From: Salinirubellus salinus | GTDB lineage: Archaea > Halobacteriota > Halobacteria > Halobacteriales > Haloarculaceae | Direction of reading: 5' to 3' | DNA length: 64,000 bases | Assembly: GCF_025231485.1 (NCBI RefSeq) | Contig: NZ_CP104003.1 | Location: 2,666,001 to 2,730,000 of the forward strand | Part shown: positions 1-64,000 of the stretch, in pieces | How positions within the stretch are numbered: the first letter of the stretch is position 1 | Layout: every line of letters starts with the position of its first letter | Made by a program: the position numbers and the translations under genes | The notes under the pieces: generated by a model | Database searches by the model: none | What the model saw: only the letters and a program-made list of their open reading frames with translations | Told to the model about the DNA's origin: nothing

Positions 1-276
1 GGCGGGAGCGTCCTCGCGGTGGCCGTGGGCCACGCGGGCGTCAACGCGATGGGCGTCTACCACCCCGCCGACCTCGCGGCGCTCGCCCCCGGCGGCGTGC
101 CGGACCCGTGGCTGAACCTACTCGCGGAGGTCACCGGCGCCGTCCCCATCGTCGTCCTCGCCGTCGTCATCGTGGGGGTGTACGGCGGCCGGCGACTCGC
201 GCCCCGGGAACGGCCGGGCGTCGAACGGGTGGGCCTCGATCGGGCCAGCGGCCCGTCCCCGGCGGTCTCCGACTGA
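1..276 (+). CDS. CPBP-family intramembrane metalloprotease, C-terminal part
   Basis: Only the last ~91 codons are present; the gene begins upstream of the window. The fragment starts GGSVLAVAVGHAGVNAMGVY, which fits the third conserved motif of CPBP (Abi/CAAX-protease-like) membrane proteases, HxxxN. A further membrane segment (about residues 40-57) and an arginine-rich, disordered cytoplasmic tail follow. The active-site EExxxR motif would lie upstream and cannot be checked. It is on the same strand as the GNAT gene that begins 43 bases later. A complete CPBP gene lies just beyond, on the other strand. Confidence 0.6.
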   Translation, partial: GGSVLAVAVGHAGVNAMGVYHPADLAALAPGGVPDPWLNLLAEVTGAVPIVVLAVVIVGVYGGRRLAPRERPGVERVGLDRASGPSPAVSD

Positions 277-319
277 CCGACCACAACGTTCAGGCTCACC
301 GACAGCCTCCGCCGGCACG

Positions 320-808
320 ATGTTCGAACTGGTCCCGATGACCCCCGCCTACGCCGACGAGGTCGACGGCTGGCGCTACGACCCGCCGTACGACTTCTAC
401 GACCTCCGGGCCGACCCCGGGGACCGCGCCGAGTTCCTCGACCCCGACGGCTGGGAACACACGCGGGCCGTCCTCGACGGTCCGGACGGCAACCTCGTCG
501 GGTTCGTCCAGTTCGACCCGAAACCGGGAGCCGTCGAGGTGGGACTGGGGATGGCGCCCACCGAAACGGGGCGAGGCCGGGGCCGCGCGTTCGTCGAGGC
601 TGGACTGGACTACGCCCGCGAGCGCTACGACCCCGAACGGTTCGAACTCGCGGTGGCCGCGTTCAACGAGCGGGCCATCACGGTCTACGAGCGGTGTGGG
701 TTCGAGCGGGTGGGGACCGACGCCGTCGAGACGAACGGTGGGGAGTACGCGTTCGTGCGGATGGCGCGAGCGGCGAAACGGGGGGCGCGGCGCGGGCGGA
801 GCGCGTGA
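320..808 (+). CDS. GNAT-family N-acetyltransferase
   Basis: A 162-residue protein of the size typical for a single GNAT domain, which transfers an acetyl group from acetyl-CoA to an amine. It starts MFELVPMTPAYADEV. The acetyl-CoA-binding loop is at about residue 85 (ETGRGRGRAFVEAGLDYA), where the usual Q/RxxGxG/A signature is slightly altered. It is followed by the typical AFNERAITVYERCGF segment (motif B) and an arginine-rich tail. The substrate cannot be inferred. It converges on the CPBP protease gene, with stops only 4 bases apart. Confidence 0.85.
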   Translation: MFELVPMTPAYADEVDGWRYDPPYDFYDLRADPGDRAEFLDPDGWEHTRAVLDGPDGNLVGFVQFDPKPGAVEVGLGMAPTETGRGRGRAFVEAGLDYARERYDPERFELAVAAFNERAITVYERCGFERVGTDAVETNGGEYAFVRMARAAKRGARRGRSA

Positions 809-812
809 CGGG

Positions 813-1679
813 CTAGTGGGCAGGGCGACCCTGTACCTGCGGGCCGAACCCCGGGATGCCACGGTCACGCGCCCAGCGGCGGTAGTACCACAGCCCGACG
901 CCGAACGCCGGGAGCGCGAGGAGCAACGCGCGGTCGAGCGACGCGTCGGCGACGAAGAGGAACGACCAGTTGAACGTGCCGTGGAGCAAGCCCCCGAGGA
1001 CGACGTTCCGCGTGTACTCGTAGAGCAGGCCGAGTAGGGTGCCGAGCACGGCGACCACGACGAGCGTCCCGACGATGCTCCCGAGGTCGGTGATGCCCTG
1101 GGCGAACACCCGCTGGGGGACGTGCCAGAGCGCGAACAGCACCACGCCCAGCAGGATGCCCACCGCCTTGCGAGCGCGGTCCGCACCGCCGCCCACCGCC
1201 GCGACGAGCTTGTTCTGGACGTACGCGCGGAACGCGAACTCCTCGGTCGGACCGACGAAGAGCAGCTGGACGAGCGCCATCGCGACCCACGCGCTCGCGG
1301 AGACGCCCTCCGGGACGACGAACTCGACCGACCCCGTCGCGAGGTAGGTCGAGGCCGCCGCGAAGCCGTTGGCGAGGAGGTAGAGTCCACCCACGGCGAG
1401 GAGACCGGGGAGGACGTCGGCGCGACCGAGTCCGACAGACGCGGCGCTGACACCCTCGTACCGCAGGGTGGCCCACGTCATCCCGGCGAGGATGGTGAAC
1501 GCGAGTGCCATCGCGGCGAGCGCGACTGGACCGTCCAGCCGTGGGTAGACGTACAGCGGGAACAGCGCAGCGACCACGGTGGTCGCGACGAGGAGCGCCA
1601 CGAGCGGGCCGAGTCCGCGGCCGAACGAGATGGGTGACGGTCCGGCGTCGACGGCGGGAAGTGTCTGTTCGTCATCCAT
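813..1679 (-). CDS. CPBP-family intramembrane metalloprotease
   Basis: A 288-residue multi-pass membrane protein with all three CPBP motifs: GPTEEFAFRAYVQ (EExxxR), FALWHVPQ (FxxxH) and LLHGTFNW (HxxxN). These coordinate the catalytic metal inside the membrane. Such proteins process prenylated or bacteriocin-like substrates, but the substrate here is unknown. I start at the ATG giving MDDEQTLP rather than at an upstream in-frame ATG. A TATA-like box (CATATAAC, about 1704-1711) lies roughly 27 bases upstream of this start, as expected for a nearly leaderless haloarchaeal transcript. Confidence 0.85.
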   Translation of the reverse strand: MDDEQTLPAVDAGPSPISFGRGLGPLVALLVATTVVAALFPLYVYPRLDGPVALAAMALAFTILAGMTWATLRYEGVSAASVGLGRADVLPGLLAVGGLYLLANGFAAASTYLATGSVEFVVPEGVSASAWVAMALVQLLFVGPTEEFAFRAYVQNKLVAAVGGGADRARKAVGILLGVVLFALWHVPQRVFAQGITDLGSIVGTLVVVAVLGTLLGLLYEYTRNVVLGGLLHGTFNWSFLFVADASLDRALLLALPAFGVGLWYYRRWARDRGIPGFGPQVQGRPAH

Positions 1680-1784
1680 ACGCGCCGATGTGTCACACGA
1701 GAGCATATAACGACACACCAGGTCCCAGGGCGCGAGACCGGGAGGCGGGGGTGTCGTTTTCCGACGCCGAGTCCCGAAGCGCAG

Positions 1785-3062
1785 TCAGAGCACGAGCGAG
1801 AACAGGCCGTAGGAGCAGACGACGGCGACGGTCGGCGTGAACACCCACATGAAGACGATGCGACCCGCAGCGGTGGGGTCGAACAGGCTCTCGTGGGGGA
1901 TGTGGTCCGGGTCCTCCTCGCCGACGTGGGGGACGCGGGCCTCGCCGCCGTCCGCGACGGCGGGGCTGGACTCCTTCCCCGCGGCCAGTTCGCCGACCGT
2001 CGGGCTGTGTGGTCCCTCCGCCTCCTCGGTGGGCGAGGCGGCGAGCGCACCCGTCGTGAGTTCGACGTGGGGGCGCTCGCGGGCCGGAGTCGTGGAGGCG
2101 AGTTCGGGCGTGGCGAGGTCGACGAGCGAGGCCGGACGACTCGCCCGGCCCCACCCCAGCCCGATGATACAGCAGGTCGTGCTCACCGCGAGGCTGGCGG
2201 GGATGCCGAAGTACGACAGGACGGTGATGATGGTCCCACCGACGACGCTGACGACGAGCGCCGCGAGGATGGGGAGTTCGGTGATGTCGTCACCGACCGT
2301 GTCGAGGGTCCGTCGGGCGATGGTGAACCCGCCGAGCCCGAACGCCACGACGGCGAGCGTGACCCCCTGGTCGACGCTGAGCGGGCCCTGTGCGCCGACG
2401 AGCGGGGCGACCGCGTTCGCGGCGTTCGAGGCACCCGCCGAGAACCCCATGTAGCACGCGATGACGACGACGGTGAGCGACCCGGCGAGGTCACGGAGCG
2501 AGGCGTTCCGGTTGAACCGTGGGCGCGGGACGGTCCCCGACCGGTCGACCTGTATCAGGTGGCGTTCGAGGCGCGTGAACGCGAAGTAGCGGTCGAGGTG
2601 GGGGTAGAGGTAGCGCCCGATGAGGGCGCCGCTGGCGAGACCGACGAGCGGCGCGACGACCCACGCCGACACGATGGTGAACATGAGCGCCTCGTCGAGC
2701 GTGCCGGTCGCCAGCCCGAGGCCGACGATGCCGCCGACGGCCGTCATCGACGTGGAGGCGGGGACGCCGTATATGTTCGAGACGAGCAGCGAGACCCCCG
2801 TGAACAGGAGGACGCCTACACTGGCGAGGGGCGTGAACTGCGAGGCGGGGACGATGCTGCTGCTCATCGTGTCGATGACGTTGCGGCCGACGGTCCACGC
2901 ACCGACGAACGCGAACAGCGTGAACAGCCCCGCGGCGGTCGCCTTCCGCACGAGTCGACTGCCGACTGCCGGCCCGAACGCCACGCCCGTCGAGGAACCG
3001 CCGATGTTGAACCCGACGAACACGGCGACGAGGATACCGGCGATGGCGAGTGCTGAGAGCAT
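1785..3062 (-). CDS. Inorganic phosphate transporter, PiT family
   Basis: A 425-residue integral membrane protein. It has the internal duplication of PiT permeases: the N-terminal half carries GFNIGGSSTGVAFGPAVG and the second half GFSAGASNAANAVAPLVGAQG, the PiT signature with conserved N and GAxN. About ten hydrophobic segments are seen, with a long acidic hydrophilic loop (about residues 300-390) before the last membrane helix. The ATG giving MLSALAIAGILVAVFVGFNIG is the natural start, because the open frame upstream is arginine-rich and lies antisense to the next gene. It likely carries out cation-coupled low-affinity phosphate uptake. Confidence 0.88.
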   Translation of the reverse strand: MLSALAIAGILVAVFVGFNIGGSSTGVAFGPAVGSRLVRKATAAGLFTLFAFVGAWTVGRNVIDTMSSSIVPASQFTPLASVGVLLFTGVSLLVSNIYGVPASTSMTAVGGIVGLGLATGTLDEALMFTIVSAWVVAPLVGLASGALIGRYLYPHLDRYFAFTRLERHLIQVDRSGTVPRPRFNRNASLRDLAGSLTVVVIACYMGFSAGASNAANAVAPLVGAQGPLSVDQGVTLAVVAFGLGGFTIARRTLDTVGDDITELPILAALVVSVVGGTIITVLSYFGIPASLAVSTTCCIIGLGWGRASRPASLVDLATPELASTTPARERPHVELTTGALAASPTEEAEGPHSPTVGELAAGKESSPAVADGGEARVPHVGEEDPDHIPHESLFDPTAAGRIVFMWVFTPTVAVVCSYGLFSLVL

Positions 3063-3155
3063 CCGACGGGCCGACACGTTCTGGCCGGAGCCACTACACT
3101 CTGTTCCCAGCGGCAGCACGGAAAGCTTCGAGTCGGGGGACCACGAGACGCTCGT

Positions 3156-3662
3156 ATGGACGAGACGCCCGAGGACGGACTCCCGCCGGAGTTCGAGTCG
3201 CTGGTGCGGACCGACACCGACCGGCTCGTGGGGCTGTACAACGGCCTGCAGGGGCTGGACGACGAGGCGTTCGCGGCCGCGTTCGCCGGCGCGCTGGACA
3301 CGCTCCGCGAGGTGGTCGACCCGGACGGCGGCGAGGCGGCGGCCGTCCTCGGCCTGACGCTGGATGGGGGCACCGTCGCCGACGCGCGCGTGCTCTCGGT
3401 CACCGACGAGGAGACGGTCCACCACGCCGCCCCGGGGACGGACGCGCCGGACGTGGCGGTCTACCTCCCGGTCCGGCCCGACGACTTCCCGCCGGGGTCG
3501 GGCGAGGCGTTCGCCGACATCGACCTCGAGGGGTTCCGCGAGGTGGTCGCCGCGATGATCTACCTGCGCTACCAGCTCGCCGAGGAGGACCCCGAGGGGC
3601 TCGCGAGCCACCACGGCGAGCCGCTGGCACGGGGGCTCCGGGCGTACGTCGACGCGGCCTGA
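3156..3662 (+). CDS. Hypothetical acidic protein (168 aa)
   Basis: An acidic soluble protein with no signal peptide, membrane segment or motif I can assign to a family. It begins MDETPEDGLPPEFESLV. There is an alpha-helical region at 20-55 (DTDRLVGLYNGLQGLDDEAF), a beta-rich middle and a helical C-terminus (FREVVAAMIYLRYQLAEED). Codon usage matches the neighbours and the start is well separated from the divergent phosphate permease, so I consider it a genuine gene. Function unknown; probably a haloarchaea-specific conserved protein. Confidence 0.65.
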   Translation: MDETPEDGLPPEFESLVRTDTDRLVGLYNGLQGLDDEAFAAAFAGALDTLREVVDPDGGEAAAVLGLTLDGGTVADARVLSVTDEETVHHAAPGTDAPDVAVYLPVRPDDFPPGSGEAFADIDLEGFREVVAAMIYLRYQLAEEDPEGLASHHGEPLARGLRAYVDAA

Positions 3663-3776
3663 GCGGCGGACGCCCCCACCGCGCGAGGGGACACATCGAC
3701 GGGGGAGTACTTTTGCCCCCGCTCGCAGACCAACGGGCGTGAACGTAGTTCCCACGCGACACGACGGAGGTGGCCG

Positions 3777-5429
3777 ATGAGCCGGACGACGGACGGCATC
3801 GTCTCGCTGTTCGAGGCGGCGGGCGTCGAGACGGTGTTCGGCTTCCCGTGCGAGCAGATGGACCCGTACTACGCGAGCCTCTCGGAGTCGGACGTGCGGC
3901 ACGTCCTCGCGCGGAGCGAGGCGAGCGCGGCGCTGATGGCCGACGGCTACGCGCGGGCGGCCCGGACACTGGGCGTCGTCGACGGCGTGAGCGGCCCCGG
4001 TGCGGCCTACATCGGTGCGGGGCTGGCCGAGGCGTCCGGGGCGTCATCGCCCGTCCTCGCACTGACGGGCGGCAACGACCTCGAGAACCGTGGGAACGGC
4101 GTCATCCAGGACGGCGACAACGAGGCCATCCTCGACCCGTTCACGCTGTCGACGGCGGACGCCGAGACGCCCGAACGAGCCGTCGAGGCCGTCGAGAACG
4201 CCATCCGGCGCTCCACGGCCGGGGTGCCGGGGCCGACCCACGTCAACCTCCCCGAGGACGTGATGCGAGCCGACCTCCCCGGGGACCACGAACCCCGGGG
4301 GGACGTGGACGGAACGTACCCCACGAGTCGACCGGAACCGAGCGCCGAGGCGGTGGCCGACACGCTCGACCTGCTGGAGGCGGCCGAGCGGCCGGTCGTC
4401 GTCGCCGGCGAGGGGATCCACCGGGCGGACGCGAACGAGACTCTGAGCGCGTTCGCCGAGGCGGCCGACGTGCCCGTCGTCACCTCGATGAACGGGAAGG
4501 GTGCCGTCGCGGAGACGGTCCCCTACGCGCTCGGCGTGGTCGGCCGCTGGGGGTTCTGTCAGGTGGCGAACGACGCCGTCGCGGACGCGGACCTCGTCCT
4601 CGGTTTCGGCACCCGGTTCGGCGAACTCACCTCCGTCGGCTGGTCGCTCGTCCCCGAGGACGTCCCGCTGGTCCACGTGGACCTCGACCCCGCGTGGCTG
4701 GGCCGGAACTACGAGCCGACCGTGGCCGTCCGGGCGGACCTCCGGGCCACGCTCGAGGCGTTGGCCGAGAGCGCCGAGGGCGATTCGGCCCGCGCCGAGC
4801 GAATCGAGTCGCTGGCCGCCGACCGGCGCGAGTGGCGCGAGAGCTTCCACGGCGACTTCACGAGCGACGCCGAGCCGGTGAAGCCACAGCGCGTGATGCA
4901 CGAGCTGAACGAGCGACTGCCGGCCGAGGCCATCCTCGTCAGCGCCACCTCGCTCCCCGGGTTCTTCTCCGGGGCGTTCTACGAGACCGAGCGGGCGGGG
5001 CTGGGCTACCTGCAGGCGCGGGGGAGTGACGGCATCAACGTCTGTCTCCCGCAGGCCCTCGGGGTGCAGGCCGCACGACCCGACACACCGGTCGTCGCGC
5101 TCTCCGGCGACGGCGGCATCGGCTACCACATCGCGGACCTCGAGACGGCCGTCCGCGAGGACCTGCCGCTGACCGTCCTCGTCACGAACAACGACTCGCT
5201 CGGCTCCTCGAAGATGAGCCAGCTCGGGACGTACAACTTCGACCTGTCCACCGACTTCCACGCGGGCGTCGACTACGCGCAGGTGGCCCGCGGGCTCGGT
5301 TGCGAGGCCGAACGTATCACCGACCCCGACCGGGTCGGGCCGGCGCTCTCGGCGGCGCTGGACTCGAACTCGGTGACGGTGCTGGACGTGCAGGTCGACC
5401 CGTACGCCGCGCCGCCGGTGCTGGTCTGA
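3777..5429 (+). CDS. Thiamine-diphosphate-dependent enzyme, acetolactate synthase-like
   Basis: A 550-residue protein with the three-domain layout of the acetolactate synthase/benzoylformate decarboxylase family. The N-terminal pyrimidine-binding domain carries the activating Glu in RSEASAALMADGYAR. The central domain spans about 190-330. The C-terminal pyrophosphate domain has the ThDP motif GDGGIGYH...NN (about residues 445-475). Length fits the family, but substrate residues are not diagnostic, so decarboxylase, carboligase or acyltransferase activity are all possible. A strong Shine-Dalgarno sequence GGAGGTG lies 4 bases before the ATG. It converges with the 3-hydroxyacyl-CoA dehydrogenase gene. 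Confidence 0.85.
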   Translation: MSRTTDGIVSLFEAAGVETVFGFPCEQMDPYYASLSESDVRHVLARSEASAALMADGYARAARTLGVVDGVSGPGAAYIGAGLAEASGASSPVLALTGGNDLENRGNGVIQDGDNEAILDPFTLSTADAETPERAVEAVENAIRRSTAGVPGPTHVNLPEDVMRADLPGDHEPRGDVDGTYPTSRPEPSAEAVADTLDLLEAAERPVVVAGEGIHRADANETLSAFAEAADVPVVTSMNGKGAVAETVPYALGVVGRWGFCQVANDAVADADLVLGFGTRFGELTSVGWSLVPEDVPLVHVDLDPAWLGRNYEPTVAVRADLRATLEALAESAEGDSARAERIESLAADRREWRESFHGDFTSDAEPVKPQRVMHELNERLPAEAILVSATSLPGFFSGAFYETERAGLGYLQARGSDGINVCLPQALGVQAARPDTPVVALSGDGGIGYHIADLETAVREDLPLTVLVTNNDSLGSSKMSQLGTYNFDLSTDFHAGVDYAQVARGLGCEAERITDPDRVGPALSAALDSNSVTVLDVQVDPYAAPPVLV

Positions 5430-5444
5430 GCGGGGCGTATCGGC

Positions 5445-6548
5445 TCAGAACACCGGTTCGTAGACGCCCGCACCCGTCTCCTCGTAGCGCGATTCGAGCG
5501 TCTCTCTGAGGAAGTCGGTCCCGAGCATCGCCTCGATGTCGAACGGCCCGACGTCGCCGCCGGAGCCGCGCTTCAGCACGTCGTTCACCGTCTCGCGGTC
5601 GCCCACGCCGTCCTCCACGAGCCGGTAGGCCTCGTTGACGAGCGCCGCGACAACGGGCGTCACGTCGTGCCCCTGTTCGACCCCGGGCAGGAGGCAGGTC
5701 TCGCCGTCCCACTCGAAGAACCCCTGCCCGGTCTTCTTGCCGAGGTGGCCCGCGTCGACCAGCTCGCGCATCCGTTCCTCGACGGCCTCGGGTGGGGCGT
5801 AGCGTTCGCCGTAGGCCACCCGGAGGTTGTCGACGGTGGCGAGGTGGACGTCGAGCCCGACGAGGTCGACGAACTCCAGCGGCCCGCGGTCGAACCCGAT
5901 GTTCTTCGCGGCGTGGTCGATGGCCGCTGCCTCCGCTTCGAGCAGTTCCCACGTCCCCGCACACTTGATGCTGGCCGAGAGTCTCGAGAGGCAGTTCGCG
6001 CGGTGCTCGCGCTGGAGGCGGACGGGGTGCCGGTCCATCGCCTCGGCGACCTCGGTCGCGGTCTCGAGCGCCTCGTCCGTGGCCGTCTCGCCCGATATCT
6101 CCACGAGGTCGCGCTCCAGCGCGGGGTTGGCGAAGTGGAACAGCGTCACCCGCTCCGGGTGGGCCATCTCGGCGGCTATCTCGCCCGCGGTGAGCGAGGA
6201 GGTGTTCGTGCCGACGACGGCGTCGGCCTCGAGGACCGACTCGAGGTCGCCCATCACGGACCGTTTCAGGTCGAGACGCTCGGGCACCGCCTCGACGACG
6301 AACTCGCAGTCGGCGAGCGCCGCGAGGTCGGTGTCGTACGTGATGCGCGAGGCGGGGTCGCCGTCGACCGCGAGGCCACCCGCTTCGAGGCGGGCCGCGA
6401 GGGCCGCGTGGTCGTCGCGTGCCGATTCGAGCGCGTCCGGGTCGACGTCGACGAGCGTGACGGGGAGGCCACCGTTGGCCAGCAGGCCAGCGATGTCCCG
6501 GCCCATCAGGCCCGCGCCGACGACGCCGGTGTGGTTCGGGAGTGTCAT
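5445..6548 (-). CDS. 3-hydroxyacyl-CoA dehydrogenase family protein
   Basis: A 367-residue NAD-dependent dehydrogenase oxidising 3-hydroxyacyl-CoA or a related 3-hydroxy acid. The Rossmann fold is at the N-terminus (VVGAGLMGRDIAGLLANGG, with D35 binding NAD ribose). EAVPERLDLKRSVMGDLE, NTSSLTAGEIA and the catalytic FHFANP region follow (His in HFANP). Two C-terminal helical 3HCDH domains carry GHLGKKTGQGFFEW and a second degenerate repeat. It lies 7 bases downstream of an APC permease gene in the same direction, so it is likely co-transcribed and may act on the imported compound. Confidence 0.85.
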   Translation of the reverse strand: MTLPNHTGVVGAGLMGRDIAGLLANGGLPVTLVDVDPDALESARDDHAALAARLEAGGLAVDGDPASRITYDTDLAALADCEFVVEAVPERLDLKRSVMGDLESVLEADAVVGTNTSSLTAGEIAAEMAHPERVTLFHFANPALERDLVEISGETATDEALETATEVAEAMDRHPVRLQREHRANCLSRLSASIKCAGTWELLEAEAAAIDHAAKNIGFDRGPLEFVDLVGLDVHLATVDNLRVAYGERYAPPEAVEERMRELVDAGHLGKKTGQGFFEWDGETCLLPGVEQGHDVTPVVAALVNEAYRLVEDGVGDRETVNDVLKRGSGGDVGPFDIEAMLGTDFLRETLESRYEETGAGVYEPVF

Positions 6549-6555
6549 GGTCGTC

Positions 6556-7875
6556 TCAGAGTTCGTAGTCCGGGGTGGGGAGCGGCCCCCCCGTCCGCGT
6601 CCGCAGCAGGTAGTAGCCGCCGGCGACGGCGAGCGTGCCGAGCCAGATGCCGAACAGCTGGGGCGACTGACTCGCCAGCAGGGCCAGCAACAGGAGGTTC
6701 AGCGGGACGGCCAGCGCGGCCATCCCGGCCACGAGGCGAGGCGACAGCGGCAGAGCGTCGGCCACGTCCGCGCGCCGGTGACGGACCGCGGCGATGGCCG
6801 CGAGCATCACCGGGACGATGAGGAACGCGCCGCCGAAGCCGAGGAGCGTCCCTAGATCGGCCACCGGGAGCGGGGAGACGAGCGCGGCCGCCGAGAGGAC
6901 GTAGACGGCGACCATCCCCCAGTGGGCGGTGCCGAAGCGGTCGTTCTTCTCGGCGAGGACGGCCGGCAGGAGACCGTCCTCGGCCAGCACCTCGAGGTAC
7001 TTCGGGGTGATGATGTAGACGGCGTTGATGCTCGTCGCGATGGCGAACAGGGCGCCGGCGACGACGAACAGGGACTGGAACGCCGGCGGCAGGAACGCCT
7101 CGGCGGGCACCGCGAGCGTCTGGTCGGCCATCGCCTCGGCGCCGACCGACCCCACCGCGACGAGGCCGATACTGGCGTAGATGACCAGCACGAGCGGCAC
7201 GCTCAACAGGAACGACCGGGGGATGGTCACCGTCGCGTCGCGCACCTCGCCGCCGATGTCGACGACGAAGTTCGCGCCCAGACAGACGAAGTAGAGGACG
7301 CCCGCGGCGATCCCCACGCCGAGCACGCCGCTCGGGAACACGGGGCTGAGGTTCGCCGGGTCGACGGCGGGGACGCCGAAGGCGACGAACGACCCGAGCG
7401 CGGCGACGAGGGCCACGAACATCGCGACCTGCGCGGTGGCGGCGGGTTCGCTACCGACGACGTTCACGAGGAAGAACAGCGTCAGCAGGCCGAACCCGAC
7501 GAGCGTGGGGCTCACCGGGACGAGCGAGTCGACGTACTGCCCGGCGGTGAGCGCGTAGAGCGGCAGGCCGCCGGTGAACATGCTGATGCCGAGGCCGATG
7601 GCGCTCAGGAACGCGAGCGGGCGGGACACGAGCGTCGCCGGGTAGCGGTAGTTCCCGCCCGTGGTGGGGAACGCCGCGCCGAGCATCGCCGTCGGCAGGA
7701 GGCCGAGGATGGCGATGCCGAACGCGAGGCCGAACGCCAGCACGACGCCCGGTCCGGCGAAGCCGACGGCGACACCGGTGAGACTGAACAGCGCCCCGCC
7801 GACGATGAGGCCGACCTCGATGCTCACCGCCTGGAACAGGCCGATACCGTCGCCCGCGGACTGTCGCCCCACCAC
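6556..7875 (-). CDS. APC-superfamily amino acid/amine permease
   Basis: A 439-residue protein with about 12 hydrophobic segments, beginning after a short hydrophilic leader. The APC hallmark in helix 1 is IEVGLIVGGALFSLTG (usually GxxIGxGIF). It lacks a soluble C-terminal domain. It probably imports an amino acid or amine by cation symport. First gene of a two-gene unit with the 3-hydroxyacyl-CoA dehydrogenase, and divergent from the Lrp/AsnC regulator 109 bases away, a common arrangement for regulator and regulated transporter. Confidence 0.85.
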   Translation of the reverse strand: MVGRQSAGDGIGLFQAVSIEVGLIVGGALFSLTGVAVGFAGPGVVLAFGLAFGIAILGLLPTAMLGAAFPTTGGNYRYPATLVSRPLAFLSAIGLGISMFTGGLPLYALTAGQYVDSLVPVSPTLVGFGLLTLFFLVNVVGSEPAATAQVAMFVALVAALGSFVAFGVPAVDPANLSPVFPSGVLGVGIAAGVLYFVCLGANFVVDIGGEVRDATVTIPRSFLLSVPLVLVIYASIGLVAVGSVGAEAMADQTLAVPAEAFLPPAFQSLFVVAGALFAIATSINAVYIITPKYLEVLAEDGLLPAVLAEKNDRFGTAHWGMVAVYVLSAAALVSPLPVADLGTLLGFGGAFLIVPVMLAAIAAVRHRRADVADALPLSPRLVAGMAALAVPLNLLLLALLASQSPQLFGIWLGTLAVAGGYYLLRTRTGGPLPTPDYEL

Positions 7876-7984
7876 GTGTCACCGTGGCGCACGGAGCAGG
7901 GAGACAAGAGCGTTGCGGCGTCCAGGACAGGGACGGCGACCGGCGGGCGGAAACGGCTTGCCGGTCGGGGCAGAACCGTGCCGT

Positions 7985-8497
7985 ATGACCGACGACACCG
8001 TCGACGAGGTGGACCGCGCCATCCTCCACGCCCTGCAGGACGACGCACGGAACCTCTCCTCCGAGGAGATCGCCGAGCGGGCCGGCATCGCGGGCAGCAC
8101 GGTCCGCAAGCGCATCCGCCGGCTCGAGGAGCGTGGCGTCGTCAAGGGGTACGACGCCGCCGTCGACTACGCCCGCTCTGGCTACCCGCTCCGGATGCTC
8201 CTGTTCTGTACCGCCGCCATCCCCGAACGGGGCGAGATGGTGCCGCGCATCCTCGACATCGAGGGGGTCGTCTCCGTGCAGGAACTCGTCACCGGCGAGG
8301 AGAACCTCCTCGTGACCGCCGTGGGTGAGACGGACGCCGACATCACCCCGGTCGCCCAGCGACTGCTGGACATGGGGCTGACCGTCAGCGACGAGGTGCT
8401 GGTTCGAAGCCACGAGACCACCCCATTCAGCGGGTTCGTGGCAGGGACGGGCGACGAGGACGAGAGCGAGGACGCGGCCGAGGGGGAGGGCGACTGA
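7985..8497 (+). CDS. Lrp/AsnC-family transcriptional regulator
   Basis: A 170-residue protein with an N-terminal winged HTH (VDRAILHALQDDARNLSSEEIAERAGIAGSTVRKRIRRLEERGVVKGY) followed by a RAM-like ligand domain and an acidic C-terminal tail. The start at 7985 gives MTDDTVDEVDRAILHALQDD, the canonical Lrp N-terminus; the longer upstream frame overlaps the divergent permease gene and is not coding. It sits between the APC permease operon and dabBA, so either or both may be targets. An array of GAACRAW-type half-sites lies just downstream in the dabB promoter. Confidence 0.87.
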   Translation: MTDDTVDEVDRAILHALQDDARNLSSEEIAERAGIAGSTVRKRIRRLEERGVVKGYDAAVDYARSGYPLRMLLFCTAAIPERGEMVPRILDIEGVVSVQELVTGEENLLVTAVGETDADITPVAQRLLDMGLTVSDEVLVRSHETTPFSGFVAGTGDEDESEDAAEGEGD

Positions 8498-8518
8498 TCG
8501 GGGCGGCCCAGAAGGTGA

Positions 8519-8574
8519 GAATCGTTCCCGATAAACAATGTAGAGAACAATTTGTTCGTACAGAACGATTTATT
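8519..8574 (+). promoter_or_regulatory. dabB promoter with nested inverted repeats
   Basis: An AT-rich island in GC-rich surroundings. A perfect 13-bp palindrome GAACAATTTGTTC (8545-8557) sits inside a wider inverted repeat, GAATCGTTC (8519-8527) and GAACGATT (8563-8570). The right arm overlaps a TATA-like TTTATTA (8568-8574) that would place transcription start near 8600, about 55 bases before dabB. Four related half-sites suggest cooperative binding of a dimeric regulator, with occlusion of TBP as the simplest mechanism. The neighbouring Lrp-family protein is the obvious candidate. Repeats and TATA are seen directly; the regulator is inferred. Confidence 0.6.
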
Positions 8575-8653
8575 AGACATTACGTTCTTAGAGGCGGGTA
8601 CAGAGGGCCGGACTGGTCGTCGGGTCGACGGCCGGCCGGTCGCCACACCGAAG

Positions 8654-10138
8654 ATGACAGGTGAGACAGGGACGAAGACGGTCGGCGAGTTGCCGAGCGC
8701 GTCGGGGACGACGTCGCTCGTACCGGCGGTCCTCACGCGCGTCGTGTGGGGACTGTGGCTACTGAGCCTCGTGGCGGTGGCCGCGCGACTCACCGGCGGG
8801 GGGCGGTGGGAGGTGCCCGGCGTGTTCGCCGTCGACGGCCTGACGCTCCTCATGTGGAGCGTCGTAACGTTCTTCGCGGGCGTCGTCCTCAGCTACTCGC
8901 GGCGCTACCTCGCCGGTGACCGCCACGAGACGCGCTTCTTCGTGCGTGTGGGCGCGTTCACACTGGCCGTGCTGGTGCTGGTGGCGGCCGACCACCTGCT
9001 GCTGTTCCTCGGCGCGTGGGTGGCGATGGGGCTGGTCATGGCCGGCCTCGTCGGCCACGTCGCCGACTGGGAGCAGGCGCAGGCGGCCCGCCGCCTCGCG
9101 CGGAACTACTTCCTCGCCGGCGGCGCGTCGCTGGCCGTCGCGCTCGGGACGCTCTGGGCGACGACGGGCGCCACGACCGTCTCGGAGGTCGCGGCGGCCG
9201 CCGCGGGCGCCTCGGGTGGCGTCTGGTCGCTCGTCGGCCTGACGCTCCTGCTGGCGGCGATGGTCCAGTCCGCGCTGGCGCCGTTCCACACGTGGCTGCT
9301 CTCGTCGATGACCGCGCCGACGCCGGCGTCGGCGCTCATGCACGCCGGCTTCGTCAACGCCGGCGGCATCCTGCTGACCCGGTTCGCCCCCGTCGTCACC
9401 GTGGACCCGAGCGTGCTGCTGCTCGTGGTGCTCGTCGGGGCGGCCAGCGCGCTGCTCGGGAAGTTCCTGAAGTCGGTGGCCGCCGACGTCAAGCGCCAGC
9501 TCGGCTGCTCGACGATGGGGCAGATGGGGTTCATGATGCTGCAGGCCGGGCTCGGCTTCTTCGGCGCGGCCATCACCCACCTCGTCCTCCACGGGTTCTA
9601 CAAGGCGTACCTCTTCCTCGCCGCCGGCGAGCGGGTCGAACGGACCGCCCCGGCAGCCCGCGGGGAGCCGGCCCGTACCGGCCCCGTCGGATGGCTGGTG
9701 ACCGGTCTCGCGGCGCTGGCCGGCGGCGCCATCTTCGTCCTCCTCACGGGCAAGGGAACGAGCCTCGACGGTGGTCTCCTGCTGACGCTGCTGGTCGTGC
9801 TGACGACGCTCCACGCGACCCGCGATCTCGTGCGCCGGACCTCGCTCCCCGCACGGCTCCGCTACGGCGCGGTGCCGCTGGTGTTCCTGCCCGCAGTGGC
9901 GCTCTACGCGGGCGTCTACGTCGGCGTCACCGGGCTGCTGTCCGACCTGCCGGTCGTCACGGCACCGGTCGTCCTGACGCCGCTGCACTGGCTCGTCGTG
10001 GGCGCGTTCGTCCTCGCCTACGCCCTCGCCGAGACCGGCGTCTACCGCCGGAGCACGCGGCTCTACGTCGCGCTCCTGAACCTCGGCCAGCCGGCGCCGG
10101 GAACGCTCGCCGCGGGCACGGAGGTGGCCGATGACTGA
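8654..10138 (+). CDS. dabB: DabB: proton-conducting NuoL/MrpA-like subunit of inorganic-carbon transporter
   Basis: A 494-residue, ~14-helix membrane protein of the proton-conducting complex I antiporter family. Diagnostic stretches include HTWLLSSMTAPTPASALMHAGFVNAGGILL and STMGQMGFMMLQAGLGFFGAAITHLVLHGFYKAYLFL, with the conserved lysine/histidine proton path. No other Nuo or Mrp subunit is nearby; instead its stop overlaps the start of the DUF2309 gene by 8 bases, the diagnostic DAB pair. DabB is thought to feed cation/proton energy to DabA. I start at the ATG giving MTGETGTKTVG; an upstream in-frame ATG lies within the palindromic promoter. Confidence 0.88.
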   Translation: MTGETGTKTVGELPSASGTTSLVPAVLTRVVWGLWLLSLVAVAARLTGGGRWEVPGVFAVDGLTLLMWSVVTFFAGVVLSYSRRYLAGDRHETRFFVRVGAFTLAVLVLVAADHLLLFLGAWVAMGLVMAGLVGHVADWEQAQAARRLARNYFLAGGASLAVALGTLWATTGATTVSEVAAAAAGASGGVWSLVGLTLLLAAMVQSALAPFHTWLLSSMTAPTPASALMHAGFVNAGGILLTRFAPVVTVDPSVLLLVVLVGAASALLGKFLKSVAADVKRQLGCSTMGQMGFMMLQAGLGFFGAAITHLVLHGFYKAYLFLAAGERVERTAPAARGEPARTGPVGWLVTGLAALAGGAIFVLLTGKGTSLDGGLLLTLLVVLTTLHATRDLVRRTSLPARLRYGAVPLVFLPAVALYAGVYVGVTGLLSDLPVVTAPVVLTPLHWLVVGAFVLAYALAETGVYRRSTRLYVALLNLGQPAPGTLAAGTEVADD

Positions 10139-12575
10139 GACCGGCACCGACGTCGTCCGCACGGCCGTCGACCGCGCGGCCCAGTCGGTCGCGCCCGTCT
10201 GGCCGCTCCACTCGTTCGTGACCGCGAACCCGCTCGCCGGGTTCGAGGACCGCCCGTTCGACGAGGCGGTCCGCGCGGGTTCGGCGCTGTTCGGCGGCCG
10301 CGGCTACCCCTCGGCCGAGACGTTCCGCCGTGCGTGGGCGGCCGACCTGATAGCCGAGGGACACCTCCGCGAGCAGCTGTCGGCCGCCGGTATCGAGGAG
10401 CGGGACCCCGAGACGCTCCTCGAGCGCCTCTCGGCCGCGGAGGCAGAGACCGCGACCCGGCCGACCGACGAGGCGACGGCTCGCGTCGACCGCCTGCTGA
10501 CGAAGTGGCTGGCCGTCTTCCTCGACGAGGGGAAGGCCGACTGGCCGATGCCGAACCGCGAGGACGGGTTCTACGCCGCGTTCCGTGCCGTCGTACGGTA
10601 CGACCGGGCGATACCGGACCGCGCGACGCTCGCCGACCTGCCCGACGACCCCGAGGCGGCCGTCGAGCGCGTGCTGGCCGGCCACCCGGCGGACTGCTGG
10701 CCCGAGATCCTCGAGACACACCTGACCGCCCTCCCTGGCTGGACCGGCCTGATGAAGCACCGCGCCGAGGCGGGCGAGGTGTGGCAGCGGGCCGCACCAG
10801 TCACCCTGACCGAGTACCTCGCGGTCCGCCTGACGCTGGTCGACCTGTGCGGGGCGCCGGTCGACCCGGAGGTGGGCACCGCGACCGACGACGACGGTGA
10901 GTGGGCGCTCGCCGACGCGTGGCTCGCGGCGTGGGAGGCGACCTACCGCGAGGAACTGGTGGGCGCGCTGACCGAGGCGAGCGCCGCGCTCGACGGCGAG
11001 GCGACGGCCGACGGCGGCCGCCCGGACGCCCAACTCGCGTTCTGTATCGACACGCGTTCGGAGGTGTTCCGCCGCCACCTGGAGGCCGCGGGCGACTACG
11101 AGACGCTCGGCTACGCCGGCTTCTTCGGCGTGCCGATGCGGTTCCGCGGCTACGACGACGCGGTCTCGGCGGCCGCCTGCCCGCCCATCCTCGACCCGGG
11201 CCACAACGTCGAGGACCGCCCGGTCGACGGCCACGAGGCCGAGCGGGCGGCCCACGACCGCTGGACGTCGCTCCGCTCGGCCGCGAGCGGCCTGTTCGAG
11301 ACGCTCAAGTCCAACGCAGCGACCGCGTTCAGTTTCGTCGAGAGCGCCGGGAGCGGCTACGGACTCGCGCTGGCGGCTCGCACCCTCCGCCCGCGCGAGT
11401 CGGCCGACGCCGCCGAGCGGGCCGTCGGATCGCCCGACACCCACGAGTTCTGCGAGCCGACGGTCGCGCACGACCCGGACGCCGAGACGGGCGACGACCT
11501 CCCGCTCGGCATGACCCACGAGGAGCAGGTCGAGTACGCCGCCGGTGCGTTCGACCTGATGGGCGTCGAGACGTTCGCCCGCCTCGTCTGCTTCGTCGGG
11601 CACGCCGGCGAGACGGCGAACAATCCGTTCGAGTCGAGTCTCGACTGCGGGGCCTGCGCCGGCAACCCCGGCGGCCCGAACGCCCGCGTCCTCGCGGCCA
11701 TCTGTAACGACGAGTCGGTCCGCGCGTCGCTGGCCGAGCGCGGCATCGAGGTCCCCGACGACACCGTGTTCGTCGCCGGGCAGCACAACACCACGACCGA
11801 CGAGGTGACGCTGTTCGACGGCCCGGTGTCCGAGAGCCACGCCGCGGACCTCGCGTCGCTCCGCGAGTCGCTGGCGACGGCCCGCCGCGGCGCGGCCGCC
11901 GAGCGCGTGGCCGACATGGGACTCGACCGCGAGGACGCCCTCGCCGAGACCGAGCGCCGGGCGGCCGACTGGGCCGAGACCCGCCCCGAGTGGGGGCTGG
12001 CCGGCAACGCCGCGTTCGTCGTCGGGCCGCGCGAGCTGACCGCGGACCTCGACCTCGACGGTCGCTCGTTCCTCCACTCGTACGACTGGCGGACCGACGA
12101 CGACGGGAGCGCCCTCGAGGCCATCGTCGGCGGGCCGATGGTCGTGACCCAGTGGATCAACAGCCAGTACTACTTCGCCAGCGTCGACCCCGACGTCTAC
12201 GGCAGCGGGTCGAAGGTGACCCACAACCCGGTCGGCAACGTCGGCGTCTACCGCGGCAACGGCGGCGACCTCGCGACGGGCCTGCCGCTCCAGTCGGTCC
12301 GTGCGACCGACGACGACCCCTATCACCAGCCGCTCCGGCTGTCGGTCGTCATCCACACCCCGGTCGACCGCGTGACCGACGTGCTGGCGTCCCAGTCGAA
12401 CGTCGCCAGCCTGCTCGACGAGGGCTGGCTCTCGTTGACCGTGGTCGACCCGACCCGCGAGCACCGCGCGTTCACCTACGACGGCGACCTGACGTGGGAG
12501 CCGGCGGTCCGCGTCGAGGCGACGCCGACGGCGGCCGACGGCGGGAACGAGGTCGGCGTCGAGAGCGACGACTGA
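10131..12575 (+). CDS. dabA: DabA: DUF2309 carbonic-anhydrase-like subunit of inorganic-carbon transporter
   Basis: An 814-residue soluble/peripheral protein of the DUF2309 family. In characterised DABs it works with DabB to hydrate CO2 vectorially to bicarbonate. The beta-carbonic-anhydrase-like zinc site is intact: Cys305 and Asp307 in FCIDTRSE, His491 in GHAGETANNPF and Cys506 in LDCGACAGN. The C-x-D and H-(14)-C spacings match my recollection of the characterised bacterial enzyme. The start overlaps the dabB stop, and GGAGGTGG lies 3 bases upstream of the ATG. A heterotrophic haloarchaeon could use it to supply bicarbonate for anaplerotic carboxylases. Confidence 0.92.
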   Translation: MTETGTDVVRTAVDRAAQSVAPVWPLHSFVTANPLAGFEDRPFDEAVRAGSALFGGRGYPSAETFRRAWAADLIAEGHLREQLSAAGIEERDPETLLERLSAAEAETATRPTDEATARVDRLLTKWLAVFLDEGKADWPMPNREDGFYAAFRAVVRYDRAIPDRATLADLPDDPEAAVERVLAGHPADCWPEILETHLTALPGWTGLMKHRAEAGEVWQRAAPVTLTEYLAVRLTLVDLCGAPVDPEVGTATDDDGEWALADAWLAAWEATYREELVGALTEASAALDGEATADGGRPDAQLAFCIDTRSEVFRRHLEAAGDYETLGYAGFFGVPMRFRGYDDAVSAAACPPILDPGHNVEDRPVDGHEAERAAHDRWTSLRSAASGLFETLKSNAATAFSFVESAGSGYGLALAARTLRPRESADAAERAVGSPDTHEFCEPTVAHDPDAETGDDLPLGMTHEEQVEYAAGAFDLMGVETFARLVCFVGHAGETANNPFESSLDCGACAGNPGGPNARVLAAICNDESVRASLAERGIEVPDDTVFVAGQHNTTTDEVTLFDGPVSESHAADLASLRESLATARRGAAAERVADMGLDREDALAETERRAADWAETRPEWGLAGNAAFVVGPRELTADLDLDGRSFLHSYDWRTDDDGSALEAIVGGPMVVTQWINSQYYFASVDPDVYGSGSKVTHNPVGNVGVYRGNGGDLATGLPLQSVRATDDDPYHQPLRLSVVIHTPVDRVTDVLASQSNVASLLDEGWLSLTVVDPTREHRAFTYDGDLTWEPAVRVEATPTAADGGNEVGVESDD

Positions 12576-12576
12576 C

Positions 12577-12957
12577 TCACCCCGCCGTCTCCGACCCTCG
12601 GCGGCCGAGGAGGAACGACCCGACGGCCGCCCCCTCGGTCAGCCGGAGGAGGAGTTCGGGGACGACGCTCAGGCCGCCGGCCGCGGCGCCGGCGAGCAGC
12701 AGTCGGCGGGCGCGCCCGGGCGGGTGGAACCGGGCCACCAGTGCGAGGACGGCCGCCTCGGCCACCGCGAGGAGCGACGTGAGGACGTACGCGAGGCCGA
12801 ACGCGGCGGCCAGCCCGGCGGCGAAACCGTCGCCGGGCGGGTCGGCCGGGATGCTCCCGAGGATGGACGCACCGACGGCGACACCGACGACGCCGAGGAG
12901 GGCACTCGCCGCGGCGACGGGCGTGGACCGGAGGGCGGAACGGGAGTCGAGAGACAC
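12577..12957 (-). CDS. Hypothetical membrane protein (126 aa)
   Basis: A small hydrophobic protein with three likely membrane segments (about 14-33, 48-72 and 85-104) and a short polar C-terminus. The stop is one base from the dabA stop, so the genes converge. No family recognised. Codon usage is typical of the region and the antisense frames are not plausible. A role in carbon transport is not suggested by its orientation. Confidence 0.6.
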   Translation of the reverse strand: MSLDSRSALRSTPVAAASALLGVVGVAVGASILGSIPADPPGDGFAAGLAAAFGLAYVLTSLLAVAEAAVLALVARFHPPGRARRLLLAGAAAGGLSVVPELLLRLTEGAAVGSFLLGRRGSETAG

Positions 12958-13051
12958 GGCTCCGAGTGCGGGAGTCCCGGGGCACGAATCTTGTGGCTGC
13001 GCGCCGGCCGACCGACAGGCGCTTTCCCGGGCGGGTCGAACCGCGGCGTGG

Positions 13052-13594
13052 ATGCAGTCGATCCGCGAGCGACTCCTCGGGACCCTCGACAGCGACCCGT
13101 CGACGTTCCGCGAGCGGGCCGTTCGAATCGATGGGCACCGGACGGCCGGGACCGGTGCGGTCCCGGCGTTCGACTCCGTCGACGGCTCTGGGGTCCCCGG
13201 GTGGGCGGACCTGCTCGAACGGGAGCGCCGCCTCGTCTGGCGTGTGTGGGTGCTCGCCGACGCGCCGCTCGGCGTGACGCTGTCGGGGGCGGCCTACGAG
13301 GACAATCCGCTGTGGTACGCGAACCGGACGTTCCGGCGGCTCACCGGCTACACGATGGCCGAGTTGTACGACCGGAACCCACGGCTCCTACAGGGGCCGG
13401 ACACGGAGGCCGAGGCCGTCGCCAGCCTGCACGCCGGACTCCGCGGGTGGGAGCCGGTCACGGCCGACCTGTGGAACTACCGCCGCGATGGCACGCGCTT
13501 TCGCAACCGCGTGTCGCTCCTGCCCGTCTTCGACGAGACGGGGACGGTGACCCACTGGTTCGGCGTGCAGGGTCGCCTGGAGAGGGAGGGATGA
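13052..13594 (+). CDS. LOV-like PAS sensor protein lacking the photoactive cysteine
   Basis: A 180-residue stand-alone sensor. Residues 1-75 are a helical N-terminal region. Residues ~80-178 match the LOV subclass of PAS domains closely: DNPLWYANRTFRRLTGY, then RNPRLLQGPDT, WNYRRDGTRFRNRVSLLPVFDE and THWFGVQ. In LOV photoreceptors the GRNCRFLQ motif carries the flavin-adduct cysteine; here that position is proline (NPRLLQ), so classical adduct photochemistry is not expected. There is no kinase or HTH output domain. The start at 13052 removes an upstream extension that is antisense/overlapping with dabA. A histidine kinase gene lies ~0.7 kb downstream. Confidence 0.78.
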   Translation: MQSIRERLLGTLDSDPSTFRERAVRIDGHRTAGTGAVPAFDSVDGSGVPGWADLLERERRLVWRVWVLADAPLGVTLSGAAYEDNPLWYANRTFRRLTGYTMAELYDRNPRLLQGPDTEAEAVASLHAGLRGWEPVTADLWNYRRDGTRFRNRVSLLPVFDETGTVTHWFGVQGRLEREG

Positions 13595-13613
13595 GCGTGG
13601 GGGGGGTCGGCGC

Positions 13614-14018
13614 TCAGACGCTCGGCTTCCGGCCGGGCGTCCGTCCGAACCGGCCGAAGACGGCGGCCCCGGCGGCCAGCGCGAGGAGCGCGCTCACCGC
13701 GAGGTGGATCGGGAAGGTGAACACCGCGTCCGCCCCGGGGACGTTGACGTACTGGAGCGCCGCGATGGCGAGGAACGCGACCCCGAACGTGGCGTAGGTG
13801 ACGAGCGCCGCCCGCGCCGCGCCGGAGAGACGCCCGGCGAACGCCGCGACGACGACACCGGCGCCGAGTCCGACGACGAAGCCGGCGAGGACGCCGAGGA
13901 TACCGACGCCCGGCGACTCGCCGAACGGACCACTCAGCACCGCGATGGTGACCGCACCGACGACGAGGAAGGTGGTGACGGCGCTCGCCGCACCCAGCGA
14001 GAAGGTCTTGAGGTTCAT
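13614..14018 (-). CDS. Hypothetical four-helix membrane protein (134 aa)
   Basis: Predicted from sequence to have four membrane helices, starting MNLKTFSLGAASAVTTFLVV and ending with a basic tail RFGRTPGRKPSV. No family recognised. I chose the ATG at 14018 rather than an upstream in-frame ATG: a TATA-like GGGTATTTC lies ~27 bases before it (minus strand), giving a leaderless transcript. That promoter sits inside an inverted repeat (GATACGG...CCGTATC), so the gene is probably regulated. It converges on the LOV-like gene. Confidence 0.65.
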   Translation of the reverse strand: MNLKTFSLGAASAVTTFLVVGAVTIAVLSGPFGESPGVGILGVLAGFVVGLGAGVVVAAFAGRLSGAARAALVTYATFGVAFLAIAALQYVNVPGADAVFTFPIHLAVSALLALAAGAAVFGRFGRTPGRKPSV

Positions 14019-14032
14019 GCGCGACCAGACGT

Positions 14033-14056
14033 GATACGGACAGAAATACCCGTATC
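14033..14056 (-). promoter_or_regulatory. Inverted repeat overlapping the promoter of the 134-aa membrane protein gene
   Basis: GATACGG (14033-14039) and CCGTATC (14050-14056) form a perfect 7-bp inverted repeat with a 10-base spacer. Read on the minus strand, the spacer contains the TATA-like TATTTC placed 25-30 bases before the ATG at 14018. A dimeric regulator binding here would compete with TBP. The repeat is seen; its function is inferred. Confidence 0.4.
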
Positions 14057-14273
14057 GCGGCTCCCGTCCCGTGAGAACCGCCCACAGTGATTGTACCCTC
14101 GACCCGGTCACGCGGGCCGAGACGGCCGTCGGTCACGTTCTCGAGCGCGAAAGAGTGATGCTCGCCGCAGGCCAGTATCACGTGTGTATCGTGCTATCGG
14201 AGCGACACGAGCGCCGCCCGGCAGCACCGTCGGGAGCGCCGGCGGAGCTCTCGATAGCGTCGCCCAGTCGACG

Positions 14274-16133
14274 GTGGGTGATCCCACGTGGCCGGTGGCC
14301 CTCTACACGCCGCTGGCGTTCGCGGCGGCCGTCCTCTCCGTCGGGTTCGCGGTGGTGCTGTGGCGCTCGCGCCGGGCACCGGGGGCGCTGGCGTTGCTGG
14401 CGCTGGCGCTGGGTGCGGCGTGGTGGTCGCTGACCTACGGGCTGGAACAGTCGGTGTCGGCCTTCGGCGCGAAGCTCCTGCTCGGGCGGCTCTCGTACCT
14501 CGGCATCGTCACCGTCCCGGTCGCGTGGTTCGCGTTCGCGCTGGCGTACACCGGCCGACACCACCACCTGACCCGCGTGGCCGTCGCCCTGCTGGCCGCC
14601 CCCGCCGTCGTCACGGCGTTCCTGCCGTGGGCGAGCGGGAGCAACGACCTCTTCTGGGCGTCGACGACGCTCGCACCCGGTGGCACCGGGGAGGTGCTGG
14701 CACTCACGTACGGCCCCCTGTTCTGGATCTGGTCGACGTACGCCTACGTCCTCCTCGGGGCGGGGACGGTGCTGTTGCTCCGGTCGGTGCCGACCGGCGT
14801 CCGCGTGTTCCGGGCGCAGACGGCGCTCCTCCTCGTCGGCGTGGGTGCCCCGTGGTTGGCGAACGTCGCCTACCTCCTGCGGCTCTCCCCGGGCGCCCTC
14901 GACTTCACTCCCATCGCGTTCGTCGTCTCCGCGGTCGCACTCGGCGGGGGCCTCCGGCGCTATCGCCTGTTCGCCGTCAACCCCGCGGCCCGAGCGGCCG
15001 CCCGCGACCAGCTCGTCGAGGGGATGGCCGACCCGGTCGTCGTCCTCACCCCCGACGGCCTCGTGGTGGACCTGAACGCCAGCGCTCGGTCGGTGCTCGG
15101 CACCGAGGGGACCGACCCCGTCGGTGCGCCGGTGACGGACGTGGCCCCCGACCTCGCCGCGGTGCTCCCCGACGGCGGGACCGACCCGCACAGCGAGGTG
15201 GGCGTGTTGACCACGGCGGACCCGACGCGACACTACGAGGTGCGGGTCGCGGCGCTCTCCGGCGACGGACCGAGGAGCGTCGGGCGGCTCGTCACGCTCC
15301 GGGACGTGACCGAGCGCCGTCGCCGCGAACTCCGGCTCGCCGTCCTCAACCGGGTCCTGCGTCACGACCTGCGCAACGATCTCAGCGTGATGGCCGGCTA
15401 CGCCCGACTCCTCCGTGACCTCGACGGCGCCGAGGAGTACGCCACGGTCATCTCGGAGCGGGCCGCCGGCTCACTCGATCTCGTCGAGACGGTCCGTGAC
15501 GTCGAGCAGACGCTGGAGCACGGCGCCCCGACCTGCTCGCCGATCGACATCGTCGGCGTCGTCGACGAGCAGGTGCGGGCCGCCCGCCGCTCGCACCCCG
15601 AGGCCGAGGTGGAGACGGCGCTCCCCGCGGCCGAGCGCGTCCTCGCGACCGACCTCGTCTCCTCGGCCGTCGACAACCTCGTCGAGAACGCCATCGAGCA
15701 CAACGACGCCGACCGGCCGTGGGTCCGGGTGTCGGTCGTCCGGACCGAACGCGAGGGCCGGCCGTGGGTCGAGGTGCGCGTCACCGACGACGGGCCGACC
15801 ATCCCCGAGCGCGACCGGGCGGTCCTCGTCGGCGGCGACGGCGCGACGCTCGAGGAGGCGAGCGGCCTGGGGCTGTGGCTGGTGAACTGGATCGTCGCCG
15901 AGTCCGGCGGCGAGGTCGAGTACGAATCCAACGACCCACGTGGGAACGTCGTCGTCGTCCGCCTCCCGGCGGCCGAACCCGGTGGCGGCGAGGGAGACGA
16001 GGGCGGGACCGACGACGAACGCGACCCCGACCTCACGGGCACGGACGCGCGACAGGCGATTCCGGTCGAGCGGTCGCGGTCGTCGGGGCGGCCGGCCGAC
16101 GGCACCCCGTCGCGGTCGACGGCCGTGGACTGA
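14274..16133 (+). CDS. Membrane sensor histidine kinase (N-terminal 7TM, PAS, HisKA, HATPase)
   Basis: About 619 residues. Residues 1-215 contain seven hydrophobic helices typical of the archaeal histidine-kinase N-terminal 7TM sensor. A PAS domain follows (VEGMADPVVVLTPDGLVVDLNASARSVLG), then the HisKA H-box VLRHDLRNDLSVMAGYARLL with the phospho-accepting His. The ATPase domain has DNLVENAIEHN (N box), VTDDGPTIP (G1) and GLGLWLVNWIV (G2). A disordered acidic, serine/arginine-rich tail ends the protein. I use the GTG at 14274 because WPVALYTPLAFAAAVLSV is where this family normally begins; GTG 14184 is an alternative. No response regulator is adjacent. Confidence 0.85.
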   Translation: MGDPTWPVALYTPLAFAAAVLSVGFAVVLWRSRRAPGALALLALALGAAWWSLTYGLEQSVSAFGAKLLLGRLSYLGIVTVPVAWFAFALAYTGRHHHLTRVAVALLAAPAVVTAFLPWASGSNDLFWASTTLAPGGTGEVLALTYGPLFWIWSTYAYVLLGAGTVLLLRSVPTGVRVFRAQTALLLVGVGAPWLANVAYLLRLSPGALDFTPIAFVVSAVALGGGLRRYRLFAVNPAARAAARDQLVEGMADPVVVLTPDGLVVDLNASARSVLGTEGTDPVGAPVTDVAPDLAAVLPDGGTDPHSEVGVLTTADPTRHYEVRVAALSGDGPRSVGRLVTLRDVTERRRRELRLAVLNRVLRHDLRNDLSVMAGYARLLRDLDGAEEYATVISERAAGSLDLVETVRDVEQTLEHGAPTCSPIDIVGVVDEQVRAARRSHPEAEVETALPAAERVLATDLVSSAVDNLVENAIEHNDADRPWVRVSVVRTEREGRPWVEVRVTDDGPTIPERDRAVLVGGDGATLEEASGLGLWLVNWIVAESGGEVEYESNDPRGNVVVVRLPAAEPGGGEGDEGGTDDERDPDLTGTDARQAIPVERSRSSGRPADGTPSRSTAVD

Positions 16134-16164
16134 GGCGGGGACGGAGGGTGGTCCGAGCGCGGGG

Positions 16165-17346
16165 TCACCCCGGCACGACGCGGAGGACGGGCGCGTCGCC
16201 GGCGTCCACGGCCGCGTAGAGGTGGCCCGTCACCGGCGAGACGGTCACGTCCCGGATGCGCTGGTCGCGGTCGGCGAGCAGGGAGCCGACCTCGGTCACC
16301 GCCCGGCCGTCGACGGTGAAGTGTGCCAGATAGCGCCCGGCCAGCCCGGCGACGAACAGGTCGCCCCGCCACTCGGGGAAGGCGTCGCCGTCGTAGAAGG
16401 TGGCGCCGCTGGGTGGGAACCCGCCGGTGCCGCAGGGCCAGCCGTAGACGGGGGCGACCACGTCCTCGCGCTCGTCGTGCGAGACGCCGACCGGGTCGTT
16501 CGAGCCGTAGCCACAGGAGTTGTCGGCGACCGGCCAGCCGTAGTTGGCCCCGCGTTCGAGGACGTTGATCTCGTCGCCGTCGCGCTCGCCGAACTCCGTC
16601 TCCCACACCTCGCCGGTGTCGGGGTGGACGGTCAGTCCCTGCGGGTTCCGGTTGCCGTAGGTCCATATCGCGTCGCTCGCCTCCGGGTCGGAGACGAAGG
16701 GGTTGTCCGCGGGGATGGAGCCGTCGTCGTGCAGGCGTAGCACGGACCCGAGGTCGTCGTCGAGCGTCTGGCCGACGTGGTCCGGGCCGAAGTTCTTGAA
16801 CTGCCGGTCGCCGACACTGACGTAGACGTAGCCCTCGCGGTCGAAGACGACGCGCGAGCCGTAGTGCCCGCTCGACTGGACGAACGGCCGGGCGGTGTAG
16901 AGCGGCTCGAAGTCGGTGAGACGCCCGTTCTCGCGGTCCAGACGCCCGCGGCCGAGACGGGTCGAGGACCCGCCCTCGCCAGAGACCGAGTAGGTGAGGT
17001 AGACCAGCCCGTTCGACTCGAACTCGGGGTGGGTCGTCACGTCGAGCAGACCGCCCTGTCCGCGGGCGTGGACCTCGGGGACGCCGGAGAGCGCGGTCCG
17101 GTCACCCGTGGCCGGGTCGGCGAGCAGGAGCCGACCGCCCTGTTCGGTGACGAGCAGGCCGGACTCGTCGGGGAGGAACGCCAGCCCCCACGGGCTCGAG
17201 AGGCCGTCGAGCGCCACCTCGACCGCCGTGTTGGCCGCGTCGGGCGTCGGGGACCGGGTACCGTCGCCACGGAGGGCGCCGAGACAGCCGGCGAGCGAGC
17301 CGAGGCCGGCCGCCCCCGCGAGCGCGAGGTACCGTCGTCGTTGCAT
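16165..17346 (-). CDS. PQQ-dependent sugar dehydrogenase, Tat lipoprotein
   Basis: A 393-residue soluble-glucose-dehydrogenase/YliI-type six-bladed beta-propeller that oxidises aldoses outside the cell. The signal QRRRYLALAGAAGLGSLAGC has a twin-arginine motif and a lipobox cysteine, so it is probably exported folded and lipid-anchored. Family motifs are SSPWGLAFLPDESGLLVTEQ, SSGHYGSRVVFD (catalytic-type His), VSVGDRQ, TYGNRNPQGLTVHPDTGEVWETEFGERDGDEIN and GANYGWP. The ATG at 17346 begins directly at the signal peptide; the in-frame ATG 27 bases upstream adds only proline-rich residues. Confidence 0.88.
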   Translation of the reverse strand: MQRRRYLALAGAAGLGSLAGCLGALRGDGTRSPTPDAANTAVEVALDGLSSPWGLAFLPDESGLLVTEQGGRLLLADPATGDRTALSGVPEVHARGQGGLLDVTTHPEFESNGLVYLTYSVSGEGGSSTRLGRGRLDRENGRLTDFEPLYTARPFVQSSGHYGSRVVFDREGYVYVSVGDRQFKNFGPDHVGQTLDDDLGSVLRLHDDGSIPADNPFVSDPEASDAIWTYGNRNPQGLTVHPDTGEVWETEFGERDGDEINVLERGANYGWPVADNSCGYGSNDPVGVSHDEREDVVAPVYGWPCGTGGFPPSGATFYDGDAFPEWRGDLFVAGLAGRYLAHFTVDGRAVTEVGSLLADRDQRIRDVTVSPVTGHLYAAVDAGDAPVLRVVPG

Positions 17347-17394
17347 ACCCCGAGGTGGGGGCGGCAGCCACATGAGCAGCGCGAAGCCGGCCGG

Positions 17395-18813
17395 TCAGTC
17401 GCCGGTCTCGGCGTCGCCCTCACCCCCGGGCCGGTAGGCGCGGCTCACGGTCAGCCACGCGCCGGTCCGGAACCGTGCGACGTTGACGAGGACGGGGACG
17501 CCCGTCTCGGCCAGCAGCGCGAGCAGGAGTGCGGTCGGCCCGAGCGCCGTCACCGTCCCGAGCCACGCCACCGGGAGCGTGACGAGGTAGAGTCCGGCGA
17601 GCGTGGCGAGGAACGGGACGCGCGTGTCGCCGGCGCCGCGCAGCGCGCCCGTCACGGAGCCGTCGACCCCGAGCGGGATGGACGAGAGCGCCGCGACAGC
17701 GACGAACGTGGCGGTCACCGCGACGGCGCCGTCGTCGACGAAGACGGCCGCGACGGGGTCCGCGAGCGCGACGACGGCCACCGCCGCCAGCGTGTAGACG
17801 ACGAGCGAGAGCTTCGTTATCTCGCGGCCGTAGGCCAGCGCCAGCGGTTCGTCCGCCGCGCCGAGCGCCTGCCCGACGAGCGTCGAGGAGGCGATGGAGA
17901 ACCCCCACGTGAAGCTCCCGAGCAACTGGCGAACCTGTCGGGCGACCCCCACGGCGGCGAGGACGACCGAACCGAACGTCGCGGCGATGGCCAGCAGCGG
18001 GAACACGGCGACGCCCTGTGCGACCCGGCGGGCGACGAGCGGAGCGGAGACCCGTCCCAGCTGTCCGAGGAGGTCGCGCTCCGGCCACGGGCCGAGACCG
18101 ACCGGGATGGGGCTGGCACCACGGCCGCCGTAGCTCCGGCCGACCATCCCCCACGCGAAGATGACGGCGACGAGACCGGTGGCGAGCGCCGTCCCCAGAC
18201 CGGCACCCGCGACGCCCATCCCGAGGCCGAAGACGAACGTCGCGCTGAGGACGACGTTGAGGGCGGCGCCGGCGGCCCGGATGGCCATCGGGGTGCGGGT
18301 GTCGCCGACGCCGGCGTAGGTCCGCGAGGCGACGAGGTTCAGCGCCTCGAAGACGAGGCCAGGCGCGACGAAGGCGAGGTAGATGGCGCCGTAGCGGGCC
18401 GCGTCGGGGGCGCTCCCCACGACGTCGACGAGCGGCCGGGCGCCGAGGCCGAACAGGGCTGCGACCGGTATCGAGAGCGCCGCCGCGAGCGCGAGGCTGG
18501 CGACGACCACCGCACGGGCGCGGTCGTTCTCGCCACCACCGTAGTTCTGTGAGACGAGCGCGAGCGTCCCACCGGCCAGCCCGATGAACGCGAGTTTCCC
18601 GACCGTCCAGAACGCGTTGGCGACGGTGAGACCGGCGACGGCCTCGGCGCCCACCGCGATGCCGACGATGGCGAGGTCGACGGTGCGTTTCGACATGATG
18701 GCGAAGCCGGTGACCACACGGGGCCACGAGAGGTCGACCGTCTCCGCCAGCCGCGGCTCCGCGATGACGTTCGCGCCGGCGAGCAGACCGGCCAGTCGGC
18801 GGAGCCAGGACAC
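17395..18813 (-). CDS. MATE-family efflux transporter
   Basis: A 472-residue protein with 12 membrane helices in two homologous halves. Motifs such as LSWPRVVTGFAIMSKRTVDLAIVG and VGDTRTPMAIRAAGAALNVVLSATFVFGLG in the N-half recur as GAGDTRVPFLATLAGLYLVTLPVAWLG in the C-half, the hallmark of MATE exporters. It probably extrudes a cationic compound by Na+ or H+ antiport; the substrate is unknown. It is followed downstream by the PQQ sugar dehydrogenase gene on the same strand, with ~48 bases between. Confidence 0.88.
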   Translation of the reverse strand: MSWLRRLAGLLAGANVIAEPRLAETVDLSWPRVVTGFAIMSKRTVDLAIVGIAVGAEAVAGLTVANAFWTVGKLAFIGLAGGTLALVSQNYGGGENDRARAVVVASLALAAALSIPVAALFGLGARPLVDVVGSAPDAARYGAIYLAFVAPGLVFEALNLVASRTYAGVGDTRTPMAIRAAGAALNVVLSATFVFGLGMGVAGAGLGTALATGLVAVIFAWGMVGRSYGGRGASPIPVGLGPWPERDLLGQLGRVSAPLVARRVAQGVAVFPLLAIAATFGSVVLAAVGVARQVRQLLGSFTWGFSIASSTLVGQALGAADEPLALAYGREITKLSLVVYTLAAVAVVALADPVAAVFVDDGAVAVTATFVAVAALSSIPLGVDGSVTGALRGAGDTRVPFLATLAGLYLVTLPVAWLGTVTALGPTALLLALLAETGVPVLVNVARFRTGAWLTVSRAYRPGGEGDAETGD

Positions 18814-18863
18814 GTCGGGACGACGGGCGAGCGGCGTTTAGCCGTTGTCGTCGCGGAAGCCCC

Positions 18864-19529
18864 TCACCCCGACCGGCGGAGCGACAGCGAGTGGTCCCGA
18901 CGCTCGACCGTGTACCCCTGCGCGGCGAGCGCCGCCTCGCGGTACCGCTCGGCGACGAGCCACTGCGGGACGCGGTTCGGACCGAACCGGCGGTCCGAGT
19001 CCACCGTCACGTCGACGACCGTCCCCCCGTCGTCTCCCGCCTCGGCGACCGAGACCCGGTAGGTCGCCCACGGCTCGCCGTCGGCGGTGACCCGGAGTTC
19101 GAGTGCGTCGCTGGCGGCGTCGCCGTCCGTGGTCGCCGCCACGCGCATCTCGACCGACCGCAGCCCGAGCAGGTACGAGAGTTCGTAGACGGCGCCGTCG
19201 TCGGTCCGGCGGACGGTGTCGGCGATGCCCCACTGGAAGGCGAGGACAGGGGGCGTCGGTCCCGCGAACGCCTCCCGGACCGTCTCGGGACGGGCGTCGG
19301 TCCGGAGGCGGGCGGTGCCGTCGGACGTGAACGTCGGGAACTGGACGGCGGCAGCGAGCACGACGACGGCGAGCGCGGCCTGCAGGCCGGGGAGGAACGC
19401 GAACGCGACGGCCGCACCGCCGGCGGCGACGAGGAGCGCGAACCCGGTGCTCAGCGGGCGTTCGAGACGACGGTACCGCTCGGCGACGGCGACCGCCTCG
19501 TCTGGCGGGTCGACGGTGCTGGAGGGCAT
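18864..19529 (-). CDS. Hypothetical membrane-anchored protein (221 aa)
   Basis: Two adjacent membrane helices (about residues 29-63: TGFALLVAAGGAAVAFAF and AALAVVVLAAAVQFPTF) are followed by a ~150-residue beta-rich domain with alternating hydrophobic strands, ending AAQGYTVERRDHSLSLRRSG. The soluble domain has the feel of a START/SRPBCC-like fold, but I cannot assign it. The ATG at 19529 (MPSSTVDPPDEAVAVAERYRR) is chosen because upstream sequence in this frame is arginine-rich noncoding. It lies ~50 bases upstream of the MATE gene on the same strand and may share its transcript. Confidence 0.6.
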   Translation of the reverse strand: MPSSTVDPPDEAVAVAERYRRLERPLSTGFALLVAAGGAAVAFAFLPGLQAALAVVVLAAAVQFPTFTSDGTARLRTDARPETVREAFAGPTPPVLAFQWGIADTVRRTDDGAVYELSYLLGLRSVEMRVAATTDGDAASDALELRVTADGEPWATYRVSVAEAGDDGGTVVDVTVDSDRRFGPNRVPQWLVAERYREAALAAQGYTVERRDHSLSLRRSG

Positions 19530-19802
19530 CTGTCGGGGGCAGGACCGGCCGGACCGTAGGTCTGTCCGTCGTCGTCGACTCCCCCGTCGCCCGAACGCGG
19601 ACCCCCACCGTCTCGTAGGGGAGAAATAACACCGATACGTTACTTTCCGTCGACGGCCCCGAGCGGCCGACTGCGACGGCCCACGGCCCGGAGTCGGACA
19701 GAGCGTGTGTTCGTTGTGTGACGAGCTATGCTGAATGCTATCACTTCTCGTCTCCTGGGAACGACCGCCCCGACCTAACACCGAGGACCGCCGAGCTAGC
19801 GT

Positions 19803-21149
19803 ATGAGCGAGGCCTTCTCCGCGGACAGAACGGACGGACAGGTACCCCCGACGGGCGTCCGGGTCGGGGTGTTGAGTTTCCACAACAGCAAGGAGACGAA
19901 GGCCATCCTCAACGCGGTCCGGGCGCTTGGGCACGAGCCGGTCTGGCTCCGCGAGGAGAACACCCGGACGTGGACGGCCGACGGGCGGGTCCACTTCGAT
20001 CCCGACGTGGACGTCGTGGCGAACCGGCTGCTGACGACGAAGGCCTCGCACCCGCTCGACGACCTCGGGGTGGCGGCGAGCTACGACGCCGCCCGGCCCG
20101 TGCTGAACGCCCCCGACGCCGTGCTGCGGGCGGTCCACAAGTACGGCGCCGCGGCCACGCTCGCCGCCGCCGGCCTCCCCGTCCCGGACGCCTACATGGC
20201 GTTCGCCCACCGGACAATCAACGAGGACGCCCCCGTCGACGGGCGGACGGTGCACAAGCCGGCCATCGGGACGAACGGCGGGCGGATGACGGTCGTCGAG
20301 GCCGACGAGGCCGTCGCGCCGACCGTCGCCCGGCGGCGGGCGTTCCTCCAACAGTTCTTCGACGCTGGCGAGGGCCGGCCGTTCGACGTCCGCGTCTACG
20401 TGGTCGACGACCGGGTCGTCGGCGCGATGAAGCGGTACGCGCCGGCCGGCGAGTGGCGGACGAACGTGGCGCTCGGCGGCGAGGTCAAGGACTTCACCGA
20501 CGACCTCCCGGCCGAGGCCAGCGACCTCGCGAGGGACGCGACGGCCGTCCTCGGCCTCGACTACGCCGGCGTCGACCTGCTCCAGCGCGACGGGGAGTGG
20601 TACGTCCTCGAGGTGAACGCCACGGCCGGGTTCAAGGGGCTGTTCGAGGCGACCGGCGTGAGCCCCGCGCCCGCCATCGCCCGCCTCGCCATCGAGCGAG
20701 CGGAGGGGCGGGTCGACGACGACCGGGTGGCCGAACTCGTCACCACGCTCGACGACAGCGTCCCCGAGTGCCGGCCGGCGCCGGCGGCGGCGCCCACGGC
20801 GCCCGAGACAGTCGGCTACACCGAGAGCGTGGTCGTGAGCGGCGGGGGAGCGCTCGAGCACGCCGTCGCCAAGGCCGACACCGGTGCCCGGCGGACGAGT
20901 ATCGACGTGGACCTCGCCGCGGCCGTCGGTGCGGGCCCGCTCGTCGGCACGACACGAGTGCGGTCGGGGACGACCCAGAGCGGCACGAAGCGGCCGCTCG
21001 TCGACCTCTCGGTGAAGGTCGGCGGCCGGTGGCACACCACCACCGCCAGCGTCGAGGACCGGAGCCACATGCGCTATCCCGTCCTCCTCGGGCGCGACGT
21101 CCTCCGGGGCTACCACGTCGACGTCCAGCGCCGGGTGGACGAGGAGTGA
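19803..21149 (+). CDS. RimK-type ATP-grasp glutamate ligase fused to RimB/retropepsin-like protease domain
   Basis: 448 residues in two parts. Residues ~15-320 are a RimK-like ATP-grasp ligase: N-terminal preATP fold, PVDGRTVHKPAIGTNGG (nucleotide-binding lysine and glycine loop), RPFDVRVYVV, then VDLLQRDGEWYVLEVNATAGFKG (metal-binding E and N). Residues ~335-445 match the RimK-associated protease family: KADTGARRTSID, where DTG is the retropepsin-like aspartate motif, and DRSHMRYPVLLGRDVL. In bacteria RimK adds glutamates to a protein and a separate RimB-type protease removes them; here both lie on one chain. The target is unknown. Confidence 0.85.
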   Translation: MSEAFSADRTDGQVPPTGVRVGVLSFHNSKETKAILNAVRALGHEPVWLREENTRTWTADGRVHFDPDVDVVANRLLTTKASHPLDDLGVAASYDAARPVLNAPDAVLRAVHKYGAAATLAAAGLPVPDAYMAFAHRTINEDAPVDGRTVHKPAIGTNGGRMTVVEADEAVAPTVARRRAFLQQFFDAGEGRPFDVRVYVVDDRVVGAMKRYAPAGEWRTNVALGGEVKDFTDDLPAEASDLARDATAVLGLDYAGVDLLQRDGEWYVLEVNATAGFKGLFEATGVSPAPAIARLAIERAEGRVDDDRVAELVTTLDDSVPECRPAPAAAPTAPETVGYTESVVVSGGGALEHAVAKADTGARRTSIDVDLAAAVGAGPLVGTTRVRSGTTQSGTKRPLVDLSVKVGGRWHTTTASVEDRSHMRYPVLLGRDVLRGYHVDVQRRVDEE

Positions 21150-21180
21150 CCGCAGCCCGACGCCACCGGAGGGGAGCGCG

Positions 21181-21321
21181 GTGAGCCTCGAGACGCTCTG
21201 TCAGATCTGCGAATCGGCACCCGCGGCGTACCAGTGTCGGCGCTGTGGCGCGCTGGTGTGTCCGGCGCACTACGACGAGGAGACGGGGCTCTGTACCGAC
21301 TGTGCCGCGGCGGTCCCGTGA
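21181..21321 (+). CDS. HIT-type zinc finger mini-protein (46 aa)
   Basis: GTG-initiated 46-residue protein, VSLETLCQICESAPAAYQC and onward, ending TDCAAAVP. It has eight evenly spaced ligands: C7-x2-C10, C19-x2-C22, C27-x2-H30 and C38-x2-C41, the treble-clef HIT zinc-finger pattern. Cys/His content this ordered is unlikely by chance. It begins 31 bases after the RimK-RimB gene stop, so the two are probably co-transcribed, and ends 7 bases before tRNA-Ser. Its role is unknown; zinc mini-proteins of this kind often bind RNA or protein partners. Confidence 0.8.
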   Translation: MSLETLCQICESAPAAYQCRRCGALVCPAHYDEETGLCTDCAAAVP

Positions 21322-21328
21322 GCGGCGT

Positions 21329-21412
21329 GGTGGAGTGACCGAGCGGACCAAGGTGCCCGCCTGGAAAGCGGGTGGCCGAGAGGCCACGTGGGTTCGAATC
21401 CCACCTCCACCG
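21329..21412 (+). tRNA. tRNA-Ser (anticodon GGA)
   Basis: 84 nt class II tRNA. The acceptor stem pairs GGTGGAG (21329-21335) with CTCCACC (21405-21411), discriminator G. The anticodon stem pairs CCCGC with GCGGG around the loop CTGGAAA, anticodon GGA at 21363-21365. A long variable arm TGGCC-GAGA-GGCCA identifies serine. The T arm is GTGGG-TTCGAAT-CCCAC (21388-21404). The 3' CCA is not encoded, as usual in haloarchaea. Its 3' portion is repeated downstream. Confidence 0.95.
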
Positions 21413-21560
21413 TCGCCCCGCGAACGACAGTGAGCGGTGGCGAGAGACAGTGGATTCGAACCCTACCGGTCGCGCGCAACGAGCGGCGCGAGAGAGCACG
21501 TCCGGGTCCGGTTCGAATCCCACCTCCACCGTCGCCCCGCGAACGACACTGAGCGGTGGC
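21391..21560 (+). repeat. Tandem copies of the tRNA-Ser 3' end and flank
   Basis: A 51-bp sequence comprising the T-arm/acceptor 3' half of tRNA-Ser plus 29 bases of downstream flank (21391-21441) recurs at 21510-21560 with a single mismatch, 119 bases away. Between them, about 21450-21500 is a shorter, diverged copy beginning ATTCGAACCCTACC and ending in a similar GGCGCGAGAGA. Duplicated tRNA 3' ends are the classic footprint of tyrosine-integrase elements (attL/attR). No element lies between the copies, so these look like scars of past integration and excision or small tandem duplications. Confidence 0.75.
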
Positions 21561-21597
21561 CACGAACGGTTTTGCCGGCCCGGCGAGGAGGCGTGGT

Positions 21598-22428
21598 ATG
21601 GACCTCCGTCTCGACCACGTCACCGTCGCCGGGCGGTCGCTCGACGCACTCGACGCGGCGTTCTCGGGCGTCGGCCTCGACCCGACCTACGGCGGCACCC
21701 ACTCGAACGGCGTCACGCACATGTCGACCCTGCCGTTCCCCGACGGGACCTACCTCGAGTGCATCTCGACGCGCGAGGCGGGCGCGGCCTCGCCGTGGTG
21801 GGACGCCCACATCCGGACCGACGCTGGCCCCTGCGCGTGGTGCGTCCGGGTGCCCGACGCAGGCGAGGCGGCCGAGACGCTCCGTGACCGCGGCGTCGCC
21901 GTCGACGGCCCGCACGAGTTCGCCCGCGAGCGCCCCGACGGGACCCGACTGGCGTGGGAACTCGTCTACCTCGGTGGCGGCGAACCGGGGGCTGTCCTGC
22001 CGTTCTGCATCGCGGACACGACTCCGCGGGAGTGGCGCGTCGGCGACCCGAGGGCCGGGACTGGCGTCACGGGAATCGAGACGGTCGTGGTCGGCGTCCC
22101 GACCCTCGAGGCGGCGAGCGAGCGACTCCGGGCCGCGTTCGACCTCGGGGCGCCGACGGCGGACGAGAGCGAACGACTCGGGGCACGGGTGGCCCGGTTC
22201 CCGGACGCCCCGGTCGCGCTGGCGGCGCCGCTCGGTGACGGGTGGCTCGCCGAGCGACTCGAGACCGTGGGTGCCAGCCCGTGTGCCTACCTCTTCGAGG
22301 CCGAGGCGGGCGTGACCGACCGGTATCCCGTCCTGACGAGGGAGCCGTGGGGCGAGCGGGAGGCCGCGTGGCTCGACCCCGACGGCCTCGGCGGGCTCCG
22401 ACACCTCGGGCTGGTCGAGGGGGCCTGA
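21598..22428 (+). CDS. VOC (glyoxalase-like) family protein
   Basis: A 276-residue protein with two vicinal-oxygen-chelate-type modules. It begins MDLRLDHVTVAGRSLDALDAAF, the first VOC strand with a metal-ligand-position His. THMSTLPFPDGTYLECIS follows (second ligand position, terminal Glu in LECI), then a second half starting at GIETVVVGVPTLEAASERL. The layout is that of the glyoxalase-like domain family rather than a specific dioxygenase or glyoxalase I. Substrate unknown. The ATG at 21598 matches the domain start; upstream sequence is the tRNA repeat array. Confidence 0.78.
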   Translation: MDLRLDHVTVAGRSLDALDAAFSGVGLDPTYGGTHSNGVTHMSTLPFPDGTYLECISTREAGAASPWWDAHIRTDAGPCAWCVRVPDAGEAAETLRDRGVAVDGPHEFARERPDGTRLAWELVYLGGGEPGAVLPFCIADTTPREWRVGDPRAGTGVTGIETVVVGVPTLEAASERLRAAFDLGAPTADESERLGARVARFPDAPVALAAPLGDGWLAERLETVGASPCAYLFEAEAGVTDRYPVLTREPWGEREAAWLDPDGLGGLRHLGLVEGA

Positions 22429-22444
22429 ACCGGGACGGGCGGAC

Positions 22445-23179
22445 TCAGCCCAGCCGCGCCTCCCAGTCGTCGGCCGCCATCGACTCGCCCGTGACCCCGC
22501 CCGGCCCCTGCGCCGCGAGGAGCACCGCGGCCTCGTTCATCACGTCAGGCTGGAGGATGGACTGGCGTTCCTCGTCCGGCAGGTGGTCCCAGAAGGCGGT
22601 GTTCACGCGGCCGCCGGGGTCGAGCGCGTTCACGTTGACTCCAGCGTCCTCGTAGTCCAGCGCCGTCGTCTTCGTCAGCCCCTCGAGCCCGAACTTCGAG
22701 GCGACGTAGGGGGCGTAGCCGGGCGCGGCCCGGCGACCGAGTCCGGAGGAGATGTTGACGACGTTCCCCTCACCGCGCTCGGCCATCCCGGGGAGGACGG
22801 CCCGAGAGCACTCGAACACGCCGGTGAGGTTCACGTCGAGGATGGTCCGCCAGCGCTCGGGGTCGATGTCGGCCAGCGGGCTGCCACCGTCGTCGAGACT
22901 CAGCAGACCGATGCCCGCGTTGTTGACGAGGGTGTCGACCCGGCCGAACCGGTCGTGGGCGTCGTCGACGGCCGCCGCGACCGCCTCGCCGTCGGTCACG
23001 TCCGCAGGCGTGACGAGCGTCTCGCCGTCGGCCTCCGCGGCGACCGATTCGAGTTCGGCCTCGTCGCGGGCGAGCAGGACCACCCGTGCGCCCTCCTCGG
23101 CGAAGCGGAGGCTCATCTCGCGGCCGAGGCCTCGGCTCGCGCCCGTCACCAGTATCACGTCGTCGTCGAGTCGTGTCAC
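22445..23179 (-). CDS. Short-chain dehydrogenase/reductase (SDR)
   Basis: A 244-residue classical SDR: cofactor motif VTGASRGLGREM (TGxxxGxG), NNAGIG, catalytic Ser in NISSGLGRR and YVASKFG (YxxxK; Tyr/Lys). The loop after strand beta-2 (LARDEAELESV) suggests a preference for NADP(H). Length and motif spacing are canonical. The substrate alcohol or ketone cannot be inferred. It converges on the VOC gene, and the start is ~50 bases from the RNase HI gene stop on the same strand. Confidence 0.87.
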   Translation of the reverse strand: MTRLDDDVILVTGASRGLGREMSLRFAEEGARVVLLARDEAELESVAAEADGETLVTPADVTDGEAVAAAVDDAHDRFGRVDTLVNNAGIGLLSLDDGGSPLADIDPERWRTILDVNLTGVFECSRAVLPGMAERGEGNVVNISSGLGRRAAPGYAPYVASKFGLEGLTKTTALDYEDAGVNVNALDPGGRVNTAFWDHLPDEERQSILQPDVMNEAAVLLAAQGPGGVTGESMAADDWEARLG

Positions 23180-23231
23180 GGCTAGTCAGTGGTGGGGACG
23201 GACAAGACGGTTCCCCCGACCGGGTGACGAC

Positions 23232-23912
23232 TCAGGGCCCGAGCGCTGCGAGGTCCGCACCCACGGTCGCCAGCGCGTCCGCCGGGTTCGGGTCGTGGTC
23301 CGCGAGGTGGGTCCACTCGTGGGCGGGGACCTGCCCAAGGAGGTCGCGGATGGCCGCGGCGTAGCCGTCGCAGCCGGGGTGCGGCGGCTCGTCGTCCCAG
23401 ACGTTCCGTATCACGGTCGTCGAGTCGATGCGGACCTCCAGCGGCGTGTCGGGGTACCACCGACAGACCGCGTCGAGGCCGAGGTGGAGCGCGGCGTACT
23501 CGGCGACGTTGTTCCCGCTGTTCGAGCCGACCGGACGGCCGAGTTCCGCGAGCGTCTCGACGTCGGGGTCGAGCCGCACGTCACCGGGCGGGGTGTGGAC
23601 GCCGTCGACCAGCACCGCGCCCGCGCCAGCCGGGCCGGGGTTGCCGCGCGAACTCCCGTCGACGTACAGGACGAGCCGGTCGCCACGGAGGGGTGGCGGG
23701 GTGCGCTCGGGCGCCGGTTCGTCGAGGACGGCGTCGAACGCCGCCCGCAGGTCGGCGCTCGAGGTGTTCGGGCCGAACAGCCCGCCGATGCCGGGGACGG
23801 CCGCGTCCACCGCGTCGATGGCCGCCGCGAGGTCGTAGCCGTGGTGTGCGAGGACGCGGTCCGCGTGCTCGGCCAGCGGCGAGCGCGGCTCGGCCGGGAG
23901 GCGGTCGGTCAC
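23232..23912 (-). CDS. rnhA: Ribonuclease HI
   Basis: A 226-residue RNase H type 1 enzyme cleaving RNA in RNA-DNA hybrids. An ~80-residue helical N-terminal extension (AEHADRVLAHHGYDLAAAIDAV) precedes the catalytic fold. Acidic residues are in LYVDGSSRGNPGPAGAG (first Asp), NNVAEYAALHLGLD (Glu) and VRIDSTTVIRNVW (second Asp). The last acidic position is in HDPNPADALA. The start is taken as the GTG at 23912 (VTDRLPAEPR); no ATG lies in frame close by. Confidence 0.82.
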   Translation of the reverse strand: MTDRLPAEPRSPLAEHADRVLAHHGYDLAAAIDAVDAAVPGIGGLFGPNTSSADLRAAFDAVLDEPAPERTPPPLRGDRLVLYVDGSSRGNPGPAGAGAVLVDGVHTPPGDVRLDPDVETLAELGRPVGSNSGNNVAEYAALHLGLDAVCRWYPDTPLEVRIDSTTVIRNVWDDEPPHPGCDGYAAAIRDLLGQVPAHEWTHLADHDPNPADALATVGADLAALGP

Positions 23913-24033
23913 GGCACCACCGGCGTCATGGCCCCACGTGTCTCGCAGTGGCCCTATCGGTGTCGGTCGCCCGGCGGGTAGTGGCGGTCCGTCGTCGGCC
24001 GGGTTTTTACGCCCCCGTGTGAAACGGTGGCGC

Positions 24034-25374
24034 ATGTCCGGAGAGTACCTCAAGTCGGCCGCCGACGCGTCGCTCGAGATCCCACGCGAGGTGACCGAGT
24101 CGGTGCGCGACATCGTCGACACGGTTCGAGACGACGGCGACGCGGGCGTTCGAGAACTCACACGACGGTTCGACGATGTCGAGCGCGAGGCGCTGCGCGT
24201 GAGCGACGCCGAACTCGAGGCGGCCGCGGCCGAACTCACGGCGGCCGAGCGACGGACCATCGACAACACCATCGAGAACGTCCGGGCGTTCCACGAGGAG
24301 CAGTTCGCCCACCTCGACGGGTTCGAGACGGAGTTCGGCGACGGCATCACGCTCGGGACGCGGCTGGTGCCCATCGAGCGGGCCGGCGTCTACGTCCCCG
24401 GCGGCCGGAAACCGCTCGTCGCGGCGCCGGCGATGACCATCGTCCCCGCGGTCATCGCCGGGGTCGAGGAGGTGGTCGCATGTGCCCCGCCGCAGGCCGA
24501 CGGCTCCGTCCAGCCGGCACAGCTCTACGCGATGGACCGGGCCGGGGCCGACGAGATATACGTCGCCGGCGGCGCACAGGCCGTCGCCGCGATGGCGTAC
24601 GGCACCGAGTCGATCCCGGCCGTCGAGAAGATAACCGGGCCGGGGAACGTGTTCGTCATCGAGGCGAAACGGCAGGTGTACGGCCACGTCGGCATCGACT
24701 TCCTCGCCGGGCCGAGCGAGGTGCTGATACTCGCGGACGAGACGGCCGACCCCAAACTCGTCGCCGGTGACCTCCTCGCACAGGCCGAGCACGACCCGCG
24801 CGCACGGACGATTCTCGTCGCCACGGACCGTGACCTCGCGGCGGCGGCCGTCGACGAACTCCACGACCAGCTGTCGACACTCCGGACCGAGGACGTCGCC
24901 CGCGAGAGCTGGGACGACAACGGCGAGGTGGTGGTCGTCGACGACGTGTCGGAGGCCGTGGCGGTGGCCAACGAGTGGGCACCCGAGCACCTGCAGGTGA
25001 TGACAGACGACCCGCGAGCGTTGCTGGAGGACCTCCACAACTACGGCTCGCTGTTCCTCGGGCACCACGCACCCGTGGTCTTCGGCGACAAGGCCGTCGG
25101 GACGAACCACACGCTCCCGACGCTGGAGGTGGCCCGCTACAGCGGCGGTATCAACGTCACGACGTACCTGAAAGTGCAGACCCACCAGCACCTCACGGCC
25201 GAGGGGGCCGACAGTATCGCGCCGTGGGCCGCGAAGATCTGCGAGATGGAGGGGACCCACGCCCACCAGCTCTCGGCCGAGCGGCGCATCCAGTCGGCGG
25301 AGAGTCGTGCCCTCGCTCGCGAACTCGAACTGGAATCCGGGGGCGCCGTCGACCTCTCGGAGTCGGAGGACTGA
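24034..25374 (+). CDS. Histidinol dehydrogenase family protein (HisD/HpsN-like)
   Basis: A 446-residue zinc/NAD dehydrogenase of the HisD fold: KITGPGNVFVIEAKRQV, AGPSEVLILAD, AQAEHDP (Gln and His zinc ligands), NEWAPEHLQ (Glu-His catalytic pair), GDKAVGTNHTLPT (Asp ligand) and EGTHAHQLS (last His ligand). Several details (EYLKSA N-terminus, NYGSLFLG, GDKAVGTNH, SGGINVTTYLKVQTHQHLT) resemble sulfopropanediol dehydrogenase HpsN and related paralogues more than biosynthetic HisD. Oxidation of a diol other than histidinol is therefore quite possible. No other his genes are near. The SDR gene follows after 3 bases. TTTTTACG upstream gives a nearly leaderless start. Confidence 0.8.
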   Translation: MSGEYLKSAADASLEIPREVTESVRDIVDTVRDDGDAGVRELTRRFDDVEREALRVSDAELEAAAAELTAAERRTIDNTIENVRAFHEEQFAHLDGFETEFGDGITLGTRLVPIERAGVYVPGGRKPLVAAPAMTIVPAVIAGVEEVVACAPPQADGSVQPAQLYAMDRAGADEIYVAGGAQAVAAMAYGTESIPAVEKITGPGNVFVIEAKRQVYGHVGIDFLAGPSEVLILADETADPKLVAGDLLAQAEHDPRARTILVATDRDLAAAAVDELHDQLSTLRTEDVARESWDDNGEVVVVDDVSEAVAVANEWAPEHLQVMTDDPRALLEDLHNYGSLFLGHHAPVVFGDKAVGTNHTLPTLEVARYSGGINVTTYLKVQTHQHLTAEGADSIAPWAAKICEMEGTHAHQLSAERRIQSAESRALARELELESGGAVDLSESED

Positions 25375-25377
25375 GCC

Positions 25378-26157
25378 GTGGGCGACCTGGACGACACCGT
25401 CGCGTTCGTCACCGGCGCGAGCGGGGGAATCGGCCGCGCCATCGCCCTCGAGTTCGCGGCCGAGGGCGCACGCGTGGCGCTCGCCGCCCGTGGCGACGGC
25501 ATCCACGAGACGGCCGCGGCGTTCGAGGACGAGTCACGGGCACTCCCCGTCCGGACGGACGTGACCGACGAGACGTCGGTCGCCGACGCCGTCGAGCGGA
25601 CTGTCGAGACGTTCGGCGGCCTCGACTGTCTCGTCAACAACGCGGGTATCGCGGGGCCCACCGCACCCGTGGAGGAGGTCACCGTCGAGGAGTGGGAGCG
25701 GACGATGGACGTGAACGTGACGGGGATGTTCCGCTGTGTCAAGCACGCCGCGTCACACCTCCGGGCGAGCGACCGGGGGAGTGTCGTCAACGTCGCGTCC
25801 ATCAGCGGGAAGCGACCGCTCGCCGACCGGACACCCTACACCACCTCGAAGATGGCGGTCGTCGGGTTCACCCGCACCCTCGCGTTCGAGTTCGGCGGGG
25901 ACGACGTGACGGTCAACGCCGTCTGTCCGGGCGCGACCCGTGGAGACCGCATCGACCGCGTCATCGAGCGGCAGGCCGAACGGCGCGGGCTCTCGTTCGA
26001 GGACGCGAAACGGGCGGTGTTCACCGACGACACCGCGCTCGGCCGACTGACGGACCCCGAGGCCGTCGCCGAGATGGTCGGCTACCTCGCCAGCGAGAAG
26101 GGACGGAACGTGACCGCGCAGGACATCAACGTCGACGGCGGCACCGTCTGGTACTGA
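25378..26157 (+). CDS. SDR-family oxidoreductase
   Basis: A 259-residue classical SDR starting at GTG 25378, three bases after the upstream stop, so almost certainly co-transcribed with the HisD/HpsN-like gene. Motifs: VTGASGGIGRAI, NNAGIAG, NVASISGK (catalytic Ser), YTTSKMA (Tyr/Lys), then PGATRGDRI and the C-terminal INVDGGTVWY. ARG and acidic residues after beta-2 leave NAD/NADP preference open. It probably catalyses a step next to that of its partner in oxidation of a diol or hydroxy acid. Confidence 0.86.
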   Translation: MGDLDDTVAFVTGASGGIGRAIALEFAAEGARVALAARGDGIHETAAAFEDESRALPVRTDVTDETSVADAVERTVETFGGLDCLVNNAGIAGPTAPVEEVTVEEWERTMDVNVTGMFRCVKHAASHLRASDRGSVVNVASISGKRPLADRTPYTTSKMAVVGFTRTLAFEFGGDDVTVNAVCPGATRGDRIDRVIERQAERRGLSFEDAKRAVFTDDTALGRLTDPEAVAEMVGYLASEKGRNVTAQDINVDGGTVWY

Positions 26158-26289
26158 GCCGTTCGCCTCCCGCAGGCGCTCGACCTGCTCGTCCGGAGGG
26201 TCGACCGCCGCGGCTGACCGGGCGAGTGGCTCGCCCCGACGCGGGTGGGAGTCCGCGTCGCTGGGGACGCACGTCGGGCGTGCGCCGAG
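26158..26289 (-). other. Intergenic stretch with possible gene-end remnant
   Basis: A convergent gap between the SDR and the binding-protein gene. Bases 26162-26193 match the 3' end of the aldo/keto reductase gene (32186-32217) at 31 of 32 positions. Read on the minus strand they encode PDEQVERLREAN, compared with SDEQVERLREAK in the enzyme. No start or stop of an intact gene is present. It may be a degraded duplicate or chance similarity of an amphipathic helix. Confidence 0.3.
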
Positions 26290-28299
26290 TCAGCGCGTCT
26301 TGACGACGCGGTCGTACTCCTGGTAGGTGTGGCCGAGACTGCCGAACGGGTCGACGTCCACGCCGTCGTACGCGAAGCGCTCGTCGACGGGGTGCGTGAC
26401 CGGGACGAGCCCAGCGGCCTCCCAGTTGGCCTCCTCCATGGCGACGTAGGCCGCCTCACGGGTCCGCCGGGCCGAGTCGCTCGGCCCCTGGTTGAACCGG
26501 ATACGGTCCCACGCGCGCCTCGCGTCCTCGGCGGACTGGGTGCCCTCCCAGTCAAGGTAGATGCCCACGTCCGGGTCGGCGGTGTCGGTCGCGGGCGGGT
26601 TCAGGTACTGGAGGAAACTGTCGGGCCGCGGCCACTCCGCGACGTACCCGAACCAGAACATCTCGAGGTTGCCGTTCCGGCCCCGATTGAGGAACGTGGC
26701 GAACGGCTCCTCCTCGAGTTCCATGTCGATGTGGGCCGAGGTGAGTTTGTCACGGAGGAGGGCGGCTGTGGCGCGGACCGTCTGTGACGGGTAGTGGGTG
26801 AACGTCAGTTCGAAGCGGTTGGCCTCGCTGTACCCCGCGTCCTCCATCACCTGCCGTGCACGGGCGAGTTTCGTCTCGTCGTAACCGTACGGGTACGACC
26901 CACTCGCGTGGCCGTCGTACTGCTGGTCCGGGTAGATGCCCGGCGGGGTGAAGTGGTACGCGGGGGCGGCCCGGCCGTCCAGCACCTGCTCGACCGTCTC
27001 GTGCTGGTTCAGCGCGTACGCGGTCGCCTGCCGCACCGGTTTCGGGACGACGGTCATGTTCGACCCGACGTAGAACGTCGTGAGCGTGGGGACCGCGAGG
27101 TACGAGACGGTCGCTCCGTTCGCCATCGGGCCGTAGGTCCCGAACCGACGGCCACGGTCGTCCGTCCGCGTGACCGACACCTCGTCCCGGTCGTACTCGT
27201 CGGACGGGACGGTGACGAAGTCCGCGCTCCGGTTCTGGCCGTACTGGTAGCGCTGCGAGGTGTCGTTCAGCACCGTCCAGCGGATCCCGTCGAGGTCCGG
27301 TGGCTGGCCGTGGTAGTTCGCGAACCGCGAGAGCACCACCTCGTCGTTCTGGGTCCAGCGGTCGAGGACGAACGGGCCGCTCCCGACCGGATTCTCCACG
27401 AACTGCGTGTGCCCCATCCGGCCACTGTAGCCGTCGACGTCGCCGACGATGCCCTCCGGGATGGGTGCGAGTTGTGGGAACGCGAGCAGCTGGAGGGTCG
27501 AGGCGAACGGCGAGGCGAGCGTGAACTCCAGCGTCGTCCGGTCCACCGCCCGGACGGCCATGGAGCCGGGGTCGTACTCGCCGTTCGTGGTGTCGTGTTC
27601 GACGCCGAGGTAGTCGAGGAGGAGGTAGCCGTTCCGGGAGTGCTCCGAGGCGGCGAGACGCTCCCACGAGTAGACGACCGCCGAGGCCGTCACCGGCGAG
27701 CCGTCGTGGAACGTCGCCCCGTCGACCAGCGAGACGGTGTACGTCCGGGCGTCGGCCGAGAGCGAGACGTCCGTCGCCAACTGTAACTGCGCGTCGGTGG
27801 CCCCGTTCGGGAACGTCGTCAGCCCGTCGAAGAGGTTCTCGACGACGGCGAGCGTGTCCTCGTTGGTCGCCATCGCGGGGTCGAACCCGGTCAGCGAACT
27901 CGTGGTCAACTGGAGCGTGCCGCCCCGTCGTGTCGGCGTGGGGGTCGCGGTCGGCGCCGGCGTCCGGGTCGGCGTCGACGTGGCGGTTCGTGTCGGCGTC
28001 CGGGTCGGCGTCGACGTGGCGGTTCGTGTCGGCGTCCGGGTCGGCGTCGACGTCGGCCGTGCGGTCGGTGTGGGGGAACGAGTCGGTGTCGTCGTCGCCA
28101 TCGGCATCGCGGTGTCCGTCGGCGTCGCCGGAGCCGGCGTGTCTCCGTCGCCGTCTCCGGCGCTGCCACCGAGTTCGACCGAGACGCCGTCGCCGGTCGT
28201 CCGGAAACTGCACCCCGCCAGCCCCGTCGCGGCGGCCGAGGCACCGAGCGCCGCCAGGAAGCGGCGTCTGCTCGCGGAGCGCGGCGCGTCGTCACGCAC
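26290..28299 (-). CDS. ABC transporter substrate-binding lipoprotein, oligopeptide/dipeptide type (SBP family 5)
   Basis: About 669 residues. The Tat lipoprotein signal [21 protein letters not shown] is followed by a ~75-residue Thr/Pro/Ala-rich linker encoded by tandem repeats. The SBP_bac_5 domain follows: [84 protein letters not shown] and [19 protein letters not shown] start at GTG 28299 ([14 protein letters not shown]), which places RR near residue 10; an ATG 60 bases upstream is possible. No permease or ATPase genes are adjacent, so it is an orphan or uses a shared transporter. Confidence 0.87.
27966..28053 (-). repeat. 36-bp tandem repeat in lipoprotein linker
   Basis: Two perfect 36-bp units (27966-28001, 28002-28037) and a 16-base partial third unit encode the Thr/Pro/Arg linker of the binding lipoprotein in 12-residue steps ([12 protein letters not shown] type). 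Perfect identity at the DNA level, including third positions, implies recent expansion by slippage or unequal crossover, so linker length may vary between strains. The Thr density suggests O-glycosylation. Confidence 0.8.
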
Positions 28300-28745
28300 G
28301 TTCGACCCTCGCGTCCAGCGGTCGATACGCGGTCGGTTCGTCCGGGTGAATACCAGCAATCGTTTCCCCCATGCCCGGGAGCTACCGGGAGCCTCGGTAT
28401 AGTTCTATGGGCAGGTCTGGTAAGTCACCGAGACCGAACGGTCCGTCGCTCGACGCGGGAGCGGACCGTCTCCGTAGGAGCTGAGCGACCGCACGTGCGA
28501 CTCGACACCGTCGTGTCGAGATTCGGTCACGCTGTGCCGGGGCTGAGAGTCCTCGACACGGGTGTCGCGCGACCCGGACCCACGGGCGAACCGTTCAGAT
28601 CTCGGTCACGCGTTCGTACTCGTCCGGGAGTGCGGCCGCGTCGTCGCGACCGGTATCGGCGCGACGACCGGCGTACGGTCCGTGGACCGTGGTGGCCGCC
28701 GCGGCCGGCGACTAGATTGATGCTGTCAGCGTGCGAACTGATACC
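28300..28745. other. Intergenic region, no confident gene
   Basis: 446 bases between divergent genes, so it must hold both promoters. On the minus strand 28597-28713 is open for 38 codons, ending PDEYERVTEI, but has no start and follows a TAG. It could be the tail of a decayed gene. GACTAGATTG near 28710-28719 is the best TATA candidate for the hydrolase gene. CGACACCGTCGTGTCG around 28502-28517 forms a short hairpin. I see nothing else supportable. Confidence 0.3.
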
Positions 28746-29801
28746 ATGGCCCGTTCACTGCCATCGTCGGTCGACGCACAGTACGTGACGACGGAGCGCC
28801 TGGACACCCACGTCCTCGTCTCGGGCGACCGGGACGGGACGTCGGTCTGCCTGCTCCACGGGAACGTCTCGTCCTCGCGGTTCTGGGCCGAACTGATGGC
28901 CGACCTGCCCGACGAGTGGTTCGTCTTCGCCCCCGACATGCGCGGGTACGGGAACTCGGAGACGAAGCCGGTCGACGCGACACGGGGGATGGGCCAGTTC
29001 AGCGACGACCTCGCGGCGCTCGTCGACGCGCTCGACGTCGACTCGTTCGTGCTGGCAGGGTGGTCCATCGGCGGCGGGGTTGCGATGCAGTACGCCATCG
29101 ACCACCCGGAGCGGCTGACCGACCTGGTGCTCGTGAGCACGATGTCGCCGTACGGGTTCGGGGGGACGACGCGCGACGGAACGCCCTGTCAGCCCGACCA
29201 CGCGGGGACCGGCGCGGGACTGGCCAACCCGGAGTTCGTCGAGCGCCTCGCCGCGGGAGACACGAGTGCCGAGGGGGACGCCTCGCCGCGAACCGTGATG
29301 GAGGCGTTCTACGTCGGGCCGGAGTACGAGTTCGACCCGGAGCTCGCCGACGCGTACGTCGACGCGATGTGCCAGACGGCCGTCGGCGACGAGAACTACC
29401 CCGGCGACTCGGCCCCCTCCGAGCACTGGCCTGGCGTCGCCCCCGGCGAGCACGGCGTGCTCAACGCCGTCTCGCCGAAGTACTTCGACACCACGGGGCT
29501 CGACGACATCGACCCGAAACCGCCCGTGCTGTGGGTCCGCGGGGACGCCGACCAGGTCGTCTCGGACACCTCGTTCTTCGACGCCGGGTTCCTCGGGCAG
29601 GCCGGCCAACTCCCGGACTGGCCGGGCGAGGACGTCTTCCCGCCCCAGCCGATGAACGCCCAGACCCGGGACGTCCTCGACGCCTACGCCGCGGACGGGG
29701 GACAGTACACGGAGGAGGTGTTCGAGGGCGTCGGGCACTCGCCGCACGTCGAGCGCCCCGAGCGGTTCCGGTCGCTGCTGGTCGAGTTCCTCGGTGAGTG
29801 A
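28746..29801 (+). CDS. Alpha/beta hydrolase
   Basis: A 351-residue alpha/beta-hydrolase-fold enzyme. The oxyanion region is CLLHGNVSSSRFW, with DMRGYGNSE after it. The nucleophile elbow GWSIGGG carries the catalytic Ser. The acid is probably in LWVRGDADQVV, and the catalytic His is in VGHSPHVERPERF near the end. An ~100-residue cap lies between. It resembles C-C bond hydrolases, haloperoxidase-like esterases and epoxide hydrolases, so the substrate is open. The ATG at 28746 (MARSLPSSVDAQYV) is preferred over an ATG five codons upstream. Confidence 0.83.
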   Translation: MARSLPSSVDAQYVTTERLDTHVLVSGDRDGTSVCLLHGNVSSSRFWAELMADLPDEWFVFAPDMRGYGNSETKPVDATRGMGQFSDDLAALVDALDVDSFVLAGWSIGGGVAMQYAIDHPERLTDLVLVSTMSPYGFGGTTRDGTPCQPDHAGTGAGLANPEFVERLAAGDTSAEGDASPRTVMEAFYVGPEYEFDPELADAYVDAMCQTAVGDENYPGDSAPSEHWPGVAPGEHGVLNAVSPKYFDTTGLDDIDPKPPVLWVRGDADQVVSDTSFFDAGFLGQAGQLPDWPGEDVFPPQPMNAQTRDVLDAYAADGGQYTEEVFEGVGHSPHVERPERFRSLLVEFLGE

Positions 29802-29811
29802 GCGGGCGCGT

Positions 29812-30720
29812 TCAACCGCGGTCGACCGGGTCGGGCGTGACTGGGCTGGAGGCGAACCGGAGGTCGAAGTGGTAGTACGCACGCCGGGCGTCGTCCGTCC
29901 CGACGATATGTTCGCTGGCGCTGCGGACCGTCCCGTCGGCGGTGATACGGACGGTGGCCTCGTAGCTGCCGACGTTCTCGGGGTCGTAGAGCCGACCGCC
30001 GGCGTACTCCTCGGCGCGGAGCGTGACGACCTCGGTGCCGTTCACCGTCGAGACCGAGGCGACCGTGAAGTTCCCGCGCTGGAGCAGCCCACGGAGGGGG
30101 TTGACGCCGGTCGAGAGCCCGCGGACCGCCACGTCGAACGTGTCGGTCCGGTTCCGCGTGTTGTTCAGCGTCACGTTCCCGTTCACGACGGCGTACTGCC
30201 GCACGGCCGTCTGGTTGGCGTAGATGACGGTCGTGCTGTTCCGGGTGGCGTTCGGGCGGGCGAGCCGTCCGACTGTCTCGTAGCGCACCGCCGAGAGGTT
30301 CGACGTCGCGACGGCCGTCGTGGTGGTCCGGAGTGGGTCGCCGGCGACCGTCGTGTTCGTGGTGTGGGCCAGCCGTCCGGGCGTGCGGACGAGGTTCTGC
30401 TGGTGCGTCGCGACCACGCGGCTGGCGTTCGCCACGCCGTCGGCGGTGACGCCAGCGGGGAGCGCGACGGACCGTGCGGTGTCCGTCGGGGGGAGCGTCG
30501 GGGTCGACGACGGGGTGGCAGTCGCCGTCGCGGTCGGCGTGGCGGTCGGTGACGGGGTCGCGGCGGGCGTCGCCGTCGGGGCGGCCGTCGGCGTCGTGGT
30601 CTGTGTCGATGTCTCCGGGGTCGGGGTTCCAGTGAGTCCGCTACAGCCGGCCGTCGCGAGCAGGAGGGCGAGGGCGACCGTAGCCAGTGCTCGGCTGGAG
30701 GGGCGGGGACCGAGTCGCAT
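29812..30720 (-). CDS. Secreted lipoprotein, unknown function (DUF7537-like)
   Basis: A 302-residue lipoprotein: Sec-type signal with lipobox LATAGC at about residue 25, then a Pro/Thr-rich linker to ~residue 75. The domain that follows begins LPAGVTADGVANASRVVATH. It contains many N-x-T/S sites (NTT, NLS, NAT, NST, NQT, NVT, NRT, NFT), typical of N-glycosylated haloarchaeal surface proteins. The overall plan resembles haloarchaeal lipoproteins annotated as DUF7537; that assignment is from memory of the family layout. Converges on the alpha/beta hydrolase gene (10-base gap). Confidence 0.72.
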   Translation of the reverse strand: MRLGPRPSSRALATVALALLLATAGCSGLTGTPTPETSTQTTTPTAAPTATPAATPSPTATPTATATATPSSTPTLPPTDTARSVALPAGVTADGVANASRVVATHQQNLVRTPGRLAHTTNTTVAGDPLRTTTTAVATSNLSAVRYETVGRLARPNATRNSTTVIYANQTAVRQYAVVNGNVTLNNTRNRTDTFDVAVRGLSTGVNPLRGLLQRGNFTVASVSTVNGTEVVTLRAEEYAGGRLYDPENVGSYEATVRITADGTVRSASEHIVGTDDARRAYYHFDLRFASSPVTPDPVDRG

Positions 30721-30828
30721 CGGGATTACGTGGTGACAGCGGACGGAAAAGTCCTGCGTGACGGCGGCGTATCGGGCGGTTTCTCGCCCCGGCCGAACGT
30801 TCTTCGGGACAGCGACCGCCGACCCGTC

Positions 30829-30948
30829 GTGGACCGCTTCCTCCTCTACCACGGCGCGATGGCAGTAGTCGGAACCGCACTCGCCCTCCCGACCACGCTG
30901 GCGCTCGCGGCGGTCGTGGGGGGCGTACTTGGGTTGCTCGCCGCGTGA
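30829..30948 (+). CDS. Possible small membrane protein (39 aa)
   Basis: GTG-initiated frame VDRFLLYHGAMAVVGTAL continuing to GGVLGLLAA: two short hydrophobic stretches forming one or two membrane helices. The open frame extends upstream to 30730 but that part is arginine-rich and unlike protein. No family recognised and no clear promoter, so this remains tentative. Confidence 0.35.
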   Translation: MDRFLLYHGAMAVVGTALALPTTLALAAVVGGVLGLLAA

Positions 30949-31069
30949 ACCGACGGGCACGCCGGCTGACCTCTCGGCGAGGTAGACGGTCACACTCACG
31001 AGCGTCGGCAGCGTGGTCGGCAGTGCTGGGGAAGACTGGTCGAGTTCCGCCGCGAGCGAGCGGCCGCGG

Positions 31070-32089
31070 TCAGGGGAGGACGACGCGCTCGACGTCGAGC
31101 GCGCTCGCCCGGCGGACCACGCCCTCGACGGGGTCCGCGACGGCCGAGAGGTTGTCCGAGTCCCCGTCGAGGACCAGCAGAGCGGCACGACGGCCCGGTT
31201 CGACGACTCCGCAGTCGAGGCCGACCGCCTCGGCGCCGGCCGTCGTCGCCATGCGGAGCACCTCGGTGGCGCTCACGTCGAACGTCTTCGCCGTGTAGGC
31301 CATCTCGCGGAACATCGACGGCGAGTTGAGCATCACGTTGTCCGTCCCGAGCGCCACGTCGGTGTACTCCAGCAGGGTCTCGATGGGTGGCCGACCGACC
31401 CCGAGGACGAGGTTCGCCCGCGGACAGACGGCGATGGGGACCGCCTGCTCGGCGACCCGTTCGAGGTGTTCGGCCTCGGCGTGGACCATATGGACGAGCA
31501 GGTCCGGGTCGAGGTCCAGCGCGGGGTGGATGTCGGTGGCGTCGGGTTCGCCGGCGTGGATGGCGAACGGGCGGTCCCGCTCGGCGACGGCCGCCCGAAG
31601 GGCGGAGAAGTCGGCGTCGTTCGCCCCGCTGGCGCCGAACCCGTCGGCCACGTCGAGGACGGCCGCGTCGTCGCTCCCGAAGACGAACGGCTCGATGTCG
31701 AGGCCCTCTGCCGCCTCGCGCAGTGCCCGGGTCCCCTCGACGCCGAACTCCCGGAAGTCGAGGAACGCGGCGGTCCCGGTCCGCTCCATGTAGCGGAACG
31801 TGCGGTGCATCTCGCCCACCAGCGTCTCGTGGTCGGCGTCGGTCAGCCGCCGGTGTTTCAGGCTGTCGGGCGGGGCGACCGCGTCCTCCAGCCCCAGCCC
31901 GACGGCACCCTCCTTGGCGACGGAGTCACCGACGTGGGTGTGCGCGTTCACGAACGCCGGCAGGACGATGCTCGTCGACGCCGTCTCGGTCTCCTCGACG
32001 GCCGCGATACGACCCTCCTCGACGACGACCCTGCCGCGGACCGGTTCGAACGACCGGCCGGCGAGGATGGTCCCCTCCACGTGTTCCAT
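31070..32089 (-). CDS. Amidohydrolase-superfamily protein
   Basis: A 339-residue metal-dependent hydrolase of the cytosine-deaminase/chlorohydrolase branch. It begins MEHVEGTILAGRSFEPVRG with a beta-sandwich, then FVNAHTHVGDSV (HxH metal ligands), FAIHAGEPD (third His), VHMVHAEAEHLER (His), and LGTDNVMLNSPSMF (Asp ligand). It ends with the second half of the sandwich (EPGRRAALLVLDGDSDNL). It probably deaminates or hydrolyses a heterocycle or amide; the substrate is unassigned. The gene is flanked by the aldo/keto reductase upstream on the same strand. Confidence 0.85.
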   Translation of the reverse strand: MEHVEGTILAGRSFEPVRGRVVVEEGRIAAVEETETASTSIVLPAFVNAHTHVGDSVAKEGAVGLGLEDAVAPPDSLKHRRLTDADHETLVGEMHRTFRYMERTGTAAFLDFREFGVEGTRALREAAEGLDIEPFVFGSDDAAVLDVADGFGASGANDADFSALRAAVAERDRPFAIHAGEPDATDIHPALDLDPDLLVHMVHAEAEHLERVAEQAVPIAVCPRANLVLGVGRPPIETLLEYTDVALGTDNVMLNSPSMFREMAYTAKTFDVSATEVLRMATTAGAEAVGLDCGVVEPGRRAALLVLDGDSDNLSAVADPVEGVVRRASALDVERVVLP

Positions 32090-32160
32090 ACCGACCGCTC
32101 GTGCCGGACGCCTATATCGGTCTCGTGCCGCCCGTCCAGAATGTCGCGGTACGGCCCGCC

Positions 32161-33159
32161 CTAGATGTCGCTGTACGGCCCGCCCTTCGCCTCGCGCAGG
32201 CGCTCGACCTGCTCGTCGGAGAGGGCCACCTCGGCCGCCCCGAGGTTCTCCTCCAGTTGCTCGACGGTCCGGGCGCCGATGATGGGCGCCGCGATGGAGT
32301 CGTGGTGCATGTGGTACGCGATGGCCGTCTGCGCGACCGTCGCGCCCACCTCCTCGGCCACCGCTTCGAGTTCGTCCAGCACGTCGAAGTTCTCCTCGGT
32401 GAGGTAGCCCTCGCGGAAGCGGCTGGATTCCGCGGCCCGCGACTCGCCGACGAGCCCGTCCTCACGGTCGTACTTCCCGGTGAGGAACCCCTGCCCGAGC
32501 GGCGACCACGGACAGACCGCGATGCCGTAGTCGTCGGTCATCTCGAGGTAGCCACCCTCGACCTCGCGGTCGACGAGGTTGTACCGCGGCTGGGCGACCG
32601 TGAACGGCTCCCAGCCCTCCGCGAGGGCGATCTCGTTGGCCTTCGCCACCTTCCACTCGTTCGGAACGAGCGTCGAGGTCCCGAGGTAGTGGACCTTCCC
32701 GTCCTCGACGAGACCGTTCAGCGTCTTCATCATCTCGCGAGCCGGCGTGTCGTCGTCCCAGCGGTGGATGTAGAGCACGTCCACGTAGTCGGTGCCGAGG
32801 CGGTCGAGCAGCGCGTCGATTCGGTGCCGGACGTTCTTCCGGTTCGTCCCGCGGCTGTTCGGATCACCCTCGCGGATCTGCCAGTAGATCTTCGAGGCGA
32901 TGGTGAACTCCTCGCGGTCGTACTCGCTCTGCGCGAGCCAGTCGCCGATCCAGTCCTCGCACTTGCCGCCGCCGTAGACGTCGGCCGTGTCGATGAACCG
33001 GCCGCCCGCCTCGGCGTAGGCGTCGAGCAGTTCGTGCGCGCGCTCCTCGTCGATCTCGACGTTGCCCTCCTCGGTCTCCTTGCCGAAGCGCCACGTGCCG
33101 AACTGTATCTCGCTACTCTGCAGTCCCGTGTCGCCCATCCGCACGAAGTCGAGGTCCAT
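32161..33159 (-). CDS. Aldo/keto reductase
   Basis: A 332-residue NADPH-dependent (beta/alpha)8-barrel reductase. The tetrad is present: Asp and Tyr in RFIDTADVYGGGKCEDWIG, Lys in FTIASKIYW, His in DVLYIHRWDD. The C-terminal cofactor region is AAPIIGARTVEQLEENL and the tail LSDEQVERLREAKGGPYSDI. It resembles the YajO/voltage-gated-channel beta-subunit branch. Same strand as the amidohydrolase gene, 71 bases upstream of it. Substrate not predictable. Confidence 0.88.
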   Translation of the reverse strand: MDLDFVRMGDTGLQSSEIQFGTWRFGKETEEGNVEIDEERAHELLDAYAEAGGRFIDTADVYGGGKCEDWIGDWLAQSEYDREEFTIASKIYWQIREGDPNSRGTNRKNVRHRIDALLDRLGTDYVDVLYIHRWDDDTPAREMMKTLNGLVEDGKVHYLGTSTLVPNEWKVAKANEIALAEGWEPFTVAQPRYNLVDREVEGGYLEMTDDYGIAVCPWSPLGQGFLTGKYDREDGLVGESRAAESSRFREGYLTEENFDVLDELEAVAEEVGATVAQTAIAYHMHHDSIAAPIIGARTVEQLEENLGAAEVALSDEQVERLREAKGGPYSDI

Positions 33160-33243
33160 GTCCGGCTCCGGGTAGTCGCGTCGGCGCGAAAAGTGTAGGG
33201 AAACCGGGGCTCCGAGACGGGGCCGAAAGGACCTGGCTCGGCC

Positions 33244-33462
33244 TCAGAAGTCCGGGCCGCGCTCGCCCGGCCCGCTGAACTCGACGATCATGTAGACGAC
33301 GCTGCCGACGGCCACCGCGAGCAGGGCGCCGCCGACGAGGACGTTGAGGGCCGCAGAGGGGAGCGGTGCCAGCAGGAGCACCAGCAACCCACCCACGAGG
33401 CCGACGAAGGTGAGCAGGTACGGGAGGTCGAGGCCGGCGATGGCGCGGTCGGTGCTGGCCAT
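33244..33462 (-). CDS. Small two-helix membrane protein (72 aa)
   Basis: Starts MASTDRAIAGLDLPYLLTFVGLVGG and has two membrane helices (about residues 16-36 and 41-61) followed by a polar tail EFSGPGERGPDF. The upstream extension of the frame is arginine/proline-rich noncoding. No family recognised. Many haloarchaea carry such short membrane proteins of unknown role. Confidence 0.6.
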   Translation of the reverse strand: MASTDRAIAGLDLPYLLTFVGLVGGLLVLLLAPLPSAALNVLVGGALLAVAVGSVVYMIVEFSGPGERGPDF

Positions 33463-33631
33463 GGGGGTGGAGACGCACTGGGCGGGCAAATCGGCGCGGT
33501 TCGGTTGCACGCGATAGCTCGTGGTAGAATACCCCGCGCCGAACCGTCGGCCGTCCAAACCGGACCGCCCCGACGAGCGTGCGGCGCCCGGTCGCCGAGG
33601 GGTGTCGCCCGAGCGCGGCGGCCGACCCCGA

Positions 33632-34060
33632 TCAGCTCTCCTGGGTCTCGTGCCAGCCACCGGCGTCGACGACTTCGAAGAGCTTGGCCCAGTTCTCGTC
33701 GGCCGGGTCCTCGGGCAGGGAGTCGCGCAACTGCTGGAAGTCCGACGCCGGCACCACCGTGTGGACGAGGTCCATCACGACCCGGGCGTGGTAGGCCGCG
33801 TCGGCCGGCTCCGACCCCTCGATGTCGCTGACCCGGGCGAGGAACTCCGTCCAGTCGAAGCGCTGGCCGTGTTCGTGGACCGCCCCAGTCAGGTACCACT
33901 TGACCTCGAGCGGGAGCGACGCGGCGAGGTCCTCGGCGTACTCCTCGGGGAGCCGCTGACCCAGCGTCAGCAGCGTCGCCCGGATGGTCCGGACGGTCTC
34001 GCCGGTCCCCGGCAGTTCGAGTCGGTGCTGTATCTCTCCGGTGAACTCGTCGAAGTCCAT
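33632..34060 (-). CDS. DUF2267 domain protein
   Basis: A 142-residue all-helical acidic protein. It starts MDFDEFTGEIQHRLELPGTGETVRTIRATLLTLGQRLPEEYAEDLAASLPLEVKWYL (the DUF2267 pattern), followed by a second copy of the same pattern (FDWTEFLARVSD to VVPASDFQQLRDSLPED). The family is widespread in halophiles and bacteria, often beside stress genes; its biochemical role is not established. The next gene on this strand is a hydrolase ~105 bases upstream. Confidence 0.82.
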   Translation of the reverse strand: MDFDEFTGEIQHRLELPGTGETVRTIRATLLTLGQRLPEEYAEDLAASLPLEVKWYLTGAVHEHGQRFDWTEFLARVSDIEGSEPADAAYHARVVMDLVHTVVPASDFQQLRDSLPEDPADENWAKLFEVVDAGGWHETQES

Positions 34061-34165
34061 GCGCTCTGGGTTGGACGAGGGGTCACGTCAATCGGGACGG
34101 CGCGTCCCACGACGTGATAACCGACTGGCGTGACCGTCGCCGCGCGCCCACCGGCCGACGCGGTC

Positions 34166-34807
34166 TCAGCGGAGGGCGTCGGCGAACCAGTCGGCCGCGA
34201 CGTCGGCGACCTCCTCGAGCTCCGCCTCCGCTTCGAAGAGGTGGCCCGCGCCCGGGACGACGTGGAGTTCCTTCTCGGAGGTGAGCCGAGCGTGGGCGTC
34301 GCGGTTGAGTTCGAGCACCTGGGTGTCGGCCCCGCCGACGACGAACAGGGTCGGCACGGCGATGTCCGCGAGGACCTCCGAGGCCAGGTCGACGCGACCG
34401 CCGCGCGAGACGACCGCGTGGACCGCGTCGGGCAGGCGGGCCGCCGCTCTGAGCGCGGACGCGGCCCCGGTGCTGGAGCCGAAGTAGCCCACTGGCAGTC
34501 CCTGCGTGTCCTCGCGCGTCCCCAGCCACTCGGTGACGGCGACGAGGCGGTCGGTCAGCAGCTCGATGTCGAAGCGGTTCTCGCGGACCTCGTCCTCGGA
34601 CTCGGTCAGCAGGTCGAACAGGAGCGTCCCCAGTCCCCGCTCGCGGATGACCTCCGCGACGTAGTTGTTGCGGGGACTCTTGCGACTCGACCCGCTGCCG
34701 TGGGCGAACACCACCAGGCCCGTCGCGCCGGCCGGGAGGTCCAGCGACCCCTCCAGTTCGACGCCGTCGACCGGGATGTGGACGAGAGTGTCGGTCTGGT
34801 GTGCCAT
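34166..34807 (-). CDS. Dienelactone hydrolase-family alpha/beta hydrolase
   Basis: A 213-residue minimal alpha/beta hydrolase. VVFAHGSGSSRKSPRNNYVAEVIRERG precedes the nucleophile elbow, here GYFGSSTGAASALRAA (Ser in GSSTG). The acid is in LFVVGGADTQV and the His in VPGAGHLFEA. This is the subtype often found next to, or fused with, a phosphoribosyltransferase domain; indeed such a gene lies divergently 105 bases away. The ATG at 34807 is used because it starts directly at the first beta-strand region. Confidence 0.85.
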   Translation of the reverse strand: MAHQTDTLVHIPVDGVELEGSLDLPAGATGLVVFAHGSGSSRKSPRNNYVAEVIRERGLGTLLFDLLTESEDEVRENRFDIELLTDRLVAVTEWLGTREDTQGLPVGYFGSSTGAASALRAAARLPDAVHAVVSRGGRVDLASEVLADIAVPTLFVVGGADTQVLELNRDAHARLTSEKELHVVPGAGHLFEAEAELEEVADVAADWFADALR

Positions 34808-34912
34808 GCGGGAGTCGACACCGCTCGTGTGCATGACCCACACGGTCGTTCCAGCGTCGTGGGAACGTTCACGTGGTTCAGGGTGTCTGCGCGCCACGTC
34901 CGGTCGAGGACC

Positions 34913-35557
34913 ATGTCAGCACCACGCCGATTCGCCGACCGGACCGAGGCAGGCGAACGACTCGGGGCGGCGCTCCGCGAGCGAGACCTCGACGTGGACG
35001 TCGTGCTCGCCATCCCGCGTGGCGGGCTCCCGCTGGGGCGCGCCGTCGCCGACGCGCTCGACGTGCCACTCGACGTGGTCGTCGCGTCGAAGATCGGCGC
35101 GCCCGGCAACCCGGAGTACGCCATCGGGGCCGCCGCCAGCGACGGGACCGTCTGGCGCAACGAGGAGGCCTTCGTGGGGACACGGACCGACGAGGCGTAC
35201 TTCGAGCGCGAGCGGGAGCGCGAGGCCGAGAACGCACGACGGAAGGCCGAGCGATACCGGGGGGACCGTCCCGAGCCGGACCTGACCGGCAAGACCGTCG
35301 CCGTCGTCGACGACGGCGTGGCCACGGGCTCGACCGTCAGGGCGTGTCTCCAGATGCTCCGCGAGAGTGACGCCGAGCGCGTCGTGCTGGCGGTCCCGGT
35401 CGGTCCGCCACAGACCGTCGGCGAGCTGCGGGAGCTGGCCGACGAGGTGGTCTGCCTCCTGACGCCGAGGGGGTTCAGGGGTGTCGGGCAGTTCTACGAC
35501 CGGTTCGACCAGGTCTCCGACGAGGAGGCGATGGCGTACCTCGACCGGTCGGCCTGA
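34913..35557 (+). CDS. Phosphoribosyltransferase-family protein
   Basis: A 214-residue type I PRTase fold. It starts MSAPRRFADRTEAGERL, followed by VVLAIPRGGLPLG, the PPi-loop VVASKIGAPGNPEYAIGA, a long charged helical flexible loop (EREREREAENARRKAERY), and the PRPP-binding motif VAVVDDGVATGSTVRA. The substrate base is unclear, and this subgroup is usually annotated only by fold. It is divergently transcribed from the dienelactone hydrolase homologue, its frequent genomic partner. Confidence 0.87.
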   Translation: MSAPRRFADRTEAGERLGAALRERDLDVDVVLAIPRGGLPLGRAVADALDVPLDVVVASKIGAPGNPEYAIGAAASDGTVWRNEEAFVGTRTDEAYFEREREREAENARRKAERYRGDRPEPDLTGKTVAVVDDGVATGSTVRACLQMLRESDAERVVLAVPVGPPQTVGELRELADEVVCLLTPRGFRGVGQFYDRFDQVSDEEAMAYLDRSA

Positions 35558-35630
35558 GCGCGGGCGACGACCGTACCAGTCCGTGGGAACGACCCACACG
35601 GTTAACCGCGCGCACCGCCGTGCTGGACGC

Positions 35631-37361
35631 ATGGCGTCGCTCGACAGTGTCGCCAGGACCGTCCTGCGTCGACGCTACCTCCGGCGGGACGAGACGGGCG
35701 AGGTCGTCGAGACGCCGGACGAACTCTTCCACCGGGTCGCGGCGGACCTCGCGTCGGCCGAGGCGGCGTTCGGCGGCGACGTGGACGCGACCGAAGCGCG
35801 GTTCCACGAGGTGATGGCAGAGCGGCTGTTCCTGCCGAACTCGCCCACGCTGATGAACGCCGGGACCGACCTCCAGCAGCTCGCCGCGTGCTTCGTCCTC
35901 CCGGTCGAGGACTCCATCGAGTCCATCTTCGAGGCGCTCTCGCAGACCGCCTGCATCCACCAGAGTGGCGGCGGCACGGGCTTCTCGTTCTCGAAGCTCC
36001 GGCCCGAGGGCGACGTCGTCGGGAAGACCGGCGGCGTGGCCTCCGGCCCGGTGAGCTTCATGCAGATATTCGACAGCGCGACCGAGCAGATCAAGCAGGG
36101 TGGCCGCCGCCGCGGGGCGAACATGGGCGTCCTCCACGTCAGCCACCCCGACGTCGAGACGTTCGTCTCGGCCAAGGGCGAGGCCGACGTGCTCCGGAAC
36201 TTCAACCTCTCGGTGGCGACCGACGCGGCGTTCTGGGACGCCATCGACGCCGGTGAGCCGTACGACCTCGTCAACCCCCGGACCGACGAAATCGTCCGGC
36301 AGGTCGACCCCGAGGCCCTCCTCGAACTCGTCGCCGAGATGGCGTGGGAGACGGGCGACCCCGGCGTCCTCTTCCTCGACACCATCGAGGCGGCGAACCC
36401 GACCCCGCAGCTCGGCCACATCGAGGCGACGAACCCCTGCGGGGAGGTGCCGCTACTCCCCTACGAGGCCTGCGTCCTCGGCTCGGTGAACCTCGCGGCG
36501 CACGTCGACGGCGAGACGGTCGACTGGGACCGACTCCGCGAGACGGTCCACCTCGGGGTCCGGGTGCTCGACGACGCCATCGAGCGCTCGACGTTCCCGG
36601 TCCCCGAGATCGCCGAGCGCGTGGCCGAGACCCGGAAGGTCGGCGTGGGCGTGATGGGGTTCCACGACCTGCTCGTCGACCTGCGGGTCCCGTACGGCTC
36701 GCCCGCCGCCGTCGAGGTGGCCGAGGCGGTGATGCGGTTCGTCCACGACGAGGCGTGGGCGGCCTCGCGGCAGTTGGCCGAGGAGCGCGGGCCGTTCCCG
36801 GCGTGGGAGAGCTCGGTCCACGAGACGCCGGTGCGCAACGCCACGACGACCACCGTCGCACCGACGGGGACCATCTCGTTGCTGGCGGGCTGTTCGGCCG
36901 GCATCGAGCCCATCTACAACGTCGCCTACACCAAGCACGTGCTGGGCGGGCTGGAGATACGGAACGACCGCTTCGTCGACATGGTCGAAGCTCGGGGGCT
37001 CGACGCCGAGGTGCTGCTCGAGGACCTCCACGACCGGACGACGATACAGGACGTCGAGTCGATACCCGACGACGTGAAGCGGCTGTTCCAGACGGCCCAC
37101 GACCTCCCGCCGCGCCAGCACCTCGCGGTGCAGGCCGCCTTCCAGCGCCACACGGACAACGCGGTCAGCAAGACGGTCAACCTCCCCGCGTCGGCCTCCG
37201 TCGCGGACGTCGAGTCGGTGTTCCGGACCGCCCGCGAACTCGACCTCAAGGGCGTCACCGTCTTCCGGAGCGGCGCGAGCACGGGTCAGGTGCTCGGTGA
37301 GGCCCCCCGCCGCGAGGAGTGCGTGAGCGAGTGTGACTACGTCGCCCCGGGTCGGGAGTGA
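35631..37361 (+). CDS. Adenosylcobalamin-dependent (class II) ribonucleotide reductase
   Basis: 576 residues, converting ribonucleotides to deoxyribonucleotides using B12. Motifs: PNSPTLMNAGTDLQQLAACFVLPV (first redox Cys region), HQSGGGTGFSFSKLRPEGD, NPCGEVPLLPYEACVLGSVN (Asn-x-Cys-x-Glu active-site triad), TTTVAPTGTISLLAGCSAGIEP, and a C-terminal CVSEC pair for re-reduction. It is short for the family (often 700-1200 aa): no ATP-cone at the N-terminus and a very short tail. The ATG at 35631 starts at MASLDSVARTVLRRRYL. Confidence 0.9.
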   Translation: MASLDSVARTVLRRRYLRRDETGEVVETPDELFHRVAADLASAEAAFGGDVDATEARFHEVMAERLFLPNSPTLMNAGTDLQQLAACFVLPVEDSIESIFEALSQTACIHQSGGGTGFSFSKLRPEGDVVGKTGGVASGPVSFMQIFDSATEQIKQGGRRRGANMGVLHVSHPDVETFVSAKGEADVLRNFNLSVATDAAFWDAIDAGEPYDLVNPRTDEIVRQVDPEALLELVAEMAWETGDPGVLFLDTIEAANPTPQLGHIEATNPCGEVPLLPYEACVLGSVNLAAHVDGETVDWDRLRETVHLGVRVLDDAIERSTFPVPEIAERVAETRKVGVGVMGFHDLLVDLRVPYGSPAAVEVAEAVMRFVHDEAWAASRQLAEERGPFPAWESSVHETPVRNATTTTVAPTGTISLLAGCSAGIEPIYNVAYTKHVLGGLEIRNDRFVDMVEARGLDAEVLLEDLHDRTTIQDVESIPDDVKRLFQTAHDLPPRQHLAVQAAFQRHTDNAVSKTVNLPASASVADVESVFRTARELDLKGVTVFRSGASTGQVLGEAPRREECVSECDYVAPGRE

Positions 37362-37492
37362 CCTGCCGAGGGCTCGCCGGGAGCCACCGACGTCCGTCGC
37401 GTGGCGGCCACACACTGTCCCGTTCGAGACGGTTCCCGACCGGCGGGAACGGACGGTGGCCCTAATCGACCCACCGTGCTACGCGTCGACAC

Positions 37493-38650
37493 ATGTCGAC
37501 ACACATCGCCGGTGTCGGGAGTACCCGGTACGACGCGTTCCCGGAGTCGTCGTCGCGGGAACTGTTCGCCGAGGCGGCCGCCGAGGCGTTCCAGGACAGC
37601 GGCGTCGCGCCGGCCGACCTCGACGCCGTCTACGTCGGGAACTTCGTGGCCGACCTCGTCGAGGACCAGGGTCACGTGGGACCGCTACTCGCCGACCACG
37701 TGGGGGCCCGTGAGGCGGCCTCGATAAGCGTCGAGAGCGCCTGCGCCTCGGGCGGCGCCACGTTCCGACAGGCGGTCCAGGCCGTCGAATCGGGGGCGGC
37801 CGACGCCGTCCTCGCGGGCGGAGTCGAACAGCTGTCGGTCGCGGACGCCGAACACGTCACCGACGCGCTCGCCAACGCGGCCGACGACGTCTACGAGAAC
37901 GAGCAGGGGCTGACGTTCCCGGGCATCTACGCGCTGCTGGCCCGGCAGTACATGCACACCTACGGCGCGACGCGCGAGGACCTCGCCGCCGTCTCGGTCA
38001 AGAACCACGAGAACGCCGTCGAGAACCCGCTCGCCCAGTTCAGGAAGGCCGTCCCGATGGACGAGGTGCTGGCCTCGCGGCCCATCGCGACGCCGCTCCG
38101 GCTCTACGACGCCTGTCCCATCTCCGACGGCGCCAGCGTCGCCATCGTCGTCGGCGAGGCGTTCGCCGCCGACCACGACCTCGACACGTCGGTCACCGTG
38201 CTCGGGACGGGGCAGTCGAGCGACGCGCTCGCGCTGCAGGACCGCGCGGCCCTCGACCGGCTCCCGGCGGCCGAACGCGCGGCCGAACGGGCGTACGCCG
38301 ACGCCGGTGTCGAACCAGACGGCGTCGACGTCGCGGAGGTCCACGACTGCTTCACCATCGCCGAGGTGCTGGCACTCGAGGCGCTGGGGTTCTACGAGCG
38401 GGGCGAGGGCACCCGTGGCGCCGTCGAGGGGGAGACGGCGGTCGACGGGTCCCTCCCGGTGAACACGTCCGGCGGGCTCATCGGGAAGGGCCACCCCGTC
38501 GGGGCGACCGGCGTCGGCCAGCTCGTCGAGTTGACGAAGCAGCTCGAGGGGCGACACCCGAACCAGGTCGACGGGGCCGAGACGGCCCTCGCGCACAACG
38601 TGGGGGGCAGCGGGGCGAGCACGACCGTGACAGTACTCGGGGGTGTCTGA
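37493..38650 (+). CDS. Thiolase-family protein (SCPx/acetyl-CoA acetyltransferase-like)
   Basis: 385 residues with the thiolase fold, forming or cleaving a beta-ketoacyl-CoA. The acylated Cys is in SVESACASGGATFRQAV, then VKNHENAVENPLAQF, EVHDCFTIAEVLALEALGF (the HDCF motif typical of SCPx-type thiolases) and GGLIGKGHPVGATG (catalytic His). The next gene, 2 bases downstream, is a DUF35 Zn-ribbon/OB-fold protein, which in archaea and actinobacteria forms a complex with such thiolases. It may supply or consume acyl-CoA near the PHA synthase gene. Confidence 0.88.
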   Translation: MSTHIAGVGSTRYDAFPESSSRELFAEAAAEAFQDSGVAPADLDAVYVGNFVADLVEDQGHVGPLLADHVGAREAASISVESACASGGATFRQAVQAVESGAADAVLAGGVEQLSVADAEHVTDALANAADDVYENEQGLTFPGIYALLARQYMHTYGATREDLAAVSVKNHENAVENPLAQFRKAVPMDEVLASRPIATPLRLYDACPISDGASVAIVVGEAFAADHDLDTSVTVLGTGQSSDALALQDRAALDRLPAAERAAERAYADAGVEPDGVDVAEVHDCFTIAEVLALEALGFYERGEGTRGAVEGETAVDGSLPVNTSGGLIGKGHPVGATGVGQLVELTKQLEGRHPNQVDGAETALAHNVGGSGASTTVTVLGGV

Positions 38651-38652
38651 CC

Positions 38653-39027
38653 GTGCCCGCGTGGTTCGACGCCTTCGCGGAGGCGGTCGCGGCCGACGAA
38701 CAGTGGTACCTCACCTGCGGGGCCTGCGGCGAGGGGACGCTCCCGCCGCGGACCGTCTGTCCGGATTGTGGCGCCACCGACCTGTCCCGCGAACCGCTCG
38801 ACGACCGGGGGACGGTCGTCTCGTTCACCGAGATATCGGTCACCGTCCCGAAGTTCCACGGCGAGACCCCGTACACGGTCGCGCTGGTGGCGTTCGACGC
38901 GGGCGTCACCCTCACGGGACAGCTCCGGGACGCGACCGCCGAGGACGTCGCCATCGGGGACCGGGTCGCCCTCGGCGTGGAGCGACGCGAGGGGGAGACG
39001 CCGGTCCTCACGTTCCGGCCGGCGTAG
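38653..39027 (+). CDS. Zn-ribbon OB-fold (DUF35) protein, thiolase partner
   Basis: 124 residues, starting at GTG 38653. It has an N-terminal amphipathic helix (WFDAFAEAVAADEQWYLTC), a four-Cys zinc ribbon (CGACGEGTLPPRTVCPDCG) and a C-terminal OB fold with VVSFTEISVTVPKFHGETPYTVALVAFDAGV. In DUF35/thiolase complexes the OB fold bridges enzymes and helps channel the acyl-CoA. It is tightly coupled (2-base gap) to the thiolase gene. Confidence 0.87.
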   Translation: MPAWFDAFAEAVAADEQWYLTCGACGEGTLPPRTVCPDCGATDLSREPLDDRGTVVSFTEISVTVPKFHGETPYTVALVAFDAGVTLTGQLRDATAEDVAIGDRVALGVERREGETPVLTFRPA

Positions 39028-39044
39028 CGGGGGGGCCGCTCCCG

Positions 39045-40706
39045 TCAGTCGTCCGTCTCCGCGGCCGCCTCCAGCCCGACCAGCGCTCGCGCCCGGTCGA
39101 CGAAGGTGCGGGCCAGTCGCTCGCCGACGCCGGCTGCCGCCGCGACGGTCGGGGCGTCCGCCACGGCGAGGTCCGCGACGGACTCGATACCCGCGTCCCG
39201 GAGTCGCGCCGCGTAGGTCGGTCCGACGCCCTCCAGTTCCTCGAGGTCGTACACCGAGGCGACCGCGACCGACTCGACCGACTCCTCGACCTCCGTCCGG
39301 GTGGCCTCGCCCACGCTCCGGACGACCGTCGTCTGGACGCCCTCGTCCGTCGCGACCGTGACGGCGATGCCGTCCGCGTCGCCGGACAGTTCGATGTCGA
39401 CGCCGAGCGCCGCCTCGAGGAACCGCTCGACGGCCACCGGGTCCCGCCGGACGACCGCTCTGGATATCTCGCCGTCGGCGTCTCCCACGCCGACCGCCAT
39501 CTCGTCGACGTCGCCGACGCCCACGTCGGTCTCGACGTCGACGCCGAGCGCCGCCTCTACCCCCTCGCCGAGCACGTCGGCGAGCGTCGGGTGGTCGGAC
39601 TGCTCGAGGAACCACTCGGCGACCTCCGGCCAGACGTCGCGGTGCGCCCCGTTCGACATCGCGAGGCCGACGTGGCCGCTCGGGTACTCGATGGTCGTCA
39701 CGTCGTCGGTGCCGACGACCTCGTTGAACGGGGTGCTGGCGTCGGGCGGTACGAGGCTGTCGTAGGTGCCGACGATCTGGAGGAGCGGCACGTCGATCCG
39801 CTCGACGTCGACGGGCTCGCCCCCGACGGTCAGTTCGTTCCGGTAGAGCTCGTTGCGCTGGTAGATGCGCTCGACGAACTCGGCGTACGCCTCGCCAGCG
39901 AGGTCGACCGGGTCCGAGAGCCAGCGCTCCATCCGCGCGAAGTTCCGCACGAAGTCCTCGTTCTCCAGCCGCTCGGCGAGCCGGACGTACTTCGTGACGG
40001 TGTTCGCGACGGGGTCCATGAGCTGGAACCCGGCCGCGAGGAACTCGCCGGGGACGTTCCCGTGCACCTCGCGCAGCCGACGGGGGTCGAAGTACGCCTC
40101 GTCGCCCCACAGTTCGAGGACGCCGCCGGTGTCCTCGAGGTACAGCGGGGCGGCCAGCAACGCGAGCGCGTTCACCTTCTCGGGGTGGAGGGCGGTGTAG
40201 ATGGCCGACATCGTGCCGCCCATGCAGTAGCCGAGGAGGTTGATGGCCGCCTGCCCGGAGCGCTCGCGGACCACGTCGACGCAGTTGTCGAGGTAGCGCC
40301 CGACGTAGTCCTCCAGCCCGAGGTGTCGGTCGAGCCGCGAGGGGTCGCCCCAGTCGACGAGGTAGACGTCGTGGCCGGCCTCGAGCAGCCGGCGGACGAT
40401 GGACCGGTCGGGCTGGAGGTCGAGGATGTACGGCCGGTTGATGAGGGCGTAGACGACGAGGACGGGGACGGCGTGCTGGTGGTCGGTGAGCGACTCGTAG
40501 CGACGTAGTTCGAGCTTGTTCTCGGTGTAGACGACCTCGCTCGGGGTCTGTCCGACCTCGACGGTGGTGGCGTCGGCGAGTCGGCCGGGGAGGAGCGTCG
40601 CCTCGCGTGCCGCCTCCGTGGCCGTCTCGAGGGCCGCCCGCTGGAACGTGCGCACCAGCGCGAGGGGAGACGCGGCGGGCGGGGACGGGGACTCCTCAGC
40701 GGGCAT
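39045..40706 (-). CDS. phaC: Class III-type PHA synthase PhaC with C-terminal helix-hairpin-helix extension
   Basis: 553 residues. Residues ~1-360 are a PhaC alpha/beta hydrolase-type synthase: YILDLQPDRSIVRRLLEAGHDVYLVDWGDP, lipase-like box LLGYCMGGTMSA (nucleophile Cys), IVGTYDSLVPPDAS (Asp) and YPSGHVGLAMS (His). Residues ~365-495 are an acidic, low-complexity region, and ~495-550 a helix-hairpin-helix module (LEELEGVGPTYAARLRDAGIESVADL...AGVGERLARTFVDRA). Haloarchaeal class III synthases normally need PhaE, usually encoded beside phaC; no phaE is visible here. It converges on the thiolase/DUF35 pair. Confidence 0.9.
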   Translation of the reverse strand: MPAEESPSPPAASPLALVRTFQRAALETATEAAREATLLPGRLADATTVEVGQTPSEVVYTENKLELRRYESLTDHQHAVPVLVVYALINRPYILDLQPDRSIVRRLLEAGHDVYLVDWGDPSRLDRHLGLEDYVGRYLDNCVDVVRERSGQAAINLLGYCMGGTMSAIYTALHPEKVNALALLAAPLYLEDTGGVLELWGDEAYFDPRRLREVHGNVPGEFLAAGFQLMDPVANTVTKYVRLAERLENEDFVRNFARMERWLSDPVDLAGEAYAEFVERIYQRNELYRNELTVGGEPVDVERIDVPLLQIVGTYDSLVPPDASTPFNEVVGTDDVTTIEYPSGHVGLAMSNGAHRDVWPEVAEWFLEQSDHPTLADVLGEGVEAALGVDVETDVGVGDVDEMAVGVGDADGEISRAVVRRDPVAVERFLEAALGVDIELSGDADGIAVTVATDEGVQTTVVRSVGEATRTEVEESVESVAVASVYDLEELEGVGPTYAARLRDAGIESVADLAVADAPTVAAAAGVGERLARTFVDRARALVGLEAAAETDD

Positions 40707-40882
40707 CGGTATCGTGTCGGGGGTGGCTCGGCGGTGGACCGTACATCGGCGCTCTCGACGTCGGAGAGGGCACGCGGGGGCAAAAGCCGGTGGGGGATTC
40801 CCGAGATGCGGGAACACGGGACGCAGGGATATGGGGCACGGCGACCCACGGGGCCGGCGTTCTCGCGACCGACCGCTCGGTG

Positions 40883-41977
40883 CTACCCGACGACGAGCGA
40901 GCCGCCCACCAGCAGGAGGGGGACGAACACGAGCGCGAGGCCGAAGGCGACGAACGCCCGGCGGTCGGTGAGGAGCCGGTCGTCGACGCCGAGGACGACC
41001 CGACTGTAGGCGTCGTGTGCGAGGAGCGCCGCGCCCGTCAGGAGCGAGGCGACACCGAGGAGGACGAGCACGACGGCGACGCCGGCGGGTGAGTCGAGCA
41101 GCACCGCCACGGCGAGCGTGTCGAACAGCGTCCCGAGGTTCGCACCGAGGACGTACGGGACGAGTTCCTCGCGCTCGACGTAGCCGCGGTTGTACAGCGG
41201 GACGACGACGCCGAGCGAGAACGCGACGCTCGTGGTCACGACGGTGACCAGCAGGCCGGCGAGGAAGGAGAGCCGCGTGCTCCGGAAGTGCCGGAAGAGC
41301 CGCGCTCGCAGCGTCGCCGTCTCGACGCTCGCGAGGAGGCGGTCGAACAGCCGCAGGCTCCCGAACAGCACGCCGACGGCGAGGACGACGGCGAGCCCGG
41401 GGCCGAGCCACGCCGTGAGGAGGTTGGCGGCCGGCTCGAAGAGCGACAGCGGCCGGAGTGTGGCCGTCGAGCCACCGGTGGTGGCCTGCGCGGGCGTACC
41501 GACGAGCGGGAGTGCGAGGTACCCCACCAGCGTCGCCGGGAGGTAGACCGAGTGGGTCAACAGGAAGGTGAGCAGCCCCACCTCGACGGCCTCCGGGAGC
41601 GAGTAGCGTTCCTTCTGGAGGAAGTCGAGGACGCCGACGAGCACGACGACGCTGGCGGCGCCGAGACGCGACCCCGCGACCAGCAGGAACAGTTCGGGCG
41701 CGGTGACGATCTCGGCGGCGAACAGCGAGACCGCGAGCGCCGCGACGACCGACCCGTTGGCGAGGACGGACGCGCCGAGCCAGCCGAGGCCGAGGGCCGC
41801 GGCGTCGCCCACGACGAGTCGGGCGAGCACGCGCTCGACGAGGGGCGCGGCCGCGGCGGTGGCCGTCCCCAGCAACTGGACGGCGAACAGGAACGAGACG
41901 ACGACGCCGAGGACGCCCAGTACGAGCGACCACGGGCCGCCGACTCGCGCGGTGAGTGTCTGGATTCGGGGGACCAT
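40883..41977 (-). CDS. Na/Pi-cotransporter-like membrane protein
   Basis: 364 residues, about eight to nine membrane helices in two related halves typical of the NptA/SLC34-like family. LFAVQLLGTATAAAAPLVERVL and VLANGSVVAALAVSLFAAEIV occupy the first repeat. FLAGLLVTVVTTSVAFSLGVVVPLYNRG and VPYVLGANLGTLFDTLAVA occupy the second; GANLGT corresponds to the family's GANIGT. The canonical QSSS motif is replaced, so ion or substrate preference may differ from phosphate. Confidence 0.72.
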   Translation of the reverse strand: MVPRIQTLTARVGGPWSLVLGVLGVVVSFLFAVQLLGTATAAAAPLVERVLARLVVGDAAALGLGWLGASVLANGSVVAALAVSLFAAEIVTAPELFLLVAGSRLGAASVVVLVGVLDFLQKERYSLPEAVEVGLLTFLLTHSVYLPATLVGYLALPLVGTPAQATTGGSTATLRPLSLFEPAANLLTAWLGPGLAVVLAVGVLFGSLRLFDRLLASVETATLRARLFRHFRSTRLSFLAGLLVTVVTTSVAFSLGVVVPLYNRGYVEREELVPYVLGANLGTLFDTLAVAVLLDSPAGVAVVLVLLGVASLLTGAALLAHDAYSRVVLGVDDRLLTDRRAFVAFGLALVFVPLLLVGGSLVVG

Positions 41978-42079
41978 CGTGTGTACCTGTCGCCGGTGCC
42001 CGTCGCCTCGGTTCGGCGGGCGGCTCGACCGGCCGTATGACGGGCCCCGGACGCCCGTCGAAAGAGGCTTGCGGGGCAG

Positions 42080-42499
42080 TCAGGTCGCCGCGTCGACGAC
42101 CACGACCTCCCGGTCGGCGAGTTTCGAGACTCGCCGGCCGACGCCGGAGAAGTGCTCCGCGTGGTCGCCGTGCTCGCCGACGACGATGACGTCGGCGTCG
42201 ACCTCGGCGGCGTACTCGAGGATGACCTCCTCGGGGACCCCGTGTCTGGTGTCGCCGTCGACCGCGACGGCCTCGCCGGCCGCCAGCGCCGTCACCTCCT
42301 CGACGGTCAGGACGGCGTGGTCCTCGGCGTAGATGGTCGCGAGTTCGGCCGCGCCGAGCGCGGGGTCGTCGAAGCGCCGCTGGTCGACGACACACAGGAC
42401 GTACAGCGGGACGTCACGCGCCGCCGCGAGGTCGATGGCCTCGGCCGCCGCCCGTCGTGCGTACTCGCTCCCGTCGGTCGCGAGCAGGATAGCGCCCAT
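42080..42499 (-). CDS. Universal stress protein (UspA family)
   Basis: 139 residues with the Usp Rossmann-like fold: AILLATDGSEYARRAAAEAIDLAAARDVPLYVLCVVD at the N-terminus and the ATP-binding-type loop VIVVGEHGDHAEHFSGVGRRVSKLADREVVVVDA at the C-terminus. The usual G-x2-G-x9-G(S/T) pattern is partly altered (GEHGDHAEHFSGVG), so nucleotide binding is likely but not certain. A single-domain protein, transcribed alone. Confidence 0.86.
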   Translation of the reverse strand: MGAILLATDGSEYARRAAAEAIDLAAARDVPLYVLCVVDQRRFDDPALGAAELATIYAEDHAVLTVEEVTALAAGEAVAVDGDTRHGVPEEVILEYAAEVDADVIVVGEHGDHAEHFSGVGRRVSKLADREVVVVDAAT

Positions 42500-42617
42500 G
42501 GTCGCGGGACCACGTGGACGGCGTTAACTGTTCGTCGTGGTTCCCACGGGGGCGGAACGGTCACGGGTCCCGAGCAGTTCGCGTGGCGAGAGCGTGCGGG
42601 CGACCGGCGACGGCCGC

Positions 42618-44819
42618 CTAGCGTTCGAGGTCGACCCCGCCGATCTCGATGCACGCACCGCCCTCGCCGTCGCGGAGCCCGACCGTCCAGCCGTGTGCGG
42701 TCGCGATCCGCTCGACGATGCTCAGCCCGAACCCGGTCCCGTCGTGGGCCGTGGAGAAGCCGGCCTCGAACACCTGGTCGCGGTCGGCCCCGGGGATCCC
42801 TGGCCCGTCGTCGGCGACGTAGAACCCGTCACCGTCGGACAGGTCGCCGACGGTGACGGTGACTTCCGGGCCGCCGTCTTCGACAGTGTCGCCGGGGCGG
42901 GAAGCGCCTCGGCTGGTCGTCGAGCCGTGCTCCACCGCGTTGCGAAAGAGGTTCTCCAGCAACTGCTTGAGCCGACTCCGGTCGGCGTGTATCCGCCGGT
43001 CGGTCACCACCTGGAGCGTCGCGTCGGCGGTGTGGACGGTCTGCCAGCAGCCCTCGGCGAGGACGGCGAGGTCCACCACCTCCGTCTGGCTCACCTGCTT
43101 CCCCTCCCGGGCGAGCATCAGGAGGTCGTCGACGAGGGTCTCCATCCGGGCGTGTGCGTTCTCGATGCCGTCGAGGTGGTCGCTGTCGCACTCCTCGCGG
43201 ACGAGGTCGGTACGGCCTTTCGCCACGCCGAGCGGGTTCCGGAGGTCGTGACTGACGACGCTCGCGAACTGCTCGAGTTGCCGCTCGCGCTGCTTGCGGT
43301 CCGAGATGTCACGGCTGATGACGATGAACCGGGGCTCGCCGTCGACGGTGTGGCGCCGGATGTGGATCTCGACGGGGAACGTACTCCCGTCCTCGCGTCG
43401 ATACCGGCCCTCCATCTTCGTCTGTGCCGTCTCGTCCATCTCCGCCCAGACACCCGTCGCCTCCTCGGGGTCGATGGTCTCGTCCAGTTCCCACACGTGC
43501 ATCCCCGTGAGTTCGGCCTTCGAGTAGCCGGTCAGCTCGCAGAGCCGCGGGTTGGCCTCGACGATGCGTCCGTCCGCGTCGTGGATGTCGACCATGTCGG
43601 GCGACTCGTCGAACAGCGACTGGAGTCGAGCGGTGGTCCGACGGAGGGCCTGTTCGCGCTCACGACGTTCGTTGATGTCACGACTGTTGACGACGATGCC
43701 ACCGATGTCAGGGTTGTCGCGGTAGTCGGTGCCGCGGATCTCGATCCATCGCCACTCGTCGTCGGCCGTCCGGAGTCGGGCCTCGTGACTGACCCGGTCT
43801 TCCTCGCCGGTCAGGATCCGCTCGAACGCCGCCCAGGTCGACTCCCTGTCCTCGGGGTGCACGATTTCGAACCCGTTCTCGCCGACGAGTTCGTCCTCAC
43901 CGTAGCCGAGGATACGGGTCACCGACGGGCTCTGGTACTGTATCCGGCCCGCCTCGTCCAGCACCGTGATGATGTCGGTCGACCCCTCGAGGTAGGCCCG
44001 GTACTGCTCGAGTTCCGCCTCGCGCGCGGTCCGCTCGGTGACGTCCTGGAACAGCGAGACGATGGAGACGACGTCGCCGTCGTCGTCGGTGACGATACGG
44101 TTGTGCCACTCGCAGACGATCCGCTCGCCGTCCTTCCGGACGTTCTCGTCGACGCTCCGGTGGCCACCGACCTGCTGGGCGAGGTCCGTCGTGACCGAAT
44201 CCACGTCGTCGTAACTCTCCTCGCTCACGAGCAGGTCCCAGCTCTCGCCGAGCAGTTCGTCTTCGGCGTAGCCGAGGATCTCCTGCCCCACCTCGTTCAC
44301 CCGGACGATCTCGAAGTCCTCGTCGTACTCGAGCACGCCGAGTGGCGACTGCTCGACGAACAGCGAGAGGCGGCGCTGGCTGGCCTCGAACGCGGCCGTC
44401 GCGCGGTACTGCTCGACCGCGTTCTCGACGCGGTTGGCGAGGACGGCGTACTGGCCCGTCCCGGTCTCCTTCTGGAGGTACTCCGTGACACCGGTCGAGA
44501 TGGCCTCGCTGGCCACCTCCTCGCTCCCCTTCCCGGTGAACAGGACGAACGGGAGGTCGGGGGCGTCCTCACGGACCGCGGCGAGGAAGTCGAGCCCGTT
44601 CCGCCGGGGCATGTCGTAGTCGGAGACGATGCAGTCGTAGCGGGTCTCGTCGAGTCGGGCGAGCCCCTCCTCGACGCTGGTGGCCGTGGTCACGTCGAAC
44701 CGACCGTTCTCGCGTTCGAGGTGGTAGGCGACGAGTTCGCCGAACCCCGGTTCGTCGTCCACGTGGAGGACCGCGATGGGCTCCGGTCCGTGGGCAGCGT
44801 CGACGGGACCGCGTCTCAT
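42618..44819 (-). CDS. Receiver-PAS3-histidine kinase hybrid sensor
   Basis: 733 residues, soluble. The N-terminal receiver domain (VLHVDDEPGFGELVAYHL, phospho-Asp in IVSDYDMPRRNGLDFL, LFTGKGSEE, EYLQKE) is at ~15-130. Three PAS/PAC modules follow (starting near 155, 280 and 405; each ends in a DITER/DINER/DISDRK-like PAC motif). Then comes HisKA (ASVVSHDLRNPLGVAKGRTDLV, phospho-His) and HATPase (LLENLFRNAVEHG, VADDGPGIPG, GTGFGLSIVERI). This receiver-first order is common in haloarchaeal kinases. No membrane helices, so it senses cytoplasmic cues or a partner. No output regulator is adjacent. Confidence 0.88.
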   Translation of the reverse strand: MRRGPVDAAHGPEPIAVLHVDDEPGFGELVAYHLERENGRFDVTTATSVEEGLARLDETRYDCIVSDYDMPRRNGLDFLAAVREDAPDLPFVLFTGKGSEEVASEAISTGVTEYLQKETGTGQYAVLANRVENAVEQYRATAAFEASQRRLSLFVEQSPLGVLEYDEDFEIVRVNEVGQEILGYAEDELLGESWDLLVSEESYDDVDSVTTDLAQQVGGHRSVDENVRKDGERIVCEWHNRIVTDDDGDVVSIVSLFQDVTERTAREAELEQYRAYLEGSTDIITVLDEAGRIQYQSPSVTRILGYGEDELVGENGFEIVHPEDRESTWAAFERILTGEEDRVSHEARLRTADDEWRWIEIRGTDYRDNPDIGGIVVNSRDINERREREQALRRTTARLQSLFDESPDMVDIHDADGRIVEANPRLCELTGYSKAELTGMHVWELDETIDPEEATGVWAEMDETAQTKMEGRYRREDGSTFPVEIHIRRHTVDGEPRFIVISRDISDRKQRERQLEQFASVVSHDLRNPLGVAKGRTDLVREECDSDHLDGIENAHARMETLVDDLLMLAREGKQVSQTEVVDLAVLAEGCWQTVHTADATLQVVTDRRIHADRSRLKQLLENLFRNAVEHGSTTSRGASRPGDTVEDGGPEVTVTVGDLSDGDGFYVADDGPGIPGADRDQVFEAGFSTAHDGTGFGLSIVERIATAHGWTVGLRDGEGGACIEIGGVDLER

Positions 44820-45122
44820 CGGCCGGCCGCCATCGAGTGATCCCCATCCGGCGTGAGGCAGGGTGGTGTACAGGTCATGCGTGGGTCGCGAGACGCCGAC
44901 CCTGTCCACGGACGGGACACACCGAGCCGACTCGGCCGGCGTGTCGCTGGACGTTCCCCTCCGGGCGGCGCCTCGGTTCGAGTCCGAAATCGTATGCTGT
45001 TCGTGATATAGATTCGGTAAGACTCGACGACAGAGGGGTCGACGGCCACCGCGGGCGTCGACGGCGGGGAGTCCCGCCCCCGACGAATCATTAAGTCGCC
45101 CGGACACCCGCTGTGAGAGACA
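44820..45122. other. Divergent promoter region
   Basis: 303 bases between divergent genes. Upstream of the cyclase gene, ATCATTAAG (45087-45095) is a TATA-like box placed to start transcription within about 5 bases of the GTG at 45123. On the minus strand, TCTATATCACG near 45005-45015 is a TATA candidate for the kinase gene, but would give a leader of over 150 bases. The rest is GC-rich with no gene. Confidence 0.45.
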
Positions 45123-45947
45123 GTGACACTGGACCTCACCGACACCGAACTGGTCGACCTCAGCATCGGCATCGAACCGGACGCGCCGAGCGAACCGTTC
45201 CCCGGCAGCGTCGAGTACCACTCGCACGAGGACGGGGCCGAACTGCTGGCCGAGAACCTCCACGGGCTCGGCATCGAGGACGTCGACGCCGCGGACTTCC
45301 CCGACGGTATCGGGCTGGCGTGGGAGGAGGTCCACGCCATCACCCACACGGGGACGCACCTCGACGCGCCGTGGCACTACGGCCCCGAGTCCGGCGGCGA
45401 ACCGGCGAAGACCATCGACGAGGTCCCGCTGGAGTGGTGTCGCGGGAACGCCGTCGTCCTCGACTTCACGTGGAAGGAACCGGGGAGCGAGATCACGCCC
45501 GACGAGCTAGACGCGCAACTCGAGGCACTCGACCACGAACTCGCGCCCGGCGAGATCGTCCTGCTGGAGACCGGTGCCGACGACCTGTGGGGCACGCCGG
45601 AGTACCTCACCGAGTTCCCCGGCATGAGCGGCGCGGCGACGAAGCACCTCGTCGAGCAGGGCGTGAAGGTGATCGGGACCGACGCGTACGGGTTCGACAA
45701 GCCGTTCGGCGAGATGGGTCGGCGCTACGTCGAGACCGGCGACGAGGGGGAGCTGTGGCCGGCGCACTTCGCCGGCCGCGACGTGGAGTACTGCCAGATC
45801 GAGAAGCTCGCGAACCTCGACGCCCTGCCCCGGCGGACGGACGTGCCGCTGGTGACGTTCCCGGTGGTCGTCGAGGGCGCGAGCGCCGGGTGGGTGCGGC
45901 CGGTCGCGATGTTCGACGAGACCCTCGGGGGCGAAGGAGACGCGTGA
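45123..45947 (+). CDS. Cyclase family protein (kynurenine formamidase-like)
   Basis: 274 residues of the cyclase/KynB-like metal-dependent hydrolase family. The metal site HTGTHLDAPWHYG (HxGTHxDxPxH) is intact, with VVLDFTWKEPGSEI and VLLETGADDLWGTPEY after it. Near the C-terminus lies VIGTDAYGFDKPFGEMGRRY. The family hydrolyses formamides, isatin or lactones. A GTG start (VTLDLTDTELVDLSIGIEP) is supported by a TATA-like box ~30 bases upstream giving a near-leaderless mRNA. No tryptophan-degradation genes are nearby. Confidence 0.85.
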   Translation: MTLDLTDTELVDLSIGIEPDAPSEPFPGSVEYHSHEDGAELLAENLHGLGIEDVDAADFPDGIGLAWEEVHAITHTGTHLDAPWHYGPESGGEPAKTIDEVPLEWCRGNAVVLDFTWKEPGSEITPDELDAQLEALDHELAPGEIVLLETGADDLWGTPEYLTEFPGMSGAATKHLVEQGVKVIGTDAYGFDKPFGEMGRRYVETGDEGELWPAHFAGRDVEYCQIEKLANLDALPRRTDVPLVTFPVVVEGASAGWVRPVAMFDETLGGEGDA

Positions 45948-45984
45948 GGCGCGTACCTCCGCCGACTCCGGCGGAGAGACCGCT

Positions 45985-46377
45985 TCAGGCCTCTCGACGC
46001 TGTCGCAGCGCCAGGACGACGAGGAGCACGACCAGGACGACCTGGACCACCTTGTCCAGATAGCCGACGGCCGTGTACTCGCCCGCCTTCGCGACGTACC
46101 AGAGGGGTATCTGTACGGCCGTGAACGGCACGGCGGCGACCGTGAGTGTGTGACGGCGGACCCCACGGAGGTACAGCACGATACCGCCAACGAACCCGAC
46201 GCCCGCGAGGAAGACGGGCGGTGCCCCCTCGACGACCCCCGCGTAGAGGTGCGTCAGAGCCGAGATACCCAACAGCACGATGACCACCCGCTCTAGCGTC
46301 GAGAGTTCCGGGCCGCCCAGGAGTCCCGTCGACGATCGCTCGGTCGCTGTATCCACGGACGTAGTGTGTGGTCCCAC
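45985..46377 (-). CDS. Hypothetical multi-helix membrane protein (130 aa)
   Basis: Four hydrophobic helices (LERVVIVLLGISALTHLYAGV, PPVFLAGVGFVGGIVLYL, LTVAAVPFTAVQIPLWYVA, VVQVVLVVLLVVLAL) with a charged C-terminus. It resembles small haloarchaeal membrane proteins of the DUF7475 kind, but I am not certain. I use the GTG at 46377 because a TATA-like AATAAAG lies ~25 bases before it on the minus strand. That box abuts a 10-bp palindrome. Confidence 0.6.
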   Translation of the reverse strand: MGPHTTSVDTATERSSTGLLGGPELSTLERVVIVLLGISALTHLYAGVVEGAPPVFLAGVGFVGGIVLYLRGVRRHTLTVAAVPFTAVQIPLWYVAKAGEYTAVGYLDKVVQVVLVVLLVVLALRQRREA

Positions 46378-46396
46378 CGACAAGTAACTTGCCTTT

Positions 46397-46406
46397 ATTG
46401 CGCAAT
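46397..46406. promoter_or_regulatory. Palindrome ATTGCGCAAT at the promoter of the 130-aa membrane protein
   Basis: A perfect 10-bp palindrome overlapping the TATA-like AATAAAG of the minus-strand promoter, within an unusually AT-rich stretch for this genome (about 46380-46630). Its position suggests an operator that competes with TBP. The regulator is unknown. Confidence 0.35.
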
Positions 46407-46630
46407 ACACTCACTCGGGGAGCGCCGGACCGAGCGCGCGCTGTACGAGCACCGACGTACGGCACTTGCCGCTATCACAGCCTCGTTTGCGCTTTTCGTC
46501 GCCGGTGTGGCTCCTACGTCCTCGCGTCACACACGACTTCGTTCGCAGCGAGTATTGCTATTCTTTCGAAATTCTAATACACCGGGCGGTCGAACTGTGT
46601 GTCGTGTTCGGACGATCTGACTGCAACAAG

Positions 46631-46903
46631 ATGGGTGCACTCTGGGCGATCGTACAGGGACTGTTCGCCGCCGTAGCGCCGCGACGGAGCGTCGCGCTCG
46701 GACGACGGATGCTGAGCATGAGCTTCGAGAACACCGAGCAGCTCGAGCCACGCGCCTCGTACCTCAGGCAGGTTCGGGCCATGGGAATCGGGCTCGCTGC
46801 CGCTGGCATCGCCGGATTCGTCATGGAGACCGTCGCCGAGGACGACGCGGCCCCGGACGGCGGGGCCGCGGGCGAAGTCGCCGAGTCGACGGACTCGGCC
46901 TGA
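46631..46903 (+). CDS. Hypothetical small haloarchaeal protein (90 aa)
   Basis: Starts MGALWAIVQGLFAAVAPRRS and continues VALGRRMLSMSFENTEQLEPRASYLRQVRAMG. A single membrane helix (about 52-68, GIGLAAAGIAGFVMETV) is followed by an acidic, Gly/Ala-rich tail. The pattern of amphipathic N-terminus plus one helix recurs in small conserved haloarchaeal proteins of unknown function. The AT-rich 200-base upstream region with TTCTAATAC near 46568-46576 could be its promoter. Confidence 0.62.
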   Translation: MGALWAIVQGLFAAVAPRRSVALGRRMLSMSFENTEQLEPRASYLRQVRAMGIGLAAAGIAGFVMETVAEDDAAPDGGAAGEVAESTDSA

Positions 46904-47078
46904 ACGACTCGTCGTCGCTTCTTCGACGCCGCACCGCTGGGTGACGGCGCTCGTCGTCGTGGGCACCCCCCGTCAGGAGACCGTGGCGGGAGACGGGTCC
47001 CACCACGCGACCCCGGTCGGGCCCACGGTGCGAGGCGCCCCAGTGTTTATGCCGAGTGCTGGCACACCGGACGGGTAC

Positions 47079-48044
47079 ATGAAGCTCGCCAGTTTCGCGG
47101 TCGAGACACCCACCGGCCGACAGCGACGGGTCGGTGTGAAGGTCGACGACGGACTCGTGGACGTGACGAGCGCGTACGCGGCCCGTCTCGCGGCCGAGGG
47201 CGTCGCGGCGGCCGACGAACTCGCCCGAGCGACCGCCCCACCCGAGATGGTCGCGTTCCTCGAACGAGGTGACCGCGCACTCGAGGCCGCCCGCGAGGCC
47301 CGCGAGTACGCACTGTCGACCGACGAGCACCACCACGCCGACGGTGGGCGACTCGTCTTCGCCCTCGACGAGGTCGACCTCCTCAGCCCGGTCCCCCGCC
47401 CCACGTCGCTCCGGGACTGCATGGTGTTCGAGGAGCACGTGCAGAACAGCCTCGGCGAGGAGATCCCGGACGTCTGGTACGAGCGGCCCATCTACTACAA
47501 GGGGAACCCCGGCTCCGTGGTCGGCCCCGGCGACGAGGTGGCGTGGCCGGCCTACAGCGAGACGGTCGACTACGAACTGGAGGTCGCCGCCGTCGTCGGC
47601 AAGGAGGGCCGGGACATCCCGGTCGAGGCGGCCGACGAGTACATCGTGGGCTACACGGTCTTCGACGACTTCAGCGCCCGCGACACCCAGATGGCCGAGA
47701 TGCAGGGCCGTCTCGGGCCGGCGAAGGGGAAGGACTTCGCGAACGCGCTCGGGCCGTACCTGACGACGGCCGACGCCATCGACATCGGCGAGGCGGGGAT
47801 GACCGCGACGGTCGACGGCGAGGTCTGGTCGGAGGGGACGCCCGGCCACATGGAGCACAGTTTCGCCGACATCGTCGCGTACATCTCGCAGTCGGAGACG
47901 CTCTATCCGGGCGACGTCATCGGGAGTGGGACCGTCGGCGAGGGCTGTGGCCTGGAACTCGGGCAGTTCCCCGAGTTCGGCGACACCGTCGCGCTGACCG
48001 TCGAGGGCATCGGGACGCTGGAGAACCGCATCGCGCCGCGGTGA
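47079..48044 (+). CDS. Fumarylacetoacetate hydrolase (FAH) family protein
   Basis: 321 residues. An ~80-residue N-terminal domain is followed by the FAH catalytic fold: SLRDCMVFEEHVQNS, KGNPGSVVGPGDEVAWP, VDYELEVAAVVGKEGRDIP (metal-binding E-x-E), IVGYTVFDDFSARDTQ, AKGKDFANALGPYLTT and YPGDVIGSGTVGEGCGLELG. Family members are acylpyruvases, 2-hydroxyhepta-dienoate isomerases and oxaloacetate decarboxylases; the exact reaction is open. I start at the ATG giving MKLASFAV; an ATG 30 bases upstream overlaps a TATA-like GTTTATG, so is less likely. Confidence 0.86.
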   Translation: MKLASFAVETPTGRQRRVGVKVDDGLVDVTSAYAARLAAEGVAAADELARATAPPEMVAFLERGDRALEAAREAREYALSTDEHHHADGGRLVFALDEVDLLSPVPRPTSLRDCMVFEEHVQNSLGEEIPDVWYERPIYYKGNPGSVVGPGDEVAWPAYSETVDYELEVAAVVGKEGRDIPVEAADEYIVGYTVFDDFSARDTQMAEMQGRLGPAKGKDFANALGPYLTTADAIDIGEAGMTATVDGEVWSEGTPGHMEHSFADIVAYISQSETLYPGDVIGSGTVGEGCGLELGQFPEFGDTVALTVEGIGTLENRIAPR

Positions 48045-48157
48045 GTCGCGGGCAGCGCGGAGGTGACGGCGTCGCCGCCAGGCGCGGTCTTCGACGGCGT
48101 TCGAGAGTCACACCAGAACGCTTTGGCCGCCTTCGCTGTCAGGTCGTTCGAACACAG

Positions 48158-48328
48158 ATGCAGGGGACACGGAGCCGTCGGTGGGGAGTCGCCGTGCGCT
48201 CGAGGCTCGTCGCCAGTCTCGTGGCATCGAGTACGCCCGCGATGGCCCACACCGGGACGACCACCGCGAGCGTGACCGCCGAGTCGAGCCCGCCGAGCGC
48301 CGCACGACGGGGGGAGGTGGGGCGCTGA
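48158..48328 (+). CDS. Possible short secreted protein or leader (56 aa)
   Basis: ATG frame MQGTRSRRWGVAVRSRL..., with basic N-terminus, a weakly hydrophobic stretch and an AMA-HTG signal-peptidase-like site at about residue 30, then a polar tail. It ends with a TGA immediately before the region where the TauE/SafE-family protein frame takes over. It may be an independent mini-protein, or the true N-terminus of that gene displaced by a frameshift. Weak support. Confidence 0.35.
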   Translation: MQGTRSRRWGVAVRSRLVASLVASSTPAMAHTGTTTASVTAESSPPSAARRGEVGR

Positions 48329-48390
48329 CCACGAGCCTCCCACCGGTCCTCCACACGGGGCTCTCGACGAGCGGGCAGGTCGAGCTCTCT

Positions 48391-49152
48391 GTGTTCCTGC
48401 TCGTCGGCCTGCTCGGCGGCGCGCACTGCCTCGGGATGTGTGGCCCGCTCGTGACGGTGTACGCCGACCGTCTCCGTGACGGTGGGAGCCAGCGCAGCGA
48501 CGGGCGTCGGGGCGGCGTCACCTTCCGCGAACTCCGCCAGCACCTCCTGTTCAACCTGGGTCGGACGGGGAGCTACGCCGCGCTTGGCGGCCTGTTCGGG
48601 CTGGCCGGCGCGCTGTTCTACGACGCGGCCGAGACCGTCCTCGTCGTGGGGGGCTGGGTCCGCGCGACGCTCGGCCTGACGATGGGGTTGCTCGTCGTCG
48701 GGACCGGGCTCCGCTATCTCGGGGGCGACTACGGCGGCCACGCAGCTGGGGGGCGCCTCCCGCTGGTCGGTCGGCTGGCGTCACTGTTCGGGCGCCTCCA
48801 GGCGCGGATAGACGGGTGGGTCCACGGTCCGGGTATCGTCGCACTCGGGCTGGTTCACGGGCTGTTGCCGTGTCCGCTGCTCTACCCGGCGTACCTCTAC
48901 GCGTTCGTCCGTGGCTCGCCGACGACCGGCGTCCTCACGCTGGGCGTCCTCGGCCTGGGGACCGTCCCCGCCCTGTTCGCCTACGGGACGGTGCTCGGGA
49001 CGGTAGGCGCGACCGGCCGCGAGCGCCTCCACCGGGCGCTCGGCGTGGCGTTCCTCGTCCTCGGGCTGATGCCGATCGCCCACGCGCTCGCGCTGTTCGG
49101 GCTCCAGGTTCCGCACCTCGAACCGCCGATCTACCAGCCGCTCGGCGGGTGA
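48391..49152 (+). CDS. Sulfite exporter TauE/SafE family (UreH-like) membrane protein
   Basis: About 253 residues and six helices. The diagnostic GLLGGAHCLGMCGPLVTVYADRL is in helix 1, and GLVHGLLPCPLLYPAYLYAF begins the second half, the internal repeat typical of this branch. The HCLGMC motif suggests metal (copper/nickel) or sulfur-compound handling. The start is uncertain: the frame is open far upstream but has no ATG near the fold. I use GTG 48391, while GTG 48181 would add 70 implausible arginine-rich residues. Confidence 0.75.
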   Translation: MFLLVGLLGGAHCLGMCGPLVTVYADRLRDGGSQRSDGRRGGVTFRELRQHLLFNLGRTGSYAALGGLFGLAGALFYDAAETVLVVGGWVRATLGLTMGLLVVGTGLRYLGGDYGGHAAGGRLPLVGRLASLFGRLQARIDGWVHGPGIVALGLVHGLLPCPLLYPAYLYAFVRGSPTTGVLTLGVLGLGTVPALFAYGTVLGTVGATGRERLHRALGVAFLVLGLMPIAHALALFGLQVPHLEPPIYQPLGG

Positions 49153-49344
49153 CCGACGGGGACGGGTGAACGCCGGAGTGCCGTCGTCCTCGCTCGGCCC
49201 CGATCTCCACCCGAAGCAGTGCCGTTTCTGGTATCCACGGGTACGTTTCACACGATAGGCAGCGGGCCTCGACTCGAAGGCGAGCGCGAACGTGTCGCGT
49301 GACCACCCGTCGTCGGGACGCCGCCCGTCTTCCTCGTGGTGGGG
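49153..49344. other. Intergenic region
   Basis: 192 bases between the end of the TauE/SafE-like gene and the DUF2892 remnant. It is less GC-rich at 49215-49260 but has no supportable gene. I see no clear terminator or promoter that serves a gene. This is the left edge of the candidate island. Confidence 0.3.
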
Positions 49345-49464
49345 CTACCGCCAGTCGTTCAGGACGACTGCCGCGGGACCGGGACAGGTGCCGACCCCGA
49401 GGGCGGAGTAGAGCCCGCAGGTGCCGGTCGGCCCGGTCACGAGCGCGATGACGGCCACGAGGCC
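49345..49464 (-). pseudogene. Truncated remnant of a DUF2892 (YgaP-like) membrane protein gene
   Basis: On the minus strand this encodes GLVAVIALVTGPTGTCG, then LYSALGVGTCPG and a divergent tail ending at TAG (49345-49347). The intact DUF2892 gene at 61221-61442 encodes GIVAVVALVTGLSGTCG and LYSVLGVSTCPAER at its end. Over 82 bases (49383-49464 vs 61235-61316) the DNA agrees at about 73 positions. The N-terminal two thirds are missing, and the reading frame abuts the stop of the ABC permease gene. It is therefore a gene fossil, not a functional gene. Confidence 0.75.
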
Positions 49465-49479
49465 ACGGGGTGGGGCGAC

Positions 49480-50154
49480 TCAGGCGCCGGCCGCCGACGC
49501 GTTCTGGAGCCCCTCGCCACCGAGCCGACGCTCGACGAGCGCGAACAGCGAGTCCATCCCGATGGCGAGCAGCGCGCCGGGGATGGCGCCCGCGAGCACC
49601 TGCGGCATGTTGAACAGTTTGATGCCGACGACCACCCAGAGGCCGAGCCCGCCGCCGCCGATGAAGAAGGCGAGGTAGGCCGTCCCGACGGTGATGACCG
49701 AGGCGGTCCGGATGCCCGCGAAGATGACGGGGAGCGCGAGCGGGAGCTGTATCTGCTTGAGTATCTCCCAGTCGGTCATCCCCATGCCACGGGCGGCCTC
49801 GACGGTGGACGCGTCGACGTCCTCGATGCCCGCGATGGTGTTGGTGAGGATGGGGAGGATGGCGTAGGTGAACAGGCCGACCAGCGCCGTCGTGAACCCG
49901 ATACCGAGGACGGGGAACACGAGGAAGATGATGGCGATGGTGGGCACCGACTGTGCGACGTTGCCAGTCCCGAGGATGTAGCCCTTCAGTCTAGGTCGCC
50001 GGGTCGCGAGGATACCGGCGGGGACGGCCACGAGGATGGCACAGACCACCGCGACGACCACGAGCTGGAGGTGCGTGGTGAGCAGTTCGACGAACTCCGT
50101 CTGGTTCTCGAGGAGGTAGCGCCACGCCGCCGGGAGCTGTTCGACGAGCCCCAT
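49480..50154 (-). CDS. QAT-family ABC transporter permease (OpuB/OpuC-like), second
   Basis: 224 residues, about six helices: ELLTTHLQLVVVAVVCAILVAVPAGILATR, then GNVAQSVPTIAIIFLVFPVLG. The ATPase-contacting loop is VDASTVEAARGMGMTDWEILKQIQLPLALPVIFAGIRTASVITVGTAYLAFFIGGGGLG (EAA motif). It pairs with the permease at 51156-51920 in an importer for betaine-, choline- or carnitine-like compounds. It abuts the ATPase gene with no gap. Confidence 0.88.
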   Translation of the reverse strand: MGLVEQLPAAWRYLLENQTEFVELLTTHLQLVVVAVVCAILVAVPAGILATRRPRLKGYILGTGNVAQSVPTIAIIFLVFPVLGIGFTTALVGLFTYAILPILTNTIAGIEDVDASTVEAARGMGMTDWEILKQIQLPLALPVIFAGIRTASVITVGTAYLAFFIGGGGLGLWVVVGIKLFNMPQVLAGAIPGALLAIGMDSLFALVERRLGGEGLQNASAAGA

Positions 50155-51159
50155 CTACGGTCCCCCGTCTCGACTGCCGCGGATGGCGGCCTCGGTCACG
50201 ACACCGACCACCTCGTCGTCGCGGGTGACCGGGAGCGCGTCGACACCGCCCTGGATGAGCCGTGAGAGCGCGACCTGCGTGCTGTCGGTCGGCTCCACCG
50301 GGACGACGTCGCCAGCCTCGCCGACGACGTGCTCCGCGTGCCCGTTGCCCTCGACGGTGGCGACCACCTCGCCGTGCTCCTCGGTGGGCTCCTCCATGAC
50401 CTCGCGGACCGGCGTCACCTGGAGCTGTTTCAGCGTCCGGTCGGCGCCGATGAAGTCCTCCACGAACTCGTTCTTGGGGTTCGCCAGTATCTCGTCGGGC
50501 GTGTCGTACTGGACGACCTCGCCGACGTCGAAGATGGCGATGCGGTCGCCCATCTTCAGCGCCTCGTCGATGGAGTGCGTGACGAACAGGATGGTGGTGT
50601 TGATCTCCGCCTGGATGTCGAGGAACTCCTGCTGGAGGTTCTCTCGGGTGATGGGGTCGAGCGCCCCGAACGGCTCGTCCATCAGCATCACGTCCGGGTC
50701 GGCTGCGAGCGCCCGGGCGACGCCGACGCGCTGGCGCTGACCACCCGACAGTTCGGTGGGATACTGGTCGCGGTACTGCTCTGGCGGGAGGTCCATCAGC
50801 TCGAGGAGTTCGTCGACGCGCTCCTCGATGCGCCCCTCGTCCCAGCCCTTGAGGTCAGGGACCGTCGCGATGTTCTCGCCGACGGTCATGTGGTCGAACA
50901 GGCCGATCTCCTGGATGACGTAGCCGACCTGCCGGCGGAGGTCTATCTCGTCGAGCTCGGAGATGTCGGTCCCGCCGAAGTAGACCGTCCCCTCGGTCGG
51001 GTCCTCGAGGCGGTTGACGAGCTTCATCGTCGTCGTCTTGCCACACCCCGAAGGGCCGACGAGGACGGTCGTCGTGCCCTCCTCGACGGTGAAACTGATC
51101 TCCTCGATGGCCACGGTACCGTCCGGATACTCCTTGGTTACGTTCTCGAACTCTATCAT
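50155..51159 (-). CDS. QAT-family ABC transporter ATP-binding protein with CBS tail
   Basis: 334 residues. The N-terminal ATPase has Walker A GPSGCGKTTTM, Q-loop VIQEIGLFDHMTV, signature LSGGQRQRVGVARALA, Walker B VMLMDEPFGALDP and the switch His in VTHSIDEALKMGD. The C-terminal ~75 residues carry one CBS-like unit (EPTDSTQVALSRLIQGGVDALPVTRDDEVVGVVTEAAIRG), as in osmotically gated OpuA/OpuC ATPases. It overlaps the upstream permease gene by 4 bases, so it is translationally coupled. Confidence 0.92.
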   Translation of the reverse strand: MIEFENVTKEYPDGTVAIEEISFTVEEGTTTVLVGPSGCGKTTTMKLVNRLEDPTEGTVYFGGTDISELDEIDLRRQVGYVIQEIGLFDHMTVGENIATVPDLKGWDEGRIEERVDELLELMDLPPEQYRDQYPTELSGGQRQRVGVARALAADPDVMLMDEPFGALDPITRENLQQEFLDIQAEINTTILFVTHSIDEALKMGDRIAIFDVGEVVQYDTPDEILANPKNEFVEDFIGADRTLKQLQVTPVREVMEEPTEEHGEVVATVEGNGHAEHVVGEAGDVVPVEPTDSTQVALSRLIQGGVDALPVTRDDEVVGVVTEAAIRGSRDGGP

Positions 51160-51920
51160 GCCGTCTCACCCGCACTCGTGCCTGTGTCCGGGGCCGTGTC
51201 GGTGCCGGTGACGGCACCCCGGACCAGCCGCGGTAGCTCGACGTCCTCGCCGTTGCGCAGCCTGAGGACGCGCTCGATCAGCCCGAAGCCGTAGTCGACG
51301 GACAGCGTCAGCAGCGACAGCACCACCGTCCCGACCACGAGCTCCTCGATGTCCGGCTCGGAGACGCCGTTGAAGATGAGGTCACCGAGGCCGCCGGCCC
51401 CGATGAACGCGCCGATGGCCGCGATGCCGATGAGCACGACCACGGCGTTACGGACCCCAGCCATGATGACCGGGAGCGCCATCGGGAGTTTCACCCGACG
51501 GAGCCGTTCGAACCGGGTCATACCGAGTCCCGTGCCGGCCTCAACGGCCGCCTGGTCGACGCGGTCCAGCCCCACGTACGTGTTGCGGATGACCGGCAGC
51601 TGCGAGTAGAGCACCAGCGCGACGACGACCGGCGGCTGGCCGATACCGAACGCGGGGATGAGCAGGCCGAACAGCGCGATGCTCGGCACGGTCATCATCA
51701 CGCCAGCGAGCCAGAGTACGACCGTCGCCGCCCGGTCGTTGTACGTGATGAGCGTCCCGACCACGACCCCGAGCGGCACCGCGATGGCGATGGCCTGGGC
51801 GATGATGGCGACGTGCTGGAGCGTGAGTCGGACGAGACTGTCGGCGTTCGAGGTGAGGTACTCGACGTAGCTACCGACGAACAGGGGGCCGCTCACGACA
51901 GACGAGGCGAGAGGGGACAT
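51156..51920 (-). CDS. QAT-family ABC transporter permease, first
   Basis: 254 residues, six helices. Characteristic segments: LTLQHVAIIAQAIAIAVPLGVVVG, GVMMTVPSIALFGLLIPAFG, the EAA loop VDQAAVEAGTGLGMTRFERLRRVKLPMALPVIMAGVRNAVVVLIGIAAIGAFIGAGGLGDLI, and a longer C-terminal tail. It lies between the binding-protein gene (7-base gap) and the ATPase (4-base overlap), completing an SBP-permease-ATPase-permease operon. Confidence 0.89.
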   Translation of the reverse strand: MSPLASSVVSGPLFVGSYVEYLTSNADSLVRLTLQHVAIIAQAIAIAVPLGVVVGTLITYNDRAATVVLWLAGVMMTVPSIALFGLLIPAFGIGQPPVVVALVLYSQLPVIRNTYVGLDRVDQAAVEAGTGLGMTRFERLRRVKLPMALPVIMAGVRNAVVVLIGIAAIGAFIGAGGLGDLIFNGVSEPDIEELVVGTVVLSLLTLSVDYGFGLIERVLRLRNGEDVELPRLVRGAVTGTDTAPDTGTSAGETA

Positions 51921-51927
51921 CGGGAGC

Positions 51928-52878
51928 TCAGATCAGGCCTTCGTTCGACAGGAACTCACGAGCGGTCTTCTGTGGGTCGCCACCGTCGATTGACACCTGC
52001 TTGTTCAGGCTCCGGATCTTCTCGGTCGAGAGCGTCGGGCCGATGGCGTTCAGCGGCTCCTCGATGCTGGGTGCGGACTCCAGCGCGTCCTGGTTCACGA
52101 GCGGCGCCGGGTTGTAGACCGGGAAGAACTGCTCGTCGTCTTCGAGCACGGTGAGGTCGAACCTGACGATCTTCGGGTTCGTGTTGAAGCCGACCCCGAC
52201 CTGCGCGTCCCCCTGGCCGACCGTCTGGTAGGTTAGCCCCGAGTCGACGTTCGTCACCTGGATGTCCGACAGGGCGCCGTCGAAGCCGTAGTGCTTCGCG
52301 ACGCCGGGCCACCCGTCGGCCCGGTTCTCGAACTCGGCGTTCAGCACGACGGTGAAGTCGGTGTTGCCTCCGTTCACGTACTCGGCGAACCCGGAGAGCG
52401 TCTCGACGCCGGTCTGTTCCACCCAGTCTGGGTTCGCCGTCAGCACGTACGTGTTGTTGAACGGTGCCCGCTGCAGGAAGTCGAGGCTGTGCTCGCTCTG
52501 GACCTCCTCGTCGACCTTCTGGTAGATCTGCTGCGGGTCCGTGATGACCTCGTCGTGTTTCGGCGGGAGCGTCGCCCACGCGGTCCCCGTGTACTCCCAG
52601 TAGAGGTCGATCTCGTCGCTCTTGACCGCCCGGAAGTTCGTGGTCGTCCCGCCCAGTCCGACCTCGTTCACGACCTCGACGTCGGCGTTGGCGTCGAGCG
52701 CCTCGTAGGCCATGTGGCCGAGCAGTTCCTGCTCGGTGAACTGCTTGGAGCCGACCTTGACCGCGGTCCCCCCGCCCCCGAGGAAGCTCGAACAGCCGGC
52801 CAGCGAGGTGAGGCCGACTGCACCACCCGCAACGGCCCCCCGTTTCAGTACCTGTCGTCGCGTGTGCTTCACTGTCAT
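51928..52878 (-). CDS. QAT-family substrate-binding lipoprotein (OpuC/OsmF-like)
   Basis: 316 residues. The signal RRQVLKRGAVAGGAVGLTSLAGC has a Tat-type motif and a lipobox Cys. The mature domain is OpuAC-like: VKVGSKQFTEQELLGHMAYEAL, VNEVGLGGTTTNFRAVKSDEIDLYWEYTGTAW (the EYTGT hallmark), LQRAPFNNTYVLTANPDW, and VDSGLTYQTVGQGDAQVGVGFNTNPKI. The ligand should be a quaternary or otherwise compact amine such as betaine or choline, but the neighbouring catabolic genes make a nutrient role as likely as osmoprotection. First gene of its operon. Confidence 0.9.
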   Translation of the reverse strand: MTVKHTRRQVLKRGAVAGGAVGLTSLAGCSSFLGGGGTAVKVGSKQFTEQELLGHMAYEALDANADVEVVNEVGLGGTTTNFRAVKSDEIDLYWEYTGTAWATLPPKHDEVITDPQQIYQKVDEEVQSEHSLDFLQRAPFNNTYVLTANPDWVEQTGVETLSGFAEYVNGGNTDFTVVLNAEFENRADGWPGVAKHYGFDGALSDIQVTNVDSGLTYQTVGQGDAQVGVGFNTNPKIVRFDLTVLEDDEQFFPVYNPAPLVNQDALESAPSIEEPLNAIGPTLSTEKIRSLNKQVSIDGGDPQKTAREFLSNEGLI

Positions 52879-52913
52879 AGTCTACCGGGAGTGTCGGAGC
52901 AATCGGGGTAACG

Positions 52914-52925
52914 GTTCGCGCGAAC
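52914..52925. promoter_or_regulatory. 12-bp palindrome in the leader/promoter of the QAT ABC operon
   Basis: GTTCGCGCGAAC, a perfect palindrome, lies between a TATA-like ATCATAAAAGC (minus strand, near 52937-52947) and the start codon at 52878, about where transcription should begin. This is a repressor-type position. The neighbouring HTH-10 protein or a distant TrmB/PadR-type regulator could bind here. Observation direct, function inferred. Confidence 0.42.
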
Positions 52926-52964
52926 TATTGTGAGCTTTTATGATACTCGTCGTGAGACGGTGAC

Positions 52965-53411
52965 TCAAAGTGCGTTCGACGGCACGACGACCACTGGCAC
53001 GCGCGCCTCGATGACGACCTCCTGGAGCGTGCTGCCGAAGAGTGCCTTCCCGGCCGGGCTCCGCTTGCGGCTGTACATGTAGAGCCGGTCGGCGTCGACG
53101 GACTCCACGGCGTCGACGATGGCCTCGGCCGGTTCGCCCTCGTGTTCGATGCCACGGACCTCGGTGTCGATGTCGGCGTCGTCGAGTCGCCGGAGGGCCG
53201 CGCCGACGCCGGACTTGCGGCTGGCCAGTTCGTCCACGTCCGCACGCCCCTCGATGTCGAGGTTCTCGCTGGTCGAGGTCACCTCGTCCGCGTCGAAGAC
53301 GTGGCTGACGACCACCGTGAGGTCCTCGTCGGCCTCGGTGTCGACGACGACGTCGGCGACGCTCTCGGCCCACTTCGAGTGGTTACTCGCCGGGAGGAGT
53401 ACCCTGCTCAT
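52965..53411 (-). CDS. Universal stress protein-like protein
   Basis: 148 residues with the Usp fold outline: SRVLLPASNHSKWAESVADVVVDTEADEDLTVVVSHVFD at the start and DADRLYMYSRKRSPAGKALFGSTLQEVVIEARVPVVVVPS at the end. This second stretch corresponds to the ATP-loop but has lost the Gly-rich pattern, so it may not bind ATP. It lies between the HTH-10 regulator and the ABC operon on the same strand, an arrangement that suggests a role in sensing or modulating the importer, as for stand-alone Usp proteins near osmolyte transporters. Confidence 0.78.
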   Translation of the reverse strand: MSRVLLPASNHSKWAESVADVVVDTEADEDLTVVVSHVFDADEVTSTSENLDIEGRADVDELASRKSGVGAALRRLDDADIDTEVRGIEHEGEPAEAIVDAVESVDADRLYMYSRKRSPAGKALFGSTLQEVVIEARVPVVVVPSNAL

Positions 53412-53468
53412 ACTGGCGGTATCACCGGGAACGGCTTCACTCGCCCGCCGAACATATCGCGGCGTTTA

Positions 53469-54176
53469 TCAGGCACCATTCTCGGTGGCGAGGTTGATGT
53501 AAGGGAGGAGGAACTCGAAGAGCTGTCGCTCGGCCTTCCGGAGGTGGGTCGAGGCGGTGGTCTTCGTGATCCCCATCTCCTCGGCAAGTTCCTCGAGGGT
53601 GGTCTCACGCGGGATCTCGAAGTAGCCCGCCTCGAGCGCGAGGTTGAGCAGTTCGCGGCGCCGAGGGGGGAACGAAGCGAGGAGTGCCTGCCAGCCGGCC
53701 CGCGACGGGACGACCTCGCGGCGGAACTCCTCGCTGATGCGGTCGACGCCGACGCTCCCGAACTGCTCGAGCAGTTCGATTGCGTTCGACAGCTCCTCGC
53801 GGTCGTGCAACAGGAGGTCGAAACACTCCCGCCCGTTCTCGAGTTTCGTCGGGCCGATGGGGAGGAACCCCTCGTACAGCAGTGTCTGCAGGGGCGTGAA
53901 CTCCGTCAACTGTCCCTCGATGAACAGCGTCATCGAACTCCGGTTGCGCTCGTCGGCGTCGAACTCCTCGACGACCTCCACCGCGTCGATCATGCGGTGG
54001 TCTCCGATGATGTCGAGCACGGTCGCCGTGTCGTCCGCGTCGCACTCGACGGCCATGATGCCGACGTACCGACGGTCGCGGAAGGTGGAGGCGATGAACT
54101 CGCCGAACACGTCGTGGGCCGCCAGCTGGGCCGTCCAGTCGCCCTCGTACCGGACGCACACCTTGGCGGTCAGCAT
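53469..54176 (-). CDS. HTH-10 (Bat-type) transcriptional regulator
   Basis: 235 residues. The C-terminal HTH-10 domain (residues ~165-225: WQALLASFPPRRRELLNLALEAGYFEIPRETTLEELAEEMGITKTTASTHLRKAERQLFEFLLPY) is the bacterio-opsin-activator type found almost only in haloarchaea. The N-terminal ~150 residues contain ACT-like/GAF-like alternation of strands and helices and may bind a ligand; they start MLTAKVCVRYEGDWTAQLAAHDVFGEF. It is set between the ABC operon and the catabolic genes, so is the probable local regulator. A 6-5-6 inverted repeat just upstream suggests autoregulation. Confidence 0.86.
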   Translation of the reverse strand: MLTAKVCVRYEGDWTAQLAAHDVFGEFIASTFRDRRYVGIMAVECDADDTATVLDIIGDHRMIDAVEVVEEFDADERNRSSMTLFIEGQLTEFTPLQTLLYEGFLPIGPTKLENGRECFDLLLHDREELSNAIELLEQFGSVGVDRISEEFRREVVPSRAGWQALLASFPPRRRELLNLALEAGYFEIPRETTLEELAEEMGITKTTASTHLRKAERQLFEFLLPYINLATENGA

Positions 54177-54177
54177 A

Positions 54178-54194
54178 GGTCTCCTGGAGAGACC
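54178..54194 (-). promoter_or_regulatory. Inverted repeat at the HTH-10 gene start
   Basis: GGTCTC-CTGGA-GAGACC (6-bp arms, 5-base spacer) lies immediately upstream of the ATG at 54176, between it and the TATA-like ATACTTATCC (minus strand, about 54203-54212). Its position at the expected transcription start fits an operator, possibly for the HTH-10 protein itself. Confidence 0.4.
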
Positions 54195-54213
54195 TTCTCG
54201 GGTGGGATAAGTA

Positions 54214-55527
54214 TCACGCCTCTATCGACCACGGCGCGAGGAGCGCCTCGACCGGGCGGTCCGGCGTCCGGAGCGTCTCCCGGACCGACTCGAGGGCCCG
54301 CGCATCGAGTGTCGGCGTCAGGAGTCCGCGGGCCTTCTCGACCCGTTCGCGTTCGGACAGCGGCTGTTCGCGGGCGCCCGGTGACCGCGTCACGGCCGAC
54401 CGGTAGGTGTCGGTCGGCGTCTCGACGGTGACGCGGGCGAGACACTCAGTGGGGAACCGCTCGTCGAGCGACGGCTCGGCGACGAGAGCCACGCGGTCCG
54501 CCAGCGCCAGCACGTCTGGCGCCTCGCGTGCCGTCTCGTCGAGGTCGGCCGGCGTGAACCGCCCGCGAGCGAGCGCCACCGCGACCGGGTACGGATAGGA
54601 GTACTCGGCGGCCTCCGCGGAGTCCGGGTGCCGGGTGCCGAGGTGGGTCGCCTCCTCGAACGTCTCGACGAGGACGCGCTCGACGGCGTCGGGGTCGAGG
54701 TCAGCCCGGTCGCGCAGTGCGAGCACCGCGGCGACGCCGGGCTGTGCCCACCGACAGCAGGGGTAGGGTTTCAGGTACCCCTCGGTGACGTGGTAGCGCG
54801 ACCCCAGCGAGTCGGCGTGGTCGACGTCCGACGCGTCGAAGACGGTGCCGGAGCCCGTGAACCCACGTTCGGCCAGCAGCGCGGCCGAGACGCCGGCGTA
54901 CGACCCCCAACCGATGCCGTCTTTCGTCATCCCCGGTCGCTCGACGCCGCGCATGATGGGCGTCCGCGGCGCGTGGTACTCGGCGGTCCCGAGCGCCTGC
55001 GCGAGCGTCGCGTGGTCGAGCCCCCGGAGCCGACCGACGGCTGCGGCCGCACCGAGCGCTCCCCACGAGCCGGTGCCGGTGTAGACGCCGTCGGTGGCGT
55101 GGATGGCGAGCCCGGCCCGCACGCCGAGTTCGTAGCCGACGAGGACGCCGTCGAGGAACTCGCCGACCGTCGCGTCGGCGGCCTCGGCGGCCGCGAGGGC
55201 GGCGGGGACGACGACGGCCGCGGGGTGGCCCTTCACCTCTCGGTTGCCGTCGTCGACGTCGAGGGCGTTGGCGGCGGTGGCGTTCACCAGCGTCGCGGCC
55301 TCCAGCGAGAGACGGCTCCCCGTGCCGTCGAGGAGGGTCGCCTCGGCGACGTCGGCGAACCGGTCGGTCGCGTACGTCCGGACGACGTCGGCGGTCGGGA
55401 GCCGGTACCCGGCAGTCGTCGCCGCCAGCGTGTCGAGGACGCGCGCCCGGAGGTGTGCACCGACCTCGGTGGGCGCGTCCGACCGACTCGCGGTGCGGGC
55501 GAACGCGACGGCGTCGTCTGTCGTCAC
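54214..55527 (-). CDS. MmgE/PrpD family protein
   Basis: 437 residues of the 2-methylcitrate dehydratase/cis-aconitate decarboxylase fold. Helical domain: VRTYATDRFADVAEATLLDGTGSRLSLEAATLVNATAANALDVDD, where the DD pair is typical. Then HPAAVVVPAALAAAE, GYELGVRAGLA, GSWGALGAAAAVGRLRGL, the GWGSYAGVSAALLAERGFTG region and YLKPYPCCRWAQPGVAAVLAL. The family dehydrates or isomerises small polycarboxylates, and members occur in many catabolic operons with other substrates. Followed after 6 bases by the amidohydrolase (which lies upstream in transcription), so the genes form one operon. Confidence 0.88.
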   Translation of the reverse strand: MTTDDAVAFARTASRSDAPTEVGAHLRARVLDTLAATTAGYRLPTADVVRTYATDRFADVAEATLLDGTGSRLSLEAATLVNATAANALDVDDGNREVKGHPAAVVVPAALAAAEAADATVGEFLDGVLVGYELGVRAGLAIHATDGVYTGTGSWGALGAAAAVGRLRGLDHATLAQALGTAEYHAPRTPIMRGVERPGMTKDGIGWGSYAGVSAALLAERGFTGSGTVFDASDVDHADSLGSRYHVTEGYLKPYPCCRWAQPGVAAVLALRDRADLDPDAVERVLVETFEEATHLGTRHPDSAEAAEYSYPYPVAVALARGRFTPADLDETAREAPDVLALADRVALVAEPSLDERFPTECLARVTVETPTDTYRSAVTRSPGAREQPLSERERVEKARGLLTPTLDARALESVRETLRTPDRPVEALLAPWSIEA

Positions 55528-55533
55528 GCGTGC

Positions 55534-56358
55534 TCAGTCGTCGTCCGCGGCGGCGGCCTCCTGGGCTCCCCAGTTCTGCTTGTCGACGTCGAGGCCGTAG
55601 AGTTCGACGGCGTTCTCGCCGAGGATCTTCGCCTTCTGCTCCTCGGTCGCTCCGATACAGTCGATCTTCGTGAGCGCGACTGGGATGTTCGTCGAGTGCT
55701 CGGCGGCCATAAGCAGGCGGTCGGCACCGACGGCCTCCATCGCCCGACGGACGTACATGTTCAGCGCCAGCGTCGTGTCGAGGTAGATGTTGTCGTAGCG
55801 CTCGGCCATGAAGATGGCCTCCTGCGTGAGCGTGTACGCCCCACCCATGTGCGCGAAGATGATGGGCAGGTCGGGGTAATCCTCGGCGACCGGCATGAAC
55901 ATCCCGGGGACCGAGAACGGCATCCCGTGCGGGCCGGTGTGGACCATCACGGGGACGTCGTTCTCGGCACAGGCGTCGTAGACGTCGTAGGCGATGTCCG
56001 AGGTCGGGTCGACACCCCACGCCAGCGTGTGTAGTTTGACGAACTTGAAGTCGAGCTCCTGGACACACCGGGTGATCTCCTCGTGGACGAACTCTGTCCC
56101 GAGGTGCGGGTTGACCGCCGCGGTGCCGAAGATGCGGCCCTCGTAGGCCTGCGAGGCCTCGTAGATGTGGTCGTGGACCTCGGTGACCGAGCGGTCGTTC
56201 TCGCCACCCAGCGGCTGGAGGATGGTCGCGTCGACCTCGTTCTCGTCCATCGCGTCGATTATCTGGGCGATACTCTCGGACCACTCGAACGTGCGGTCCT
56301 GGTCGGCGTTCGGGTTGCCGATGTGGTGGTGACCGTTGACGACGGGGTACTCTGCCAT
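55534..56358 (-). CDS. Amidohydrolase-2 family protein (ACMSD-like)
   Basis: 274 residues, a TIM-barrel metal hydrolase/decarboxylase. Metal ligands are in VVNGHHHIGNP (HxH), FKFVKLHTLAWG, PVMVHTGPHG and PIIFAHMGGAYT (His residues). The last strand, normally GSD with the catalytic Asp, reads LLMAAEHSTNIP, where Glu-His replaces Asp; the chemistry may therefore differ from standard amidohydrolases. Start at 56358 (MAEYPVVNGHHHIG) rather than an ATG 30 bases upstream. In a polycistronic unit with MmgE/PrpD and the DUF6282 gene. Confidence 0.85.
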   Translation of the reverse strand: MAEYPVVNGHHHIGNPNADQDRTFEWSESIAQIIDAMDENEVDATILQPLGGENDRSVTEVHDHIYEASQAYEGRIFGTAAVNPHLGTEFVHEEITRCVQELDFKFVKLHTLAWGVDPTSDIAYDVYDACAENDVPVMVHTGPHGMPFSVPGMFMPVAEDYPDLPIIFAHMGGAYTLTQEAIFMAERYDNIYLDTTLALNMYVRRAMEAVGADRLLMAAEHSTNIPVALTKIDCIGATEEQKAKILGENAVELYGLDVDKQNWGAQEAAAADDD

Positions 56359-56438
56359 TGCAGGACGGCCTACCGCGAAATACCGCATCAGGGTTCGCGG
56401 CTACATGTCCGAGCCTTCAAGTGCGGGTCGGCGTTCGG

Positions 56439-57344
56439 CTACAGCCCCAGCAGGTCGACCGGCGTCTCGGCGACGAGCTTTCGGACCGTCTCGCGCTCTA
56501 ACCCGGCGTCGACGAGCGCGCTGGCGAACGACGCGAGCCCCTCGACCGGTGGGTTCGACGCCTGACCGAAGTCCGTCGCGAGGAGACACCGGTCGGCGCC
56601 GATGCGCTCGACGGCGCGGGCCACGCGCTCGACGGTGTGGCCCTCGGTGCTCTGGACGGCGTAGCCACAGAACTCCATCACCGCACCCCGGTCGGCGAGC
56701 GCGGCCTGCTGCTCGACAGAGAGGTCGAGCACGCGGAAGAACGGGTGGTTGACGAGACACCGGGCGCCCGCGTCGGCGCAGGCGTCGACGACCGTCTCGA
56801 TGGCCGCGGGCGCGACGTGCCCGGTCCCGAGGACGGCGTCGTGCTCGGCGACGAGGTCGAGTACCCGGCGGGTCGCCGCCGTCAGTTCGCCGTCCTCGGT
56901 GACGTGGAGGTCCTCCTCGGCGTCGGGGACACGCTGGCCGACGAACCGCTCGACGCCCGCGGCACGGGCCTGACTCGCGTGGTTGTGGCTCCACGCGGTC
57001 GGGAGCCAGACGACCGTCGCGCCGAGATCGAGCGCCACCTCGGCGGCGTCCGGGTTGACGCCACCGACGCTCCCGTTGAGCGCCACGCCACCGTGGAGGA
57101 CGCGCTCGCCGACCGCCTCGTTCGCCAGCTCCACCCGGCCCGCGGTGGGGACGACGTGGCTCTTGACGACCGCACCGCGCAGCCCGGCCTCCCGGACGCG
57201 GTGGGCGAGCGCGACGTCGTGCTGGAACCGCTCGACGAGGTCGGGGGCGGTGTGGACGTGGACGTCGAGCGCCCCCTCGACGAGACCGTAGTCGGGGTCG
57301 GCCTCGTCGATGGCGGTCCCGGTCCCGCTCCCAGTATCGCTCAC
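56439..57344 (-). CDS. DUF6282-like metal-dependent hydrolase
   Basis: 301 residues, PHP/amidohydrolase-like. It starts with a flexible acidic leader then GALDVHVHTAPDLVERF (HxH metal site), VVKSHVVPTAGRVEL, NGSVGGVNPDAAEVALDLGATVVWLPTAWS, GTGHVAPAAIETVVDACADAGARCLVNHPFF, and CLLATDFGQASNPPVEGL (Asp ligand position). The family is annotated only as DUF6282, commonly in catabolic clusters; activity unknown. Its ATG overlaps the FAD/Fe-S gene stop by 4 bases. Confidence 0.82.
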   Translation of the reverse strand: MSDTGSGTGTAIDEADPDYGLVEGALDVHVHTAPDLVERFQHDVALAHRVREAGLRGAVVKSHVVPTAGRVELANEAVGERVLHGGVALNGSVGGVNPDAAEVALDLGATVVWLPTAWSHNHASQARAAGVERFVGQRVPDAEEDLHVTEDGELTAATRRVLDLVAEHDAVLGTGHVAPAAIETVVDACADAGARCLVNHPFFRVLDLSVEQQAALADRGAVMEFCGYAVQSTEGHTVERVARAVERIGADRCLLATDFGQASNPPVEGLASFASALVDAGLERETVRKLVAETPVDLLGL

Positions 57345-60202
57345 ACGACCACCTCAGCGAGCAGCTCCATCGGGTGGTGGGTCTCGACGTCACGGTCGGC
57401 GAGTTGCTGGCTGCAGGAGGCACCGCTCGCGGCCACGAGGTCGGCCTCGGTCGCGTCGAGCTGCTGCTCCAGTTCCGCCCCGAGCGTCGTCGAGAGGTCG
57501 TAGTGCTCGGTCTCGTAGCCGAACGCGCCCGCCATCCCGCAGCAGGTCGCGTCGACGGGCCGGACCTCGTAGCCGGCCCGCCGGAGCAGCGCGACCGGGT
57601 CGGCGTCCCATCCCTTCGTCGAGGCGTGGCAGTGGCCGTGGAAGGCGACGGTCACGTCGCCGGCCTCGGGGAGCTCGACCTCGCCGGCCTCGACGCGGTC
57701 ACGGAGGAACGACGCCACCGTTCGACTGACCTCGGGGAGCCCGCCCGTCTCCTCGAGCAGGTCGTCGTACTCCACGAGCGCGCTGACGCAGGACGGCTCG
57801 ACGCCGACGACGGGGACGCCACGGTCGGCGTACTCGCCCAGGATCTCGACGTTGGTCTCGGCGAAGCCACGGGCCCGCTCGACCAGTCCCTGCGAGAGCG
57901 CGGCGCGCCCGCAGCACTCGACCTCGGGCACCTCGACAGCGTAGCCCAGCGCCTCCAGCAGACGGACCGTCGCCCGGCCCACCTCGGGGTGGTTGTACGC
58001 GGTGTAGCAGTCAGGGAACAGGGCGACGGTGCCGCGCTCGCCGGCCGCCGGCGCCGGGTCGTGGCCTGCGACCCACTCGAGGAACGACTCGCTCGCGAAC
58101 GACGGAAGCGTCCGCCGGCGGTCGATACCGAGCGTCTTCTCCGCGATGACGCGCCCGGGACCGAACGCGGCGAGTCGGTTCGCGACCGGCGCGAGCGCGC
58201 TCCCCACGCGGTTGAGGAGGCGGACGTTGCCGAACAGCCGGGCACGGAGCGGTACCCCGTCGGCCTGGTGTTTCTGGTGTTTCGCCTCCGTCTTCAGCTT
58301 CGCCATGTCCACCCCGGTCGGGCACTCCGTCTCACAGGCCTTGCACGCGAGACAGCGGTCGAGGACGGCCTCCTGGAACTCGTCGCTCGTCAGCGCGTCC
58401 GCGCCGAGGTCGCCGTCGATGGCCGCCCGGAGCATGTTCGCCCGCCCCCGCGTGCTCGTCACCTCCTCGCCGGTCGCCCGGTAGGAGGGACACATCACGC
58501 CGCCCTCGGTGGTCCGGCACTTCGAGCAGCCGTTGCACTGCTCGACGAGCGAGTCGAACCCGCCCTCGTCGCCGAAGTCGAGCGCCGTGTCGACCGTCTC
58601 GGGGTCGTACCCCGCGTACCGGAGGTGCTCGTCGACGGCCACGAGTTCGCCGTCGGAGGACGGGACCACCTTCGCGGGGTTGAACACGTCCTCGGGGTCG
58701 AATGCCCGCTTCAGGTCGACGAACGCGCCGTAGAGCTCCTCACCGTACATCTCGGGGAGGTACGCCGAGCGGAGGCGTCCGTCGCCGTGCTCGCCGGAGA
58801 CACAGCCGCCGACGTCCAGCACGATGTCGTGGACGGCCTCGGAGACCGACCGGAGGCGCTCGCGGTCACGCTCGGTCTGCAGGTCGAGGAACGGCTTGAC
58901 GTGGAGGACGCCCTGCCCGGCGTGACCGAACACGCTCGCTTCGAGGTCGTGCTCGCGAAGGACGTCGCCGACGCACTCGAGGTACGCGGCGAGTCGCTCG
59001 GGCGGGATGGCGGCGTCCTCGACGAACGAGAGCGCTTGCTCGTCGCCCATGCGCCGGTTCAGGAGCGGGTTCGACGCCTTGCGGATCTTCCAGAGCCGGT
59101 CCTGCGTCGCGTCGTCGGTAGCTCGCTCGACGGCGACGGTGGCCTCGGTCCGGGCCGCCTCGACCGCCCGGTCGAGGTCGGTCTCCTGGTCGGCGTGGGT
59201 GGTCTCGACCTCGACCAGCAACGCGGCGCCCGCCATCTCGGGGACGAGGTCGAACCCCCAGGCGTCGCGGGCGTAGCCGAGGACGGCGTCGTCGATGAGT
59301 TCGACCACACTCGGGTCGGCGGCCAACGACCCGGCGACGGCGTCGGCCGCGGCGACGACGTCGTCGTAGAACAGGAGCGCCGCGGCGCGTGTCTCCGGGC
59401 GCTCTGTGAGTTCGAGCGTCACCTCGGTGACGACGCCGAGCGTGCCCTCGCTCCCGACGACGAGACGCGAGAGGTCGAGCCACGAGCCGTCCGGGGCGGC
59501 GCTGCTCTCGAGGTCGTAGCCGCTCGAGTTCCGCTCCACATCCGGGTACCGGGTCTCGATGGCCTCGGCGTGCTCGACCGCGAGGTCGGCCACCGTCCGG
59601 TGGACCTCGCCGACCCGGTCGTCGCGGTCGAGGACAGCGTCGAGGTCGTCGGCCTCGCGTCGGCCGAACTCGGCGACGCTCCCGTCCGCCAGCACGCACT
59701 CGACCCGCCGGACGTTGTCGCGGGTCGTCCCGTGGCGGACCGAGTGTGGGCCGGCGGCGTCGTTCGCCACCATCCCCCCGATGGTGCAGGTGCTGGACGT
59801 CGACGGGTCCGGCGGGAAGTAGAGGCCGTTGGCCTCGAGTTCGGCGTTCAGGTCGTCGAGGACCACGCCGGGCTGGACGGTGACCGTCTTTGCGTCCGGG
59901 TCAAGCTCGACAACCTCGTCGAGGTGGCGCTCGCAGTCCAGCACGATGCCCTCGCCGACGGCGTTGCCGGTGAGCGATGACCCCGCTCCGCGTGCCGTGA
60001 TGGCGGTGTCGTGCTCGCGGGCGAACTCGACGACTGCCCGGACGTCCGCTCGACTCCGCGGGAAGGTGACGCCGCTCGGCTCCACCTCGTAGATGCTCGC
60101 GTCGGTCGCGTAGAGCCGCCGTGCCGACTCGCCGAAGTCGACCTCACCTTCGAGTCGTGCCGCGAGCCCGGGTGCGCCCCCGCTCGCGTCGTCGGTACTC
60201 AT
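57341..60202 (-). CDS. FAD- and Fe-S-binding oxidoreductase (GlcD-GlpC/D-lactate dehydrogenase-like fusion)
   Basis: 953 residues. N-terminal FAD-binding-4 domain (ITARGAGSSLTGNAVGEGIVLD...GVVLDDLNAEL, PPDPSTSSTCTIGGMVANDAAG) and FAD-oxidase C domain to ~residue 490. Two 4Fe-4S clusters: CNGCSKCRTTEGGVMCPS near 557 and CLACKACETECPTG near 620. Two CCG (cysteine-rich) domains: LFPDCYTAYNHPEV to VECCGRAALS, near 762, and FHGHCHASTKGWD to CCGMAGAFGYE, near 887. Such fusions oxidise 2-hydroxy acids (lactate, glycolate, 2-hydroxyglutarate) and pass electrons to quinone. First gene of the catabolic operon. Confidence 0.9.
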   Translation of the reverse strand: MSTDDASGGAPGLAARLEGEVDFGESARRLYATDASIYEVEPSGVTFPRSRADVRAVVEFAREHDTAITARGAGSSLTGNAVGEGIVLDCERHLDEVVELDPDAKTVTVQPGVVLDDLNAELEANGLYFPPDPSTSSTCTIGGMVANDAAGPHSVRHGTTRDNVRRVECVLADGSVAEFGRREADDLDAVLDRDDRVGEVHRTVADLAVEHAEAIETRYPDVERNSSGYDLESSAAPDGSWLDLSRLVVGSEGTLGVVTEVTLELTERPETRAAALLFYDDVVAAADAVAGSLAADPSVVELIDDAVLGYARDAWGFDLVPEMAGAALLVEVETTHADQETDLDRAVEAARTEATVAVERATDDATQDRLWKIRKASNPLLNRRMGDEQALSFVEDAAIPPERLAAYLECVGDVLREHDLEASVFGHAGQGVLHVKPFLDLQTERDRERLRSVSEAVHDIVLDVGGCVSGEHGDGRLRSAYLPEMYGEELYGAFVDLKRAFDPEDVFNPAKVVPSSDGELVAVDEHLRYAGYDPETVDTALDFGDEGGFDSLVEQCNGCSKCRTTEGGVMCPSYRATGEEVTSTRGRANMLRAAIDGDLGADALTSDEFQEAVLDRCLACKACETECPTGVDMAKLKTEAKHQKHQADGVPLRARLFGNVRLLNRVGSALAPVANRLAAFGPGRVIAEKTLGIDRRRTLPSFASESFLEWVAGHDPAPAAGERGTVALFPDCYTAYNHPEVGRATVRLLEALGYAVEVPEVECCGRAALSQGLVERARGFAETNVEILGEYADRGVPVVGVEPSCVSALVEYDDLLEETGGLPEVSRTVASFLRDRVEAGEVELPEAGDVTVAFHGHCHASTKGWDADPVALLRRAGYEVRPVDATCCGMAGAFGYETEHYDLSTTLGAELEQQLDATEADLVAASGASCSQQLADRDVETHHPMELLAEVVV

Positions 60203-60372
60203 GACGCGAAGGCACTCGCCGGGCGGGGTTACGGCTTCAGGTGAACATGTGCCGGGGTTCATTAGCCCGCGCCCGACTTGTAAACGCTGGACATGTGTCG
60301 CCGAACGGCCTTGGCCGGCGCCCGCCACGTCCGGGTCGAGATGGCCGACCGAGACGCCACAGGGGGGGAACC

Positions 60373-61161
60373 GTGACCGACACGCCGGCGACGCGCGTCG
60401 CGACCTGCCAGTTCGAGCCGGTCGTGGACGACGTCGACGCCAACTACGAGCGAATCGACGCCCTGACCGAGCGGGCGGACGCCGACCTCGCGGTGTTCCC
60501 CGAGCTGTGCGTGACGGGCTACGACCTCGAGACCGCCCGAGACCGGGCGACTGGGGTCCCCGGCGACCTGACAGACCCGCTCGTCGACACGGCGGCGCGG
60601 ACCGACACGGAGCTCGTCGTCGGCCTCCCTGAGCGCGACGGCGAGGCGCTCTACAACGCGTTCGTGCTCGTCGACGGAGACGGCGTGCAGGCGACCTACC
60701 GGAAGTGCTACCCATGGGGTGCGGAGTCGGACGTGTTCGAGACCGGCGACGGACCGGTCGTCGCGGAGACGAGCGCTGGCCGCCTCGGGTTCCTCCTCTG
60801 TTACGACCTCAACTTCCCCGAGGCCGCGCTCGAGTACAGCCACCGCGAGTGCGACGTGCTGGCGGTGGGAGCCGCGTGGCGCACCTCGTTCCGGGCGGAC
60901 TGGCGACTGCTCGCTCGGGCACGGGCGCTCGACGGGCCGTGCTACGTCGTCGGCTCGAACCACGTAGGCGACCAGCGTGGCCGCGACCACGGCGGCGGGA
61001 GTCTCGTGGCCGGGCCACGAGGGGAGATGCTGGCCGAGGCCGGCGAGTCACCGGGCGTCGAGGTCGCGACGGTCGACGGGGAAGCACTCGGGACCGCACG
61101 CGACCTGAACCCGGTCCGGGAGACGCGGGCGGAACTGAGCGGTGGCTCACACGGTGAGTGA
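60373..61161 (+). CDS. Carbon-nitrogen hydrolase (nitrilase superfamily)
   Basis: 262 residues with the catalytic triad: Glu in AVFPELCVTGYD (~42), Lys in TYRKCYPWGAESDVF (~109) and Cys in GFLLCYDLNFPEA (~142). Length and spacing match the amidase branch. It may hydrolyse an amide or N-carbamoyl compound released in the pathway. GTG start VTDTPATRVATCQFEP, with a preceding purine-rich GGGGGGAACC. It is divergent from the FAD/Fe-S oxidoreductase, whose start is 170 bases away, so a shared control region is likely. Confidence 0.87.
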   Translation: MTDTPATRVATCQFEPVVDDVDANYERIDALTERADADLAVFPELCVTGYDLETARDRATGVPGDLTDPLVDTAARTDTELVVGLPERDGEALYNAFVLVDGDGVQATYRKCYPWGAESDVFETGDGPVVAETSAGRLGFLLCYDLNFPEAALEYSHRECDVLAVGAAWRTSFRADWRLLARARALDGPCYVVGSNHVGDQRGRDHGGGSLVAGPRGEMLAEAGESPGVEVATVDGEALGTARDLNPVRETRAELSGGSHGE

Positions 61162-61220
61162 GTAAGGGAGTGTCGTCGACGGTCGGTCGGGTGCCCGTGT
61201 CCGCGTCCGGTCCGCGGACG

Positions 61221-61442
61221 CTACCGCTCGGCCGGGCAGGTGCTGACCCCGAGGACGGAGTAGAGCCCGCAGGTCCCGCTCAGTCCGGTCACGAGCGCGA
61301 CGACGGCCACGATGCCGAGGACGGGTGACGCGATGGCCGGGAGGCCGACCTGCCCGCCGAGAGTGGCGAGCGAGAGGAGGCCGGCGAGGGCGCCGACGAC
61401 GATGCGGACGTTCTGGTCGAGCGAACCGACGTTTCGTTCCAT
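61221..61442 (-). CDS. DUF2892 (YgaP-like) small membrane protein
   Basis: 73 residues: MERNVGSLDQNVRIVVGALAG opens with the DUF2892 pattern (RNVG..DR/QxxR), followed by two membrane helices (LLSLATLGGQVGLPAIA and SPVLGIVAVVALVTGLSG) and CGLYSVLGVSTC with paired cysteines. The ATG at 61442 fits the family N-terminus. It is an intact copy of the gene whose remnant lies at 49345-49464 in the same orientation. It converges on the nitrilase gene. Confidence 0.85.
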   Translation of the reverse strand: MERNVGSLDQNVRIVVGALAGLLSLATLGGQVGLPAIASPVLGIVAVVALVTGLSGTCGLYSVLGVSTCPAER

Positions 61443-61502
61443 ACACGTACTGTGTTGTGCCAGAGACACAAGACAGTTGCCCCACCGGCGGGGAGCGCCG
61501 CC

Positions 61503-62183
61503 TCAGTTCCCGCCGTTCGTCGAGGGGAGCTGCGGGATGAGCCACGAGAGGAACGCGTCGGGACTCCGGGTCTGGGTCCAGACCGTCCCCTCGCCGGTGA
61601 AGGTACAGACCAGCCCCTCGCCGCTGAACAGCGTGGACTTGATGCCGCCGACGCGCTCGACGTCGAACGAGACGCTCTCCTCGAACGCGACGATGTGGCC
61701 CGTGTCCACGACGAACGGCTCGCCCGGTTCGACCGTGTGCTCGTCGATGGCGCCGTAGCTCGAGACGAAGGCGTCACCGGTCCCCGAGAGCGCCAGCAGG
61801 AACAGCCCCTCGCCGCCGAAGAAGGTGCGCCCGCCGCCGAACTCCGTGTCCACCTCGACGCCCGGTTCGGCGGCCACGAACGACGTGGACTGGACGTACA
61901 GCGTCTCGTCCTCGAGGCGGTGGTGCTCCATGTCGCCCGACAGCGCCGGGGCCAGCTGGAGCGTCCCCGCCGAGTTCGCGGTGAACGTGTTGACGAAGAA
62001 CGACTCGCCACCCAGCACGGAGCGCGAGAGCGACTTCAACAGCCCGCCCTCGGCCTGTGTCTCGACGTCGATGTCGCCGGCGTAACTCACCATCGCACCC
62101 GCCTCGGCCCGGACGGAGTCGCCCGGGGCGAGCGACAGGGAGAGCTGTGCGTAGGACGGCCTGTGGGATATCTCGTGTTCCAC
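61503..62183 (-). CDS. AIM24/TIGR00266 family protein
   Basis: 226 residues, beta-rich (tryptophan-RNA-binding attenuator-like double beta-helix). VEHEISHRPSYAQLSLSLAPGDSVRAEAGAMVSYAGDIDVETQAEGG starts at GTG 62183. LLKSLSRSVLGGESFFVNTFTA, GDAFVSSYGAIDE, VDTGHIVAFEESVSFDV and LFSGEGLVCTFTGEGTVWTQTRS follow, a clean match to the family. Role unknown; mitochondrial AIM24 supports membrane organisation. Haloarchaea often carry several copies. Confidence 0.87.
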   Translation of the reverse strand: MEHEISHRPSYAQLSLSLAPGDSVRAEAGAMVSYAGDIDVETQAEGGLLKSLSRSVLGGESFFVNTFTANSAGTLQLAPALSGDMEHHRLEDETLYVQSTSFVAAEPGVEVDTEFGGGRTFFGGEGLFLLALSGTGDAFVSSYGAIDEHTVEPGEPFVVDTGHIVAFEESVSFDVERVGGIKSTLFSGEGLVCTFTGEGTVWTQTRSPDAFLSWLIPQLPSTNGGN

Positions 62184-62255
62184 AGGACGTGTCGCCCGAG
62201 CAAACACATAGGCGTACCGGCGAAGGGCCCGCTACCGGGGCAGTACGGCTTCGTT

Positions 62256-63865
62256 TCACCCCGACAGCTGCAGCACGTCGGCGGGCGACACCAGCCGCTC
62301 GTCGAGGTAGACGTTCACCTCGTAGCTGGAGTCGGCCTTCGAGAGGTCGAGACGGTCGACGGAGCCGGTGAGGAGGAACCGGTCGCCGTGGAAGTTCGCC
62401 CCTCCGGGGTTCTCGGCGGGACCCGTCCCGCCGCTCGCGGTGAGTGTCCCGTCAGCGTTCCGCTCCGGCGTGTCGTCCGACCCTTCGGCCCGGAAGTCAC
62501 CACCCACCGTGTCCGGGTCGAGCGTCCCGTCGACCGTGAGGACGTAGTCCGTCGGCCCGTTGGCCGCGATCATCAGGGTGTGGACGGTGCCGCCGCCACC
62601 ACCGCTGGTGCTACACTGGGTGGTGCCGGTGTAGGCGGAGAGGTAGCCCTGTCCGACGCTGTTGTCGTCGAGGACGACGGGCGCAGCAGTGCCGACGTCG
62701 ACGTGGATACCGAACTGGGTCCGGAGCGACCCGGAGGCCGCGTCGACGACGTAGACGGCGTTATCGTACGTCGTCTCGTCGGGGTCACCGACGACGAGCA
62801 CGGCGTCGCCGACGACGAGCGGCGGGAGCGGACCGCTGTAGACGTTGGCGGTCCGGAACTCCCACAGCCGCGAGCCGTTGGCGGAGTCGAACGCGTTCAA
62901 CACGCCGTCGCGGGTCTCCCTGTCCCCCGGTCCGACGGTGAACGTGAACACCGTTCCATCGGCGACGGCGGGCGCGTGCCCACCGGCCCCGCGGTCGACG
63001 CGCTCCAGACGCCACTCCCGTCGGCGGCATCCAGCGCACGGACACCACCGGACCGCCCGACGTAGACCGTCCCGTCGACGACGCTCGGTGCCGATATCGC
63101 CCCGACGCCCGAGGCCCACCGTTGGCTGCCTCCCCCGGTATCGAGCGCGTAGAGCCGGCCGCGGTCGGTCGTGTAGTAGACCGTGCCGCCGTCGACCGCC
63201 GGGGGCCCGATGAATGCGTCCGAGTCGCTGGGAACGTGGTTCCATCGGCCGGAACCGTCGGCCGTGGCGAGCACGTAGAGCGCCCCCTGACTGCCCACGT
63301 AGAGCGAGTCGCCGTCGAGCGTCGGGTACGCCGGGCCCCGGCCCGTGCCCGCTCGCCATCGCTCGCTCCCGTCGCTCGCGTTCAGCGTGTACACGAGGCC
63401 GTGGACGCTCGGCCGGCTGTCCGGCCACGGCTCACTGACGCCGCAGTAGACGGTCCCACCGCCGACGGCGGGATACGACACCGCGTTGAAATCGCTGTCG
63501 GCGTATCCGGTCTGCAAGCGCCAGCGTATCGTCCCTGTGGTCGGGGCGACACAGATGAGCGACGAGCGATGGTACCCACAGGCATAGAGGTTCCCGTCCG
63601 CGGCTGCCAACGTGGTCTGCGTCCCCTGTAGTTCTTCAGGCGCGATCTCCCACGCCTGCTGCAGGTTCGCCGTCGGTGGACACTCGTCGGGACTGTACCC
63701 CGTGTTCGCGGCGTCGCCCTGGTACTGCGGCTTGCCGCCGCCCTGTACGGCACCGCGGACACGCGAGCTCCCGACCCCCGCACCCCACGCGACTCCCCCG
63801 AGAGCGAGCGCGCCCAGCAGTCGTCTGCGTCGCAGTTCGACCGCGCCCCCGGTGTGCCACGACAT
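62256..63865 (-). pseudogene. PQQ-like beta-propeller protein with apparent frameshift
   Basis: Two overlapping minus-strand frames join into one ~535-residue protein. The first, from ATG 63865, has a Tat-like signal (RRRRLLGALALGGVAWG) and beta-propeller repeats of the GGGTVYCGV / ALDTGGGSQRWA type (PQQ_2), then loses sense after VWSAS (about residue 290). The second frame continues GAGGHAPAVADGTVFTF with more repeats (NAFDSANGSRLWEF, VVDAASGSLRTQF) and a C-terminal beta domain ending VSPADVLQLSG. One base appears missing near 62984-62993, beside CCCC (62987-62990). Sequencing error, recent mutation or programmed shift are all possible. A minus-strand TATA-like TAGTTTAC lies ~30 bases upstream. 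Confidence 0.75.
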
Positions 63866-64000
63866 GACACGACACGTTGACCGAGCGACAGGTAAACTAT
63901 TCTCGCGAGTTCGTGATGGCGTGGTTGTCAGCTACTCACGTCACGGGAGTGACCGTGGCGCCACGAACCCCGCGGGGCCTATGACGTTCGGTCCGTACCA
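63866..64000. other. Upstream region of the propeller gene, window end
   Basis: 135 bases with a comparatively AT-rich stretch (63885-63915) holding the minus-strand TATA-like element. No gene can be supported in the remaining bases up to the window boundary. Confidence 0.3.

Follow-up and report, generated by a model that had tools for sequence, protein, structure and literature searches.

The window analysed here is a stretch of 64,000 nucleotides from the genome of Salinirubellus salinus, a genome of about 72% GC. Within it, a gene for an Lrp-family protein is followed, across a gap of 156 bp, by dabB and then by dabA. The dabA product matches the DabA model PF10070 over positions 1-747 of 747, and the overlapping dabB encodes a NuoL-like protein with Proton_antipo_M and _N domains. 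This is the gene pair of a DAB transporter, and dabBA may be regarded as a predicted CO2/bicarbonate uptake pump; dabA and dabB of Haloferax, which in Haloferax volcanii are HVO_2410 and HVO_2411, are annotated as a predicted CO2 transporter, a prediction made from homology (excerpt of PMC8305020). The neighbouring genes for an APC permease and a TPP enzyme were rejected as parts of the system, with matches in 0 of the 80 other dabBA loci as fetched; a 3-hydroxyacyl-CoA dehydrogenase-like gene has matches of 29-30% identity in two of the 80. The features on which our argument rests are the following.

7985-8497, plus strand: lrp, encoding a protein of 170 aa for which we propose the name DabR (HTH_24 and HTH_AsnC-type domains above Pfam cut-offs; linkage to dabB; co-occurrence with dabA)
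8524-8527, no strand assigned: distal half-site GTTC, at -21 relative to the central GAAC (GTTC at -21/-22 in 66/72 anchored orthologous promoters)
8534-8599, plus strand: match to the held-out profile R1 (36.8 bits, E 1.1e-8 over 4.38 Mb)
8545-8557, no strand assigned: central site GAACAATTTGTTC, with its left half GAAC as position 0 (GAAC in 70/72; GTTC at +9 in 2/72)
8563-8568, plus strand: BRE-like stretch upstream of the TATA box, beginning with GAAC here (GAAC at +18 in 0/72 others)
8569-8575, plus strand: TATA box TTTATTA, consensus TTTAATA (A2 alignment and anchored consensus)
8584-8587, no strand assigned: proximal half-site GTTC, at +39 (70/72 anchored promoters; invariant or nearly invariant A2 columns)
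8606-8641, plus strand: 5'-leader hairpin of the dabB transcript (window leader z -2.9; stem tests across loci)
8654-10138, plus strand: dabB, membrane subunit of the predicted DAB inorganic-carbon transporter (Proton_antipo_M E 1.3e-36; overlaps the start of dabA)
10131-12575, plus strand: dabA (PF10070, 873 bits)

Half-sites around the dabB TATA box

A sequence-only reading of this DNA had placed nested inverted repeats with four half-sites at 8519-8574. The repeats exist, with AATCGTTC at 8520-8527 as the left outer arm and GAACGATT at 8563-8570 as the right, but they are not concentric, the outer pair being centred at 8545 and the inner at 8551. Moreover, five GAAC/GTTC half-sites are present between lrp and dabB (first bases at 8524, 8545, 8554, 8563 and 8584), and the GTTC at 8584-8587, which lies beyond that interval, is among the most conserved. 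The same reading was right that the outermost arm overlaps a TATA-like element, by two bases (8563-8570 against 8569-8575), and that an Lrp-family gene ends just upstream, its stop codon ending at 8497 and the dabB ATG standing at 8654. Transcription is predicted from the TATA spacing to start at about 8597-8601, which places the proximal GTTC downstream of the TATA box and ahead of that start.

The density of half-sites is unusual (five in 70 bp, P 0.008 in 5000 dinucleotide shuffles of the lrp-dabB gap), whereas in the same shuffles neither the central palindrome with its 6-bp arms nor the 8-bp outer arms is convincing alone (P 0.07 each). The perfect palindrome, for which a search of dabB orthologues had been proposed, is missing from nearly all of them, but the half-site array is there. 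We therefore reject the perfect palindrome and the outer arms as a conserved unit, given right halves of GTTC in 2/72 promoters and GAAC in 0/72. The right half of the central site is elsewhere mostly GGTA or GTGA, the GAAC that begins the BRE-like stretch (and forms part of the right outer arm) is private to the Salinirubellus salinus genome, and so, for the most part, are the palindromes originally seen. The unit is better described as a set of GTTC/GAAC half-sites arrayed about the TATA box of dabB, spanning 8524-8587 (about 64 bp), than as a nested palindrome.

Conservation was followed through 195 related genomes, 107 of which carry dabA. For 80 of the 107 we fetched the sequence 5' of dabA, leaving out the window and 26 others. 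For the anchored counts eight of the 80 were dropped, either as mis-anchored (L049, L071, L090, L104, L105 and L106) or for a score below 9 (L087 and L103), leaving 72 promoters. Lined up by their central GAAC, the promoters have a consensus of roughly AAACCATAATGTTCTATAAT-n10-CGAACAATTTGGTAATATAGAYAGATTTAATAACCAGTCTGTTCG, with which the window agrees at 29 of the 34 columns of at least 70% identity. The counts for GAAC at 0, GTTC at -21/-22 and GTTC at +39 are inflated, because anchoring on the central GAAC maximises all three, and the unbiased test is the held-out profile. Since anchoring favours those twelve GTTC/GAAC letters, this profile, R1, was built by sequence only, from 71 promoters with the window excluded (alignment A2, covering 71 of the 80 loci and leaving out L049, L071, L087, L090, L099, L102, L104, L105 and L106).

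The sole place that R1 finds in the Salinirubellus salinus genome is the dabB promoter, which also scores weakly on the opposite strand. At E <= 1.3e-7 it matches 103 of the 195 genomes, namely 102 of the 107 with dabA, plus G089. Among the 26 dabA genomes outside the training fetch, 22 match, each time on the dabA strand and no more than 2 kb ahead of that gene (coordinates compared by eye); the four with no R1 match are G138 and three that hold dabA fragments (G061, G080 and G110), and a fetched genome with dabA, G133, likewise gave none. R1 further matches all 80 named loci drawn by their Lrp protein (24.7-79.5 bits; the genera include Haloarcula, Halorubrum, Natronomonas, Halobellus, Halorientalis and Haloquadratum), which are not a fully independent sample because many are probably of the same species as the 195 genomes. 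A match in G144 (E 3.8e-4), a genome with neither dabA nor a close lrp orthologue, was taken as chance. A wider regulon in the Salinirubellus salinus genome was rejected: a strict pattern adds a single GC-rich site (G000:C1:3316906), which R1 does not support. That the dabB promoter holds a regulatory site, as first suspected from the letters, is supported, with the array conserved across Halobacteria; its reach throughout the order goes beyond what that reading could see.

The lrp gene and its tie to dab

The Lrp gene had also been named as the likely partner of the repeats, and this too is supported. One Lrp/AsnC orthologue precedes dabB, in the same orientation, in 79 of the 80 loci. The distance between the two genes is 147-2029 bp, with a gap of at most 600 bp in 46 loci and of more than 900 bp in 33. 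In the 80th locus (G028) the orthologue lies about 52 kb off and the array is kept (E 2.4e-13). In most of the 33 long gaps (e.g., L031), the longest frame encodes an opposite-strand protein, amidohydrolase-like by eye and divergent from dabB, one example of which had no NCBIfam match. In L087, a carbonic-anhydrase-like gene (3631-4335) stands between lrp and dabB; its Pfam Pro_CA score of 24.3 bits is just below the cut-off of 25.7.

Across the 195 genomes, with orthologues called at 200 bits or more (62-79% identity), dabA and the orthologue occur together in 102, dabA alone in five, the orthologue alone in two and neither in 86. The pairing of the Lrp gene with dabA has almost no exceptions, and this too exceeds what the sequence-only reading could see. 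The association is strong by Fisher's test (p 2e-46), which ignores phylogeny, and much of it could be due to shared descent. Among the five genomes with dabA only, three have only dabA fragments, G138 has an lrp end at a contig edge, and in G125 the contig starts 1.1 kb before dabB; in G089, which has the orthologue only, dabB is cut by the contig end. The real exception is G124, which has a DabR orthologue (72% identical) and no DabA. There (L193, 4985-10561), lrp is flanked by a universal-stress-protein gene and, on the opposite strand, by genes for an anaerobic CO dehydrogenase and for a MinD/ParA-type ATPase whose position suggests a CooC-like protein, and a weak array (E 0.009) precedes a gene for a NarK-like MFS transporter about 2 kb upstream of lrp.

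The DNA-binding domain places DabR in the Lrp family, but the protein is none of the named equivalogs. Its N-terminal AsnC-type winged helix-turn-helix scores above cut-off for both PF13412 (E 5.8e-15) and PF13404 (E 4.3e-13), and its profile matches solved Lrp proteins including PH1519/FL11, Pyrococcus furiosus LrpA and Mycobacterium tuberculosis entries. Against the NCBIfam models for LrpA, LysM, and the haloarchaeal LrpA1 and Lrp, it reaches 42-50 bits versus cut-offs of 180-250, and no C-terminal RAM-type family is among its Pfam matches at E 0.001. The predicted secondary structure runs from the winged helix-turn-helix to a beta-alpha-beta-beta-alpha-beta order at low confidence (mean pLDDT 59.5); the best Foldseek matches of the model are Lrp proteins with poor superposition (TM ~0.3-0.4), and the model is too poor for an effector pocket to be read from it. 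In an orthologue alignment that joins the window to 27 of the 79 loci (A3), the DNA-binding domain of the window's protein (7985-8143) has AGIAGSTVRKRIRR around the recognition helix, against TGTSDSTVRKRIQR in the family consensus, a divergence that parallels the window's diverged distal operator half.

Many Lrp proteins autoregulate. The region upstream of lrp itself has no array, and autoregulation through an array of the dabB type was rejected: lrp has a conserved promoter of the leaderless type, ACGTnCAAnnGTAAAGTG...GCGGACACAC, seen in 69 aligned loci (e.g., L037). In some loci a possible GTGTCC...GGACAC dyad stands just 5' of the lrp ATG; the window preserves it poorly.

A hairpin in the dabB leader

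Between the array and the dabB start codon, most loci have complementary arms, ACGACC ... GGTCGT. Leaders were taken after leaving out ten of the 80 loci (L049, L071, L087, L090, L096, L099 and L103-L106), which gave 71 sequences with the window included, 65 of them of at least 60 nt and 61 once ten near-duplicates were removed. Leader folding is stronger than that of coding control segments (median z -1.15 versus -0.18, 71 each), and the two arms of a locus pair better with each other than after an exchange with other loci (z -8.9, 65 loci), with at least half of the foreign arms pairing equally well in 15 of the 65. A named stem of eight pairs has 76% standard pairs in the 61 sequences, against 11-40% when it is slid, and a covariation score above all 500 shuffles; two of its pairs are unpaired in 31/61 and 29/61 sequences, and relatedness inflates all of these figures. 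RNAalifold on the raw leader alignment returned no pairs, and no Rfam family matched up to E 1 in 7500-10500. The swapped-arm and pair-count tests support a leader hairpin with covarying arms as a putative second conserved layer between array and start codon. It possibly lies at the very 5' end of the dabB mRNA.

A proposed DabR operator and its known relatives

We suggest that the array is the operator of dabBA and that it is bound by DabR, a local and dedicated Lrp-type regulator encoded next to it, in a state that is most likely repressive and modulated by an effector; as a whole, we consider this proposal, drawn from sequence comparison, to be likely. That DabR binds the array is probable, and we lean, with less assurance, towards repression as the net effect. 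DabR dimers would recognise the GAAC/GTTC half-sites. A dyad scan of the aligned promoters gave good centres at about -24/-25, +6 (or +4) and +34, although its z values are just 1.8-3.7, other centres are comparable and the array is no clean dyad series. These centres lie roughly three helical turns apart, and hence several dimers could bind one face of the promoter and bend or wrap it. Archaeal Lrp dimers are described as binding imperfect inverted repeats of 13-17 bp whose centres are AT-rich, with two or three turns between neighbouring sites (excerpt of PMC2995911), and the array appears compatible with such binding and with the oligomerisation and effector response of the Lrp/AsnC family. 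Once bound, DabR would block basal factors or RNA polymerase; repression is favoured because the half-sites flank the TATA box and the proximal GTTC falls between it and the transcription start, a layout already thought to suit repression in the sequence-only reading and compatible with it. A small effector, bound in the C-terminal (RAM-like) domain and reporting inorganic-carbon or anaplerotic demand, would lift or modulate the block, and the leader hairpin would act after initiation, on mRNA stability or translation. We infer both the oligomeric arrangement and the effector of DabR.

Other interpretations deserve consideration. With the central and distal sites both 5' of the BRE-like stretch, there may be room for activation, and archaeal Lrp proteins can also activate from just upstream of the BRE, where the central site falls. 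It is conceivable, if rather unlikely, that DabR and the array act as proposed but that DabR is chiefly an activator, its distal and central sites helping to recruit basal factors when carbon is short, as with Ptr2, a positive regulator with two regularly spaced sites at its targets (excerpt of PMC2995911); yet the GTTC downstream of the TATA box, conserved like the central GAAC (70/72 each), is hard to reconcile with a pure activator. A different transcription factor might also bind the array while the neighbouring Lrp protein controls something else, as the persistence of the array in G028 with its unlinked lrp would allow, and the Salinirubellus salinus genome does encode other Lrp paralogues, two at the least, with identities of 41-48%. 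The distributions of array and orthologue are nonetheless almost identical, down to the dab-less G124 with its weak array about 2 kb from lrp, and we consider this explanation improbable.

We give very little credence to the notion that nothing more than a strong constitutive core promoter (BRE, TATA box and start region) is conserved here and that the half-sites are chance or basal-factor signals. The BRE and TATA columns do belong to the conserved part, and the promoter is an AT-rich stretch in a 72% GC genome; but conserved GTTC/GAAC letters lie outside the BRE and TATA box at a fixed spacing, and R1 matches the dabB promoter alone in this genome and not many promoters. An extension of the DabR operator proposal, which we regard as speculative and on balance unlikely, would give the Haloarchaea a dedicated Lrp-family sensor of inorganic carbon (CO2, bicarbonate or a carboxylation product) in place of LysR or PII, acting through a three-site wrapping operator, with the covarying leader hairpin as a second layer and, in one dab-less lineage, a position beside CO dehydrogenase and a transporter.

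In bacteria, DAB transporters serve to supply inorganic carbon, and the same is predicted for haloarchaea. A regulator-operator pair that is near-universal in dab-carrying Halobacteria is a precise target, one gene and about 64 bp, in an order that has genetic model species; with a conserved element and a dedicated Lrp gene in hand, control of the haloarchaeal DAB pump is therefore directly testable. If the DabR operator proposal is true, Lrp-family control extends to inorganic-carbon uptake. Many mRNAs are leaderless in Halobacteria, and the leader hairpin would be notable there as a possible RNA layer. The sequence-only reading held the control of archaeal DAB transporters to be undescribed, and in open-licence PMC papers we likewise found nothing specific on it.

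Several known systems resemble parts of this proposal. In bacteria, DabB-DabA (NuoL-YbcC) operons often come with a LysR or PII gene; the transporter gene pair is the same and a regulator gene stands at its 5' end, but Lrp goes unmentioned in the excerpt of that paper (PMC5700660), and the haloarchaeal regulator is a same-strand Lrp protein. Ss-LrpB of Sulfolobus, three interacting dimers of which wrap about 100 bp on spaced sites (excerpt of PMC2995911), recalls the spaced sites and three candidate centres proposed for DabR; in contrast, the dabB array consists of degenerate half-sites placed about another gene's TATA box, the promoter of dabR itself lacks them, and wrapping is here a proposal. 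LrpA1 of Halobacterium salinarum, which represses aspB3 in a ligand (aspartate)-dependent manner and whose own promoter carries an inverted repeat needed for binding (excerpt of PMC2894021), is a haloarchaeal Lrp protein acting on a neighbouring gene, as proposed for DabR. It belongs, however, to another Lrp clade (DabR scores 44 bits against the LrpA1_Halo model, cut-off 250), has another target and binds its own promoter, whereas that of dabR is without the array. Trh3 of halobacteria is an Lrp-type regulator adjoining its target, carB, and a promoter motif is shared there by eighteen halobacterial species; the target belongs to arginine/pyrimidine synthesis and the regulator is a different one (excerpt of PMC4177876). 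LrpA1-aspB3 and Trh3-carB are the nearest working parallels, and DabR with its array would appear to be a local Lrp-type regulator and operator of a known kind, with a new target.

Follow-up and report, generated by a model that had tools for sequence, protein, structure and literature searches.

Transporter islands of Halorubrum ezzemoulense, also described as homeocassettes, combine an importer with metabolic genes, are patchily distributed, have host-like GC and carry no integrase; they have been proposed to spread among haloarchaea by homologous recombination and were defined inside one species, between fixed core genes (PMC11078007). In Haloquadratum walsbyi, deletion-coupled insertions take up foreign blocks precisely without mobile-element genes, and were distinguished from islands that produce direct repeats (PMC3119063). 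On the side of function, MttB-linked clusters for quaternary-amine demethylation occur in anaerobes (PMC8604678, PMC6855144). The locus described here lies in a 64,000-nt stretch of the Salinirubellus salinus genome (the window, to which all coordinates refer). Like the H. ezzemoulense islands, it joins an ABC importer to metabolic genes, is patchy, has host-like G+C and lacks an integrase, but it differs from them in crossing families, in being plasmid-borne in several hosts and in having gene-fragment scars at its edges (in S. salinus and Natronorubrum thiooxidans). It also resembles the H. walsbyi insertions as a precise block uptake in haloarchaea with no mobile-element genes, whereas in S. 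salinus, unlike in those insertions, the 3′ end of a gene is found on both sides of the block. The reading we favor, and consider rather likely when taken as a whole, is that of a horizontally exchanged cassette that came in through recombination with the 3′ end of a DUF2892 gene and serves the catabolism of a betaine-like substrate.

The cassette occupies positions 49480-61161 (11.7 kb) between a left-hand fragment and an intact copy of a DUF2892 gene, and holds eleven genes, all on the minus strand except the last. At the left end are the genes for the importer, namely permease 1 (BPD_transp_1; 49480..50154; PF00528, 1e-25), an ATPase of the ProV/OpuA type with a CBS domain (50155..51159; PF00005, PF00571), permease 2 (51156..51920; PF00528, 3e-24) and an OpuAC substrate-binding protein with OsmF, ProX and choline-sensor relatives (51928..52878; PF04069, 1e-53). 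These are followed by a universal stress protein (52965..53411; PF00582) and a Bat-like HTH_10 regulator (53469..54176; PF04967, 9e-19), which would control expression of the cassette. The enzymes comprise an MmgE/PrpD family member (54214..55527; PF03972 and PF19305), an Amidohydrolase_2 enzyme with a decarboxylase/hydratase-like fold (55534..56358; PF04909), a DUF6282 metal-dependent hydrolase-like protein (56439..57344; PF19799, 4e-56), a YdiJ-like FAD/Fe-S 2-hydroxyacid dehydrogenase built as a GlcD-GlcF fusion (57341..60202; PF02913, PF01565, PF02754, PF13183) and, divergent on the plus strand at the right end, a C-N hydrolase of the nitrilase superfamily (60373..61161; PF00795, 7e-44). 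This content agrees with the list in the first-pass annotation, with two refinements: the second metal hydrolase belongs to DUF6282, and the oxidoreductase starts near 60202. A scan for bacterial-type promoters and terminators returned nothing useful; its models are bacterial and the host is archaeal.

Scores against curated families place several of these enzymes at the level of the superfamily. Falling below the respective cut-offs, the MmgE/PrpD protein (26.9 bits against the 2-methylcitrate dehydratase equivalog PrpD, cut-off 950) and the product of 60373..61161 (99 bits against the archaeal nitrilase equivalog, cut-off 500) are classified only as members of the MmgE/PrpD and C-N hydrolase superfamilies, and the dehydrogenase, at 547 bits, does not reach the cut-off of 1350 for the D-2-hydroxyglutarate dehydrogenase equivalog YdiJ. 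The nearest solved structures to the MmgE/PrpD protein are IRG1 and IDS-epimerase. In Foldseek comparisons, the top matches of the Amidohydrolase_2 model were 5-carboxyvanillate and dihydroxybenzoate decarboxylases and LigJ, with ACMSD decarboxylase among the nearest folds, and the DUF6282 model had a TIM-barrel fold matching amidohydrolase, dipeptidase and TatD; the AlphaFold models of these two amidohydrolase-fold proteins are of moderate quality (pLDDT 73 and 68), which suffices for the superfamily and not for the reaction.

The importer gives an indication of the substrate. It shares its subunit set, OpuAC domain, ATPase CBS domain and aromatic box with the OpuA/ProU/OsmU quaternary-amine importers (ProX, OpuBC, EgtUC). 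The aromatic-box positions F47, Y96, Y144, F231 and Y255 are all retained, and the five are invariant in 23 sequences; the role of these residues in the OpuAC protein we presume from solved relatives. The importer differs from the known ones in scoring widely under the OsmF cut-off and narrowly under that of proV (323.1 bits for the ATPase, cut-off 326.6), and in its linkage to catabolic enzymes, not to osmoprotection. Judged by this score, the ATPase is expected to work like proV but is kept outside the curated proV family. Related MmgE/PrpD and OpuAC genes adjoin those for MttB methyltransferases in Desulfosporosinus, Symbiobacterium and Desulfacinum; one such cluster also has a B12-binding protein, and an amidase-type gene is present in Desulfosporosinus and Symbiobacterium. 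These bacterial relatives are distant (MmgE 41-43% identical, binding protein 33-39%). Unlike them, the haloarchaeal cassette has no methyltransferase, MttB or otherwise, and no corrinoid protein; in their place it carries genes for the FAD/Fe-S dehydrogenase, the DUF6282 protein and the Amidohydrolase_2 enzyme.

The cassette probably imports and degrades an amide-bearing quaternary amine, a putative betaine-like substrate. The OpuAC importer would capture the solute, the C-N hydrolase would take off the amide nitrogen, and the dehydrogenase, the two amidohydrolase-fold enzymes and the MmgE/PrpD protein would convert the carbon skeleton to central metabolites. A substrate other than a quaternary amine, for example an aromatic or heterocyclic acid amide processed by a nitrilase-type amidase, an ACMSD/LigW-like decarboxylase, MmgE/PrpD and the 2-hydroxyacid dehydrogenase, is a serious if unlikely alternative: the Amidohydrolase_2 folds lie nearest to the carboxyvanillate, dihydroxybenzoate and ACMSD decarboxylases and the LigJ hydratase, and a second haloarchaeal version has a Rieske ferredoxin, whereas the betaine/choline type of the importer with its invariant aromatic box, together with the MttB of the bacterial relatives, argues for the quaternary amine. 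The first-pass annotation had recognized no described pathway in this block, and a literature search likewise found none with the gene set of the cassette, nor any paper on DUF6282. Two candidates were set aside: ergothioneine degradation, prompted by the similarity to EgtUC, gave no matching gene set, and homarine/trigonelline degradation gave no matching paper. The combination of DUF6282, Amidohydrolase_2, MmgE/PrpD, FAD/Fe-S dehydrogenase, amidase and OpuAC importer points to an unassigned nutrient pathway, open to test in a genetically tractable haloarchaeon.

The distribution of the cassette among relatives is patchy. An orthologue-level marker gene was absent from 145 of the 146 genomes of the family, with S. 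salinus as the sole carrier, and the cassette was present in 9 of 392 genomes in an order-wide sample (8 of 391 when S. salinus is left out). The first-pass annotation had called for such a presence/absence comparison and held that relatives always carrying these genes in the same order would speak against an island, a pattern that the family does not display. The same order of eleven genes recurs in Halobellus sp. Atlit-31R, Halobaculum magnesiiphilum, two species of Halorussus, N. thiooxidans and genome G423, and MmgE is missing or broken in 4 of the 11 cassettes examined. Species of at least three other families carry the cassette with no DUF2892 gene at its edges, several of them on megaplasmids, and it is plasmid-borne in three species.

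The nearest relative is the plasmid copy of H. magnesiiphilum, with 81% DNA identity over 11.5 kb. The Amidohydrolase_2 proteins of this pair are 93% identical, while their RpoB′ proteins are 84% identical, the lowest value among the genomes tested. A tree of seven cassette proteins places S. salinus and H. magnesiiphilum as sisters with support of 100/99, and RpoB′ rejects a clade of these two hosts (p-AU 0.007); therefore, the cassette has moved horizontally. Region 49480-61161 is thus a horizontally exchanged haloarchaeal uptake-and-catabolism cassette that is conserved as a unit across families, which bears out the earlier description of a self-contained unit and illustrates cleanly how a complete uptake-plus-catabolism operon can pass from one haloarchaeal family to another with no visible mobility genes. 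A foreign composition in S. salinus was ruled out, with a GC3 of 0.918 inside the cassette and 0.917 in its surroundings, and its arrival therefore cannot be dated by composition. In H. magnesiiphilum, by contrast, the copy stands out from the plasmid around it, with 65% GC against 57% in the flanks.

In S. salinus, the cassette directly adjoins DUF2892 sequence on both sides: the copy at one edge is intact, and a 3′ fragment stands at the other. The right copy (61221..61442, minus strand) encodes a small membrane protein of 73 aa that is complete and belongs to PF11127 (formerly DUF2892; E 6e-18); the gene is one of two recognizable whole DUF2892 genes found by a PF11127 search of the genome. 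The left copy (49345..49464, minus strand; homologous part 49382-49464) is a decayed C-terminal third that lacks a start and stays open as far as a stop at 49345; it begins 15 nt past the stop codon of permease 1. As the first-pass annotation had proposed, a truncated and an intact copy in the same orientation bracket the block: positions 49382-49464 and 61234-61316, found independently of that annotation, form a direct repeat of 83 nt with 74 matching bases (89%), and a gapped alignment extends to 103 nt (86%, E 5e-31). The similarity of the edges exceeds chance (E 3e-29, against a best E of 7e-12 among 143 random 2-kb pairs from the region). The copies are similar and not identical, the longest perfect run being 19 bp, and six of the nine differences in the left fragment affect the first or second codon position, a pattern resembling decay. 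Family homologues of the right copy reach at most 74% identity, and the left remnant matches the best of 19 of them at 61 of 81 bases, so it is nearer to the right copy than to each of the other DUF2892 genes compared from the family.

Homology between species ends close to these pieces. The match to H. magnesiiphilum runs from 49484 to 61016 and that to Halobellus ends at 61131, so that shared homology is bounded by the 3′ end of the permease and the C-N hydrolase gene and stops short of the DUF2892 pieces just outside, by no more than 20 nt on the left and by about 100-200 nt on the right. This arrangement looks like the scar of the arrival of the cassette, and such scars suggest how transporter islands get into chromosomes. 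The cassette would have entered through recombination with the 3′ end of DUF2892; if, for instance, a circle or a fragment consisting of the cassette and a short DUF2892 3′ tail had been integrated there, exactly the order whole gene, cassette, 3′ tail would result. The insertion is probably old and now fixed; the excision suggested in the first-pass annotation now looks unlikely in S. salinus because the edge repeats are short and 11% diverged. The putative insertion point is deduced from the edges alone: the AIM24, DsbD and DUF2892 neighborhoods of relatives shared no order beyond a single gene, in those genomes DUF2892 lay neither beside AIM24 nor, in the present arrangement, beside the left-flank genes, the local order of genes was scrambled from one genus to the next, and none of these neighborhoods showed an empty site.

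We consider it rather improbable that the cassette is old in the lineage and the DUF2892 remnant unrelated to it, left from a former tandem pair of which one member was truncated by a deletion beside the importer operon. The host-like GC3, the divergence of the repeats and the DUF2892 genes themselves, which are frequent, with 1-5 in a genome, and change place freely, would fit such a history; against it, the pieces abut both ends of the cassette, 15 and 59 nt from its terminal stop codons, where cross-species homology stops, and a rough count based on three DUF2892 loci in the 4.1 Mb makes a chance placement very unlikely.

The favored entry at a gene 3′ end has a parallel in N. thiooxidans, where tnpB 3′ ends flank the cassette at both edges (304 bp, 97%) in the same geometry as DUF2892; in a comparison of flanks that covered nine other cassettes, this was the only one with direct repeats at its edges. 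It is conceivable, as a speculative extension, that a mobile cassette for an undescribed amide-bearing quaternary-amine pathway spreads as a circle with a short 3′ tail of a neighboring gene and recombines into the resident copy of that gene at its 3′ end (DUF2892 here, tnpB in N. thiooxidans), leaving the same three-part order behind. A site-specific integrative element that entered the DUF2892 3′ end, restored the gene, displaced the old 3′ end and later lost its integrase would account for a whole gene on one side and a 3′ fragment in the same orientation on the other, and for the same geometry with tnpB, but is very improbable, as the repeats are not identical, the edge genes in S. salinus include no integrase, tRNA or IS (the only tRNA in the window is at 21328), and the flanking genes differ in every species compared, so that there is no common attachment site. 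An inverted repeat surrounding the cassette of another genome, G443, proved to be two aldehyde dehydrogenase genes.

The repeat pair that the first-pass annotation proposed at the borders of a 12-kb catabolic island (49345-61442) is real, as an unbiased repeat search recovered two DUF2892 copies at the block's edges, 49382-49464 and 61234-61316, over 83 nt at 89% identity, and gapped alignment extended the match to 103 nt at 86% (E 5e-31). The two edges gave an E of 3e-29, compared with a best value of 7e-12 over 143 random 2-kb segment pairs from this region. The right copy encodes a complete 73-residue PF11127 protein (formerly DUF2892). The left copy retains only the C-terminal third: it has no start codon, opens 15 nt past the importer permease's stop codon and continues to its own stop at 49345. 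Because six of the nine differences between them fall at codon positions 1 or 2, the left fragment has been undergoing decay. In a PF11127 search of the genome, only the right copy and a second gene at a distance of 0.84 Mb were recognizable as whole DUF2892 genes. Over 83 bases, the fragment shares 74 positions with the right copy, compared with 61 of 81 for the best of 19 family homologues, and when the genomes of the family Haloarculaceae were searched one by one at the DNA level, no longer match exceeded 74% over 80 bases. The edge copies are thus closely related to each other rather than independent representatives of a common gene family. As the longest identical run between the repeats is 19 bp, excision of the cassette at the present day is doubtful.

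Homology to other species ends at 49484 or 49474 on the left and at 61016 or 61131 on the right. Beyond these limits, the DUF2892 fragment begins after 10-20 nt on the left and the intact gene after approximately 90-200 nt on the right, which places the cassette exactly between the two pieces. From gene calls and Pfam/NCBIfam matches, the cassette (49480-61161) contains, in order from 49480, a permease, an ATPase with a CBS domain, a second permease, an OpuAC binding protein, Usp, an HTH_10 regulator, MmgE/PrpD, Amidohydrolase_2, DUF6282, an FAD/Fe-S 2-hydroxyacid dehydrogenase and a divergent C-N hydrolase. This list follows the earlier annotation with two refinements, namely that the second "metal hydrolase" corresponds to DUF6282 (56439-57344) and that the start of the oxidoreductase lies near 60202. 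Just beyond the left edge lies a fumarylacetoacetate-hydrolase (FAA-hydrolase) family gene (46941-48044) of catabolic appearance. No homologue was seen next to those cassettes that were compared using the window's own genes, and the FAA-hydrolase gene located some 6 kb away from the Natronorubrum bangense cassette is a different one.

The same gene order is repeated in Halobellus sp. Atlit-31R (L026), Halorussus salinisoli (L028), Halorussus ruber (L033), Natronorubrum thiooxidans (L038), the haloarchaeal genome G423 and, on a 487 kb plasmid, Halobaculum magnesiiphilum. In Halomicrococcus gelatinilyticus (413 kb plasmid), N. bangense (828 kb plasmid) and genomes G203 and G443, the skeleton is retained but MmgE is absent or broken. 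Since MmgE/PrpD is missing or fragmented in 4 of 11 cassettes (loci L172, L176/L193, L194 and L178), it seems to be dispensable or in the course of loss. A second haloarchaeal version, found in Halogranum, Natronococcus, Haladaptatus plasmids and others, keeps the importer, C-N hydrolase and MmgE, with an HTH_10 gene in most. In Halogranum, the intervening space is occupied by another type of Amidohydrolase_2 and by a Rieske ferredoxin, which at locus L027 (7442-11302) of this second version lie between the C-N hydrolase and MmgE. In three species, an iron-containing alcohol dehydrogenase gene is present at or near the cassette edge (L193 17855-19000, L174 16601-17719, L178 17916-19046), and the L178 cassette is flanked by two betaine-aldehyde-dehydrogenase-like genes.

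At orthologue level, the Amidohydrolase_2 marker was detected in 1 of 146 family genomes, the window's own, and in 9 of 392 genomes of the order Halobacteriales (own included), spread over four families. H. magnesiiphilum carries the closest cassette, with 81% DNA identity in one alignment from window position 49484 to 61016, 93% identity for Amidohydrolase_2, and 91% and 90% for the permeases; RpoB' identity for this pair is 84%, the lowest among the twelve genomes compared. A seven-protein cassette tree joins the two (100/99), and the RpoB' tree groups the window's genome with its own family at 99/98, with the pairing rejected at p-AU 0.007. Cassette GC3 is 0.918 here versus 0.917 in the surroundings, and on the H. 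magnesiiphilum plasmid (L171 4662-16256) the cassette has 65% GC and its flanks 57%. The most economical reading of these sequence data is that the cassette is foreign in H. magnesiiphilum and that the Halobaculum plasmid obtained it from a GC-rich donor. Absence from the family, not composition, supports the view that the Salinirubellus lineage also received the cassette instead of simply having kept it.

No integrase, transposase or tRNA was found at the window's cassette edges. Among nine other cassettes searched, only that of N. thiooxidans has direct repeats in its 2-kb flanks, a 304-bp pair at 97% (L177 5060-5363 and 17440-17743) that corresponds to the 3' end of tnpB (OrfB_IS605, Cas12f1-like_TNB). 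The C-N hydrolase side carries the whole tnpB gene and the permease side a 3' fragment of it, the same geometry as the window's DUF2892 edges. Next to the G443 cassette is a gene whose DDE-transposase match falls just below the Pfam cut-off, and tnpB and orc1/cdc6 genes are near the H. magnesiiphilum cassette. A circle bearing the cassette together with a short tail of a gene could have produced the observed arrangement through a single crossover in the resident gene. In the cassette comparison that gave the homology limits above, only the window's own cassette had DUF2892 in its flanks. The nearest DUF2892 homologues in relatives share no neighbour genes with the window's edges, and none adjoins AIM24, or is arranged convergently with a DsbD homologue as in the window (AIM24 and DsbD being the genes flanking the cassette region). 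AIM24 in other genera is 77% identical at best, with unrelated genes around it.

The nearest described kind is the Halorubrum ezzemoulense "transporter island", in which importers and metabolic genes with host-like G+C and without integrases are patchily distributed and recombine among haloarchaea (PMC11078007); precise insertions without mobile genes in Haloquadratum are a second parallel (PMC3119063). The cassette belongs with the transporter-island kind, to which it adds an unassigned pathway and an informative scar.

The cassette binding protein groups with OsmF, ProX, choline and EgtUC proteins. In solved relatives, five aromatic positions enclose the quaternary ammonium group, and all five are invariant in 23 cassette-linked binding proteins, including those of bacteria. 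Related MmgE/OpuAC importer clusters in Desulfosporosinus, Symbiobacterium and Desulfacinum (L042, L044, L048) stand next to MttB-family methyltransferases, accompanied in Desulfosporosinus by a B12-binding protein gene. Those of Desulfosporosinus and Symbiobacterium also include a C-N hydrolase or glutamine-amidotransferase-like gene; the L042 cluster contains a C-N hydrolase fusion and has both MttB and the B12-binding protein beside it. Members of the MttB family are described as acting on methylated amines (PMC8604678, PMC6855144). Based on the kinship of the binding protein, its aromatic positions and these bacterial clusters, a quaternary amine is the likeliest imported solute. The C-N hydrolase implies a predicted amide step and the YdiJ/GlcD-like enzyme a predicted 2-hydroxyacid oxidation, and in its fold Amidohydrolase_2 is similar to metal-dependent decarboxylases and to the LigJ hydratase. 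No cassette enzyme scores as high as the curated cut-off for any named activity, so these steps, their order and the substrate are putative. Elsewhere in the window, 39045-40655 encodes a fusion protein in which a PhaC-like alpha/beta hydrolase is followed by a helix-hairpin-helix domain at the C terminus (Pfam PhaC_N, HHH_5).
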